This document shows, piece by piece, positions 1-64,000 of a stretch of DNA of 64,000 nt (position 1 is the first letter of the stretch; the number at the start of each line of letters is the position of its first letter). The stretch comes from Acephala macrosclerotiorum (lineage: Eukaryota; Ascomycota; Leotiomycetes; Helotiales; Mollisiaceae), in contig MU119405.1 in assembly GCA_014904845.1 (NCBI GenBank), forward strand, positions 1-64,000, read 5' to 3'. The position numbers and the translations under genes are program-made. The notes under the pieces were generated by a model that saw only the letters and a list, made by a program, of their open reading frames with translations, was not told the DNA's origin and ran no database searches.

Positions 1-355
1 ATATAAATAAACGCAAAAGGAGTGTTTTGGTGTAAAATGGTGGGGTGGGCCGTGTTTGGTGGCCCCAGCTCTTAATAACCACAGACTTACAAGAATGTGC
101 GAGTTTGATTCTCTTTCTGGTTAATCGCAACTGGGGTATCCGTCTCGAGGGCCGGTCCTAGTTTACCACTAAATTCCCCAGGCCATTGGGATCTGGACGG
201 CAGCCTCAAAACGGACTGGGCCTCCAACATTGTCATCTAGACTGACTTGGTCAATTTACATATAGAAAGAGCTCTCTCAGATTATAACATCAAGCTCACG
301 AAAACCCTACAGTCCAAAAAATTTATCGACGACGAATTCTACACGAGATATCTCG
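1..355. other. Intergenic, upstream of J-protein gene
   Basis: Base composition is ordinary and no reading frame, RNA gene or repeat could be recognised. It presumably holds the promoter and 5' leader of the J-domain gene that starts at 356. No confident TATA element was chosen. Confidence 0.5.
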
Positions 356-1519
356 ATGAAAATGGCAATCGAAAGCCTATATCCCATCCTCGATCTCGCG
401 CCATGCCCGGCGCCGTCGCGAGATGAGATTCGCAAAGCCTATCGCGCAAAGGCCCTTACGCTTCATCCCGACAAGAACCAAAACGACCCTCAAGCCACGG
501 CCAGATTCCAAAATCTCAAAAAGGCATACGACGCAATTTTATGTGCAAGTGTCACCATTGAGGAAGTGGCCGAAGACATCTCAGAGGTGAAGTGTAATTC
601 GGATGACAGGGATAAGGACGATGATTTTTTTCTCAATCCCAATATGCCGAGACGAGAGAGGAAGAAAGCCGAAGCACAGAAGAGAAAGGTCGAGAACACA
701 AAGTTACAAGATCAAGCTAAGGTTAGAAGAGCTGCCCAGTTTGAGGAAGAAGCTTCGAAGCTGCGAATCGACAGATGCAAGTTTGGGCCAAAGCAAGAGG
801 GCAATTCCTTGCAGTTCACGAAGAGCGACTACGACCGAGTCCTTGTTCTTACTGGAAAGCTATTGAACCACCAGCGAAACAAAAAGCAACCGCGAGCCGA
901 GCTTGATACAAGTGATGTCGATTCGGACCTGTTGAGTACTTCCAATCCGATGATAAAGTCTGATCGTCAGGCGGACATTGAGGGTGGACAGAGGGAGAAG
1001 GAATTCGAAATTCCCCTGGAGTTTATCGATCCAATGGAGCGACACCGCATAATGGAGACCAGAAGGTCCCTGCTCACTAGTGAGGAGGATCGAATGGAGG
1101 AGCAAGAAGAGGAAGACATGGAAAAGGCTCGAGTACAGGCGGAGAAAATGAAAGCCTTCTGGAAAAGCAGGAAGGGAGCCGAAGTCAAGCCAGACATCGT
1201 TCATGTCGTTCCAAAGGCGGAACGAGACACCAACGACAACTCCCTCAGAGAGGCCGCTGTCAGCTACACCAGACGACATCTCTCAACGCTTGCGCGAGAC
1301 GAAGTCGAACCAAAAAATCAGCTCACCTTGAGAAATATTGATCATACAAACTGCACGGAGATGACTTCTAACACCAACTTAGCGCACTCCCACTACGTCG
1401 CATATTTCTGTCGCGAACGAGGTGGATGGAAAGAGCAGAGAGAAAGTATCAAGCAGTGTGAGCGACCGGAAGAACCACTTAGGATAATGAATAGTTGGGG
1501 ACAGGGAGCATACTGTTAG
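356..1519 (+). CDS. DnaJ/J-domain co-chaperone
   Basis: This is a single-exon frame of 387 residues. Residues about 8-62 form a J domain: helix II contains RKAYRAKALTLHPDKN with the diagnostic HPD tripeptide, followed by a helix III segment (ARFQNLKKAYDAIL). J domains stimulate Hsp70 ATPase, so a co-chaperone role follows from the family. The rest is charged and probably coiled (about residues 100-140 and 235-275), with no zinc finger and no C-terminal substrate-binding domain. That points to a class III (type C) J protein, such as the splicing- or nucleus-associated ones. The first ATG (356) is followed by another at 362, and either may be used. The last 50 residues match no pattern I know, so a missed 3' intron is possible. 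The specific partner is unknown. Confidence 0.8.
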   Translation: MKMAIESLYPILDLAPCPAPSRDEIRKAYRAKALTLHPDKNQNDPQATARFQNLKKAYDAILCASVTIEEVAEDISEVKCNSDDRDKDDDFFLNPNMPRRERKKAEAQKRKVENTKLQDQAKVRRAAQFEEEASKLRIDRCKFGPKQEGNSLQFTKSDYDRVLVLTGKLLNHQRNKKQPRAELDTSDVDSDLLSTSNPMIKSDRQADIEGGQREKEFEIPLEFIDPMERHRIMETRRSLLTSEEDRMEEQEEEDMEKARVQAEKMKAFWKSRKGAEVKPDIVHVVPKAERDTNDNSLREAAVSYTRRHLSTLARDEVEPKNQLTLRNIDHTNCTEMTSNTNLAHSHYVAYFCRERGGWKEQRESIKQCERPEEPLRIMNSWGQGAYC

Positions 1520-1967
1520 AAAGAATGTGAGTATTCTCAGACTAAGACTTACTTTGGAGATGTCTATCTAGATTGAAGAATGCTGAAATAAGAACCACTA
1601 TCTACCATGGTCTTTTCATTTTTGACGTAAAGCCCACAAGGTCGGCGATAAATTTCACCGACGGTCCAACCCATGTCCGACCAGATCCACGCCCCTTCCT
1701 CATTTTACCCAAAATATCATTCATAGGATAGAACTTGTTTGCTATTCTGGTAAAATCACGTTGTCTCGGGCGTATGAAAACTTAAACTCCGACCCGACAT
1801 CCATCAGATGAGCAGAAAGGCAGTACAGGATTTGGTAAGCCTGCTTATAACATCTCCACTAGACCACTCAAACGCTTTCTCCAATTCGCTCACCGACATT
1901 CAATAACAGAAAGCTTCGTTCTCTTCAACGCCAGTCTTCGATCATCACCTGAGCCTTGCCATCAGAA
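1520..1967. other. Intergenic between two plus-strand genes
   Basis: No coding frame is supported here. It probably contains the 3' end of the J-protein transcript and the promoter of the amidohydrolase gene. A TATA-like stretch (ttataac, near 1844-1852) lies about 120 bp before the start codon. Confidence 0.45.
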
Positions 1968-3105
1968 ATGTCAAAGGTAGCCATCACCAATGTCCGCGTC
2001 TTCGACGACGAAAAGATCCTGCCCGCCACCACTGTCGTCTTTGAAGATGGCCTGATCACAGGGATAGGCAATGATCACGAAATCAGGGAAGGAGCGAACA
2101 TCGTTGATGCCCTGAATGGTGTTCTGCTTCCAGGTCTCATCGATGCTCATGTTCATCTTCATGGTCCAGAGAGCCTGCAACAACTGGCTCAGTTTGGCAT
2201 CACTTCGGCATGCGATATGGCTACCTGGCCTCCCTCACTCGTCGTGACTCTCCGAGGTGCTGCATCCAAAGGTGGCATCACAGACTTCAAGAGCCCAGGA
2301 ATCATCGCTTGTTCTCCATCCAGTTCACACAGTCGCATGCCTACGTTTCCTTCAGAAGAATTAGTTACAAGTCCCGAAGATGCTGTCAAGTTTGTTCAAA
2401 GGAGAGTCGACGAAGGGGTAGACTACATCAAAGTCATCGCCGACCTTCCGGGACTCGAGCAAACAACTTTGAACGCTCTTGTTGTAAGTGAATGATGCAC
2501 CACCGAAATCTATCTATTCTGACTGGTTTTAGATCGAGGCAAAGAAGCAAGGAAAGAAGACTGTGGCCCATGCCGCACAAGCTGTTGCGTTCACGAGGGC
2601 AATCGAGGCCAATGCAGATATTCTCACTCATGCTCCGTTGGACCAGGTCTTAGATGGGAGTATCGTCGAGTTGATGGTTGCACAACAGATCATCGCAGTG
2701 CCTACTCTCACGATGATGGAGAGTGTTACGAACATCTGGAACCGTCCAGGGCTTAGCTATGTTTACGCCAAAGAAAGTGTGACGGCAATGCAAAAAGCTG
2801 GTATCCCGATTCTGGCCGGTACAGATGCGAACGCGGAGCCAGGAGCACCAGCAAAAGTCAAGCATGGAGAAAGTATGCATCATGAGCTTGGATTGCTTGT
2901 TGGCGCTGGATTGAGCAATCTTGATGCGTTGAGGGCCGGGACTTCTCTGCCAGCAAAATATTTCGGCTTTGGCGATCGAGGTGTCATCGCAGTGGGCAAG
3001 CGAGCGGATTTGCTACTTCTCAGGGAAGATCCAATCGATGACATTAAGGCGACAAGAACGATCCAGAAAGTTTGGTGCCAGGGCATCGAAGTGAAACTTG
3101 AATGA
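1968..3105 (+). CDS. Amidohydrolase family metal-dependent hydrolase
   Basis: Two exons, 1968-2483 and 2533-3105, flank a 49-nt GT-AG intron (gtaagt...tttag) and give 362 residues. The protein has the amidohydrolase TIM-barrel layout. An N-terminal beta-sandwich strand is followed by the metal motif H-x-H (H61, H63), a lysine in YIKVI (K155, a candidate carbamylated bridging lysine), H185 (VAHA), H205 (THAP) and an aspartate in AGTDAN (D270). The C-terminal segment (GVIAVGKRADLLLL) is the typical closing strand of imidazolonepropionase/prolidase-like members. Substrate cannot be assigned; this subgroup includes peptidases, lactonases and cyclic amidases. The ATG at 1968 was chosen because the homology starts at once with a xNVRVFD strand. 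There is no signal peptide, so it is probably cytosolic. Confidence 0.88.
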
Positions 3106-3551
3106 GGTCCTACGGGCAGAGAATGATCCGGGGATTGTAGCCGATGAAAAATTGACCTCAATTGCGTCCAGAACAGACAATATGAATCTCTGAATCTCTG
3201 TTCTAAAGCCAGCATCTACCTCATATTTCCCACTCATGCTTCTGGCTGTCTGGCTTTAAGGCCATTGGGTCTCCTCTTCAAGGTTTTGATTGGACCATGC
3301 ATGCTCGCGATAGGGGGCTGCGCCTTTCATGCACTTTGCGCCCTGCTCAGCCCGACGAACAACCTTGTGGGGGTACACCTCATAATTGACAGCCTGCCCT
3401 CAAAATCGAGTCCGACCGAAGTCAACATACAAATCGGTGTTACAACTAGTGTATGACAAGGGCACAGATGTAAGTATTGACTCCACGAGGCCTCAATTCA
3501 ACCTCTAGACTTCATAAAGACCGCGAGGCTGACCAATTACAGTGTCTCAGG
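3106..3551. other. Intergenic; possible leader intron of next gene
   Basis: No gene is recognised. A possible 5' leader intron runs from a gtaagt at 3470 to an acag ending at 3542, with a ctgac branch-like motif just before it. It would sit just upstream of the ATG at 3552. Joining an upstream ATG at 3453 through this intron gives the wrong frame, so it is read as an untranslated-leader intron at best. Confidence 0.35.
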
Positions 3552-6500
3552 ATGGCAGGAGCCATTGGTAGGGTCACTGCCGCCCTGGCGACTGTGCACA
3601 ATGAGAACTCGGCGGCTCTAGCAAACTTCAACTTCGATTTCACTCTTATTAAGCGAGAAGCACCCGTCGAATACTCTGCAGTTGGGGCAACGATATCGAG
3701 GAAGAGAAAGATTGATGCTGAGGAGGGCAGACTGCATAAAACAGCTCGCAAACTTGGTGCACTGTTCGAGGGGTCTCTACCACGTACAGAGAAGCTCTTC
3801 AGGTCTTACGGCAAGAGGGTTTCCGAGATCTCTTCCATTCCATCTATCAATCCCCGCGATGGACTGGATCGAGGCGGGTTCTTCGCCAATCATGTTGGAG
3901 CAGAAACGACAAGTATATGGGCAGCGGTCACTTCCGGAAGCGCTGCCATCGCAGTGCACTTGCTGGGCTGCATGCTGGCACGTATGTTTCCCAGCTCCGA
4001 AGCAATATCAATCTGGACCGAGCTAGTGCAAAAGCAGAAAGCCGCAATCATCGAAGCGGAGAAAGATGTCATGTATGCAGAAGAACAGTACTCCTCGATG
4101 TCCGCTACTCGACAAGAAATAGCAAGAGCAGAACTCGCAAGCTGGGATGCCAGTGCCCGCGCATGGCTCCAAAGTGCCGACCAGGCGAAGGAGCTGCAAC
4201 ACAAGCAGACGATGCTCATTATAGAGAATACCAGTCTCCCAGTGAACAACAATCATAACACTCATGCAAGCGTGTTGAAAGCATGGACAAGTGCGCTACA
4301 AGCTATGGATAATCTTCTTGCTGGCATCCCACAACGTGTCCAAGACGGAGCAATACTGTTAGCGATCTCATCATGGCATCTTTATCCCGATATGGCGGTG
4401 TACGGTGCATCGTGTGTGGAAGCAAAGCAGAAGGATTCTTTATTCGATCCTGCGGCATTACTCACCGTAGGACTTGAACATTCTCGGGATGATGCGAAGG
4501 GAGTGTACTGGTCTCTGCCTTTAGCCTGCTTGCAATATTATGGTCAACCAGTCGAGACCTCTCGGACGGTGAGTCGGGAGAACTCCAGGGTGAATTACCA
4601 AGAATTCGCCTACATCATACTAGGATGTCTCTTTCATGGTTGGAAAGCATTCGCCGTAACGAACGATGAGGGAGTAAAGTGGATTCTACAAATGTCACGA
4701 CTCTTGAAGGTTACTGCCCACTCACGGTCCGCAAGGCAGGAGACAGATCTGAGATGGCTGAGGTTCCTCTTACAGACCGCTGAAAGATTCTCCGAGGCCG
4801 GCGAGGCCGAGACGAAGATTGCCCATCAGTTGATGAATCTTGGCAGAAGGAGGTCGGCATTCTTCCATGCTCCATCCTCCGCTCCACTGCCATTATTTGG
4901 ACTCTCACAAGTAGAGATAATGCTGCCAATTCTACAAGATGAAGAGGAAAGAATCATCTTCCTTCGTCGCTTAGCTCCTCACCTCTCAAACAAGGGGGAA
5001 TCATGCCTCATTAAATACCGGTACACTGCGCCAGACGGTGAATTGAAAAGTCTTGAGTGGGCCACCATCTATCCAAAAAAGCAGACTTCAGGGAAGCGGA
5101 CACATGATGGGCAGCTTAAGATCTCGGAGGAGCCTTCGTTTAAGCATGTTCGTTGGATAAATCTGAGCTACCACGAGCTCTCATTTTGTCTTAAACAACG
5201 CCACTACCTGACAAATGTCCCGTTTGCCGTAGAGCAGCTGCAGTACTGCGAAGCTTTCCAGAGGAATGAACATCCATCGTTACGGCCTCACTTATCACCC
5301 GACGATCATGTAGCCCAATGGCGGGAAGAATTCTCAGGAATGCTGCCAAACGAGAAACTCGAGGTGATACAGCGGCTCAAAGCAGCAATTCATATAGGCA
5401 AGAGACTCTTAGCCATCAATGCCAAAGGGGAGCAATGTCTGCCTGCGGTTTCGATCACCGATCACTCAAGCCTAAGTCTCGAAATCATCCTTCGGAGTCA
5501 CCAGAGCGATTTCTTCACTGCTGCTCAAGACCTGTTCGACAATATATATGAGCAGACTGGAGAGTCCTCTCGTGTTCTTTCGAGAGTCTTCCACGCCTTC
5601 TTTATTGGAGATGCCGATCTTGCGTCTATAGTTTCTACCCATCCCGAGTTATTCACGGACAATCCTAGAGCGTTCACATATTCAATGCCACTATCTGTTT
5701 CAAGGCTTGTCGTCGAACCCAAGTTTCTAGAAGAGATCCTTCCGGAGTGTGTGCTGGACACTAGGAGACTGGAACGCCACTTTTCTACTCATCTCCTGGC
5801 TATGGCGGAAGCCTCATGCCTGACTGCTTGTTTCTTGATGACTGAAGTATATAAGCTATTGCCCGGGGCGAGCATTTCAACATTAGTCGTCAATCAATGT
5901 TTAGCAGAGGCTAAATGGATACCCGTGGGGAATACTCGTCCAGAAGCACTCTCCTTGCCGCAGACATTTGCGTGCATAGCAATGTTTGAGACTGGGACGT
6001 TCAACCTGAGCCCGCAAGCGCTTGTTGAAGTTTTTGCCATGTCGTCCGGCAACTCCCTTTACATAGCTAGAGCTCTTTTATGCGACCCATACGAAGAAGC
6101 GCCAAGTGCGGAAGTCCAGAGGGTCATCGGAAATGTTGGACGAGCGGGTACAACATTCCTTATTTCTCCACCGGAAGTCAAAGAACGCTCGGCAGACCCT
6201 GAAAGATGGATGGCAATAAATCACAACCCGTTCAATGGCAAACTGGAAAATCATTTCACACAGACTTCCATGCATCTATCGTTTACCGAATATGAAATCT
6301 CGTTGATGACAGAAGATACTCCTCGGCATATTATAGACCGAGCCGCCTTCCTCGTCGAGACCTTAGTATCTTTGTATGATGGTGGTCAATGGGTTTCCGA
6401 GGTCGACGTTCTGAAAGCACTGCGCTCTCAAGTCAGACGTGTCACTTGCCAAGATCCTCTGCACAGTAACCAACTGGTCTCTGTGCAAAACCTGCCAGAA

Positions 6501-6767
6501 TTGAAATATCGAGATGCAGTGGAAAGCATGGACCAATTGCACGCAACCAGCATTGAAAATTGGGACGAGCTAATTGAGGCTCCCGATCGAGGAGTGATTG
6601 TGATTCGCGCTCATAAGAACTGGTTGGCGAGGCTTGCTGCCCTAGCAGTATGTGTAAGACGCAACTTCTTGCCGATTATTCTACCTGATGAGCCTTGTTG
6701 GAAATGCTGTGCTGAATTGATTTACAGTTCTCAGAAGATGAACGACAGGATTGCTCTGATCTGCTGA
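3552..6767 (+). CDS. Uncharacterised large fungal protein (1,071 aa)
   Basis: One uninterrupted frame of 1,071 residues runs from the ATG at 3552 to a TGA. The start was chosen because the upstream in-frame codons include no ATG and cross a probable leader intron. I recognise the type only as a hypothetical protein family of filamentous ascomycetes. Segments such as KLFRSYGKRVSEIS (about residues 82-95), a Trp/Ala-rich helical part (about 190-260, with ASWDASARAWLQSADQAK) and the downstream WHLYPD signature recur in such proteins. No catalytic motif, signal peptide or clear transmembrane segment was seen. The body appears alpha-helical. Function is unknown. It lies between an amidohydrolase and a minus-strand gene, and nothing in the context indicates a pathway. 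Confidence 0.85.
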   Translation: MAGAIGRVTAALATVHNENSAALANFNFDFTLIKREAPVEYSAVGATISRKRKIDAEEGRLHKTARKLGALFEGSLPRTEKLFRSYGKRVSEISSIPSINPRDGLDRGGFFANHVGAETTSIWAAVTSGSAAIAVHLLGCMLARMFPSSEAISIWTELVQKQKAAIIEAEKDVMYAEEQYSSMSATRQEIARAELASWDASARAWLQSADQAKELQHKQTMLIIENTSLPVNNNHNTHASVLKAWTSALQAMDNLLAGIPQRVQDGAILLAISSWHLYPDMAVYGASCVEAKQKDSLFDPAALLTVGLEHSRDDAKGVYWSLPLACLQYYGQPVETSRTVSRENSRVNYQEFAYIILGCLFHGWKAFAVTNDEGVKWILQMSRLLKVTAHSRSARQETDLRWLRFLLQTAERFSEAGEAETKIAHQLMNLGRRRSAFFHAPSSAPLPLFGLSQVEIMLPILQDEEERIIFLRRLAPHLSNKGESCLIKYRYTAPDGELKSLEWATIYPKKQTSGKRTHDGQLKISEEPSFKHVRWINLSYHELSFCLKQRHYLTNVPFAVEQLQYCEAFQRNEHPSLRPHLSPDDHVAQWREEFSGMLPNEKLEVIQRLKAAIHIGKRLLAINAKGEQCLPAVSITDHSSLSLEIILRSHQSDFFTAAQDLFDNIYEQTGESSRVLSRVFHAFFIGDADLASIVSTHPELFTDNPRAFTYSMPLSVSRLVVEPKFLEEILPECVLDTRRLERHFSTHLLAMAEASCLTACFLMTEVYKLLPGASISTLVVNQCLAEAKWIPVGNTRPEALSLPQTFACIAMFETGTFNLSPQALVEVFAMSSGNSLYIARALLCDPYEEAPSAEVQRVIGNVGRAGTTFLISPPEVKERSADPERWMAINHNPFNGKLENHFTQTSMHLSFTEYEISLMTEDTPRHIIDRAAFLVETLVSLYDGGQWVSEVDVLKALRSQVRRVTCQDPLHSNQLVSVQNLPELKYRDAVESMDQLHATSIENWDELIEAPDRGVIVIRAHKNWLARLAALAVCVRRNFLPIILPDEPCWKCCAELIYSSQKMNDRIALIC

Positions 6768-7285
6768 GGAGGGGGTCTGGAGATTTCACGTTTTGTTGAA
6801 TGCGTTTCTTGCTGAGGCTTTCATTATTGCGCTCAAGAAGATTGGAGTGAAAGTTTGCCGTCCGGTGTTATTGTTTTTGTTTCGCTTTCTTTTACTTTCG
6901 CGGACTGAAAAGAGTAGAGATGCAGCATGGCTGTTATGAAACTCTATACCGCGGCGTCAATGTGAACCCGGAAAGTAGGCAACCTCGTGTTATAAACATC
7001 GATAGAGATTTAATGACACATTTCTGGTACTATGAGCACGCAGTACAATCCCATTATTGAATTTTTCTATTCGCGTTCGATTTTTATTTTTAATCGTCAA
7101 GGGCATGATGGACGTATTTTCAGCACCAAGCCCAGCATAATTTGAGTAACCTGCTTCCCTCAATTTTCGCCGTTAAGTGCTGAAGCACCCCTTTATCTTT
7201 GCCACTGTGCTTCTCTTTACCGCCCCAATGCTACCTGGCCTTCTTGAAAAGGTCACAAGATGGGAAATTATATTCCGCTTTTTTG
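6768..7285. other. Convergent intergenic region
   Basis: This stretch lies between the ends of a plus-strand gene and a minus-strand gene that run toward each other. It should contain both 3' ends. AT-rich patches around 7060-7100 could serve polyadenylation. No gene is seen. Confidence 0.45.
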
Positions 7286-8490
7286 TCAAGACATACGATC
7301 AAATAAGCTCTGCTCGAAGTCTCCTTCATGCGCGTAGCAAAAGTCCGTCGTTTCATACCAGTATGTCTCATTCGGGTTCATCGCAGCCACATTCTCCACA
7401 TAGCATTGGGCCTTACTTCATGCTTATAAAGATATCGTCCGACAACATCGCAGGTGGAATTGGCGCGGCTATGACAGAACGCATAGTCTTCCCCTACTGT
7501 GATGTTGACGAGGTAATGTGATTTGAGATCTGTACCTATCTGCGGAGGCGCCTCTGAGCTCGGCAAGGTGATCGGTTCCGGAGACGACGATGTATCTCTT
7601 TTGGTACCAGTGTAGCTCGCTTGGATGAAGCCTATTGGCCCGCAGTTGTCAAGGATGTCTCTATCTGCGGGTTGGTGAAGGCCGACTTCTGCTACGTAGC
7701 AATTGTCACTTGTCTTGAGCCACGTCCTGTGTCTTGTCAGTCTGTAGCTCAATATCTTTCACAGGGATCGCCATCAGCTGAATGCTGGAAGACTTTCGAC
7801 GTACGTGTCACCAGCTATTGCTTGCCCATCACCTACCTGTTCAGCACGCCACTGTTATTTCTGTCCGGTGACAGATACTTTACGTTCGCGCAGTCCCCAA
7901 CATCTGGGCAGAGGTTACATTCGGTGTCGTATTTCACTACAGCGGTGTCGAGAGTGAGATGTAACTCCTCGGAATCCTTCCCGTAGTAAGTCAAGTCCGT
8001 TTCATCTCCCAGCAGCCGCATGTCAGCTTGGTAGTTCCTCATGCTCGATGAAAGGCTGACATGTTCCATTGTATGCCTCTAGGTTATCTTGGGTTACATA
8101 GCAGGCGTCTGTAGTTTGGAGCCACGTCCTACCTTCCTCATCAGCCATGAACCCATTCTTTCAAATTTCGAGCAGCCCGTACCTATCATTCTCAATTTTC
8201 GCCCCATGTGTCCAACACACCAGTCTAACTATCGTCCCGTAATCATAGAAAGCCTTATTCGTGCAAAGACTGTACGGGCAAGCCTCACACTCCGTCGTCA
8301 TTCCCCGCTCCAACGTACTATTGATCGACGGCATGATCTTCGCTGCAGCACCGTCGACAAAACCATCAATGGTAGTACCATCCAAGGTAGAAGCTTCCTC
8401 ATGGTGGACACCATGATTATTGTCTCTTCCAGAAATAAGACCCAAGACTCTGAAAACGAAAGACTGGAAAGGAACAACAAAATTTTTCAA
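7286..8490 (-). CDS. Cysteine-containing triple-repeat protein, probably secreted
   Basis: No single long frame covers this gene; it appears only when five exons are joined: 8490-8183, 8128-8061, 8005-7837, 7726-7417 and 7366-7286. They use GT-AG introns of 54, 55, 110 and 50 nt, three with good CTGAC/CTGAT-type branch sites. All phases fit and give 311 residues. The join restores three copies of one motif: TWLQTTDACYV (residues 104-114), TWLKTSDNCYV (183-193) and TYWYETTDFCY (286-296). The first two copies are preceded by a C-x-x-C-P pair (ECEACP, ECNLCP), and all three copies have a Cys-containing lead-in. Intron 2 uses an atypical GTCAGC donor. The N terminus (MKNFVVPFQSFVFRVLGLISG) could be a signal peptide. 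Similar Cys/Trp-containing repeats occur in fungal extracellular proteins of unknown function, and I cannot assign a role. The start codon is the least certain part. Confidence 0.65.
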
Positions 8491-8948
8491 ACAAGCCTTT
8501 TCCAGATCCAGATTTCCAAGGAAGGCAGATCTAACACTCTATATTATGCCACAGGTCCTAGATCATTCCACAAGTGTCCCGTTCCCAAACCTCGCGCAAG
8601 AGATTTTCCAATATTTGGGCGCTGGGTTCTATGTTGTGGAACTGCCGTATCCAGGTCTGCTGCTTCCTTTCTCCATTTTACCTTTTCCTTTCTTTACGAG
8701 AGGAGAGGGACGAAGGAGTGATCAGCATATATTAAGTGCCTGCACGTAATACGACTAGGTATTCTACCTCGGTTGTCTTGGGATGTTGGTTGGGAGGAGG
8801 GAAGAGGGAAGCTCTCCCCGCGTTGTACTAAGTAGGAATCTACAGCCTTGGCGACCAGGGGAGAGTGGAATAGCCGCATTGCGGTAAATATTGGATCAAT
8901 GGGATGGAATGACGATGGGGAGGAGGCGGAGGATAGAGGAGCGAGTGG
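8491..8948. other. Intergenic, upstream of minus-strand repeat protein
   Basis: Composition is ordinary and the stretch ends at the 8-bp target duplication of the left hAT element. Short overlapping frames on both strands carry no recognisable motif. It probably includes the promoter of the gene starting at 8490. Confidence 0.4.
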
Positions 8949-8956
8949 ATGTGAGT
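8949..8956 (+). repeat. Target-site duplication, left hAT copy (outer)
   Basis: The sequence ATGTGAGT directly abuts the terminal repeat. Its partner ATGTGAAT at 11263-11270 differs by a single G-to-A transition, as RIP would produce. Confidence 0.8.
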
Positions 8957-11262
8957 TAGGGATCGAGAAAATGTAATTATTACGTTACGAAATAATGAGC
9001 TTTTGAACCAATACGTAATAATGAGCTTGAGATGATTACCCGGTTACAAATATGCATAAAAGAGTGCATAAACAAAGTATAATTATATATAAAAATATAT
9101 ATTCTCAAGGTTAAAAACAGTATAATCTTATGCTTTTTTCTCAATAATTATCGCTTTTATTTTTGCCTCTATATTTATTGTAGTCAAATCATTTTCTAAA
9201 TTAAAAAGAATATTATTCTTATTTTTTTTCTATATTTTATCATCAAAAGTTTTCGCGTTTAATACTTTTACTTTTCTTAAAAATCGAGTATTTATATATA
9301 TAAATACTAATATATTCGTATATTTTAACGTTATACGTACTCAAAGTTTATTATAAAAAAAATTCATAATAAAAAAAGTTCTTTCGCAAAAAACACTATT
9401 CACTATTATAAAAAGAAAATTCATAGTAAATTTCAATAACTTTAATACATTAATTCTCTATATAAATATTAATTATAAACAAATTAAATTAAAAAAAGTT
9501 TACACAAAATTTTCAAAAAAAAAATAATAAATAATAAAATCGTTTTTAATACAATTATTAATTATTAAAAAAGTCGATTATTTCGAGATAATTATTAAAT
9601 TAATCGTATTTTGCTTTTTCGTATTACTCGAGAATATAATTATCTAATTACCGCGTATAATTTTTTGCTAATTAATAACTATAATTCTCTAAATATAGTA
9701 CAAAAACCACAAAATAAATAGAAAAAAATTGTTTGTATAAACAATCGATCTATTTACTCTTTTTATCGCATTTTTAATACTCGTTAATATTATTTAAAAA
9801 TAAAATTATTACAAACTGTCGAAATCGCTAAATATATTTATTGATTTTAATCTATCTAAAGTAAACTTTTACTAGCGTAAAACGATTGAATTCGAACATT
9901 TTTTAGTATTCGTAAATAAATTGTAAAATAAATTGTAAAATTTCGAATTTTTATTAATTCGTTCGAAATTGAAAAAAAGATTTAATTACAAAAATAACAT
10001 TAAAATATAATACGTAAAATTTTAAGATTATTTGATTCTTTAAAATTGATTTATTTTATCGAATTTAAATATTTCAACGTATAAAAATTATTACAATAAA
10101 AACTTTGACTTTCTTAGAAATTATTATAATATTACGAACAATTATTAATTGCTTTAATATAAACTAAAAATATAAAATAATAATATTAAAAAAATCTTTG
10201 AAAAACGCGTTTATATTAATATAAATTTAATTTTCAAACTTATTTTTTAATAATTACAATAAATCTTTAAAAACTAATTATAAACTATAAAAATTACAAA
10301 AAATAAAAAAAACGTATTTCTGATCTTTTTATTAATTAATCAATTTTTAATAATATCGTTATATATTGTTTGTATTTATAGAAAAAGCAATTTATTTTAT
10401 AAGATTTTATTTTATAATTTTCAAAGTAATCGCGCGAATATTACTTACAAATTAATATAAATCAATTATTTTTATTCTAATTATATAATTTTTCTAATAA
10501 TATAATATATAATTAATAATAAAAAATACGTTTTCAATGTATTCTTTTTAAATATTCAAAAAACTGTTAATATTAATTTAAATATTTTTAAAAGTATTTA
10601 TTACGTCGAAAATTTAATTTTTAACGTTTTTATAGATTTCTAATAAAAAATTGTTTATAAGAATAAAAAGCGAAAAAATTTCAAATTTAATTTTTTTAAA
10701 AAAAAAATTTTATTTAAGAAATTCGAATTAAAAGAAGTTTACTATAGAAATAAATACTATTAAAATAAAAAAATATTTTTCGAATTTATTTTTAGTTTTA
10801 AAAAAATCTTTTATTGTTTTTTACGTAATTATTGCATTCTTTGATTTTCAATTATTGTATTTCGAATATTTTATTAAATATTTTACACAAAAATTAATCG
10901 TATTTTAAATTCTTTATTTTTTACAATATTTACATTTAATTTGATTTATTTTTTTATTAAATAACGAAAAAAATTTATTGAAATATTTTTTGATTTTTGT
11001 ATTATTTTAAATATATTACTAATTGTTTCTACTTATTGTAAACGCGATAATATAATATAATAATAAATAAAAAAAAGAGTATTACAAAATTAGAGTTTTA
11101 AATGTATAAAATTTTGAAACTATTTAAAAATTTTAATTTTTTGATTAATCAAATTCAAATCACGTGCGCATATGTAATAATAATATGAAATAATCAGTTT
11201 TTCTTTTCATTATTACGTTATTACGTATCGTAGTTTTTTATTACGTATTTGCTCGACTTCTA
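8957..11262 (-). mobile_element. RIP-degraded hAT transposon, left copy
   Basis: An AT-rich element of 2,306 bp runs from the terminal repeat TAGGGATCGAGAAAAT at 8957 to its counterpart at 11262 (read inward as TAGAAGTCGAGCAAAT). Both ends also carry several TACGTAATAA-type subterminal motifs. It is flanked by ATGTGAGT (8949-8956) and ATGTGAAT (11263-11270). These are an 8-bp target duplication differing by one G/A transition. Eight-bp duplications and short imperfect TIRs are hallmarks of hAT elements. It is a reverse-oriented sister of the element at 12150-14455, so its transposase would run on the minus strand and end near 9230. The coding region is saturated with stop codons from C-to-T/G-to-A changes, and no intact transposase remains. 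Confidence 0.85.
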
Positions 11263-11270
11263 ATGTGAAT
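11263..11270 (+). repeat. Target-site duplication, left hAT copy (inner)
   Basis: The sequence ATGTGAAT follows the inner terminal repeat of the left element and pairs with 8949-8956. Confidence 0.8.
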
Positions 11271-11610
11271 TAACACAGTCTCTAAAATAAATTGTTTAGT
11301 TTGAGATATTGTTTTGCCGGTGATAAATTGTTTCCCCTGACCTGAGTTGACTTTTTTTTAGAGTTTGCTTATGCACATGAGAATATTACTCGTACTCGTA
11401 TCAAGACCACCAAGGAAAAACCCGAGGTCTGCCTTTGTCATGTATACTTATTTACATTCTCTCATGTCTTTTCAGCGTTATGTACACTCTCGCATCTGAT
11501 ATCATCCATCCGATCTCCTCCAGATTTACAATTTCGCCAATCTCATAATCTTATTCTCACACCCAATCTCCCTGCCCATCACCCCCATTCTCACTTTTCT
11601 CCTCTAAGCC
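11271..11610. other. Unique sequence between the two hAT copies
   Basis: This is pyrimidine-rich DNA of ordinary composition. It lies downstream of the 3' end of the disrupted cytochrome-domain gene and presumably held its 3' untranslated region. No gene was seen. Confidence 0.45.
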
Positions 11611-12141
11611 CTAAAAATTGTAGGAACAATAGTCCCCCCTTTCCAACGCCGCATACGTCGCATACTTCGCACTTCTCGCCGCCGCAAAACTCATCCATAA
11701 TTCCCCTGACTCCCGTATTTCGGCAGCGTGCTCGCATGATTCGCCGGCGTAGCCAGAGCTGCAGTTCGCAAACGCCCGGCCTAAAATATCAATGGAAGCA
11801 TTGGAAGCGAATGTGGTGCCGTCGGTAAGGATACAGCCTTTGGAGAAGAAGGTTAAAAACTAGTGGGTTGCGTTCGTGTAGGTTCCTGCGTCGATAAAGG
11901 TTATAGTGTAAGTATCGATAACCTCTAGTATGATTAAAAATAATCACGTTAATCAATTCAAATTATGATTAATTTGATTAGATTAAATTATAATTACATT
12001 AAAATCTTGATAATTAAATTATGATTAAGATCTCATAATTTAATTTAATCTAATTATTTATTACGTTGTATTTCTTTGAATGTAAAAATGATCTTTATTT
12101 CATTTGATTAAACGATGATCAATAATTTATTGACCATCGAC

Positions 12142-12149
12142 CCTTTAAA
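12142..12149 (+). repeat. Target-site duplication, right hAT copy (inner)
   Basis: CCTTTAAA pairs with CTTTCAAG at 14456-14463. Five of eight positions are identical and all three differences are transitions, as expected if RIP acted on both flanks. Confidence 0.6.
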
Positions 12150-14455
12150 TAAAAATCGAGCAAATACGTAATAAGGAACTACGATACGTAATAATGTAAT
12201 AATAAAGAGAAAAATTGATTATTTCATATTATTATTATATATACGTACGTAATTTGAATTTGATTAATCAAAGAATTAAAATTCTCGAATAATTTTAAAA
12301 TTCTATGTATTTAAAACTCTAATTTTGCGATATTTTTTTTTTTATTTACTATTATACTATATTATCGCATTTACAATAAATAGAAACAATTAATAATATA
12401 TTTGAAATAATACAAAAATTAAGAAATATTTCGATAAATTTTTTTCGTTGTCTAATAAAAAATCAAATTAAATTAAATATAAATACTGTAAAAAGCAAAG
12501 AATTTGAAATACGATCAATTTTTGTGTAAAATATTTAATAAAATATTCGAAATATAATAATTAGAAATCAAAAAATGCAATAATTGCACAAAAAACAATA
12601 AAAAAAAATTTTGAGATTAAAAATAAATTCGAGAAATATTTCTTTATTTTAATAGTATTTATTTTTACAACAAATTTCTTTTAATTCGAATCTCTCGAAT
12701 AAAAAACTTTTTTTAAAAAGATTAAATTCGAAATTTTTTCGTTTTTTATTTTTATAAATAACTTTTTATTAAAAATCTATAAAAACGTTAAAAATCAAAT
12801 TTTCAATGTAATAAATACTTTTAAAAACATTTAAATTAGTATTGACAATTCTTTGAATATTTAAAAAGAATACGTTGAAAACGTATTTTTTATTATTAAT
12901 CATATATTATATTATTAAAAGAATCATACAATTAAAATAAAAATAATTGATTTATATTAATCTACAAATAATATTCGCGCGATTACTTTAAAAATTACGA
13001 AATAAAATCTTATAAAATAAACTACTTTTTCTACGAATACGAATAATATACAATAGTACTATTAGAAATTGATTAATTAATAAAAAGATTAGAAATACGT
13101 TTTTTTTATTTTTTGTAATTTTTATAGTTTACAATTAGTTCTTAAAAATTTATTGTGACCATTGAAAAACAAATTTGAGAATCAAATTTATACTAATATA
13201 AACACGTTTTTTAAAGATTTTTCTAATACTATTATCTCATATTTCTAGTTTATATTAAAGTAATTAACAATTATTCGTAATATTATAACAATCTTTAAAA
13301 AAATCAAAATTCTTATTACAATAATTTTTACACATTAAAATACTCAAATTTGATAAAACGAATCAATCTTAAAAAATCAAACAATTTTAAAATCTTACGC
13401 ATTATATTTTAATATTACTTTTGCGATTAAATCTCTTTTCTAATCTCGAACAAATTAATAAAAACTCGAAATTTTACAATTTATTTTATAATTTATTTAC
13501 GAATATCAAAAAATGTTCGAATTCAATCGTTTTACGCTAGTAAAAATTTATTTTAAATAAATTAAAATCAATAAATATATCTAACGATTTTAATAGTCTA
13601 CAATAATTTTATTTTCGAACGATATTAACGAGTATTAAAAACGCAATAAAAAGAGTAAATAAATCGATCGTTTATACAAACAATTTTTTTCTATTCATTT
13701 TACGATTTTTGTATTATATTTAAAGAATTATAATTACCAATTAATAGAAGATCACACGCAGTAATTAAACAATTATATTCTCAAGTAATACGAAAAAGCA
13801 AAATACGATTAATTCAATAATTATCTCGAAATAATCGATTTTTTTAATAATTAATAACTATATTAAAAACGATTTTATTATTTACTATTTTCTTTTTGAA
13901 AATCTTATGTAAATTTCTTTTAATTTAATTCGTTTATAGCTAATATTTATATAGAGAATTGACGCGCTAAAATTATTGAAACTTACTATAAATCTTTTTT
14001 TTACAACAATAAATAGCGTTTTTTGTGAAAAAGTTTTCTCTACTATAAATTTCTTTTACAATAAGTTTCGAGCACGTATAACGTTAAAGTATACGAATAT
14101 ACTAGTATTTATATATATGAATATTCAATTTTTAAAGAAAATAAAAACACTAAACGTAAAGACTTTTAATAATGAAATATAAAAAAAAAATAAAAATAAT
14201 ATTTTTTTTAATTTGAAAAATGATTTGACTACAATAAATATAAAGACAGAAATAAAAGCGATAATTATTAAAAAAAAAGTATAAAATTATACTGTTTTTA
14301 ATCTTAAGAATATATATCTTCATATATAATTATACTTTGTTTATGCATTCTTTTATGCATATTTGTAACCGAGTAATTATCTCAAGCTTATTATTACGTA
14401 TTGGTTCAAAAGCTCATTATTTCGTAACGTAATAATTACATTTTCTCGATCCCTA
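12150..14455 (+). mobile_element. RIP-degraded hAT transposon, right copy
   Basis: This copy is also exactly 2,306 bp and is an inverted near-duplicate of 8957-11262. Its outer terminal repeat (read inward from 14455) is TAGGGATCGAGAAAAT and its inner one is TAAAAATCGAGCAAAT, a RIP-altered version. A 69-codon open remnant at 13976-14182 on the plus strand encodes VFCEKVFSTINFFYNKFRAR followed by a hydrophobic helix (YTNILVFIYMNI). This matches the ERVFS...R..L...ALVFL pattern of the C-terminal dimerisation region of hAT transposases. The transposase therefore reads rightward and ends near 14180. The element interrupts the cytochrome-domain gene in antisense orientation. No intact transposase survives. 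Confidence 0.87.
13976..14182 (+). pseudogene. hAT transposase C-terminal (dimerisation) remnant
   Basis: This is a short open stretch inside the right hAT copy, from a non-ATG position to a TAA. The residues CEKVFSTINFFYNKFRARIT and the following LKYTNILVFIYMNI resemble the hAT dimerisation domain. The mirror region of the left copy, 9230-9436 on the minus strand, encodes the same segment with extra stop codons. Everything upstream is too decayed to translate. Confidence 0.72.
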
Positions 14456-14463
14456 CTTTCAAG
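14456..14463 (+). repeat. Target-site duplication, right hAT copy (outer)
   Basis: CTTTCAAG immediately follows the outer terminal repeat and pairs with 12142-12149. On the minus strand it lies within the codons for Ser-Leu-Glu of the interrupted cytochrome-domain gene. Confidence 0.6.
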
Positions 14464-14838
14464 TGAGACTCCGGCCCATCCTTTCGCCTTTCCAACCAGC
14501 AGACCTACGAAGCCGGCTCCTGGAGTTGTGGGGAGAGCGATGCCGGATGTGTAGCCGGTTGGGTCGGTGTAAGCCTGGAAAGTGATAGAAGTTTTTGGGT
14601 CAGTATAAGCGCCGGTCGTTCCTTGTGCGGAGACTGAGAGCGCCGCCAGAGGCAAGAGGGCGAGTGAGAACTTCATCGTGAAGGGTTGTAGGGTAGAATG
14701 GAAAGGTTGTGTATTAGAAAACAGTACGGGATAGTCAATTGAAAAGGCTGGCAACGCCAGAGGTTATAACCACAAGACGAGATGAAGCTCGAGGAGCTAT
14801 GAAATGAGAATTGAGCAAATTGATCCCAGTTGTGAGGT

Positions 14839-14849
14839 CTTTATATAAG
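14839..14849 (-). promoter_or_regulatory. TATA box of the cytochrome-domain gene
   Basis: Read on the minus strand, the sequence is CTTATATAAAG. It lies about 165 bp before the ATG at 14676, a plausible core promoter position. Its survival suggests that the promoter side of the gene was not reached by RIP. Confidence 0.5.
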
Positions 14850-15408
14850 TGCCGGTTTCTGTGGCACTTGTACAGCGGGAAGTAATAGCATAAACTCGAG
14901 ACGGCGACAATAAATGAAAACGTGATGTAGCCGTGGTACACATCTCATCTATCTCTGCGGATCTTTCCAAAGCTTGTCTTCCTCCTCATCGAGTTGTGAT
15001 TGCATGTCATTGAAGAGATGAACTGGCTGAATGTGTACCTCGCTCAAGATTGATGGATTTGTAACAAACGTAGATTGGCTCGGAGGTTTAGGGTTTCGGT
15101 ATTTGAGATAAACGACACTTTTGCCAAATATAGTGATCTTGGGTTGGGGGCGGGGAGGAGATAAACGATACTTTTGCCAGGTAGAGTGATCCAGCGTATC
15201 AGAGAAACACAATGGAGACGATGTGACGTTGTGGTTTCGGAGAAATTGAGGATCGCATTTATGCTTGACTCATGCTTAACTCTGCTGAACATAAGCGAGT
15301 CTCCTATTCGCTGTGAAGCGAAACGAGCTCAGGGGTATCAAGGGCAGAATCCCAGAATACTTCTAGATGGCAAGGCAGAACCCTGTACCAATTCGTTTGA
15401 ATCTATCT
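14850..15408. other. Intergenic with a 34-bp direct repeat
   Basis: This region lies between the cytochrome-gene promoter and the 3' end of the ABC transporter gene. Two imperfect 34-bp copies, 15105-15138 and 15158-15191, begin gagataaacgaYacttttgcc and end agtgatc. The small overlapping minus-strand frames here arise from these copies and show no protein motif. Confidence 0.45.
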
Positions 15409-17985
15409 TTATGATGGAATTGCGTTAGGATCGGCGGCATCGTGCTCCGCGTATGCTGGTGTTTCCAATACTTCACCCTCAACCCAAACCTTCGCCAATT
15501 CTTCGTCTATCTCTGCCTTTCTAGATTCCCAGTCTTTGACTTTGGCGAGTCGTTCTCTAAGCTCGTGTAGTTCTCTTTCGACACCCATCTTCTCTTTCTC
15601 GGTGCCAATTCTTTCCCATTCCCATTCGGTCCCATCGTCGCCCATGCCGAGCGTGAGATTGAAGGTGTGATATTTCTTCAAGCTGGCTCTCGTACTGATG
15701 GTTATCAATGTGATGCCTTTCTCCTTGCAGTTCTCGTATAACAACCCCTCAACATCGGAGGACACAGCGGAGGTGCCTTCGTCAATGAAGGCGTATCGAG
15801 GCTCGTGATACAGCAACCTTGCAATCGCCATACGCTGCTTCTCGCCTCCACTTAAGACATCCTTCCATTCCTTCCTGGTATCCCAACCCCCTTCTCGGTC
15901 TGGAAGGTATCCAAGACGTGCTTCCTCGAGGATCCGCTTGAGTTCAATATCTCTCCGTCCACGTTCTCGCATCTCGACTTCGCCGTCTGGGTAGATGACT
16001 TGGTCTCGTAAGGTGCCAACGCTCAGGTATGGTCTTTGTGGGAGAAACATAATTCCATCCGTGCCGACGCTTCGCGGTCTTGAGACCAGTCCTCGATACA
16101 CTGGCCACAAACCAGCAACGATGCGTGCTACGGCGCTTTTACCAACACCATTTGGACCGGAGATCTAGACATGTCAGTAAAGGAGGTCATATTGACAATC
16201 AGGGCTTACCAAAAGATGCTCTCCAGAATGCACAATCATGGAGAGCGAGTCAACAAGCTCTTCGCCTCCAAGTGGGAATATCGATGGTGCAACAATAGGT
16301 ACATTCTCAAGTCGAACACCATCGAATCCTTTCTGGATCGTCCCTTGAACATCTGAAAGAGAGAAGAGCTCAGGATGTGTGCCGCGTTGGGGAAAGTAAG
16401 CGTTCGCATGGACACGATGCAATGTCGAAATCAGAGTGTATACTCGAGAAGTGTAACCTGCCAATTCCGACAAGTCCTTGATGCTGTACATCATTCTTCC
16501 TCCCGCATCAGCCAGCGAGAGCATCAACCTCTTGTTAGTGATGAACTCCTTCATTCTTCCTCGCTCGCGGCCACCAGAAATAGCTGGGTCAGCAAGTTCC
16601 TGGATACCTCCCAGCCCACCCCAGGCTGGTAAAAAGACTGGCAAGGAGCTGAGGAGGTAGCCATAAGCACTCCAACTGTACTTGAGAACAAAGTCTTCAA
16701 GGATGTTGTAACGGATCTTCAACGTGTAGATCCCTTCCATCCATTTCTTTAAGCTCTTGAATTCTCGATCCAAGAAATTCTTCTCCATGCTCGCGCCTCC
16801 GTAGAATGCTACTTCCTCAGCATTCGCAATCAGTCGAGCATGTAGGCCTCTGAAGTCACCCTCTTTACGTCCTTCAACTGCCTTTAATTTTCCAAAAGGC
16901 GGCGAAAGTCTTCGAAGAATGGTCGCTGTGAGGAAATAGTTGCTCAGCAGTCCGGTCAACGCCAGCGGACCAAGTGACCGGTATAGTTGGTAGTTGAAAA
17001 CCAAAAGATCAACGAATGGTTTCCCAAGGGAAGAATATAGACTTGCTGCGGACGCACAGAAATGTGTCAGGTCTTGTGTGATAAATTGATCGGCTCCTTG
17101 CCCAATTCCTCCGTCTAGGTTGGATAATTTGTAATAATTGAGATTGTCGTTGAGGTAGAGATCATGTATGTATCTCGTGAGCCGTGTTCGGAAGGCAATA
17201 GAGACTTTCGATTGTAGGAACTTGATCATCGCGTTTGTGTAGGAGGCAAAGCTGCCAATTCCGCACCACTGTTGCGGTTAGTATGTAAATAAACACAGGC
17301 GATTGTCCGAATTGGCGAGGGAGAAGTAGTGGATGTGAAAGTCCGAACTTGCCTTGATGATTCCCCAGATGAACGATCGACCATTTCCTGCAACCAAATC
17401 GCGGACAATCTCACCATCCAGTCTAGCAACCACCAACGAGAGATATGTCCGTAACATAAGGAACATTCCATGGCTTAGCAGCAGGCCAGTTTCCTTGCTC
17501 GTCCATCTCGGTATCATTATACTAAGCAAACTGAGGAACTGATGCAGGAATGCCAAATTAAGGCCGGGCTTTGTTTGTGGAGGAGGTATCTGAGGTGTCA
17601 CTCCATCAGAAAGTCCAGAGGCTCGAGGTGGATTCAAGAAGAGTCGTCTATGCGCATCGAATGTCAAGGGTTTCGTGGGATGTATGATAACTTTGGAGGT
17701 CGAGTCCTTGTACGGTACGAATATCACGCGGGAACCATCCTTATTCTTCAAGCCCGAATTCCTTCGCAGCAGACGTTGACCTTGCTCCTTCTCTGCCTTT
17801 TGCCTCTTCCACCATCTTCGACCTCCTGCGCCGGCAACTATGATCGAGAGCGCAAGGATTAGTGTACCAGCAAGTCTTCTCGTTCTCGATGTACCCTTTA
17901 ATCGTTCGCGGAAGAGCTTCGAGTATTGGTGGTAGAAGTTGGCTATAGGGTCCGCAGAGTGCCTCAATGTTGATTGAGAAGCCAT
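15409..17985 (-). CDS. PXA1: Peroxisomal long-chain acyl-CoA ABC half-transporter (ABCD/PXA1-like)
   Basis: Three exons, 17985-17353, 17268-16210 and 16164-15409, encode 815 residues. The N-terminal hydrophobic helix (about residues 38-55) is followed by the ABCD membrane domain. It includes SIAFRTRLTRYIHDLYL and the EAA-like motif NAEEVAFYGGASMEKNF that is peculiar to peroxisomal transporters. The nucleotide-binding domain has Walker A GPNGVGKS (567-574), signature LSGGEKQR (about 668) and Walker B with FIDEGTS. ABCD proteins dimerise in the peroxisomal membrane and import fatty acyl-CoA for beta-oxidation. The length and N-terminal extension favour PXA1 over the shorter PXA2, though the choice is an inference. 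Intron 1 (17352-17269) is a GC-AG intron with donor AAG|GCAAGT and a TACTAAC branch. Intron 2 (16209-16165) is 45 nt, GT-AG. The C-terminal tail is charged and probably coiled. Confidence 0.92.
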
Positions 17986-20289
17986 CGTGTCCGGGTTCCG
18001 CAGATTGTGCCCCTTCCTTCGGTCCTTCTACATCTTCAAGTCTTCATTGTCGTCCCGCCCAATGTCCGAAAGGTCAGCAGTGCTTTGCTTCTAGATGTTG
18101 TGAATTTCGCAGGCGGTGTAATCGGATGTTGGGAAGGTCGTAAAGCAATTAAGCTTTGAAAAGGAGCAAATTTGTCAGTCACGTTCGACGTGGAGGCTGT
18201 TTGTTGAGTCGCAAGTTGCATGTGAGTCTCTGGGGAAAATGGCCGAGGCATGTGAGAGATTGTGTTATATCATTGTATAGGGTGCCGATAGAGCTTTGGT
18301 AGACTCCTCCGGTACAGAAGACGGTTACGGAGTTAGTATGTGGTAATCCTACCCTTGCAGTTACAACTTGAACACCCCCTCCAAAACCAGGATTCTCCTT
18401 ACCCCACAGAGTTCTCTTTCTGACTTTTTAGAGCAAGGTCCGGCCCGAAATTCCTAATTAAAGCAATGGCAATCTGAAGATATGTGATTTTGCATGAATA
18501 ACATCTAGATGACCGGTTACACATACAAGCCAGCGTTGTACTAATATACATAGACTTGCTCTTTATACTATGCTGCTGTGCCCCCGTCTCGGCCAGGCAC
18601 AGCTTCCAGTTCTCTATCATCCCGCCCGCACATCGCCTATCGTATGCTCTTCCAGAAGCCGGATGAGGAACCGACAGCGGCCGCACAGCGGGCCCGATAT
18701 GCAACCTGAAGGGCAGAGAGGCCGGCAGTGTATTGTGAAGGTAAATCAAGATTCTAAGCAAACGCGCGCGAGCTTCTTATGCATGATCATGTGTGAATCG
18801 TCTGCATCTTGTCGACTATCGAAACAATAGCCCCCACATTCACAAAGCCCCTCGTTTTTGCTTCTTTATAACTTGAAGCGAAATATGTCTGGAAAGAGAG
18901 GCTCAGAATCGAAAATAGGTGGTCCAACATGAGCATTGAATACAGGTGCGGCAGGCAGCCAACCGATAGGTTGAGGAACGGTAGCCGCCCGGGTGGAGTG
19001 AGTTTTGACCTCATACTCTGAACGTCAAGGAGGCGAATCATTGAAGTATTTTGGCCCTCAAAGATCCTACAGGTCGAGGTAGAGAGCGATATTTATTTGG
19101 AAATGTCAGATATCATCTCACTGGGAAAGGAACGTACCGAACTCCTATTAATATTTTCGCTTGCTGGTTCCAAGCGTATCATTCCCAAGGTAATCGAGAC
19201 GCAGAGTAATCATTGGCAAACGGGACATCGCGATGGAACGCCAGCTGGTCATGTCTGACTGTTCCTGGGCGGGGCGGGTTTTTGGCCCCTAATTGATGTC
19301 TACTCTCAATTGAAGTAGTATAGCCTCAGTCGAAGCGTGTAAATGAAGTACTCGACACGGCAACCATCAAGAGCAATAGAGGCATTCTGCGTATCGTATC
19401 CCGGACTGGTTCGGATTTGGGGTTAAGTGTTTTGATAGGATGAAATGAACAGGGCGCTTAAATCTGATTCGCCTCGCACCGGGATGGATGCTTGAACGAG
19501 GACTCCGAAGGTGGCTGAACGGTGATGCTTTGAGTGGACGAGCGCTGCTTTGGGGGCATGCAGGTTCGAGACCGGGTGCGATATAGGTGATTCCAGGCAG
19601 AGATGTTCTGAAGAAGGGGAACTTGGGATGCATGATGAAGTATGCTCGGAGTGGCCATCGATTCGGGCCTGGGTTGAACCCACCCAGCGTCCTGGCCCGC
19701 GCCTGCAGGATACCTGTTCTGTTCATGGACATCCACCGAGAACGCATCCATCGTCCATCAATCCATTGCCCCTCAATGAACTCGTTTCCACAAACTGTAT
19801 CAGCTTCATCCCGCACGGCAATTCTCCCCTAACTCGTTGGGCATTGAATGAGGGTTGCATGTTCGCCAGACGACTTTTCATTAGCACGAGCCACAGGCGA
19901 ATCCAATCTTATCCAACCTCGCCAACCTCATTTCCGCCGGGCCACTAGCCCTAATTGACCAAGCCTGTCGCTCAACTCTCTTTGGACTTCAGACCTTCTC
20001 TCACCTCACGAGCTCGTCGGGTACTATCAGAGCTTGTATCTTTCCTTTCTTTCCTGCATCAATTGTCGCATCGCGTTGCGCGAGCTATCGATCTGCTCGT
20101 CGTCGCGTTCCAGCCTCCCATATTGCGCGACGAGATCAGACGCCTCAGAGCCGCAGCCGCATTATCATAGGGGTCCTAGATCTAACAGCTTGTTCAACGA
20201 CGCGTGGGAGAATAATCTGAGCTCGAGAGACGGAGTTCTATCACGGCGGTCGCTTTTAAAAACCCTATCGGGGTCGTCAATTGCCCTCG
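17986..20289. other. Long divergent intergenic region
   Basis: About 2.3 kb separate the ABC transporter and phosphatase starts. Several frames of up to about 150 codons overlap on both strands near 19370-19950. They show low-complexity Arg/Pro/Ser composition, no domain, and frames on both strands of the same DNA, so I do not call them genes. Promoters and leaders for both neighbours probably lie here. Confidence 0.45.
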
Positions 20290-22230
20290 ATGAGTAACGA
20301 CATTGTCACCGAAGACCCTAGTCGCTCAGCTTCAGTCGAAGGCGGAAAGGGTGCGAAACCACCTGCGCTGGATACGTCGACTTGTACGTTCACATCACCC
20401 TTCTCTTTCGAGTGAATCTTGTTTCTCGCAATTCACTGGCATGCGCTGAATAGATCGGAGGCTAACTTCTAATCAAGTCACCAGCACTCCTCACCCACCT
20501 AGCTCTTCGACACAAGGTACATCTACTGCGCAGAACACAATCAACACCGAAGGGTCTGAGACGCCAGTCTTATCGGGGTCACAGACTGAGAAGGATTACC
20601 TGCGGGTCGCTGATGAGGCCCCAGAAGTCCCAAAGAAGAACCGTGGTCTACTTTACGTCCCATCAAGATCTTCTTCACAGAAAATCCAGCCATCGCCTAC
20701 TTCTACAGGGTTGAGTGGTGCGACTGCTAGTGATCCAAGAGAGAGCATAGGAGGGAGATCGAAGGAGTCCAAAGGCAGTATATTGGGGAGGAGACGGAAT
20801 GGGAGTGCGGCAAGCAGCAAAATGTCTGTAACACCGCAAGCCCAAACCGATGGCTCAACGGGCAACACCAATCCTACCACCTCTACTTCTGCCTCGAAGC
20901 AGCCCAAGAAGAAGGGCTTCTTATCTTTTCTCTGCTGCGGGGTCCCAGATTCTGCCAATCTATCAGATCCGAACGATGCAGCTATACCTGCAAACAAGAT
21001 AGCCAAGGTGCCTTCTGCACGGCCAACAACAGCCAGCAAACCAGAGCAAGCATCATCTGTAGTACAAAACAACACCCAACCCCAAACGGAGAAAGAGGCA
21101 CTTCGGCAAGAGGCCCAGAAGTCGGAACCAGAGCAAGATCATAATGATGTGACAAGCCTAGACTCAGGGGGAGGCTTGAACTCGGAGACAAGCATGCCTG
21201 CTGCAAATGGTGATTTGAACAAGCTATCTGGTGAGGCCCGAGAGCAGCCATTGCCAGATCTGCCAAAGGATGAAGAGTCAACGGAGGCTTCTCCAGCTGT
21301 TGAATCAAATCCAGCAGTTGTTGTTCAGGGCCCTTCAAGATCGGAGTCGACGAGTGCACCATCTCAAGATTCGCCGCCAGAGCAAAAGGATGACGAAGGT
21401 GATACTAAGATGGAGGATTCGCAGCCTGTGCCAGCTGATAAGGAAGAAGCTCCAGCGCCTACTCCCCGGAGAGACGAGACGCCTAAGCCCGCATTACCTC
21501 CCCCTCCACCAGTCCCTCAAGTTCAAGCTGGTCCAAGCGAGGTCCCTTCAGCACCAGAAGTTGCAGAACAAAAGCAGCAGTGGCTTCTACCACCAATTGC
21601 GCCTAGGTTTAAGGGGAAGAAGTGCTTAGTTCTAGATCTCGACGAGACGCTTGTCCACAGTAGTTTCAAGGTATGTTGCATTGACTCTGGTATTATGGGA
21701 TATCGACTAACATGCATCTAGATTCTCCATCAAGCCGATTTCACAATTCCAGTTGAAATCGAAGGCCAATATCATAATGTATACGTGATCAAGCGACCAG
21801 GTGTGGATCAGTTCATGAAGCGAGTCGGTGAGCTATATGAAGTTGTTGTATTCACAGCTTCCGTATCAAAGGCAAGCCCGGCATCTTCCCTGCTCTTGAC
21901 TATGCTAACAGACCAAAGTATGGTGATCCTTTACTGGACCAACTAGATATCCATCACGTGGTTCACCACCGACTTTTCCGCGAAAGCTGCTACAATCATC
22001 AAGGCAATTACGTCAAGGACCTGTCCCAAGTCGGCCGAGACCTTCGAGAAACCATCATCATCGACAACTCTCCTACATCCTATATCTTCCACCCTCAACA
22101 CGCTGTTCCTATCAGTAGTTGGTTTTCCGATGCTCATGACAACGAGTTACTCGACCTGATTCCCGTTCTCGAAGATTTAGCCGGCTCGCAGGTTCGAGAT
22201 GTTAGTCTTGTCCTCGATGTCGCCCTTTGA
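20290..22230 (+). CDS. PSR1-like NIF/FCP1-type phosphatase
   Basis: Four exons, 20290-20383, 20478-21670, 21722-21871 and 21919-22230, encode 582 residues. About 410 N-terminal residues are Ser/Pro/Glu-rich and low-complexity, with a Cys pair (FLCCGVP) that could be palmitoylated. The C-terminal 170 residues are a HAD-superfamily NLI-interacting-factor phosphatase. The catalytic motif [10 protein letters not shown] carries the nucleophile and acid aspartates (D418, D420). It is followed by [14 protein letters not shown] and [10 protein letters not shown]. Yeast PSR1/PSR2 are membrane-anchored phosphatases of the sodium and general stress response, and this is the closest match. Intron 3 (21872-21918) begins with GC (TCAAAG|GCAAGC). 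That boundary is fixed by the conserved SVSK-YGDP junction. The first acceptor (20477, caag) is the least certain; ccag at 20484 would need a different donor. Confidence 0.88.
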
Positions 22231-23134
22231 TGCAAATTATAAGTGCGCTTCAATGCATGCAAATACACTTGCTATCATAGCGGATGGCGTTTCGGTTGAT
22301 ACCTTTGGCTTCATTGTAGAATGTACTACTGTTTAATCTATATAATTGGTTTTTTCCGGCAAGACCAGAGGGAGCCTTTGTTCGACTGGCGGGGAGAAAT
22401 GATGGTTATTTGAGCGGGTTATCAAAAATGGACGGGTAAGAAACTTCTGGGGGAAAGGGTGTCATTGGCGGAGTTGCATCCTTGGGGGTTTTGAGATTGT
22501 CAAAAAAAGCTCCAGCTTCGAGAAGCCTCTTCACAGTACAGCCATTTTTGAGCTGTCGCTTTCTTCTACCTTTTCTTTTCTTGTCCAATATGGCGGGGCG
22601 AGTTTTATGACCGCAGACACAGATGGCAGCTTTTCCTTTGTTTTGTTTATCTTCTTCCTTCATAGCATATGCGCGATGAGCGCGAAGCGATCGATACCTC
22701 TTGTATCAAAGCATAGGCAGGTTTGGTGGATAGTGGAGGAGAGAGTGGCTATCACGAGAAACCAGGCATATAGCATACGATGCTTCGGCATTGTTCTGAA
22801 AGCGTGTTTGAGAACTTGTATCTTGAGCCAATTATGACATTTCCAACCCCATTCTAAGTGAAAATCTGCTTTTCCTCGAAGCCAAGGACTTTCATCTGAT
22901 CTAATGGGCTCGTCGCTCCTCCCAGAATTGCTGGAACCCTTAGCGGCCGCTAGCGCCAAATAATCCCTGCTCTCGGTCCAGCTCCTTTCAATCATCCTCG
23001 TGTCCTCAATTCAGATAATTTGAACTTCGACCCAAGCACACGACGTTCCCACAACCAACTCTCGAACTCCCATTCCTTCTACAATTCAATCGCAACCAAG
23101 CGCCTTAATTTCTCTTCTCAGATACTTCTTCAAA
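22231..23134. other. Intergenic between phosphatase and Sec61 beta
   Basis: It contains the phosphatase 3' end and the Sec61 beta promoter. Two minus-strand frames (22406-22663, Lys/Arg-rich, and 22660-22995 with one hydrophobic stretch) overlap each other at the ends. They could be parts of one small gene, but no motif or convincing splice join supports this. Confidence 0.4.
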
Positions 23135-23922
23135 ATGGTACGCTCGCTCTCTATTTCCCCAACTTCTTTGCCCTACCATTCACGTCCACACCCATCCCAA
23201 CTGCGCGACACGACTCTGCTCTCCCTCAGCATTGCGAACTTGAAGACAATTGGGATAAGTGCTAACAAGAGATACAAATAGTCATCACCACGCCCCTCCT
23301 CCCCAGTTAACTCCCCAGCTGCTGGCGCCAGCACCGGTCGTCCTTCATCCCCTACTCCTCCTGGTGGACCAAAGACTGCGATCCGACGACGAGCGGCGGC
23401 TGATCAGAAGGATAAGGTTGCGAATGCTAGGCCAAGTTCTACGAGGGCGGCGGGTGCGGGGGGAAGTAGTAGCACGATGTTGAGTATGTGATGTCTTTCT
23501 ACTTAAGCTGAATTGCCTCGTGCTGTGGTTGGGATGTTGTGTGGTGCTAGGAGGGAGCAGACGTTCGAGGCTATTTGGTATATTGGAGCATGTGGCTGGC
23601 AAAGAGATGTCAATATCGGCGCTGCAGTAGCGCAGAGGGTTGCATGATAAAAATCTCTTAGCTTAGATTGGGAGAGATGAACATCATGCTAACGTCCTAT
23701 TTAGAGCTCTACACCGACGAGTCCCCAGGACTGAAGGTCGATCCCGTTGTCGTTTTGGTTCTTTCTCTCGTCTTCATCTTCAGCGTCGTGGCTTTACATA
23801 GTACGTTTCCCCTTTCCCTCTCCCTCATCCTTACTCCCCCTCATCGACTTTTCCGCCACCTAGCAGCAGATACTAATGCAAGCGTAGTCATCGCCAAGAT
23901 CACAAGGAAATTATCGAGCTAG
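23135..23922 (+). CDS. SBH1: Sec61 translocon beta subunit
   Basis: Four exons, 23135-23137, 23282-23483, 23705-23800 and 23888-23922, encode 111 residues. The first exon is only the ATG; the intron begins immediately after it (gtacgc...aatag, 144 nt). The protein has a Ser/Pro-rich cytosolic head, a basic stretch (KTAIRRRAAADQK) and the family signature MLKLYTDESPGLKVDPVVVL. It ends in a single tail-anchor helix (about residues 78-100) and KITRKLSS. This is the normal length and order for the beta subunit of the ER Sec61/SecY channel, which assists co-translational import. The other two introns are phase 1 and interrupt just before KLYTDE and within the transmembrane helix. No sign of decay. 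Confidence 0.95.
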
Positions 23923-25477
23923 ATATCCCACGCGAGCTGATGTTAAACGGAGATTAAGGATATAAATGCGGCAGAGGTGTGGTCAGGGAGGATGCAATCA
24001 TAAGATATCGAATAAAAATGCATAGGGTTCATACGGAAGGTCTTCATAAGTGCAAGTTGGGCTGCGTATTTGGCCCTGATATTGTATTATAAGCAGTTCC
24101 TTTTGAAAGGATGGGATATTTTGCGCTTGAGCTTTTGGTGCTTTGCTTGTGAAGTGTACATTGGATGAGAAGAGGCCGCATGAGATGTAGTAGTGGTGAG
24201 TCTTGCTTTAGTAGGTGTTGGATGTGTATCTTGGAATGGTAGGTGTCAAGAGATTGTGGATGAGATTGAGAAGCAGCATTTCCTAGTGGAGAGCTTCTAG
24301 AGATCTGATTGTTATTATTTCCCAATTTTTGCTGTTACTAGGTCTCAACTCCTGGCCCGATTAGGTTTCCAGCCGATTCTCAGACTAGCACTACGCTTGT
24401 CAGATCCAAGTTGAGGAATCCGCAGGATAGACTCGATTTGAGAATTGCAGGTATACCCAGCCTGAAGTTCGAAAAGCTAGCCACTTCAACATCCCCAGTA
24501 TAGGTTCAGTCCCTAGTCTCAGCAAGACAACAATACCCAAGACATGGCAGGCGAGAATGACTTGCTTCTACGGAGTACTCAAACGACAAGTGCTGGAGCC
24601 TTCGAGACAAGCCAATGCCGCGTGAACACAATCGCCTCAATATCATTCTCCGAAGATCAATGACGAAGACAAAAGGCAGATGTCTCAAAAGCTACTAACG
24701 AAAACTTGATATTTCAGATCTTGGTGCCACACAACAGGTTCACAAGCCACACCTGCCAGTCCCTGAAAGCCACAATGTCTCCAACACCCCGCCATTCGTT
24801 GATCTTTCTCTTCGCCGCACCACTCATACACTTGCCCAGCTGAGTGCTCGGCCTTAATTTACGTGTGGTCGCATTCGTGTACTTAACGCGACATGCAGAA
24901 GCAACAGTCAGCAATTACTTGGTTCGGTGCATTTCATGCCCCGCAAATGCAGATAAAATCCATGCGGACCTGCTGGATAGAGTAAAAGATAGAAAGCTTA
25001 GCATCTTGACAGGTTCTAGGCTTATACGGGCCGCTGACCAAAAAACGAGAGAGCAGTGAAGTGTGCATTCTGGTGCATGTGAAAAGGCATCCAATTTGTT
25101 GATACTGGAGATCCCTGTCTAGCCCCCACCATCCAAGCCTAACGTTGCCCCTCAACCCGCTTTTTGAACGCGGTTTATTTTACACCTTCACTCTCTGCCA
25201 ACTTCCCAGATCATGATACAACAAATATTTAAACATATTTTCGAGATATACGTTCGACGAAATCAACAATAGCAACTTGCCCGGAAGCTTGCTTCGTTGA
25301 TCTGAAGCGGCACGGTGAACCTCCTTCGATAGCATGCGCGGAACCGACAAGACTAAACCCAGGGACGCAACTCTAGTCTAGTTTATCTCCTCCCCGCTTG
25401 ACAGATGGAAACATAAGGGTCCTATCCCTCAGCTATCCTCGTTCGAGAGGACGTTTTACCATCCAAAACTTACAATC
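23923..25477. other. Intergenic between Sec61 beta and glycosyltransferase
   Basis: About 1.55 kb of ordinary composition. Only short overlapping frames without motifs were seen. It should hold the 3' end of the Sec61 beta transcript and the promoter and leader of the next gene. Confidence 0.45.
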
Positions 25478-28400
25478 ATGGCGGACAAACACAGCTCCGA
25501 GCACCACGCAGAGGTGACGGATAGCGGGATACCAGCCTCGGTAATAGCCCAAGCAGAAGCTGCGATTATAGGAGAATTCGAGGAAGACGACTCTCCAATT
25601 TCCAGACGGCCTTCTAGAGTACCAAAGGCAGATTACTCCCGATTTCAGGGAACTTCCCGTGGAGAAGGCTCTTCGAAGTGAGTGTGCGGCACAGCTGTTC
25701 AGGTTGTAAATATACTAATTTCTCTACCAACAATAGGAATAATAACCTACGAGTCCCCACCGACGACGATGCCCCTCCCGCGTACGGCGATCAACATGAT
25801 CAGATTGATGTTAGTCAAGATGGATTCAATACGCAAGCCAAGATGACAGACGATGGACGAATCAACATCAATATCAATCAGAAGACAAGAAAGCTATCGG
25901 ATCTGCTAGTACCTGCGTTGAGGAATCAGTTGTCGTTGGTAGCACATGAAGAAGAACATCCTCTGCCGCTGGGATATATACCACCTGCTCTAGGAGGACT
26001 ACCAGGCCAGACGCCACCGCCGAAACTGAATGTGGTTATACATGTTGTGGGGTCAAGAGGAGATGTGCAGCCCTTCGTGGCGTTGGGGAAGGTGCTGAAG
26101 TCTACGTATGGACATCGTGTGAGGCTGGCTACACATCCTACGTTCAAGACGTTTGTTGAGGAAAATGGGTTGGAGTTCTTTAGTATTGGAGGTGATCCTG
26201 CTGAGTTGATGGCCTTTATGGTGAAGAATCCTGGGTTGATGCCTGGATTTGACTCTTTGAAGAGTGGAGATGTTGGCAAGAGGAGAAGAGGAATGGAGGA
26301 AATTGTTCTTGGATGCTGGAGATCCTGCATCGAAGCTGGCGATGGTCTTGGCCCGGCTCCGAAGAAAGATACTGAGGATAGCTCGGTTTTCGAAGCGGGA
26401 ATCAATATGGATGCCAATCCTGGAGACCGGCCGTTCATTGCGGATGCAATTATTGCCAATCCGCCTAGTTTCGCTCACATCCATATTGCTGAGAAGTTGG
26501 GCGTTCCTCTACACATGATGTTCACGTAAGTTTCGAACATTCTGGTGGATGTCCAATTGCTAATTGAGATAGAATGCCGTGGTCCCCTACACAGTCGTTT
26601 CCTCATCCTCTTGCCAACATTCAGTCCACTAATGCTGACATTAATATGACTAATTTCGTCTCGTATGCTCTGGTTGAGATGATGACTTGGCAGGGATTGG
26701 GAGATATCATCAATCGTTTCAGAGAACGAGCTCTTGGGCTTGAACCTATCAGTCTTATCTGGGCCCCGGGAATGCTTAGTCGTCTGAGAATCCCATATAC
26801 ATATTGTTGGTGAGTTATGCGAACATTGGTTGCTGATTTCGACTAATGAATCCAGGTCACCTGCACTTATTCCAAAGCCGAAGGATTGGGGACAACATAT
26901 CTCCATCTCTGGGTTCTACTTCCTCTCCTTAGCCTCTTCGTATACGCCAGCTCCAGATCTCGCAGAGTTCTTAGCTGCTGGTCCACCACCTGTCTACATT
27001 GGATTTGGTTCCATTGTAGTCGATGATCCAGATGCGATGACGAAACTCATTTTCGAAGCTGTCAAGAAATCTGGTGTCAGAGCTTTGGTGTCTAAGGGAT
27101 GGGGAGGTCTCGGCGCAGACGACTTAGGCATTCCAGAGGGTGTTTTTATGCTTGGAAATGTGCCTCACGATTGGCTCTTCCAACACGTCTCCTGTGTCGT
27201 GCATCACGGTGGCGCTGGAACGACAGCCGCTGGTATCGCTACCGGGAAGCCAACGATTGTTGTGCCTTTCTTTGGTGATCAGCCATTTTGGGGAGCTATG
27301 GTTGCACGAGCTGGAGCAGGACCATTGCCAATTCCTTACAAGCAACTCACTGCTGAAAAATTGGCTGCAGCTATCACTGAAGCCATCAAGCCTGAAACTC
27401 TGGAGAGAGCGAAGGAATTGGGCGCCAAAATCAAAGAAGAGCAAGGCTGCGATGTTGGTGGCAAGAGCTTCCATGATCAGCTAGATGTGGACACCCTGAG
27501 ATGCTCTCTAGCTCCTAGCAGAGTTGCTGTTTGGCGTATTAAGCGTACCAAGACTCGTCTCAGTGCTTTAGCAGCGAGTGTGCTTGCAAGTGAGGGACTA
27601 ATCGACTTCAGTGACCTCAAGCTCTATCGATCCAGAGAATACGATACAGAAGAAGGACCCTGGGATCCCATCTCAGGCGGCGCATCGGCTCTCCTCGGCA
27701 CAATTGCCAGTCTCGGAATGGGCGTGGCAGACTTCCCAATCGAAATCTTCAAGAAAGTCAGAAAAGTCAACGAAATTGTAAGATCAGACACGATGAACTC
27801 CTCGAAGAGTAGCACTCTTGGGCACAAAAGCACAAAGAGTATCGTCAAGTCACCTACCGGTTCTGGTGAGGATACGCCATCAATGTCTGCGTCGCGTTCT
27901 ACTTCGCAGCTCGACCTCAGTGTGGGCGATGAGAAATTAGACCCCAAGACTCCGGTGGATTCCACTCATAACGGGACGCCGAAGACATCGTACGAAAGCA
28001 CGAATCGATCATCTAGCGAGGCTCCACTTTCCGAGACTCCATTGACGAGCACTACGTCGTTAGGGTCTCAGCCTGAACGCGTGAACTCGATGAGAGCCGC
28101 TTTGAGCGGTGCATTGCATAGATCCGGCTCGAGATCCGGTTCTCGAGATCGATGTTCTCTTTCTCGGTCCAACTCGAAGGATAGAAAACCCGGCTCCAGA
28201 AGCAGTTCTCCATTTGGCCATCGTCGTAAGGCAACAAAAGAGTTTGATCCCGCCGACTTGACATTGGAGAACGCAACTCGAAGCGCTAAAGGTGTCGCAC
28301 GCATTGTGGGAGCTGGGTTGAAGTCGCCTATGGATTTTACTTTGGGTATTGCTCGAGGCTTCCATAATGCACCGAAATTATATGGCGATGATACTGTGCG

Positions 28401-29813
28401 GCCGCAGGAGAAGGTTACTGATCTCCAGAGTGGATTGAAAGCTGCAACGAAGGTATGTTTGATGCTCAGTGAAAGGGAGAATTTGCTGACATGTGACAGG
28501 AATTTGGATATGGGATGTTCGACGGTATTACCGGTTTAGTTACCCAGCCACTTCGTGGTGCCGAGAAGGAAGGTGCCGCTGGCCTTCTCAAAGGTATCGG
28601 AAAGGGCATTGGTGGACTCGTCCTTAAGCCAGGAGCTGCTGTCTGGGGCATTCCAGGCTACACCTTCATGGGAATCCACAAAGAAGTCCGCAAGCTCTTC
28701 GGCTCAAGTGTTCTCAATTATATGATAGCAGCCCGCACTGCTCAAGGCTACGAAGACACCAGAAACTCAACCCCAGAAGAGCGCCAAGACATCATCAACC
28801 AATGGCGTCTACACAAAGACGAATATATGAGCTCAAAGATGAAGCTAGAAGAATCCCGCCGTCCAGAAGGCCAAGAGTCTGGGCGCCTCACTCCTCGAGG
28901 CTTCATGCAAACCCGCCACCTGTCCTTCGACGAACGAAAACGCCTCCACGAAGAACGAAAAGCTCTTCGCGAAGAAGAACGCAAGAAACTCGAAGCAGCA
29001 GGTGGCCACGAACACCGCTTTTGCCCATTCTGCCGCCGTACGGGAGAACACAGCCACGCTCCTCGACCTGTTCAAACCACACCCATCGTACTCAATAATC
29101 CTCACTCTGATCAAGACGAACAATTCGAACACGCGATCCACGCCTCCGTCGCAGCTACTTCTCGCGGCAACGCTGAAGAAGACAACACCATCGAGCGCGC
29201 CATCCGAGCTTCTGTGCGAGAACTGAGGAATGCTCAAGGCTCCACACTCTCCGATCAGGAAGCTCTCGAACGAGCCATCCAAGCTTCTATCGCTGAAGCT
29301 ACCCGTCGCCGCGGGAGAGAAAAATCAGAGACATCCATCACTTCCCAAACCTCCCTCACTCATACAGCGACCATGACACAAGAAGAAGCCGAGCATCAAG
29401 CTGCGCTCGAAAAAGCCATCCAGCAATCACTAGCAAAATACGAACTCCCAATCCAAATGCAAAACAACGAGAACGATATCAGTGATGAAGACGAGAACAT
29501 CAAACTCGCGTTGCAAATGTCGAAAGAGGAACCAACTGCGCTTTCGAATGAGGAGAAAGAGATTGAGTTGGCAATTCAGAAGAGTAGGGAGGAGCATGCG
29601 TTGGGTAAGACGAAGACGGAGGAGGAGATTGTGTTGGAGTATGTTCAGAAGCAGAGTTTGTTGGAGGAGGAACATAAGCAGAGGGTTGAGGGGAAGAAGA
29701 GGGAGGTTGATCTTGAAGGGGATGGAGAAATGAGCTTTGCGGATGAAGAGGCGCTCAGAAGTGCGATTGAGGAAAGTATGAGGGATCATGAGGGTGCGGG
29801 CCCTTCTGCATAG
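25478..29813 (+). CDS. UDP-glucose:sterol glucosyltransferase-like protein with UIM array
   Basis: Five exons, 25478-25677, 25737-26525, 26573-26809, 26856-28452 and 28500-29813, joined by 46-59-nt GT-AG introns, give 1,378 residues. Residues about 162-310 form a GT28-type N-terminal domain (VVGSRGDVQPFVALG, RLATHPTFKTFV). Residues about 480-600 form the sugar-nucleotide-binding half with HHGGAGTTAAGIATGKP and PFFGDQPFWG, the motif of sterol glucosyltransferases. Residues about 690-930 are Ser-rich. Residues about 942-1010 (GITGLVTQPLRGAEKEGAAG) resemble the C-terminal segment of Vps13-like lipid-transfer proteins. After a Cys/His cluster (HEHRFCPFC), about seven ubiquitin-interacting-motif helices run from about 1147 to 1365, for example LEKAIQQSL, IKLALQMS and LRSAIEES. 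Transfer of glucose to a sterol or other lipid is inferred from the family. The UIM tail implies coupling to ubiquitinated cargo. No PH or GRAM domain was recognised, unlike Atg26. Confidence 0.87.
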
Positions 29814-32136
29814 GAGAACCGTGGTTCGAGCCTCGACTAGTCTCCTGGATAATGGAAAGATGGATGGGAACATAGCAAAGAGACCAGATTTGGATGGAAT
29901 TCTTGTTTAATGTTTTGTAGCTAGTCAACTTTGTTAGAGATATACCCGGAAGCGTGACGAATGATGCGGATATAGGATAGAACACGATAATAATGAATGG
30001 AATATCTACGTTCTCGTCTCGTTACGTCTCCTTTCTTCTCTACACCGTTCGTGAACATAGGCGAACCACCATCTCTCGATAATAGGGTGATTGTGCGACT
30101 TCGTCACCTGCTTGAGCTCTTTGACAGGTGGACAAGGATGGATTGCACATGATCTCGCTTGGAATCCCCTTTCTTCTCGCCATCGCTCGTCTAAATAAAT
30201 AGGGGTAATGGGTATCTCTCATTGCTTGCTGGTGGGAAGTTTGATATTTGTTGATACCAACTCTTTTTTTACCGTTGCCATATCCATTCGTTGCTAGAGT
30301 CACGGCCGATTTTCCCTACCTGGGGCTCGTCCTTTGACCCTTTTCGGCAATTGGAAGAAAATATCAAATTTGAAAGAACAGCTAAAGACTGTGCAACATG
30401 CTACTTCTCATGGGTAATGTCATCAATTTGAACTTAGAAGTACTGAAATTCTTCCATTGTTGAAATTTTCTAGGACAGCTATGTGCTGCATTTCTGAGCG
30501 TATTAAAGCACCACACTCATCTGTCAGAGCCCCCTTTCTGGTGTAATATCTAACCGAGCAAGTGTATATATGAAATGAAATATTCATGATCTAGCTGCAA
30601 CCAATTGTCTCCTGAGGTAAGTATCAAGCTACACAGGACAAGACAGAAGTCCCGAAAAGAGAAAAACATTCAGAGTCGTAGTTGGAGGAGCACTCCCAAT
30701 TACCGAGAGGGGCAATTGACTTTTCAATTTAGTTGTCAAGTGAGATCTAGGTCCTGATAGACGCCCTTGACTTCTTGGTTCTTCGATAATTGCTTGCTCT
30801 AAGGTTTTGGAACACCACCACTCATACGCATGGTAACCTGTAAGTGATGCTTGTGAACAATAGGACCTTCTTCAATGTTCTGCCTATTGTAAGGATTCTA
30901 CTTTTCGTCTACAATAGCTCTTGCATATCAAATTTCTAGACGTTGTTCGCTCGCCTTCTTCTCCGTGCTGCTTGATGGGTTGAAAGCACTTCTTTTGAAC
31001 ACTGGAACTTTTGACATTTCGGCTATTGTAGAACTTTCCTTGACTTCTTGCGAACAATAACAGACTTTTGTCTACAATAGCAATTTAATAACTCCACCTG
31101 AGACCTTATCCCTTCTCCCCTCTTCACGGCTGGCCACATCTATTCTAGGGTCCGTATTTGTCCCCATATTGTACTACTCATAGATTCAAACTGCCATCTC
31201 ATACCGTGTCTTTCACACTTCTCTATAGGCGAAGCGCTACGGCCCGTAGTCTCCTCTTCTCTTGATCGGTCCTATAGAGGCCGTTCGGCCGACTTTCCGT
31301 CTCGTTCGTCATATACAAGAGAAGCTCGTGACTTTCAGCCCTCCGCAACTCGCTCTTCTCGCCCCACCACAAAACAACAACTTCAAAAACTTCACAGCTT
31401 CTTCCACTTCTACTCTTCTCCCTCAACTACCACAAACCTTCTCAAGACTACTTCTTCTCAACGGTTCTGCCATTGAGAGACATACTTCTCTTCCTGCGAC
31501 GCGTTGATTTACAAACCTTGTCAATCTGCAAACTTGACGCGGAGAGATATCCCCTCACCACGCGCAAGAACTGTCTGAACCCCGCAACCTCCAATTACTT
31601 CTGCTCTCCCCCCTCAACAAAATAATACCTTCTCACTACAAACTCTTCTCGATTTGGCCTTGCCCATAGAGAGAAATACTTCCCTGTACTCGACAAGGGA
31701 ATCTGCAAGCTTTGCAAACCTTCAATCTCGAGCCGCAGAGCCTGAGGTGAAGTACGTATCCGCATTTGTTTCGATCTTCCACCTTGGCTGCACAGTACAA
31801 CCTGTGCGCATCTATTTCAGTGAGTTTCTCCCCGCGACAACCCCACAACTACCCCGCACTTAACTCTGCCTCCCTTCTTGTCTCTACTCAAAGACAGTAG
31901 GCAGGCATGCGCTTCCCCTCCTCGATTGTTCTGCCAAGCCTGTGAGATTAAAAACATCAACTCCTTTATGCCTATGCTTCCCCATTTCCGCCGGGCTATG
32001 AAGCGGCAGCCCCTTTTCAAAAACGAACCGCTGACGTCTCTATCACAGGACCCGAGATCTCGCATCTCGCCTCTCGCTTCTCGCCTCCCGCCTCCCGCCT
32101 CTCGCATCAACAACCGGGCCCGGATACATAATAGGA
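29814..32136. other. Long intergenic region with ACAATAG cluster and pyrimidine-rich leader
   Basis: About 2.3 kb without a supported gene. The part 30857-31080 holds a dense cluster of ACAATAG sites. From about 31200 to 32136 the strand is strongly pyrimidine-rich, with partly duplicated segments (around 31440-31530 and 31625-31720). Just before the ATG there is a short tandem run of ctcgcctcccgc-type units (about 32060-32105). This is probably the long 5' leader and promoter of the following gene, possibly with leader introns. Confidence 0.5.
30857..31080. promoter_or_regulatory. Cluster of ACAATAG sites (possible HMG-box operator)
   Basis: Exact ACAATAG occurs at 30857-30863, 30911-30917 and 31074-31080. 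Its complement CTATTGT occurs at 30884-30890 and 31023-31029, and the near match ACAATAA at 31054-31060. ACAAT is the core bound by SOX/MATA-type HMG-box proteins, so an HMG regulator, possibly a mating-type factor, is one reading. The target would be the gene starting at 32137. Confidence 0.4.
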
Positions 32137-35100
32137 ATGAAGGAGCAAGACAATCAAGATCAGGGCTTCGGCTCAGCACCTCCTGCAGGCTTTGGCTCAG
32201 GAGGACTTGGAGCAAGTGCTGAATACATGATGGGATTTCAAGAGCAAGGCCTAGCAGCTCAGAGCTTTGGTTCAGGACAACCAGCAACTGGACCTGGAAG
32301 CATCTCACATATGATGGGTTTGCAGGCTCTCGATACGCTTACTGACAGCTATGGCTCAGGTGGGCCACCACCAGGTGTAAGATCGGGGGCTGTCGGATAC
32401 ATGATGAGTATGCAGGACCAGAATGGCATGGCTCTGGCTCAGAGCTTCGATTCAGGAACACCAGGTTCGCTTGCCCAAACAGAGTCACCTCCTGTCTTGC
32501 CAACGCTTATGGAACGAATAGTCCAACTGAACCGAGAGAGCTTCACCAGAAAATTTAACCATGGGCAACAAATCAGCGCTGATGGCACTCCAAGTCAATC
32601 ACTTGACTCACTTGCACACCAGGGACAAAATAGCAACGACAACTCTTCACGACAACAACAACACATGCCAACACCTCGCCAGGTAGCAGGTATGAATGTT
32701 CCTCGCACTTTCGAGTCCTCTTCAAGTCTTCCCAGAGAGCTCGATGCCCGAGGCGATTATACAATGGCAGATACTTCTGCTCCTGGAGCTCAAGCAGAAC
32801 GCTATGTAGAGGCACCCAATCCCAGAGACATCACAGCCATGAAGCGCTCTCGTGGTTCCTCAAGTTATGCTTCTGCAACACCTGACGCGGAAGGTGATGT
32901 TCCTATGTCAATGACAGACGCGCCTGCCCCAAGACGTTATCATCGGGCGCCCGGTCAACTGCACAGCAGTCCACCTGAGTCCCAGCTTCTTAATGCGCAG
33001 GCAAATTCGTCACAGAAAAGAAAATACCAATCCCCTTATCACACTCAAGGACAATGGCCAGGTAGTCCTGTTGAATCACAGTTCCCTAAGGGCGCTGGTC
33101 TTGGTCTAAGCAACGTGCAATCAAGCCCCCAACTTGGTAGCAGTCTTCGAGAGCCAGGCCAGTTACATTCAAGCCCTCCTGAAATAAAGCTGGCTAGAGC
33201 TCGTGGTCAGCCTTTCGGTCAATCGGGCCCACCGCAGATGGGAAGTGTTGGCTCGCCATCCCAAACCGAGCATAGACAGTTGATGGTGCCCCCAAGTCCA
33301 TTAGGATTCCCACCAATTGGTGACAACTTCCCACAGCCGCCAAATGCGAGAGAATCGACTCAAGAACCCCAAAGCCATGGACAGATGCAAAACACCGCTC
33401 AAGGAGCTCCGCCCGGATTTGAACGCCAGGATTCTCATCATCAACGAGGTGTTCGTGAAATGAGTCCCGCTCTTGGATCTCAAAACTTCGAATCACGTCC
33501 TCCAGCCCCGCTGCATCCCGCCATTCGTCGTCTTAGCTCCGCGGGGCAAGCAAAGCCGCCTATTCCAGCTCAAGGTTTAGGTCTGAATATGGACTCGTTG
33601 AGCTCTGGTCCAAGAGGCCTTCCTCGAGGAGGCGAGAATAACATTAGCCGCTACAATGAACCAGGCCTGCGTATGCCTTCTCAAGATCCAAGTTCTGACC
33701 AAAGACAGATGCGTCCTGATGCTCAAGGATATCGCTCTTCGCAACCCAACCCAACCCGGGGAGATCTCTCTCTTTTGTCTGCACGTGTTAATAATTTGTC
33801 GGCACGCATTGATGCGGGTTTACAAGCCAATCCGCAAGCATATCTGCCAGGATATGTTCCTCAGAGCTTCAATACCTCAAAGTACGACCCGAGCCTGTTT
33901 CTGCCAGGAAATCGGCCAGGGAGAACCTTTGCATCTCAGTTGCAACATTCTCCTGGGATGATGAATCAAGCCTCATCAAGCTTCTCTCAGGTGCAGAATT
34001 CTTCTGGGGTGATGGATCAGATGGAGCAGGTACAGACCTCAAGAAGCTTCTCTCCAACAATGGTAGATCCTCAATTGCTACAGTCACCTATGGCCAACCC
34101 TGGAAGCTTTTCACCGAGCCTTTCCAATTACCAGCCTTCATCGCATCCCATTGGCGGAGCAAACCCATCAGAGGCCTTGACAAGAAACACTTACCTCCGA
34201 ATTCCAGAGCAACGTTCTATGAACCAGACTCATCCATCCATGAGGAATCCAGGAACTTTCTCGTCAAACATCTCGAATGACCAATCTTCTGCCAATTCTA
34301 GTACTCGAGAGAAGCAGTCCAAGACCTTTGAACGATATCCCTCCCTGCAAATGCCACCTTCTCAACCCTCAATGAACCAGATGAGCCGGGCTCAAGCATC
34401 TATGGGCAATCCGGGAAGCTTCTTAGGTGGGGCTCCGGATATGCAACCTTCATTGAATCCTCCATCGGGAACAAGCCAGTCGTCGAAATCCTTTGGTCCA
34501 TCTGCCATGGATAACGCTCAACGACCAACCAGCCAGCCGAGCTATGCTCAACAATCTAGGGCCAGAGCAGGTAGTCCATCGTATGGTATGCAGCCGGCTG
34601 ACCCTTCGATGAATCCAATGTACAAGGAGAGACCATTTACGCTCAATGCCCAGAGCTTAGTGGATGAGGAGCCGGCAAGAGAGAAAGTGTCATTGAAGCG
34701 GAGGAGAGCCCAGGCGACTGCCGAGAGAAGTGCTGTGAGAAAATCCTCATCGATGTCGAGTACTCCTCTCAACATGAACTCCATGACACAGGGCCAAGTT
34801 TCCCAGAGAAATAATGGAGGCTTCCCCGCCGATATGTCTAGTCCGCAGTTGTCGATGTACTCTATGCAAGGCACTCAGTCATCAGGTTTTGCGTCCCCAA
34901 ACTTAGACTTCTTGGGAAACTTACCTCCAGCTGCGCCAATAAAGAAGTGTCCACCAAAGGCTACAATCGAAGCTCTCATGGCATCGGCCGACGCAGGATC
35001 TACTGTTCCTGGCGCATCCACGTCACCCCTAATGAGCCCGCAATTCTATCCGACTGGCGAGCTTGATCAATCTCTAATCCAGAGTGGCTTTGGCATGTTG

Positions 35101-36195
35101 GATCCGGCACGTATCACAACTGGGCTCCCTCAACACGAGATTGATAGAGCTATCCCGTCTATCAGAGCTCAAGTCAGCATAAACAGAGGTAAGACGTCAT
35201 TCAACCCCGAAATCCTTAAGCGAGGTAAAAGTGAGGCTCGAAGAGGAAGCAAAACTGAAAGAGGAAACAAACGGGCTAACTTTTCCCCACTAGCCCGACA
35301 AGGCATCATCCCGCAAGATCTCGCGTCCTTGTCAACTCCAGATCTTCAAAAATTAGCCGCAAAGGTAGAAGCAGAGGCAAAGACTGAAGGCCGCGAGTTT
35401 GCACCCAACCCCTCTACGGAATACCTGCTACGCATGGTTCAAGCCGTTGAACAATACCGCACAGAGATCTCAAGCGCGCCAATTCAGAATATTCCCCTTG
35501 ACACTGCGTCAAACCCTCCTGTAAGTTTTATTCTTACCCCGCAACCTCACATTACGCGATCTAACGCGTCACAGACGGAGCAGGTTGATCCAGTTGCGAA
35601 CTTCTACAACAACGTCCAAACAGACTCGAACGGTCCAAGAGGTATCGGTCTGCGCCTCAACCAGATCGAGAACGCAGCCAACGCCCCTCACCCTCTGAAC
35701 CCTCTACTCGCCAGGAGACGCAAGGCTAGACGAGAACCACTAAGCAGAGTCCTCGAGTTGACGGGATCTGTGATTGACAACCTCCAAATCGATCTCCAAG
35801 ACGCCAGCAAAAACCGAGCCCAACAAGATCAAGTAGCCAAGAACGAACGAGAGTCTGCAGCAGCAATGGCCGACAAATTGAAGGAAGAGCAGAAGATCAA
35901 GGAGTTCGCCGACAAGTATCTGTGTGAGCCGGATGGAAGTGCTATGAACTGGGAGGTCGGCCTAGGCATGGATATCCCCAACCCACCAGGCTTTAAGCCA
36001 ATCACCGAGCCGATGCCTCTTCACGAGAAGAAGAAGGACCGATTCGATCGAGCCAAGGACTTTGAGGATGAGATTACCAATAATCTTGGTCGTCAAACCG
36101 CTTTGGTCAACTCCATGAATGCCTACCAAGAGGGTATTCAATCCGAAGCCGCACAACAACCTCCCGTCGCTCACTCAGATGGAGAGGGAAACTAG
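32137..36195 (+). CDS. Large Gln/Ser/Pro/Met-rich protein, probable nuclear regulator
   Basis: Two exons, 32137-35520 and 35575-36195, encode 1,334 residues. The 54-nt intron (gtaagt...ctaacgcgtcacag) is a multiple of three and contains no stop, so the unspliced message would add 18 residues in frame. The first 110 residues hold three imperfect repeats of the form MM-x-x-Q...[QD]-S-[FY]-[GD]-S-G. Residues about 120-930 are low-complexity and disordered, with many SSPPE, QPSMNQ and PGSF segments. The last 330 residues are more ordered and charged: a basic stretch (RGKSEARRGSKTERGNK), helical segments with LSTPDLQKLAAKVEAEAK, and a coiled part (VAKNERESAAAMADKLKEEQ). I do not recognise a named domain. 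Composition fits a chromatin or transcription-associated protein, but this is inference. The ATG at 32137 follows a pyrimidine-rich leader. Confidence 0.8.
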   Translation: MKEQDNQDQGFGSAPPAGFGSGGLGASAEYMMGFQEQGLAAQSFGSGQPATGPGSISHMMGLQALDTLTDSYGSGGPPPGVRSGAVGYMMSMQDQNGMALAQSFDSGTPGSLAQTESPPVLPTLMERIVQLNRESFTRKFNHGQQISADGTPSQSLDSLAHQGQNSNDNSSRQQQHMPTPRQVAGMNVPRTFESSSSLPRELDARGDYTMADTSAPGAQAERYVEAPNPRDITAMKRSRGSSSYASATPDAEGDVPMSMTDAPAPRRYHRAPGQLHSSPPESQLLNAQANSSQKRKYQSPYHTQGQWPGSPVESQFPKGAGLGLSNVQSSPQLGSSLREPGQLHSSPPEIKLARARGQPFGQSGPPQMGSVGSPSQTEHRQLMVPPSPLGFPPIGDNFPQPPNARESTQEPQSHGQMQNTAQGAPPGFERQDSHHQRGVREMSPALGSQNFESRPPAPLHPAIRRLSSAGQAKPPIPAQGLGLNMDSLSSGPRGLPRGGENNISRYNEPGLRMPSQDPSSDQRQMRPDAQGYRSSQPNPTRGDLSLLSARVNNLSARIDAGLQANPQAYLPGYVPQSFNTSKYDPSLFLPGNRPGRTFASQLQHSPGMMNQASSSFSQVQNSSGVMDQMEQVQTSRSFSPTMVDPQLLQSPMANPGSFSPSLSNYQPSSHPIGGANPSEALTRNTYLRIPEQRSMNQTHPSMRNPGTFSSNISNDQSSANSSTREKQSKTFERYPSLQMPPSQPSMNQMSRAQASMGNPGSFLGGAPDMQPSLNPPSGTSQSSKSFGPSAMDNAQRPTSQPSYAQQSRARAGSPSYGMQPADPSMNPMYKERPFTLNAQSLVDEEPAREKVSLKRRRAQATAERSAVRKSSSMSSTPLNMNSMTQGQVSQRNNGGFPADMSSPQLSMYSMQGTQSSGFASPNLDFLGNLPPAAPIKKCPPKATIEALMASADAGSTVPGASTSPLMSPQFYPTGELDQSLIQSGFGMLDPARITTGLPQHEIDRAIPSIRAQVSINRGKTSFNPEILKRGKSEARRGSKTERGNKRANFSPLARQGIIPQDLASLSTPDLQKLAAKVEAEAKTEGREFAPNPSTEYLLRMVQAVEQYRTEISSAPIQNIPLDTASNPPVSFILTPQPHITRSNASQTEQVDPVANFYNNVQTDSNGPRGIGLRLNQIENAANAPHPLNPLLARRRKARREPLSRVLELTGSVIDNLQIDLQDASKNRAQQDQVAKNERESAAAMADKLKEEQKIKEFADKYLCEPDGSAMNWEVGLGMDIPNPPGFKPITEPMPLHEKKKDRFDRAKDFEDEITNNLGRQTALVNSMNAYQEGIQSEAAQQPPVAHSDGEGN

Positions 36196-37766
36196 GTAGC
36201 TAGTGGTTTGTGGTGGGTTTGGCGTGAAGTGGAGTGGACTGGGATGGCATTTGCTTTGCTCTGTGCATGTTAGACTAGATACCTATTTGCAATACGGAAG
36301 GCGCCCTCGGGCATGATGGTTTCCATCATGGACAATCCCGCTAACATCAGGTAGTGAGGAGGCTGAAGGGATGCCTTCGGGCCAAAATAAAAGTGCTTTG
36401 CTTTCAAAAAACTGTTCCACCGTCAAATGAATGATGAATGTGTTCTACCGTGAGTGAGTGTTCTACTTGACAGCAATATCAAATGTGGTTGGATGGATCA
36501 ACTCATCTACTAATATGCCATCCGACGATTCCACATCAAAAATGGCACTCTCTTGCTGCGCTCGGATGGATGGTGGTGTACAGTGCTTACTGGTGCTCTT
36601 CCCATTGAAGTCGAGATGAAACCTGGCGCGAAAATCCCGCCTTAGCTAGCTTACATAATGCAAAAGTACTTTGTTTTGTACTAAGTCCCGAGTAACCACT
36701 ATAGAAACGTCTTTTTTTTTGCCGATATAATGCGTATTAAATTTAAATTTTCGTACTTTGATTATTTTAATAATAATATTAAGTATTAAACCGTCGCAAG
36801 GTAAAAACGGTCGTTTCTAATCTTTTAAACGTAGGTTTTTATCATCGTCCAAGTCGGTATTATTAAGCTCGTCGTCATTGTAACGGTCGCTTCTCGCTCC
36901 GTTAATTATTTCGACCGTTACCGCCGCTACTATATCATTCACCTCTTGCTGCGGTCCCTCATCTTCGTCATTATCTTCATCCTCCTCCTGCTCCACCTCT
37001 TGCTTCTCCCTCTCCCCCTCATCAATATGGAAAATTTCGAGCGCCGGGCCAACCAACTCGTATTCGTCTGCTGCGCCTTGACCGGTATGAAGATCATCCT
37101 CTTGACTGAGCTGGGTCTCTGGTGACGCTCTAAAGTTGCGTGGAGGCGGACTTCGAGGGATCGTAGGATCTTGATTGGGGAGTTGGCAAGAGGAAGCAAG
37201 TCAGCGATTGATAGTCTCGTCGCTATTGTGCGTACTGAGTAGGTGCTTTGTAGTAGTCTAGGTGGGCAAGTCAGAGTCAATCGTCAAGGGATAAGTTAGT
37301 TGATGCTGAAACAAATCCATGGTGCCGTGCCGGGTTAGCAGGTACGACCGGCGAACTTTCCGACAATCGTGGTCGTTATGACCTGGTCCAGGAGAAGGCG
37401 CTGCTGACTAAGCAGACACATACCTTCACTTGTGCTTCTACTCAACAGCTTCATTATGAGATTACTTTCCTCTTGTATCAGCCGCATTCATGATATACAG
37501 TTCGACGCGTGTCCAATGTTGCATCTCCTGTATTTCTATTATTTGCAACAATTCATGCTTTCCGATAAGGCGGCTTTTGGGCTGCCATTATGCATCGACG
37601 GCTGGCGACGCATCTTGGAGAGAGCCATCTCAAGTTATAAGGGAAAGCTGGAGGCCAAAGGTCCATCATAATCCACATTCTATTGCCTGTCTTAACCTCA
37701 TATTCCTCCGACGTTATCTAGCACAACCGCTGACCTGTGCGTCCTGTCTGCTGCCCAAATTCTTGA
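36196..37766. other. Intergenic with a small AT-rich, decayed patch
   Basis: 36196-36700 is the 3' flank of the Gln-rich gene. 36700-36830 is AT-rich and looks RIP-touched. On the minus strand, 37056-36817 encodes a strikingly acidic tail (EVEQEEDEDNDEDEGPQQEV) in frame with upstream sequence from about 37140. It lacks a clear start and domain and may be a fragment of a transposon or displaced gene. 37300-37766 is the 3' flank of the HeLo-like gene. Confidence 0.4.
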
Positions 37767-38689
37767 TCATTTTAAAAGGTCTTCCATGTTCACTTCGCCG
37801 CCACGCCCTATTACTAGTCTACTTTCGTCACCAACAGTCACATCGCCTGTCTTAATCTTCACCTTGTCCCCTTTTTCATTGGAGCCGAACCACCCAATCA
37901 ACGCTTTGGACTTGTTGCCCTCCTTGACTTTCCCTGTCTCGATCTGGTACAGGAAATCCTCAATATGGGTATTGGCTTTGGCAATAGACTCCTTGAAAAG
38001 CGCAAGAATCTCTTGACTAGACTTGTCATCTGTGCCTGGTACCACCTGCACATGTCGTGGCTGCTCGTGTATGTCAGCGATCTGCCTTGTCGTGGTACCG
38101 TTTATATGGCGCAGCTCCTCCTTAATCGTGTTGAGAGCTTGCAGCATCTCATCTGCCTTCGCGCTAGAGCCTACACTGAGGGAGCTGGATCGATCATCGT
38201 TAGTATACGCTTTCAACGTTACCTAATATGCTCGGAAAACTGGCTCACTCACATCGTTGCCATCTGGAGTCCTATCATGAAAGTCCCTTTCGAAGCAAGT
38301 AGCTGGGTCCTGAATTCATGTATCTCAGCCTCACCAAAGAATCCTGGCTTAATCTTGTCTCTCCACGAAATCTTGCCATCGTTGGAATGCTTCGTCCATT
38401 CGTCGAGCTTCGCTTGAAATGCGGTACAAACTTTCTGGCAATTATCTGAGGCTAGCTCGACGCTGTTCTGCTTGAGCACTAGCAATGCTACTTGTGGTGT
38501 GTTCTCGTCGTTGACAAACACGCTCAACGATGATAAGACATCGACCAGCGCCTTCAAATCATTGCGGATCGGTAGGAGAGTCTTGTCGACGTGGACGACC
38601 TTCTCGAAGTCTTCATACAAGACTCTTGCTCCGTGTAAGGCTGCAACGACAATTCCAATAACAGCGCTTGCGGCGGCTACGCCCTCCAT
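37767..38689 (-). CDS. HeLo-like cell-death effector with two C-terminal amyloid motifs
   Basis: Two exons, 38689-38253 and 38184-37767, joined by a 68-nt GT-AG intron, encode 284 residues. The N terminus (MEGVAAASAVIGIVVAALHG, then an amphipathic helical bundle to about residue 145) matches the HeLo-like N-terminal domain of fungal STAND and cell-death proteins. Its first helix is hydrophobic, as in membrane-targeting HeLo domains. The C terminus has two copies of one 15-residue motif: TGKVKEGNKSKALIG (229-243, DNA 37893-37937) and TGDVTVGDESRLVIG (258-272, DNA 37806-37850). HET-S has the same design: a HeLo domain plus two amyloid-forming repeats with Val/Ile faces and Gly turns. By that analogy, templated folding of the tail would unleash the N-terminal domain on membranes. 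The divergent neighbour carries one matching motif. Function is inferred; the motif match is seen directly. Confidence 0.82.
37806..37850 (-). other. Amyloid motif repeat R2 of the effector
   Basis: This encodes residues 258-272, TGDVTVGDESRLVIG. Against the receptor motif TGPVNVGDGSKVMIG it is identical at 9 of 15 positions, with conservative R/K, L/V and V/M differences. Confidence 0.75.
37893..37937 (-). other. Amyloid motif repeat R1 of the effector
   Basis: This encodes residues 229-243, TGKVKEGNKSKALIG. It shares the T-G-x-V-x-x-G-x-x-S-[KR]-x-x-I-G frame with R2, whose start lies 29 residues further on. Confidence 0.7.
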
Positions 38690-39153
38690 ATCGAAAGACT
38701 GCTGGTCAAAAGCTTCGACTTTTCAATCAACGCGATATTTCCCCGTCAACTCTCCAGAAGCAGGCACGATTAATTGACAGTGCTCGCAGGGAGCTATGAT
38801 TGAAGAGCTGATAACATCTTGCTTCGTTGGCAATATGCCATGTTCCAGCTGGTAGGGATCTATGACGCTACCGTCATGCCGTCCCAATGAAAAGTCGCAG
38901 TGGCCGCATGGCGGCAGTCTGCACCTGTCCAAAACCGGCTATCTCGGGCGCTCACTTTATTCAGATGCACCACGCTGGGGGATTCTTAACAGCAACAACT
39001 CATCGAGTGAAGAGTCGGGTAGTCTACAGACTCCTTGCTATATTTCGCTGTCATCGTCATTCACGCGAGACCAGAGCCGCTCCCGGCGAACCTGGGTGAT
39101 ACGTTGAGGCCAACACCCGCAGACTTGCAACATTGCTTCAAAGATATCGAAAG
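38690..39153. promoter_or_regulatory. Divergent promoter region of effector/receptor pair
   Basis: 464 bp separate the two start codons of the divergent pair. No reading frame is supported and no clear TATA element was assigned. The short spacing allows co-regulation, as is common for paired effector and receptor genes. Confidence 0.55.
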
Positions 39154-42100
39154 ATGGAGCAGAGCGGCCATGGCTTTTCATTGAGCACTGGGCCTGTTAA
39201 TGTAGGCGATGGATCGAAGGTTATGATCGGGAACTTTTCTGGCGCAAGTAAGATGGCTCATCCCGTTCTCGCTCTGACAAGGCCAGCAGTCTGATTGTTG
39301 ATACTTGCAGGGCATCAAAGAGAGGAGATACTAGATTGGCTTGCACCGGATGGTCTCCGCCTTGCTCAACACAAGGCTCACGTCGAAAACAGCCGGGGTA
39401 GAATCGACGATACTGGCAAGCTCTTTATAGAAGGTGGTTTCGAGATTTGGCTCCGCTCTGGCAGTACTCGTCTCTGGATCTACGGGGGTGGTATGTTAGC
39501 CGTAGTGTAATATTAACTGGTATGCTTACACATATTTAGTGGGCTCTGGAAAGACCATCCTTTGGTATAGTCTTCCTAATTATGTCATTTGTCGAAGATT
39601 GACATTGACTGATAACTGACTTCTATAGCTCCCTTCTCATCGATAAGATGCCAGCACTTCTATCTTTGATATACCCGTCCATAACGGAGCACATTGTAGT
39701 ATATTTTTACTGCTCATTTCGTGCGACCGAGACGTCCGATGTTTCCACTTTCTTAAAATCCATTCTCGTGCAGCTGTGCGAAAGGAGAAAGATATATCCC
39801 GCAGTTGAAGACTTATGGGAAGCTTCCAAGCCACACCAGGCCTCACGCTCGAACCTTCTTACTACACTTCTGGATGTGTTGAAGTATATATGCTGTCCTA
39901 CCGAGACCTCGAAAAACGGTTCAGAAGTCGGCAAAAGTGCTACCTCGTTACGCAGCACCGTCACACTCATCATCGATGGCTTGGACGAAGGCATAGCTGG
40001 ATACCTACGGACCGAGTTTCTTGACACGCTGGAGACTATCTCAACTTCTCAAATGGCGAATTTTCGGATTATCAACGTGAGCCGGGAGGATGCTGAAATT
40101 AAGAGCTACATGGACCGAAATAATGGGTGGACTTGGTCCATGCGCACTGCTGCTGACGTGGAGCATGAAGTCTACATGTTTGCCAAAGTCCGCATCTCCA
40201 GACACAGGATGCTGAAGATGCAAAATCAGACAATACAAGACTTGATCTGTGGCCTGCTGAGTAAAGGTGCTGGTGGCATGTAGGTGTGACATTCTTCGAG
40301 TATGATGACAACGCTGATGATTGTTTTAGGTTTCGGCTTGCAGCGCTTCAGATGACCCAGCTCGAGCTAGAGACAAATAGTCTCCGTAGTATTTTCGAAG
40401 ATGATATCAGGAACATACTTATCACATTACCTCGAAGCTTAGATACCTTCTATGACTTGATTGTCCGACGGATCCCGCAACATCTGCGAACCGAGCTCGA
40501 ACAGGTCCTAAAATGGCTCCTCTACGCTAGTCGACCGCTGCTGGTGGAAGAGGTGGTTGAAAGTTGTGCTATGTCCATTAGTTGTCGAGATGGACGGCCA
40601 TCTATTGGCAAAAACCGCCGACATGCCTTAGATATCCTTGACAATCTTCCCGGGCTCGTAAAGTTGGAGCCGCCTTTCCCGCAAGATAATGGGTCAAGCC
40701 CCCCTTTTGGCATCCATGTACTTACCTTCGCACATTTCTCAGTCCAGGAATATATCTTCCCTCTGCGGGATGTTCAACGTCCGGGTGGAGAATGTCGGTT
40801 CACAGAGCCACTCCAGGACCATCAAGACATTGCACGAGGCTGTCTTGCCTATATCCTCCATTGCTTCACCGAAAGAAGTGAACGATCCAAGTTCTTTTTG
40901 CGATCATATTGTTGGCACTATTGGGCCATGCATTCCAAAGCGGTTCCGGATGGGGATGAAGTAAAGGCACGTGTGACACCAGAATCACTACGCCTTCACA
41001 ACAGTATCACTTGCCCAGAACTGTATGAGGAAGGCTCTGAGCGTACGGCTGCTGAGTGGAGTACATTCAAGGAGTGCGCATCATGCTTTACTCCTAATGA
41101 GTATGCAAAACTGATCGAGGCTTTGCAAGATCTCAAATTCCCGTATGAGGACACCACCGAGACCTCGCAGGAAACCAATCCCAATATCGAGCGGGGATTT
41201 CGAGCACAAATGACAAGCAAATCTCATCGTGCCATAAAGCTGCTCATCATACAGCCAGCCGAGATCAAAAACGCACCGATCGAATGCAGCTTGTGCTTGG
41301 ACTTCCTCGAGAACAGACCTCTTTTCTGCGCCATCAGTCATACATGGTATCCTCTTTTTAAAATTGGTGACGACTCCATCAGGATTAACGGAAAGCTCTT
41401 TCAGACACAACACATAGCAGAGCCCGCTATATCCAAGTTTCGTCGCAAAGATCGCGCACAAGCACTGTGGATAGACTCGATTTGTATTTCCTATACAGAC
41501 CGCGACGAGGTGCGGTCGCAGTTGAAATTCATCGCTGATGTTTTTGAGATGTCCCAAATGGTCATTGCTTGGCTAGGTGAAGCTGATGAAGATACGGAAG
41601 AAGCTATGGAGTATTTGGAGGAGGATTTTCCGCCGACCAAAAATAGGGAGAAGGCGTGCGAAGCTATATCCTCCCTCTTTCAAAAGCTTCTGTGGCCTCG
41701 ACAATGGATAATCCAGGAACTAGTTGTGGCCAAGAAAGTCATAGTAGCATGTGGAGATCATACCTCAGATCTAGATTTGTGGTGTGCTATTCCCAGGCTC
41801 GTGACGAAGCTGTTCGTTGACGAAGGGACGTCCAAAGCTGTTGTGCCGAGTGTGGTTCTCAAAAGTTGGAACAGAATCTCCGCACTCCAAGTAATTCGAC
41901 AGCGACGGCTCCGAAAAAATGAACCCCAATTTCTGCTTCCGGAGCTTCTTTATCTCACCAGAGACCACATGGTAAGTCGTCGAACGGACAGAGTCATTAG
42001 CCTTTTACAACTCATATCGCCTGGAGAACGGGGCGACCCATTCTTTGCCTCGGAGGCTCTCAGATACTGGGATGACAGCGAAGGGTCTCTCTCTTTTCAA

Positions 42101-42973
42101 CTCACGGTATATATTGTAGAGAAGTATCAATCTTTATACGCACTCTCCAGTGCCTGGCCACCTCGTGCAGATACAAGACCCGGGCTGGAAGATCCAGTGG
42201 GTTTCGGCACCTGGACTATACACCTTCATGACTTAACAACGCCTCTCATACCTGGACCCGGAAACGAAGACTACAACGCCGGCGGGAAAGATACCCGTGG
42301 CTTGTTTCCCTTAAAGGTTTCCGGACATGATGACGGAGTATTGATAGCCCATGGCGCTCTAATTGGAATTGTAGAAGACAGTGCTTATTGGAGTCGCCGC
42401 CCGCTGCCTAAAGAGTTTGCCAAATTAGATCGAAATAGCAGCCTGTTCGGCGTGATCGCAGATGATAAAGAGGGGGTATCAAAACTGCAGACACTTCGCA
42501 GTATTATGAACTCCTCAGAATTTCAAGCAGATTGGATGGCACCCACAGGCTCAGGAAATCCTTCTGTGCGGGCTCGGCAGGGCAAAGGCTGGCATCCGAG
42601 TTTCAGGAACCGTTTTGAGAGGTTGAGGGTCCGACGCAGCAGAGGCATGCCTGAGCCGCAGAGTGAATTCACGGTGTCCGCAAATGCATTCAGTTGTGGA
42701 GGCTATGCTGGAATCGCACCCATAATCGTCAAAAACGGCGATATAGTCGTTGTACTTTTTGGTGGTAGACACCCTTTCGTGCTGCGTGAGTACGATGCTC
42801 GCCGACGTCAAAATCCGAGATATCGACTTGTTGCTGAGTGGTAACGCCTTCGCTTCCCGTTTAATTGCATGAACTGACTTTTTCATAGCTATGTTGATGG
42901 TATCATGCACGAAGAAATGGTGAGAGCAATTGAGGAAGACAAAAGTCGAGCGAAAGAATTCTGGATCGTCTGA
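39154..42973 (+). CDS. NLR-type receptor: amyloid motif - NACHT - HET
   Basis: Six exons, 39154-39247, 39311-39490, 39540-39564, 39629-40279, 40330-42840 and 42889-42973, encode 1,181 residues with every phase consistent. Residues 12-26 (TGPVNVGDGSKVMIG) are an amyloid-type motif matching those in the neighbouring effector. Residues about 35-330 are a NACHT NTPase: REEILDWLAP lead-in, P-loop GGVGSGKT (90-97, split by an intron) and Walker B LIIDGLDEG (about 213-221). Then follow FRLAALQM and ITLPRSLDTFYDLIVRRIP with winged-helix-like sequence. Residues about 647-775 are a HET domain: ISHTW, LWIDSICIS, AWLGEADEDTEEA and WPRQWIIQELVVAKK. The tail GYAGIAP...DIVVVLFGGRHPFVLR...ECYVDGIM is the usual HET-protein C terminus. 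No WD40, ankyrin or TPR repeats are present. By analogy with NWD2 it would oligomerise on ligand binding and seed the effector amyloid. The HET domain adds a second death-inducing output. Confidence 0.87.
39187..39231 (+). other. N-terminal amyloid motif of the receptor
   Basis: This encodes residues 12-26, TGPVNVGDGSKVMIG, followed by NFSG. It lies entirely in exon 1, separate from the NACHT-coding exons, so it could be shuffled as a unit. Confidence 0.75.
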
Positions 42974-43968
42974 GTATTATTATCTGGAAGTCAGATTCTC
43001 CAAAGCAATTGGATGATTGGAGTTGTCTTGCTTAAGCCGGAGTATCCGTGAGCTCATGACTTGGCAACTGTCTTTCCAGATTTTGCTGCTCGATTGCGTT
43101 CAGACTTCAAGCGAAGCGGTATCAAGTATGTCAAACATCAATTCATGAACCCCTTTGAGCCCCTAATTGGAAGCTCAGTCCAAGTGCTCAGATGATAAAA
43201 TGATGATAAGAGACCAGGGGAACCGCTCTCTGAACTGTCACACAGCGGGTGCGAGAACTTGAGCTCTACGACACACAATACAATTGTGATTTTGAAAGGT
43301 ATAAACGGATTTTATTCTTCTAAATCTACATGAGAAGCCTCTTTATGGAAGAGCTTCGAACTAAGCTGACCAAGAAAACGCGATAGCACGTGCTGGATAT
43401 CACACGCTCATGCATTTTCCCTGTTTCCAATCGCCAAACAGCTTCTAGGCGTATAATGACGGCTCTGTATAATATCGGCCTCCGAAATATCGTTAAGTTA
43501 CCCCACCTTGGAATTACCTATGATGCAATGGTCTTGCCAGGCGTGCCTGACGGGCTGCCTCGTGTATGGCCCCATGTGACCGAACTTGTCTTGGACTTCG
43601 GCGCGTCGAAGCGTGTCCATTCAGATTTGCATTTCCTTCGAGAGTTTCCGGCTGCGACAGCATCCTATTAGGGTTTCACAGATTGATGAAGGGGAGAGTC
43701 CGATCGGCCGTGAAAAAGAAGAGAGAGCGGAGCTACGAGAGATTGCTTTCATGCCAAGTTTCCACGCTACGATTTCAATACTACTCCCTAGTTTAATGGC
43801 TTTAGTGATGGTGGTTCCATACCCAAGTCCTACAATTGAATGGTGATATATCCGAGGAGTTCACGAGAAGGGTTCTGCAGTAGCTATTCGATTCTCGAGC
43901 TCATGTCTTTGAATTTGAGGAGCGGGCTTAGAGCGTCAATAAACTAATACAATATGACATGTTTAGGT
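42974..43968. other. Convergent intergenic region
   Basis: About 1 kb between the receptor gene and the 3' end of the SET gene. A frame from about 43459 to 43671 (ALYNIGLRNIVKLPHLGITY, WPHVTELVLDFG) has a leucine-rich flavour. It lacks a convincing start, splice pattern or domain, and may be a gene fragment or chance. Confidence 0.4.
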
Positions 43969-46330
43969 TCAACACCGAAGTCGTGCGTTCAGATCTGAAA
44001 GTTTCCCATAGGTTTCATCAAAAGTCTCGCCTTCACCAACACAGATTCGGTACGAGATTCTGGCATACTCCTCTGCTTGGGCCTCGAGATCAGGTGCCAC
44101 CAAACGATAGGCATTGGAAAGAAGCATCCAACACTCGATGAGACGGTCCATCATCAATCCCCATTTCTTGACCACCATTGGCAGGCGCGAGGTGCGTGGG
44201 AGGTTCCCTCCGTCAATAATATAACCAAGAGATGCCAGAACCCTCAACGCCGAGTCGATAACCTTGAATGGATTCCCTTGCTCCGTATACATCTCTGCAA
44301 GAGCCAGTAGGGGATCCCAAATGCTTAGTTGAGGTACTTCAAAGGCCGGGTGACTATATGTATTCGCCATTTTAGCAAGGATAGTCTCGATCTTGGCTAC
44401 ATCTGCCCCCTTGCGGGACTGAAAACATTTCAGAAGGTCAGCCTTTAGGCTCTTCCTTCTTGCCAAATCACTCCTCTTCGTTGTCTGATCGTCCCGGCAC
44501 ATGCTGCAGTCGCACTTAAAGCCCCATTGACGAAACTTCTTCTGACGGTCGTCGTAGCCATTAGCGACAGGCATCTGATACCAGAAAGTGATCTCAGTAT
44601 CAGGTGCGAGATCTTGCGTCGCGCGGACCATCATCATATCACCGATGAAAGCGCGTTGGGAATTACTGTAGCAACAGTGGTTGACGTACGATGCCATGGG
44701 CCAAATACCACAAGAGTGGAATTGTTCTTCGTCCGTGTTCGTTTTCGGGCTTGTCACATCTTCCTGGGCATGGAGATGAGACTCGTGAGATGAGAGGGGA
44801 CAGCCGAAGCAATTCAAAGATATGATACGTTCGACCAGGAACCTAAAATAGTTAGTCAAGACTTAGTATGAGCCGGAAGATGATTGGTCACTTACGTGTC
44901 GATAACTGGTGTACCGTCGACATCGGAAACATCGACAGGCTTGTACGAGCCGTGATGAAGACTGGTGATGATTGAAGCTAGAGAGGGGTTCCGGTGAAGC
45001 TTCTGGACAATCATTCTGATGAGTTCTCCCTGCGCTCCCATCGTCATGGCGTTAGTTTCCGCGTTGAGCAGTAGGGTCACATCCCGGCTGTGCTCCTTTC
45101 TAGTGTCAACGAAAGCATGCACAAATGCCTTCTCACACAAAAGGAGATCGCCTGACTTGACTGCTTTTGTTGTGAAGAGGCCGCGTCCCCGGGAACCCGA
45201 AGATCTTACTGCCACCGGGCCAATGTATGTGGAATGGTCCAGGTGTGGTGGGCGAAGCTTGTTCGCATCTGTATATAGTTGCTTAAACCGATACCTGCCG
45301 TTCTCTTGCTCTGCAAGTCGGTTGACGGCTCGTGTAAGTTCGCCCTTGGCCGCAACGTTGCTCGGATATTCCATACGAAGAACTTTGAGAACATCGCAGC
45401 ATTCTCTGTACCTCCGGAGATTGTAAAGGGCTTGGGCTTTACGGAATAGAGCTTTCTCGGTTGGCTTTTGGGTGGTTGACACAGATTCGAGATCGGAGAG
45501 GGCAGCATCGAACTGCGTCGTCTTGAGAAAAGCAAGAGAGCGATTGAGTTTGAGGGTGTGAGCCTCTTCGACAGTTGGAGAGCAATCGAGAGCTTTAGTG
45601 TAACTGCCGCGATGTTGAGTTTTATCCTGTGGAAAGAATCACTAGGGACTTACCTTTCGATGGCAGCGTAGTACCTGGACTCGTTGAAGTAATCGTTTCC
45701 CTTTGCCTTCCAAGCACTAGCAGAGACGTTATGCTCCACAAACTTTAGCTGCCAGCAATTTGGGACTCGCTCATCGTACATCGAAAGATATGTGACGTCG
45801 GAGAGGTGATCAATACGAATCCCATAATCTCCATCGGCCATCAACTTTAAATAGGGTTCTTTCACAATCAGAACCGTTCCCTCCTTAAGGATCTCTTCCG
45901 CAGCGCGCTCATTCTCCACCTCTTGATAGTACAGCTGCAACATGAGGACGTCCTTGTTTTCGTCTTCTACAACGGCCATAATAGCATTCATTCTATCTGG
46001 CGGGGTAACTGACCTCAAAAGAAGGTAAGTGCCCCTATGATGAGTCTCAAGAAGAAGATCTTTGATCATGACTTTCGCTAGGTCGGAGAAGGGACTAAGG
46101 CATGGAATGTAGGCCGGAGGAATGAACGATGATCGCGTATTGTAGGCGCCGGAGTCAGCTTTGCGCTCCTTCATCAAAAGTCGGAACCTGAACTGCATAA
46201 TAATTTCATTCCGAGACTTTTTTCCCTTAATGTGCTGACCCTTGCGGGATTGTGCATCTCGAAGACGTTGTTTCTGCTTCTGCAAGAGTTGTACGAACTC
46301 TGGGATGGCAGACACATCGTGTGTGTTCAT
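43969..46330 (-). CDS. TPR and SET domain protein, putative lysine methyltransferase
   Basis: Three exons, 46330-45654, 45603-44896 and 44842-43969, joined by 50- and 53-nt GT-AG introns, encode 752 residues. The ATG at 46330 (MNTHDVSAIPEF) was chosen because the frame upstream has no ATG. Residues about 205-330 contain tetratricopeptide repeats (KAKGNDYFNESRYYAAIESY, ALFRKAQALYNLRRYRECCD). Residues about 355-550 are a SET domain: SRGRGLFTTKAVKSGDLLL, the cofactor-pocket motif NHCCYSNSQR (about 510-519) and TEITFWY. A cysteine motif, CDCSMC, follows at about 573. Fungal TPR-SET proteins are SmyD-like without an obvious MYND finger between the SET halves. Protein-lysine methylation is inferred and the substrate is unknown. 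Confidence 0.87.
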
Positions 46331-47799
46331 GATGCTCGACGACGGCAGCACTAAGCCGCCTAGTGCAGATTTGTTCTTTCCGTCCGTTAATTAGATAGGC
46401 AGATGGGGAGTATTTGACGTTTGATTAACCACCTAGAGATTATTTACGACAGAAGCTCATCACAGAAGGACGGACATGTGAGGTGGTGACACAAACCAAT
46501 GCGTTTTCGCAAGTGGCGGAAACTAGGACCAACCAGCGTAGTCGCATGCACTACTATCCAGAAAGGGCCTGGGAATTGAGGGATCAGTTCGAAATAACCT
46601 GAATAGTAAAAACTTGAGGCGACTCACTCAGATCCCTTACCACCTATGATTTCCCTGATATTATCTCACGGCTATTACTAAAGTCAGAAAAAGCCTGTCG
46701 CCAAGTGGTGTGGGAATACAAGCAAGCCATTCAAGGCATGATTAACTTTTTAAGTGGTTGCTCTGGTAAGCCTTGCTCCACCCGACTAATAGGTACCTAT
46801 CAATGAAATTGGTGGCTCACTAAGTCTGCACACGCCCTCTTGCGATATGCAACGCAACCACTGATACTAGAGTTGGAAAGGACTGAAAATGTCTTTCCAA
46901 TCCATTTATTCTCAGGGCTTCTCTCTCGCAATATTTTATTTCTAGTATCTCATTCTCAAAACCAGGATCTTTCTCAGCCTCTGTACTGGGATTCGTTGTT
47001 GGCTTCCATCCATTCAACCTATTGGAAACTAGCTTTGGGTGGGTTTGGGTGTGGCTAAAATTGGCCGCTGGCTACCATGATTTCTCGGATGCAATCAAGG
47101 TACTGTAGCGCTAGAAGATACAGGGACCGATTGTTGCAGCTTGTTGGGTTCCATAGTGTCAGTATTTAATGCTCTGAAATATAGAAGCCGGACTTACTAT
47201 GGTGTGCGCACCATTTCTTATTATTACTCAGCCTCCATGTCCACGAAACGTTCACCAGCACAAACAGAGACCAACCAACTAAGGTCTTTCTCTCTAAGAA
47301 ACTTCTGCCCCACCTTAGGCTATCCGATTCGACGTGAGCTACATGGACCAGATCTGCTGCCGCCAGTGATCAATGAGTAAGAGCGGGGCTAGCGGGTAGC
47401 TGCAGATGCCGCTGCTAACGGAGGGTGTGGGTTCTTGATTGCTAGAGGAACCTTCGCCGTTGCCGCCAGTGCCTTTCCTTGAATTTGACTTTCATAGTAT
47501 GATTGAATAAGAGCCTGCTAGAGGTTTCATCACAAGCCGGTAATGTGTCTGACGCTCGTACCGACATCCGTGCTTTTGCAAAGCCTAATGATTGAAGGAA
47601 AGAGAGTAAACCAAGAATGACCAGGCGAGGCTGGGATATTGAAACGCTGACTGGAAGGCATAGTAAAATTCACACATGAAATTTAAGTAGAGAAGGCCAG
47701 GCTAATCCAGTTTCCAAATTCAAATTCGTTATATCAAGGCTGAGATATTGTTGCTGCATCGAGTTGTCGTTTCGTCTGTTTTCTCATTAGCCTCTAGTC
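46331..47799. other. Intergenic, about 1.5 kb
   Basis: No supported gene, repeat or RNA was seen. Frames of up to about 80 codons occur on both strands without motifs. Confidence 0.45.
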
Positions 47800-49318
47800 T
47801 CAATTTAAGCCTCGAACGTTTTCACTCACAAAATCAACAACATCATGTGCCAACATATACGGAAAGAACAACGGATCAGGAGGCAATCCCGGTAATTCAT
47901 CAACGTGCTTTCCGTCCCAGCCGGTAGTCCCGAAATACGGTGTCTTTCGATAAATCTCGTCCCGCTGCCGCTGCTCTTCTCCATCAGGCAGTTGCCAAGT
48001 GCGAGCCATGCTTTCGCCGAATGCACTGATTAGGGATGTGCGAGGTTTGCGGATGGTTTCAAACATTTTTAGGGATTTGGGAATGTCTGAAGTTGAGGAG
48101 GCGCGGGAGAGACATTCTGCGAGACAGATGCTGTCTTCTATTGCCATTGCGTGTCCCTTTTTGGGTTATTGATGAGCGAGGTAGTGGAGGGGAGGAAGGG
48201 CTTACTTCGCCTGAAAAAGGGAGCATGGCGTGTGCGGCTGGAGAGTCAGTCAAATTACTCTCAAAGAAGAAAATGAGGATTCCATACAGTCACCTAGCAA
48301 AACGACTTTCCCACTCTTAAAAACCCAAGAGGCAAGTTCCGGCAAAGAATTCAACTTCCAAACCAGTAACTCATCAGGTTTCACAAGCTCCATCATCTTC
48401 GCAACAATAGGCTCAAAGTCAGAGTAAGTTTCCTTCATCAAGTTAATGTCTCCTTTCTTGTTCCATTCTCCTGCTGTTCCGGTATTGCCTGGGTGACAGC
48501 ATTCTAGAGAGTAGAATTCTCCGTTTTGAACTGGGATGCCGACAATGGCGCGGTGGGGTCCCCACCATATGGTTGAGCAATCGAGAAGAGGGGCAAGTTC
48601 GGGGTCTGCTTTGAATGTTGAGCCGGGGATGACGGCTCGGTATATGTTGTATTCGCTTTTCAGCTGAATGTTTGGGTGAAGTAGAGCTCGGATTGTTGAT
48701 TTCGCCCCTGATTTCTTGTTAGTGGGGTTGATGTGCAATTACAGGAAGGCTTACCGTCAGCACCGATGATGAGATCAGCTTCTATTCTTTGGCCGTCTTT
48801 GGTAATGACTGCTGGAGAATCACTGCTTTCATCGACGTTTACGACTCGAGCGTTTGTTTTGATGACAGCTCCTGCTTCAGTAGCAGCTTGGACAAGAAGT
48901 TGTTGCAGCGGGGCACGATGCACAACGATAGCACTACTCAATGTCAGCCAAACCCTTTTCTTTTCCACAACACCTTAGGATCCGCGGACCCTCGGATACA
49001 TCCCAGATCAACAAAAAGCACTCACTTATATTTATACAACTTCTCTCTCGTCCCAGCATCACAAATAAAGTCCCCAGTATATCTCAAAAACCTCCTCCTT
49101 TCTGGCGTCTTCGCCTCGGCAGCCTCATGCAGCCGTTCGTTCAATCCGAGATAATCCCAGCAGCGCATTGAATTTGAAGGGATAGTGATTCCTCCGCCGA
49201 TGGTCTGTAGTTTGGACGTTGATTCGAGGACTGTAACTCGGTGGCCGGCTTGTGAGAGAGACGTAGCTGTGGCGAGTCCGCCTAGGCCGCCGCCTATGAT
49301 GAGGATATTGAAGGGCAT
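47800..49318 (-). CDS. FAD-dependent aromatic monooxygenase (salicylate hydroxylase-like)
   Basis: Five exons, 49318-49026, 48936-48755, 48707-48288, 48237-48206 and 48156-47800, encode 427 residues with consistent phases. The N terminus has the dinucleotide-binding fold (ILIIGGGLGGLATATSLSQA). An Arg follows in VVHRAPL, then DLIIGADGAKSTIR (the DG motif), and the GD motif is rebuilt across two introns as LLGDSAHAMLPF...GHAMAIED. These are the three FAD and NAD(P)H signatures of class A flavoprotein monooxygenases. Length and order match salicylate 1-monooxygenase-type enzymes. Exon 4 is only 32 nt. Hydroxylation of a small aromatic or secondary-metabolite intermediate is inferred. No other biosynthetic genes adjoin, so a stand-alone catabolic or detoxifying role is plausible. 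No signal peptide was seen. Confidence 0.9.
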
Positions 49319-50937
49319 TTTTGGAGTGGTTTCGGTTTGCGAGTTGTTGTTGGGGAGAAGTTTGTCTGGAGAGGAAGGTGGGGTTGATATAGTTCATAGT
49401 GGGGTCGACGAAATAGGCAAGTCAGGCTTGACATGCAGCAAATCGGCAATTGTGATGTTGGCGGACACGCTGTCAGCGGTGAAGCTTATTGTTGTCGTGC
49501 TCGTGATCGGGTATTCGCAAACCCCAGAAGATGGTTTCCAGACATGTCATCCGGAATTTTCGGTCAGATAGGCTTTCTAGTGGAATGTCAGCGAGAAGAA
49601 TATTGCTGGCTAGGTATAGGCGTCAGTTTGACATCGAAAGAAGTGACTGCAAAGATTCCGTGCATTTGGAGCTTTGAAAAGAGACTTTCCTCTCGCTTTG
49701 GACGCTCTCGACCCTCAATTGGAGGTTCGTGAACGACGATTACAAGCATCGCCAGTCAGCGTCAGTTTGTGATGCAAGTGCATCGCAGTGACGGCAGCAT
49801 AGTTGAAAGTTGCATCAACATTCAAGATATCCGCCTCGGGACACAACGAAAGTTGAACGAATAAGACGGGAGAGAGCATGCAAAGGCTATCTGGGAAATA
49901 GCTTGTCTGATATTGTGCTTGCCTTCTAATGCCTTCTCACAATCTGGCTGTAGAAGACATCAAGTACTGGTCGGTATCATATCTGGAAAGCACCATCTTA
50001 TGAAATGCAGTTCGCTTGATATATTCCCTTTACGTTGATCTAGGCTGTTGTCTCCGATGTATTTGTTCCCTTCGTCCTAGGAAAAATTGTTTCTAAGGAC
50101 TGTATTCGGAGTTCTCCTCGCTTTGCTTGTCATATCATTGAGAGCCTGAATATGCGAGGTGTGAGGGCCGCTGATCTCCTCAGCTGTCGGCGTCTCTGGC
50201 CGGAGCAATGCAGTCATTGTCGTGCAGCCGTTGAATTTGCGGGAGAGACAAGCAATTATATTTTTCAGCCTCTTCTCCCATCTTGAAACTTGAAACGAGA
50301 ATCACCTGATGCCAAGAACGACGAGCAGGTCAAAGATCCGCGCGACTAAACTATATTCGATGAACTATTGATTTTGGCTTGAGCTTGGGATGAATTGACG
50401 AATCATGGCTCGCCTCGCAAATTAACCTTTCCTCATCAATCCTCGCTCGCCTTTCCTCTTGGTCCAACAACACCATCGCTCGAACTCACTCACTTCAGCA
50501 GCCACGAGCCTCTCCCATCTCCCACTCGTTCCTCGGCTCCGTGATCTACGGAGCGGAGAATACCCTAGGTACGGTAAGTCGCCATCGCGGAAAAGGTTGC
50601 ACAGCAAAGTTTTGCCGAGATGTGAACCCATCTCAGTATTCGAGTCTTCCTCCCCGTCGCTGTACGACCTCACCGTCGTCACTTTTTGCTGTCTCTCAAT
50701 ATCTGTTTGCAGCCTAGTCCTAGAGCAGTTTCCTCATATCTCAATTTCCCCAATGCTTTAATCATTTTTAGCTTTGCCTGCCGCCCCCAGATCTGCACCG
50801 ATCATTTCCCCGAACTCTCACAAGCTTGTAGGCCATTTCTCTCCAACCGTACCAGACGTCGACTCGCAGACGTGAAACGACGGATGCTGCTCCGCGCACG
50901 GTAGTCGGGGTGGTCCTCCTTTTCTTCGTCTGGAAAC
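49319..50937. other. Divergent intergenic region, about 1.6 kb
   Basis: This lies between the monooxygenase start and the membrane-protein start. Overlapping frames of 65-130 codons carry no recognisable domain. Presumably promoters and leaders. Confidence 0.45.
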
Positions 50938-52096
50938 ATGGCTTTCATCTTCACGATGCGCTCGACGGGGAGTGGCAAGGGTAGTATGCATCGACGAGAT
51001 CCTGCTTCGGCAAGCTCTCTGCCGGCCATCTCAGAGGATGATGCTTCGTTCCTCGAGCCCAGAGCTCCTCCTGACATACCTGAAAGGGCGCTGAATCGAC
51101 CTTCGACGAGGATATGGGCGGCGGGAGCTCCGCCAATACACACATACGACCAGCCGCCGCCGTACAACCGCTTCGATGATGTATTTGGGCCGAATGGAGA
51201 GAATTTGGTAGATGTGAGGAAGCTGAAGGGCGTAAGGGATAAGAAATGGTTTGCAAAGAGAGGAGGGTGGAAGAGATTGGCTTTGATCGTGTTGGTTTTG
51301 TTACTGTGTATCGTGGGACTTGGTGTAGGATTGGGTGTTGGGTTGGCGCGAAAGCATAGCTCACCTTCGTAAGACCCCTCTGTTCTCTCGAAGTTCCCGT
51401 CTAACAGCTATCAGTGGCAAAGACAATGGCAGCAGCAGCAGTTCCCAAGGTGGTGCATCAGGCACGCCTAACAACCCCGCCACGAACAATCCAGCTTCCA
51501 ACACCACCTTCCCAGCCGGCTCCTACAGATTCGACACCTTCCTCGATACCGTTGCCACGAATTGTACCTCCAATCCAAATACCTGGCTCTGCTACCCATA
51601 CTCTACCTACGCACAATCCCCCTCCTCATCCGCCGCGACATTCGACTGGATAATCTCCCCCGTCAACAACACAAACAACTACACCATCTCCTCCACCCAA
51701 AACTACTTTTCAATAATCTTCACCAACCTCTCTCTCACCCTCCAAAAAGCCGGCGCCAGCGACGAACACTACTTCTTCCAAACCATAATGCAGAAGCCCA
51801 CAAAACCGACCGTGCAACTTGGGAGCTCGAATGTAGTTAGTACATGCTATTTCAATTCCACCACCTTCCAAGGATACCTCTATACTAAGATGCCGAAATC
51901 GTATCCGAACAATAGCACAAATACAACGACTGAAGCTTTTACACCGTGGCCGTATGCGGTGAAGGTTGAGCAGGTTGCTGGTGCCGGGGCGGGGACACCA
52001 ACTTGTCTTGGTCCGTCCGGGGAGAGCTTGGGGAATTTTAGTGTGGAAGATGGGACGCAACTTTGTGATTGTTTGTATTTGAATACGGGAACTTGA
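50938..52096 (+). CDS. Single-pass membrane protein with glycosylated outer domain
   Basis: Two exons, 50938-51368 and 51415-52096, joined by a 46-nt GT-AG intron, encode 370 residues. About 110 cytosolic residues (Pro/Arg-rich, with DQPPPYN) lead to a strong transmembrane helix at about 115-137 (LALIVLVLLLCIVGLGVGLG). It is preceded by basic residues (KRGGWKR), which favours a type II topology. Outside lie a Ser/Gly/Asn linker and a domain of about 200 residues with many N-x-[ST] sites (NTT, NCT, NYT, NLS, NST) and six or more cysteines, ending CDCLYLNTGT. This build is common in fungal plasma-membrane or cell-wall proteins of unknown function. Translation could instead begin at the second ATG (50956). 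No enzymatic motif was seen. Confidence 0.82.
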
Positions 52097-55048
52097 TTTG
52101 ATACCTTTGATCTTCGTCGTTTAGCGTGGGTGGATGGCGCTGGGGAGTGTTTTTTGTGTATATCTTACGATGTTTCGATAATGTGGAGAGCTGTATAAGT
52201 ATGCTTCAACGGCCGACTTTAATTGGAGATTGGAGATGGATTGTATATACGAAGTATGATAGTGTGTAATTCGTAATGTATACAACATATTCTACGCATA
52301 CTCTTCTGTTCATTCACTGCAGCTTCTGCTCATCTGTGAGTCATGATCTCGCGAGCGCCTACCGTACTTCGAGATTCCTATAAATAAACACCCTCTATGT
52401 TGGGGACTCGGTCTGGTTGATACTTAGTCAGCATAGCGCTATCTAGGCTACCGCCTTAAGGCTTATTGTAGACTAGATAGAATGAATCATCTTTCACTCT
52501 CTGATATCGTCCCTCGAGACTCTCCTAGACTTGCAGGGTGGAGTTGGGTTGGGGAGATGTGCTTGATTTGAATCGAGCACATTTGTTCACAAAGAAGGTT
52601 CAAGAACGTCAAGCTAGACTTGAGAAGTCCGGCGAGCTGAAGATGATTTTTCTAACTGTTGCTCTTAGCTGGGTTGACAACCTCATCATGCTCATCCTCC
52701 TCTCTTCCCTCTCCTTCCGTGTTCGAAGCATACCGACCCCTTGTATTGCTGTTGTCATTTTCTGCATTACTGTTAATAACTATCTTTTATTCCGATATCT
52801 TCAAGACTGCGTTTACAACCGCAAGGTGAGGCCCAGATCCGCCCCAAAGTCAGCAACGAGCACCGAGCAATGGAACATAAGACCAGGCATACAATACCAT
52901 GTGGTCCTACTAACAGCACAGATCTACCACTTCTGACCAATAAAGCAGTCTTGATGATCGTTCGGATCCGTTCCAGGATCAAGGAAGATGAGAAACGTCT
53001 CAGCTTTAAAGGTTGTCGAGTCATTTGTCGCGTTAGTTGCATTTTCTCCCTTAGATTCCAACCCGGATTAATTCACGCTTCATCTTCCGACTTCCACATG
53101 CTGTGCAGTCCTTTGGTCCGTAGCAAATTTCTACCTCAAAACGGCTATAAAATTGATCACAACGCATCAAGAAGCTGCCTAGCAGGACATCACGTCCTAT
53201 TCTTCACTGCCAGATTTCTCCAGTGGAAATTTTCCTCCTCGAGTTGGTTCGAGCTATGCTTGGGGACTAGTCCATTCTTGAATTCTCTCTCCCCTTCTCT
53301 TACTGCGTTGATTCTTAACGCTGTCTGAGCTCTGACCTTGTTTTTGTCAATTCAATCACTGCTGTCAACATTCACCACCCGATTGCAAACTCTTTGATTC
53401 CTTTCCGAATCAAGAACAGGATCTGAGTTTTCTCTACGTGGCGAAAAGAATCGATATCGAGCAAGAGGCAAAGAAGTACCATGCCTAGATTTCGAGTACA
53501 AAGTGCATACTTCCTGTCCGTTGCTTCCTTGACACGTGTGTGCTCATACCCTGATTCGTGTGAGGACTGGAAGAACTCGGAAAGTCTGGCTTTTATAACT
53601 TTCCAGATCCGCTTGTCGTGATCTTCAGTTCGAAGGTTTGAGGTTTCTCATCATTCACTGGCAATCAGATCAGTAGTCTCAGCTTTCGAGCTACTCTGCT
53701 TTGAACGCGATGATCGAAGTGATGCGAAAGGAAGGGGTGGGAAGCTATAAAAGTGTACTCACTGTCTAGTCTTCTTCCTTCATCCTTCAAAATGGGATGA
53801 GCGGGATCGGATTCTCCAAGGGAAGCTGTGTCTTCTGCATGTTTACGTTGATGCAGTTCTGTCATTCATTTGAGAATTCATGTGATGTTTTCTTGCATTC
53901 TCTCTATCTTCGAGTGTTTCATTTGAGTATGCCAAAATTGTGTATTCTTGCTGTCACGTCTACCTCTGCCGTCACCTGCAATCGCTACAACTCATCCTTC
54001 CAGCCTGCGGATATTCTCCCAAGTCAGACCAAAAGCAGAAGAAAGACAAACCCCCAAAACAGTAGCATCACGCGATAGGTGGGGTCGGTTATTGGTAGAA
54101 GTCAGCTAGCTTCTTGGCTACCAAACTTGATAAGGGGGTCGAACGTGTCATCGATGCGGTGGTTGTTCGGCACAGAACCGAAGAGGATATTTATACCCTC
54201 CACACCTCACCTCAAACTAGGCAGCCTCGACTTGAATCGCTAGATGATGTTTTCCGGTGGATGAAGGAACCAGCGTCAATTGAATTCAAGACTTGCAATG
54301 TAAGGGTGTTTGAAGTATCTTCTCTTGAGGTAAGCGCATACCCCAGAAAGTGTATAAATCACTCTCGCCTTCTGCAATTGTTCTGCAACTATCCATGCCT
54401 CCTTCGAAGCCGCCCCTCGAACAGGCGCTTTGTGCTTTCAGTCCTTGCAATCTCACCCGCTTGTTCTAAACATAGAATCGTCCCTCTGCCTCTCGCTCCA
54501 AACTTATACTTGATTCTGCTAAGCTGCTTCAATAAAAGGTTTCACTGCTGTCATTCCGGCGTTGGCTGTCAGATTCACCTCACGAGTTTCCATGGGATGC
54601 TAATTCAGCCCTTCCCCCTGGGGTACGCTACAGCGAGACAAAGAGTCAGGCTTCTTGTTCAGTGGCATCACGTGATAAATGAAGATGGTCTCTTTGAGAA
54701 TTCTTCTCCTTGTACATGAACTGCGGAGGTCATAATGGCGTGGTCGTTATAGTTGTTCGGCATAGATCGAGGAAAGAATTTATATATCCCTTCCATCCCC
54801 ACAAACTTGCTTCCGTTGAGTCTTAAGTCCTTGTATAACGATTTCGAGTGAAAGTTATTGAGTGAATGTTTTCCGGTATCCTAAAGGTCGCCAGTTTGAA
54901 GAGTATCTCTTGCTTTGAGAAGTGCCCCCCTCGAAGACTATAAATTCACGATTGCCTTCTATCATTATTCCGCATCTCGACTTTGGTGGCGTTGAACTCC
55001 TGGGTGACGGGTGACAGGTGATGCCATCGACTCTTTTCAATTCTCTCC
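52097..55048. other. Gene-poor region before the second transposon
   Basis: About 3 kb. A frame near 52538-52936 has two hydrophobic stretches (MIFLTVALSWVDNLIMLILL, CIAVVIFCITVNNYLL) and might be part of a small membrane-protein gene, but start and splicing are unclear. From 53140 on, several TATA-like blocks recur (near 53143, 53592, 53745, 54188 and 54780). Two are followed by similar text (gttgttcggcaYaga, then tttccggt), which suggests partly duplicated, decayed sequence. A 201-codon frame from 54114 begins at a non-ATG codon in that duplicated sequence and is not accepted as a gene. Confidence 0.35.
55041..55048 (+). repeat. Target-site duplication of second hAT-like element (left)
   Basis: TTCTCTCC abuts CAGTGTGA. 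Its partner TTTTCTCT at 59120-59127 matches at six of eight positions, the other two being C/T transitions. Confidence 0.5.
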
Positions 55049-58000
55049 CAGTGTGAGAAATTCAATAATACTCAATAACGAAAATGAGTTAAGTTATTCT
55101 ATTTATGAGTAACACGTGAGTTACTCTTATTCTATTCAATAATAATCATTATTATTCAATAAGTTATTGAATAAAATCACGTGCGAAGAAGCAATTTTAC
55201 TTAATTAGTTAAATACGCGAAATGGCTTAGAGAGTAAATCTAATTAAATAGAGTGGCTCGCTTATTTAGACTTCGAATGTTTCGTTGACGTCGAAAACCA
55301 ATAATTCTTCGAATTAAAACTCGAAGAATTTATTTAATAATAAATCGAATAAATTGTTTAAAATTATTTTTTTCGAGATATAAATTTATTTAAATATTGA
55401 AAATAAATTTCGAAAATTTAAAGACTGAAATATTATTCGATTAATTAAATAATTTATATAATTTAACAATTTTCTCGAAAATAATTTTTATTTTCAATAC
55501 AAATAATTTAATAATAAATTAATTATATAATATTTCTTTGAGATTTTTTTATTAAAAAATTTTATTTTATTTTAAAATGTTTTATTAAACTAATAATATT
55601 ATTAATCGATTTTAAAATACTATCGAATTTTAAAGTACACTTTTCAAGAAAATTTATTTCAAAAAAAAAACTTAAAAAAATTCAATTTAATTCGAATAAT
55701 TTACGTATAATTATTATATTTTATTTTAATTATTCGTAAATTTTCTTTTTTTTAATTATTTTTTTTATTTTTAATTTTAAAATAATTAATAATATTTATA
55801 AAAAAAATTAGAAAAATTAAATTATTAATTAATTTATTAATAATTACAAATTATATTTTAAGTATTTTTATAAAATATTTTATTTTCAATTTATAAATTT
55901 TAAAAATATTAATATATTTTTTTATTATAATATTTTTTTAATATTTATAAAATATTTATTAATTTTTTTTTAAATAATTTTTTTAATATATTTAATTTTC
56001 AATAAAATATTACAAATATTATAATTTCTATAAAAATTAAAAAACGTTTTAAAATATTAAAATTCGATAAAAATTTATTTTGAAAATTATTATTAAATTT
56101 TTTTATATTTAATAATTTTCTTTTTCGAGTATTTTTTAATACAATTTTTAAAATATTAATCGAATATTTTAATTTATTAATATATATTTTTTTTTATATT
56201 AATATTAATTAATTTTTTAATAGAAATATTTTTAAAATTTATAAAATTTTTTTTTAAAAAAAATAGAATTTTTTATTTATTAATAAATTGAATAAAATTA
56301 AATTTGAATTATAAAAATAAATTAATTCAAAAAATTTTTTTTTTTTAATTTTAAATATTTAAATTATTATTAATTAAAATTATTTTATAAATAAAAATTT
56401 TCAAATAAAATTTTATAAAAAAATATATTAAAATTTATATAATATATTAAAAATTTTTGAAATTTAAAATAATATAATAAAATAAAATTAAAAATTAATT
56501 TATTTTTTTAAAAAATTATAATATTAATTATTAATAATATTATAAAAAATAATATTTTTTTTAATAATATTTTAAAAAAATATTTATTGTTTTATTTATA
56601 TTTTTAATATTATTATTTAAAAAATATTAAAAAATATTATTAAAAGAAATTATATTTTTTTTAATAATAGAAATATTTATACAAAAAATAAAAAAAATAA
56701 AAAATTATTTAAAAAAATTTCGAATAAATTAATATTTTTTAAATATAAATATTTTATTAATTATTAATTTTTTAATTTAAATTTTTTTATTTAAAAAAAA
56801 ATTCGAAAAATTATTATTAATATTTGATATTTTTTTGAGAATTTACGAATATTTAAAAATTAAATTAATATTACAAAAATAAAAAAAATTCGAATTTTTC
56901 AATTTAATAAATTTATTTAATTTTAATTTTTTAAAAATATATAAATATTAATATTTTTAAATTAAAAAATTCAATAGTATTTAATAAATTATATATTGAT
57001 TTATTTTTTAATAATAATTAAAATTATTAATATTACAATTTTTTAATTAATTTTTAATTAATAAAAAAAAAAAAAATTTAAAAATTTGTAAATAAATTTT
57101 TGAAATATTTATTTGAATTACGAAAAAAATAAAAAAAAAAAAATATTTAACGATATATTATTTAATATTTGAAATTTTTTAAATTTATAAAAATTTTAAT
57201 AAATTTAAAAAAAAAATAAATAAAATTTTTTTTTTAATTTTTAATTTTGAAATTAAATAATATTTATTTATTTAATATTTAAAAAATAAATAAATAATTT
57301 TTTTTAATTAAAATACGAATATTATTTATATAATTAATAAAAATATAATTAAATTAAAAAAATATTATTGTAAAATTAATATTATAAATAATTCAAATAA
57401 AATTATATATATAATTTTAATTTTAAATTTTAAAATTAAATAAAATAATTTAATTACTTTGTATTTAAATTTTGAATAAATAAATAATATTATTATTTTT
57501 TTAAAAAAAAAATTCAATTTATAAATTTATTATTTTAATTAATTTTAATTTTTAATAATTTTATTTTTTAATTAAAAAAATATTATTATAATAAAAAAAA
57601 ATAATAATAATATTTATTTTATTATTATTAATATAAATAAAAAAAATAAATTAAATATTTATTTGAATTTTTTAAAAATTATAAAAAATATAAATTTTTT
57701 TTTTATTTGAAAATATTTATATATATTATTAATATATTTTTTTATATTTTTTTATAAAAAAATAATTAATATAAAATAAATTCGATTTTTAATTTAATAA
57801 TTAAAAAATATTTTACGTTTTTTTATTTTATTTTAAATTGTAAAAAAATATTTTTAGATTTTAATTATTTTAATATTTTTTAAACGTTTTATTTTTTTCA
57901 AAATTTTTTACTTATTACAAAATATTGTAATAAAGTATTTAAAAATACTCTAAAGTAAGTTTTTTGTTTAAAGAATTGAAATATAATTATTAAAAAAAAA

Positions 58001-59119
58001 TTTGAAATTTTTTTTTTTTTAAATTAAAATAAAAAAAAGATTTTAAAAATTTGTTTTATATTGAAAAAAAGTAATTTCTAAGTTTTCTTTTGATTCAAAT
58101 CATAGATTTCTTTAGTCTTTAGTATATAAAATAAAAGAATTTTAAGTTTATTATTGTATTCAAATTCTATATAATATTATATACAAAATCACGTAATTAT
58201 TTAATAATATTAAATAATTACTAATTATTCTATTCTATTTTATTCAATAGTTTAATTATAAACTCGTTATTTTTACATCAGGAAAAATTTTTATATGCTA
58301 ATTGGTTGCCAATAGTGCCAGCGGCTTGCCAATGGCGCGCGCTACGCAGTTATTGCATGTCTAAAACTTTGGCGCCTAATGATAGTCGATTGGCAAGTGG
58401 GTCTAAGCCCATAAGAACACTAAAACTCTCGGTTCTCGGCGGCTGCAGACGGCTGCGCGCGGCCTTTATGCAGCCACACTTAATCAATTGAGCCGCTCAG
58501 CCTCTAAGTGCCTTATTTTAAGTTCTCAATACTCAACATTGATTAATTGTAGCACTCGCTCGCAGTACTTACTAGTACTCTCTACGCGCGTAAATTTTGC
58601 TTGAATCGATTGATTTTACGATCAGATTTTAAATAGCGTTAATATTTTCAATTTTCATTCTTATCTATTTGCATGATTTATGAGACGGTGAAAATCTATT
58701 GATCGAATAAAGCGCGGCCGCTAGTTTCTTAGCGAAGAACATCAAAACTTAATAGCTCTCAACTTTGCAATTTAATATCTCAATGCGCGCTCGATAGATT
58801 TACTTGAAACTTTTATAATAGACTAAATAAGTACTATAGATTATAAGTTTCAAATATCTAAGTATTTAGTCTTAAGCTGGTACTATTAGCAATGCTTTGG
58901 CACTATTAGCACTGGGCTGGCGCTGTTGGCACTAGACTAAAATAGCCGGTGGCGCTGGCAATCGACTAAGTTGCCATTGGCTCGCTAATAGCGCTACTAG
59001 CGCACGTGTCTTTCGGCAAAACGGCTGGCAAAAAATATTTTTCCTGATGTATTCTATTGAATAATACTCAATATTATTCAATAATTATTCAAATAATTGA
59101 TTAATTTTTTTTCACACTG
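55049..59119. mobile_element. Second RIP-degraded hAT-like element with nested MITE
   Basis: The left end CAGTGTGAGAAATTCAATAA at 55049 and the right end at 59119 (inward, CAGTGTGAAAAAAAATTAAT) form short terminal inverted repeats. The flanks are a probable 8-bp target duplication with transition differences. The total is 4,071 bp, or 3,297 bp without the nested MITE. CAGTG-type termini and 8-bp duplications fit hAT. The interior (about 55300-58250) is among the most AT-rich DNA in the window and has no readable protein, so the family assignment rests on the ends only. Confidence 0.6.
58276..59049. mobile_element. Nested MITE with CATCAGGAAAAAT terminal repeats
   Basis: A 774-bp element of ordinary GC content sits inside the AT-rich hAT-like element. 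Its ends are CATCAGGAAAAATTTTTATA and, inward from 59049, CATCAGGAAAAATATTTTTT, and it is flanked by TA on both sides (58274-58275 and 59050-59051). TA duplication and this size indicate a Tc1/mariner-derived miniature element. The interior repeats themes such as ttgccaatagtgcc and tggcactattagcac near both ends. A 61-codon frame (58306-58491) shows no transposase features. It lacks the RIP decay of its host, so it probably inserted later. Confidence 0.72.
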
Positions 59120-60110
59120 TTTTCTCTTCCGGTTTTGTTAAGGCACCGAACTTGCCCTGTCTCTACTGCATTTTCGTGTTCCTTCTCTAGTTTTGTGAAG
59201 CAATATCATCGAGGATAGAGAGGGGCTGCTGTCATTTCTGCAGTTGTTGTCAATCTTGGTCAGCGAGATCCATCGACTTCCACGCCGTCCAATCGTGACT
59301 CAACACCAAGTCAAGACAGAACCAGAAGGATACTGACCTCCTAACTCGACATCTTCGGTGGTGGCTGTCAATCTGAGTGATATATTTGATGATCTTGATG
59401 ATCTGGTTGATTGATTAAGGTGGTGAGATCTAGCTAGGTGCGGGGACATTATATCCATTGCAGTGCTTACTTAGCACTAAAACCACTCGAAAGTCTAATA
59501 CGCCCCTTGTTAAGGAGCGCTGTAGAGAGACAAGGGCAGGCATTGCCAGAGCGACCACATCGCGAAGGAGGGGATCTTCGAAAATAGCGCGTTCGGGAGA
59601 TGTAGGGGTATCCATTGACGATGAATTGCGATTTTACGGCCCTCTGAAACGCTGACTGAGAAAGTCGAAATGAAAGTGGTTTGCTTCCTCAGGCTACAAT
59701 ATGATGACATAGCGCTGTGATGACCTCATGACCACAATACAGACGACAGTGTACAGATTAAATCTGTCGCAGCGATCGTCTTTGTCTGACGTTATACGGC
59801 AGCCTCTATCGCAGGGAAGCATGACTCCGACAACAGTCAGTGCGACTATTTGTGATGGATTGGATAGATTCGAGGGCATCAATGCCGCCGAATGGGATGA
59901 AGTTCCCGAGAGTCAGAGTTTGGCCGAGCAGTAGGCGATTACGTTTGCGAGGAGATTGAAGTTTGGTAAGATGGAAAATGAGATGGTACGACTGTCTACC
60001 TATTTTCGAGACCAGATTCACTCTATAGTAATACAATCGCTTGCAAAATCGACTTCGCCTCTTTCGCTTAAAAAGATTCTAACTATATTAGTCACTTTTG
60101 GTACTTGGTA
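59120..60110. other. Unique spacer between AT-rich blocks
   Basis: About 1 kb of ordinary composition. Short frames on both strands (60-75 codons) have no recognised motif. It may be the remnant of a gene, but nothing can be supported. Confidence 0.4.
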
Positions 60111-61600
60111 CCGTACGTGTTTGTTATCCTATGTAGTCTATAGTATTGTATTGTATCGTACAAACGATAAAACGTCGAAAATTGAAATGTTCGATTTAAA
60201 TCGATTAAATTATTGTATTAATTTTATTTAATATTGTAAATCGTTTATAAATTATAACGATAATTAATTCGATATATTTTTTGTTATTAACGCGAGTATT
60301 CGAGACTTTATAAAGCGTTTTCTATGAAATTAATTTATTTTATATACTTAAAAATAATTTTAATTAAATTTAAAAAAAATCGACGTTTTTAATAAAATAT
60401 TATATAAAATAATATAAAATAATACGTAATTATAAAAATAAATAATTTATTTAAAATAATAATTACTAATTATTCGACGTCGTATTATATATTTTATATT
60501 TAATTGTTTAATTCTCGATTAAATTTTATTATTAAAAATTAAAAATTAAAAATATATATAAAATTAATATTAAAATTATAATTAAAATATTATTAAATTT
60601 CAAATTAATTAAATTTATACGATTTTTAAAATTTGTATATATTTATTATAAATCGTTTATATTTAAATTATTTAAAAAAATTTAAATCAATTATTATTTA
60701 TAAAACTTTTTAATTATTAAAACGTTATTATTTAAATTATTTAATTATAAATTAAAAAAAAAATTTAAATAAATAATTAAATAAATTACTCGAAATTTTA
60801 ATAAAATTTAAATGTATTTTTTTTATTTAATAATTAAAAATTTTTATAAATAATATTTTTTGAAATAAATCGATTAAAATATATATATAAAAAGTATTTT
60901 AATTATATAATTAAAAAAAAAAAATTTTAAAAATTTTTAATTCGAATATTTTATTTATATTTTAAAATTATTTAATAATAATAATTTAATAATAAACGTA
61001 TATATATAAATTTTTTTTTTTTAATTTTTTTTTTATTAAAATTATAAAAATATATACAATATAAATTAATTAATTTTAAAAATAATAAAAATTTTTTTTT
61101 TTTTTTTTTTATTTTTATAAATTTTTTTTTTTTAATTTTTTTTTTATTAAAATTATAAAAATATATACAATATAAATTAATTAATTTTAAAAATAATAAA
61201 AATTTTTTTTTTTTTCGATTTATTTTTTAATTAATATATAATATTAATTAAAATAAAATATTTTTCGCAAATATTAAAATTTTTATTATTATAAACTTTA
61301 TAATAATAATAATTGTTTTTTTTTAAAATATTTAAAATATAAATATTATATTATTTAAAATATTTAATATTAATTATTAAAATTATTATATTAAATATAT
61401 TGTTTTTTTAAATAATTATATATTTTTTTTTGTATTTTTGAAAAAAAAAAATCGATAATATAAAAATGTTTAATTTGTTTTATTTACTATAAAAAAATTC
61501 GATTAAATTTATTTATAATATTAAAATTAAAATTTTAAATTAAAAAAAATATTATTACATTTTTATATTTTATTTTCGTTGCAATTAATAATAATATCGA
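60111..61600. other. AT-rich RIP-type block
   Basis: Very AT-rich DNA without readable protein. It includes a direct duplication with a period of 111 bp (copies around 61010-61110 and 61121-61210, sharing attaaaattataaaaatata). It lies downstream, on the minus strand, of the ankyrin relic and may include its decayed 3' part. No transposon ends were identified. Confidence 0.5.
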
Positions 61601-62620
61601 ATTATAATAATTTTTCGAATTTATATTAATTCGATTTATAATAAATAAAAATTGAATAATAATTTTATTTTTATTTTTAATTGCGTATAATAATAACGTT
61701 CAACGAACGTTATTTTTCGCGTTAATATCGAAATTATTTTCGAGTAATTATTTAACGATAATTTCGTACTCGTTATAAGCGATTTATAATAGCGATATTC
61801 GATTATTCGTATTTTTAATCTCGAATTTAATACTTTTATCGAGTAATTATTTAACGACGATTTCGCGTTTTTTTAAAACGATTTACAATAATAACGTTCG
61901 ATTATTTGTATTTTTAATTTCGAGTTTAATATTTTTATCGAGTAATTATTTAATAATAATCTCGTATTCGCTTTTAATAATTTACGATAACAACGTTTAA
62001 TTATTCGTATTTTTAATCTCGAATTTAATATTTTTATTAAGTAATTATTTAATAATAATCTCGCGTTCGTTTTAAATAATTTACGACAATAATATTTAAT
62101 TGTAATTATCGTTTTTTAAATTAATATCGATTTTTTTTATTGTAAATAATAATTTGACGATATTTTCGTATTTATTTCAAATAATTAATAATAATAACAT
62201 TTAATTATTATTGTTTTTCGAATCGATATTGATTTTTTTTATCGCGAATAATAATTAAATAATATTTTTATATTCGTTTTAAATAATTAATAATAATAAC
62301 GTTTAATTATTATTATTTTTCGAATTAATATTAATTTTTTTTATCGCGAATAATAATTAAACGATATTCTCGTACTCGTTTTAAATAATTAATAATAATA
62401 ATATTCGATTTTTATTATTTTTCAAATCGATATTAATTTTTTTTGTAATAAACAATAATTGAATAATATTTTTATATTCGTTTCAAATAATTTATAATAG
62501 TAATATTTGATTATTATTATTTTTTAAATCGATATCGATTTTTTTTATCGCGAGTAATAATTAAACAATATTTTTATACTCGTTTTAAATAATATACGAA
62601 AACTATTAAAACGTTCAAAA
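61600..62620 (-). pseudogene. RIP-destroyed ankyrin-repeat gene
   Basis: The DNA shows about ten tandem units of 99-103 bp. The repeated phrase (plus strand) cgagtaattattta recurs at 61741, 61840, 61939 and 62038, and related forms at about 62140, 62241, 62343, 62443 and 62546. Read on the minus strand in one continuous frame, each unit gives a decayed ankyrin repeat, for example EIKNTNNRTLLS followed by EIIIKxLLDKNIKF, where x is a stop. This is what G-to-A mutation makes of the consensus DGRTPLS...G-H-E-x-V-V-K-L-L-L. Stops occur only as TAA or TGA, as expected from CAA, CGA or TGG. The frame stays open across units, which argues for an old coding gene rather than a satellite. Ankyrin arrays with near-identical 33-residue repeats are typical sensor domains of fungal NLRs, but no NACHT part could be read. 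Confidence 0.78.
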
Positions 62621-64000
62621 ACAAATCACGAAATACTAAGATTTTAATTTGATATTAATAATTCAATTTTGTTTGTTTCTTCTTAGAAAAAGCATTTTTC
62701 TACCTATATAATTAAATAGAGTAGACGTAAGATTAAAGAGTGGACACTAGAGTAACTATTGTCAAAGGCAATAGAGATTATAACTAAGATTATTTAGTCG
62801 ATCGTTTAAGCGATTACATGATTGAATCGACATTGGTAATTCTTTTTTTGAGAGAAGACGCTCTTTCCAACTCGTAAACCAGATACAAAGAAAAATACTA
62901 TCGCGATTACTAATGCGCTGTTCCACTACCAAATACTAAAAGGAAATCTGATCGTGAATCAATCGCCATTACGTATTGTAATACTTGATCGATCAGGCCA
63001 GACTTGAGAGAATTCTCCCAAACCCGATGTTTATAACTTTCGAGCCAATCGGAAGCTCTACTCCCGAAAACACCGAAAATATCGAAAAACACTAAAAACA
63101 CTAAAACAATAACTACACGTTTCTCTTTCCAGTACTATTCTTCTCAACGACTACTCTTTCTACTATTCTCGCTCTCGCCGACTAATTTTTAGATTTCGAG
63201 ATATTGCACTCATTTTTGTACTTTGACATTAAAACGATTAATATTAATAAGCGATTCAAATATTTTATTAGTATTAGACTTAATTATAGTATCAATTGGA
63301 TTATTATTTCTAGTAATTTATCGAATTTTCGAGAATTTTTTGCGTTTATACAATTATCTAATAATTATAATATCGATCATAAGACGCTTTTTTTTAGTAG
63401 TATCGAGTTTGATTATATACTCGTAAAAAGAAAAAAAATCGATACAAATAATCACAAGAATTAAATTCAATTCAAATCGCTTTATAATAAAATCAAAAGT
63501 AATAAAAATCGAGATTCTTATATCAATTCTTATTGTTATTGCGTATAACTCAAAAACTAAAACAATACGAGTAATTTTTTTATATTTCGTTGAATTTCAA
63601 TAGAATAAATTGTTTTGTAAATCGAATTATTTATCGCTATAAATTTCATTACTAAAAACGATAATATACTCGATCTACGAATTGAAATTTTTATTTATAA
63701 TAAAAAAATCGTTTACAAAAACGAAGAATTTCATTGAATATAAGTTCAAACAAAAAAATCGAAGTCTACGATCGAAATTATTTATTTATTATTGTAATCG
63801 TTTATTTAGTATTACAATTTGCTTTTTTTCGAGATATTAATATTGAATTATCGCCAATATATTGTACGTAGTTTCCGATTGGCAAATAAAACTAATATAT
63901 ATTCTTTGAGTACATTACTCGAAATATATCTATTTGTAAAAATCTAATTTCGAATCAATTAAACTTAAACGCTTGTTTTACTTTTTTTGCGAAAGTACAA
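62621..64000. other. AT-rich sequence at the window edge
   Basis: 62650-63200 is less decayed and includes a 63-codon minus-strand frame starting at 63101 (FGSRASDWLESYKHRVWENS). It might belong to the region upstream of the ankyrin relic, but it shows no known domain. 63200-64000 is AT-rich with short hydrophobic frames that look like RIP products. Nothing further can be supported. Confidence 0.4.

Follow-up and report, generated by a model that had tools for sequence, protein, structure and literature searches.

A putative amyloid-type HeLo-like effector/NLR gene pair with its own repeat variant in Acephala macrosclerotiorum

Introduction

The two described systems that come closest to the locus presented here are both from Podospora anserina. 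In HET-S/NWD2 (motif class HRAM1), divergent adjoining genes encode HET-S, an effector with the HeLo domain PF14479 and two repeats, and NWD2, an NLR with a NACHT domain, WD repeats and one copy of the motif (PMC3321046). In HELLF/FNT1 (HRAM5) the effector is HeLo-like and carries two C-terminal repeats, while the adjoining NLR, built of NB-ARC and TPR, bears one N-terminal copy (PMC7885112). More general rules are given in the text of PMC4518210. There, HRAM effectors are HeLo or HeLo-like proteins of <310 aa with two C-terminal repeats, the linker between repeats is 6-18 aa long in 154 of 155 double-repeat proteins, and an adjoining NLR with one N-terminal copy accompanies 98 of the 155. Within the repeat, G19 is invariant, position 15 is K or R, positions 5, 8, 10, 16 and 18 are generally hydrophobic, and charge is anticorrelated at six positions. 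Five subfamilies are recognized by diagnostic residues, N3 for HRAM1, Q3 for HRAM2, H3 for HRAM3, Q18 for HRAM4 and Q16 for HRAM5 (PMC4518210). The HELLP/PP-motif effectors also have a HeLo-like domain, but with a Q-centred PP tail (PMC9815663; PMC5485727).

HET proteins are of a kind used in non-self recognition. In the descriptions of fungal NLRs given in PMC9815663, PMC12258605, PMC4986451, PMC10197012 and PMC12881547, HET is an N-terminal domain, and PMC10197012 treats the cues sensed by fungal NLRs, and likewise the function of HET proteins, as open questions.

Here we analyse a divergent effector/NLR gene pair of Acephala macrosclerotiorum (Helotiales, Mollisiaceae), found at positions 37767-42973 of a 64-kb window (the whole stretch of DNA that was analysed). 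The locus resembles HET-S/NWD2 in its two repeats plus one, its divergent adjoining genes and its NACHT domain, and HELLF/FNT1 in its HeLo-like effector with two C-terminal repeats next to an NLR with one N-terminal copy. It differs from the former in having a HeLo-like instead of a HeLo domain and HET instead of WD repeats, and from the latter in that its NLR combines NACHT and HET. We estimate the probability that the two genes form a cell-death pair of the amyloid type on the plan of those two systems, with a repeat variant of its own, at roughly three in four.

Results

Both genes are complete in the window, and their coordinates are as follows.

37767..38689, minus strand: effector gene, HeLo-like (HELL), 284 aa, equal to deposited protein P0001
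38253-38689 and 37767-38184, minus strand: effector exons, with the intron at 38185-38252
38690..39153, no strand: divergent intergenic stretch, 464 bp from start codon to start codon
39154..42973, plus strand: NLR gene, 1181 aa, six exons, equal to deposited protein P0002
39154-39247, 39311-39490, 39540-39564, 39629-40279, 40330-42840 and 42889-42973, plus strand: NLR exons

The first-pass annotation had proposed two gene models here, a minus-strand effector and a divergent plus-strand NACHT protein. Both stand, as their products are letter for letter the deposited A. macrosclerotiorum proteins BDZ45DRAFT_731398 (284 aa) and BDZ45DRAFT_632632 (1181 aa), each with 100% identity over 100% of its length. 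A stretch of 464 bp separates the start codons, and the single effector intron has GT-AG ends and TACTAAC inside. Very AT-rich blocks are found on both sides of the gene-bearing part of the window. The genome used for all searches within the species is a 69.7-Mb assembly of 778 contigs. The domains and motif copies of the two proteins are listed below.

38109..38686, minus strand, intron included: HeLo-like domain PF17111 (PigL_N in current Pfam), effector residues 2-171, E 2.2e-22
37887..37949, minus strand: repeat r1, effector residues 225-245, by motif search, in the HRAM numbering of PMC4518210
37800..37862, minus strand: repeat r2, effector residues 254-274, by motif search, after an 8-residue linker from r1
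39175..39237, plus strand: motif r0, NLR residues 8-28, in the first exon (residues 1-31)
37893-37937 (minus), 37806-37850 (minus) and 39187-39231 (plus): matches of the 15-residue pattern
39415..40085, plus strand, introns included: NACHT-type NTPase, PF24883 NPHP3_N, NLR residues 67-252, E 4.9e-22
41327..41719, plus strand: HET domain PF06985, NLR residues 650-780, E 2.2e-17
41720..42973, plus strand, one intron included: region after HET, resembling the C terminus of free-standing HET proteins in alignment with paralogues

The effector domain had been taken for HeLo. This has to be corrected, since the profile search gives HeLo-like PF17111 (79.9 bits against a cut-off of 27.2), and HeLo PF14479 is absent among the Pfam matches of the effector listed up to E 10. 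The NLR matches PF24883 and has a canonical P-loop (GGVGSGKT). Its HET domain, missing from the earlier description, is the most unusual part of the protein. The NACHT and HET halves belong to one gene, as a single uninterrupted exon, 40330-42840 (residues 317-1153), reaches from where the NACHT region ends to beyond the HET domain. About 400 residues follow the HET domain; PF26639 is precomputed for this protein, with no position given. No WD, ANK, TPR or HEAT repeats appear among the NLR Pfam matches listed up to E 10, so that HET appears to stand in the usual sensor position of an NLR, in place of repeats. The HNWD family (HET-E, HET-D, HET-R) likewise has HET and NACHT in one protein, but with HET N-terminal and WD40 C-terminal (PMC4986451), whereas here r0 is N-terminal, HET is at residues 650-780 and no WD40 is listed. 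The phrase “C-terminal HET domain” was without match in the literature, and we found no description of the NACHT-HET order in the five fungal-NLR papers cited above for HET, the supplementary tables of which may hold individual listings. In Sclerotinia, 5 of 44 HET genes also carry WD40, NB-ARC or NACHT (PMC5363999); as the order is not given there, relatives of the NACHT-HET architecture may be counted among them.

The first-pass annotation had also noticed that the effector carries two copies of a motif of which the NLR carries one, and the statistics bear this out. The pattern T-G-x-V-x-x-G-x-x-S-[KR]-x-x-I-G has exactly three matches in the six frames of the window, and none in 60 first-order Markov windows. 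Among 306,504 ungapped pairs of NLR and effector 21-mers, the best eight all pair r0 with r1 or r2; the top score is 45, while 500 shuffled protein pairs reach a maximum of 43 (0/500 at 45). Within the effector, the best six of 29,646 non-overlapping 21-mer pairs are all r1 against r2. Over 21 residues, r0 shares 9 identities with r1 and 9 with r2, and r1 shares 8 with r2. In the NLR gene r0 occupies an exon of its own (residues 1-31). Searched against the own genome, this exon (at E 0.001) matches only itself, and the same is true of the effector tail (at E 10).

We compared the three copies with the position rules in the text of PMC4518210, on which, and not on family profiles, all HRAM1-5 class calls made here rest. 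The effector has the HRAM layout, with 284 aa, PF17111, two repeats within the last 80 residues and a linker of 8 aa, and the adjoining divergent NLR carries one N-terminal copy, as in the rules. G19 and K/R15 are present in r0, r1 and r2. Positions 8, 16 and 18 are hydrophobic in all three repeats (A16 in r1) and position 10 in two of them, with E in r1; position 5 is T throughout, which is not hydrophobic. The diglycine at positions 21-22 with which r2 ends agrees with the rules; no aromatic residue follows r2 in the effector tail, unlike in the rules. Charged residues number two in r0 against six and seven in the effector repeats, which fits the rule that the NLR copy is poorer in them. Positions 4, 7 and 13, which belong to the six given in PMC4518210, bear opposite charges in r1 and r2 (permutation p 0.065, not significant alone). 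As for the subfamilies, position 3 is I/I/L, so that neither N3 (HRAM1) nor Q3 (HRAM2) nor H3 (HRAM3) is found; I18 in all three repeats takes the place of Q18 (HRAM4), and position 16, which is Q in HRAM5 proteins such as HELLF, is A, L or V here. The general HRAM signature is thus present only in part, and as N3, Q3, H3, Q18 and Q16 are all absent the repeat falls, by these rules, outside HRAM1-5 though on the HRAM plan. The proposal that the locus has its own motif variant is therefore supported by the published position rules.

The HET-s profile PF11558 has no match on the effector or the NLR, another difference from HRAM1, and none over the cut-off genome-wide. A weak match elsewhere in the genome (E 0.508) was rejected, its frame looking by eye like an AAA ATPase. 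Sequence searches of the PDB with the effector, its tail, the motif profile and the NLR gave chance-level matches or none, and no solved HET-s-type amyloid; NCBIfam profiles gave nothing meaningful. An AlphaFold2 monomer of the effector (45 sequences, the 44 other rows having unrelated tails) is a helix bundle with no beta-solenoid in the tail, but the tail is at a pLDDT of 32-45, a confidence at which the comparison has no power, and we regard this prediction as uninformative in either direction. Foldseek with the effector model yielded nothing at or below E 0.001. The AlphaFold2 run on the NLR (7 sequences) had a mean pLDDT of 36 and was not used. By the letter, then, there is neither a HET-s profile match nor a predicted solenoid, the combination that the first-pass annotation had named as refuting a prion-like module, and under that rule the proposal would fall; yet PF11558 matches only 38 of the 155 known double-repeat proteins in PMC4518210, and the solenoid test is the one without power.

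Within the own genome PF17111 has 33 matches, 30 of them with loci (two on one gene), and only one of the 30 HeLo-like loci, that of the effector, has the double repeat pattern within about 1.5 kb. Two HeLo-like paralogues (L009 and L010) end instead in a Q-centred PP-like motif, not in HRAM repeats, a label that rests on the description of PP in PMC9815663 and PMC5485727. From these tails it follows that two or more motif channels are probably present in the genome. The NLR was likewise compared with its own genome. Among the 40 matches listed, at least 4 are pieces of the NLR itself, at least 33 fall on the HET part and at least 3 on the NACHT part or what directly follows (lower bounds, with 39 of 321 candidates scored). 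A second NACHT-HET gene was not seen among them, as the three NACHT-side matches lie on contigs other than those of the listed HET matches. The best-scoring free-standing HET paralogue among the matches listed has 80 bits and 29% identity, the others 24-35% over short stretches. Set against the 421-715 bits of the six relatives described next, this led us to reject a recent origin of the HET half within the genome; as the own HET paralogues score so far below the relatives, the NACHT-HET fusion is not a recent local duplication.

These relatives were obtained by searching proteins with the full-length NLR; of 7994 candidates that were scored, 8, the NLR itself among them, had an E of 0.001 or lower. 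Four have NACHT and HET (P0003-P0006, from Botrytis sinoallii, B. cinerea, B. fragariae and Ciborinia camelliae, 36-37% identity), two are HET-only fragments (P0007, 40%; P0008, 36%), and the eighth match is a Botrytis HeLo-like-NACHT-ANK protein. HET is over the Pfam cut-off in all six closer relatives, and PF24883 also in the four longer ones. The NACHT-HET architecture is thus common to Acephala, Botrytis and Ciborinia. Among the HET domains of the seven family members that were scanned, that of Acephala is the most diverged, with 64.2 bits against 88.7-103.3 for the others, and its first block reads SHTWY against SY.WG in the six relatives. The Glu after W-x-I-[QR] (Glu780), which may correspond to the TIR-type catalytic Glu, is kept, as it is in 6 of the 7 aligned family members (K in P0008).

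N termini can be compared in three of the six relatives; the model from Ciborinia begins further downstream, and the two fragments further still. At residues 25-45 the three Botrytis proteins have a segment with Q3, I5, I8, A10, R15, L16, V18 and G19, which by position 3 looks HRAM2-like, unlike the Acephala repeats with I/L3 and T5; in P0003 just 3 of its 21 residues are identical to those of r0. A relaxed HRAM pattern (the positions of PMC4518210, with T allowed at 5 and 10 and A/Q at some), written with the Botrytis N termini already known, has four matches in a set of 127 proteins (39,071 aa) that excludes P0001. They are r0 and residue 29 of the three Botrytis NACHT-HET proteins. Shuffles of four NLRs give 0.03 matches per 1000 aa, so that about one chance match would be unsurprising whereas four at this place would surprise; the three Botrytis matches count as one event, the species being congeners. 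Without T at position 5 the pattern would match the three Botrytis proteins only. Of the two effector repeats, r2 agrees with the relaxed pattern as written, with T allowed, and r1 with a looser one only. As the N-terminal motif is kept at the same place in Botrytis and Acephala, the receptor backbone would seem to keep a motif while its class changes.

In a homologue search with the effector (2057 candidates) the sole match at E 0.001 was the effector itself; no homologue with a matching tail was found outside the A. macrosclerotiorum genome, and the pair appears to be known from one genome only. A wider HeLo-like search gave 210 proteins at E 0.01 or better, of which the best 120, P0001 among them, were examined. 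The HRAM pattern was found in the last 110 residues of 0 of the 119 others, a figure that says little on rarity, as two of the three query rows were PP-tailed, biasing the search toward such proteins, and several of the listed proteins lack a full tail.

Discussion

In the reading that we prefer, a cue would act on the C-terminal, HET-containing half of the NLR, the NACHT domain would oligomerise, and the N-terminal r0 motifs would cluster and stack into a seed. This seed would convert the r1-r2 tail of the effector, and the HeLo-like domain, set free, would move to the membrane and kill the cell. We infer amyloid formation by the motif, seeding, membrane attack and sensing by the HET half; for the amyloid mechanism this is because of the analogy with HET-S/NWD2 and HELLF/FNT1 as described in PMC3321046, PMC7885112 and PMC5485727. 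The prion-like module that had been proposed for this locus thus survives in part. The layout, the HRAM hallmarks and the Botrytis motif speak for it, while the HeLo label has gone and neither PF11558 nor the solenoid prediction lends support.

There are other ways to account for the shared repeat. It could serve homotypic docking, or form a beta-solenoid adaptor, without prion-like templating. AlphaFold2 gives no solenoid amyloid model, a result uninformative as it stands, and a soluble beta-helix turn is conceivable, the motif resembling the gamma-carbonic anhydrase stretch TGDVQIGDES at chance level (E 2.2). We find this improbable, as the two-plus-one repeat count, the linker, K/R15, G19 and the adjoining NLR follow the published HRAM pattern, and HET-s and HELLF, which share that pattern, are prion-forming proteins whose amyloid backbones are nearly identical (PMC7885112). 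That the locus has decayed and the motif likeness is a remnant is very improbable indeed. Compared with Botrytis, the HET domain is degenerate, and the AT-rich blocks flank the gene-bearing part of the window, but both frames are intact, the introns clean and the P-loop canonical, and r0, r1 and r2 are still alike, as would be expected under joint evolution. Chance, which the shortness of the motif might suggest, is already contradicted by the shuffled pairs and the Markov windows, and we give it practically no weight.

A different question is what the HET half does. The receptor might have a dual output, the C-terminal HET acting as a second, TIR-like executioner, so that one activation would start both a HeLo-like attack and HET-type death. 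HET domains induce death in fungi according to PMC10890737 and PMC12881547, and six of the seven aligned family members retain the Glu that follows W-x-I-[QR]. On the other hand, the signalling domain of an NLR is N-terminal whereas HET here is in the sensor position, with the lowest score of the seven and the altered first block, and we consider a dual output rather unlikely. The HET half may instead be a sensor or decoy, in what would be the usual sensor position. C-terminal non-repeat domains of NLRs are discussed as integrated decoys in PMC12258605, and the Sordariales NLRs concerned are similar in having a non-repeat domain in that position, although those domains are zinc finger, SPRY and protein kinase, and HET-like is an N-terminal class there. 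In Sclerotinia, a mycoreovirus lowers the expression of 35 of the 44 HET genes (PMC5363999), so that HET proteins would be a plausible target for a guard. We would tentatively suggest, as a possibility that we hold to be short of probable, that a TIR-like HET protein in sensor position serves as a decoy, so that one death pathway is guarded by another, and that tampering with the HET part, or recognition by it, would lead to HeLo-like killing through a private, non-cross-seeding “HRAM6-like” motif, on a backbone common to Helotiales families in which the motif class has changed.

If our preferred reading of an amyloid-type pair is true, HET-s-type signalling would comprise more than the five motif classes described so far, and a single receptor system would tie together two death modules of fungi, the amyloid-controlled HeLo-like pore formers and the TIR-like HET proteins. 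A NACHT-HET receptor with a seedable read-out would make the HET half testable as a sensor, and since the motif on this one backbone differs in class between Botrytis and Acephala, the comparison of the two would offer a natural test for the evolution of seeding specificity.

Genomic setting of the effector/NLR locus

The gene-bearing part of the window lies between two strongly AT-rich blocks, 8000-16000 and 52000-64000 (G+C 0.17-0.38 in 4-kb steps), the second of which holds AT-rich tandem repeat arrays, including units of ca. 100 bp at 61.7-62.6 kb. These blocks look like the product of repeat-induced mutation. Adjoining the NLR gene, frames with SET-domain-like and TPR-like sequence were recognized by eye on the minus strand (43972-46390).

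Relatives of the NLR and other HET-type sequences

A jgi metagenome protein (P0007, 789 aa) shares 40-44% identity with the C-terminal two thirds of the NLR. Its contig is 8.8 kb long, and upstream exons and a partner gene may be found there. Elsewhere in the A. macrosclerotiorum genome, a single 831-aa frame (L064:601-3093) has a caspase-like segment, identified by eye, seemingly joined to a HET-type C-terminal part, and from its sequence seems to be a further example of a C-terminal HET in a probable death protein. Judged by eye, another frame (L063:1-1827, with a masked stretch within) looks like the final part of a HET protein with ankyrin repeats after it.

Additional effector genes

Two other HeLo-like effector genes were found in the A. 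macrosclerotiorum genome:

L009:4208-5086, HeLo-like effector gene, PP-like motif at its end
L010:4016-4902, HeLo-like effector gene, PP-like motif at its end

Both effectors terminate in the PP-like motif TVTFGAQNSGFQAG...GGVSG. They are adjoined, on the opposite strand, by reading frames that by eye resemble TPR or NB-ARC/TPR NLRs; a simple pattern for the PP-like motif had no match in these NLR-like neighbours. Because such NLR-like frames adjoin the effectors, the genome likely contains additional amyloid-type pairs, as judged from sequence.
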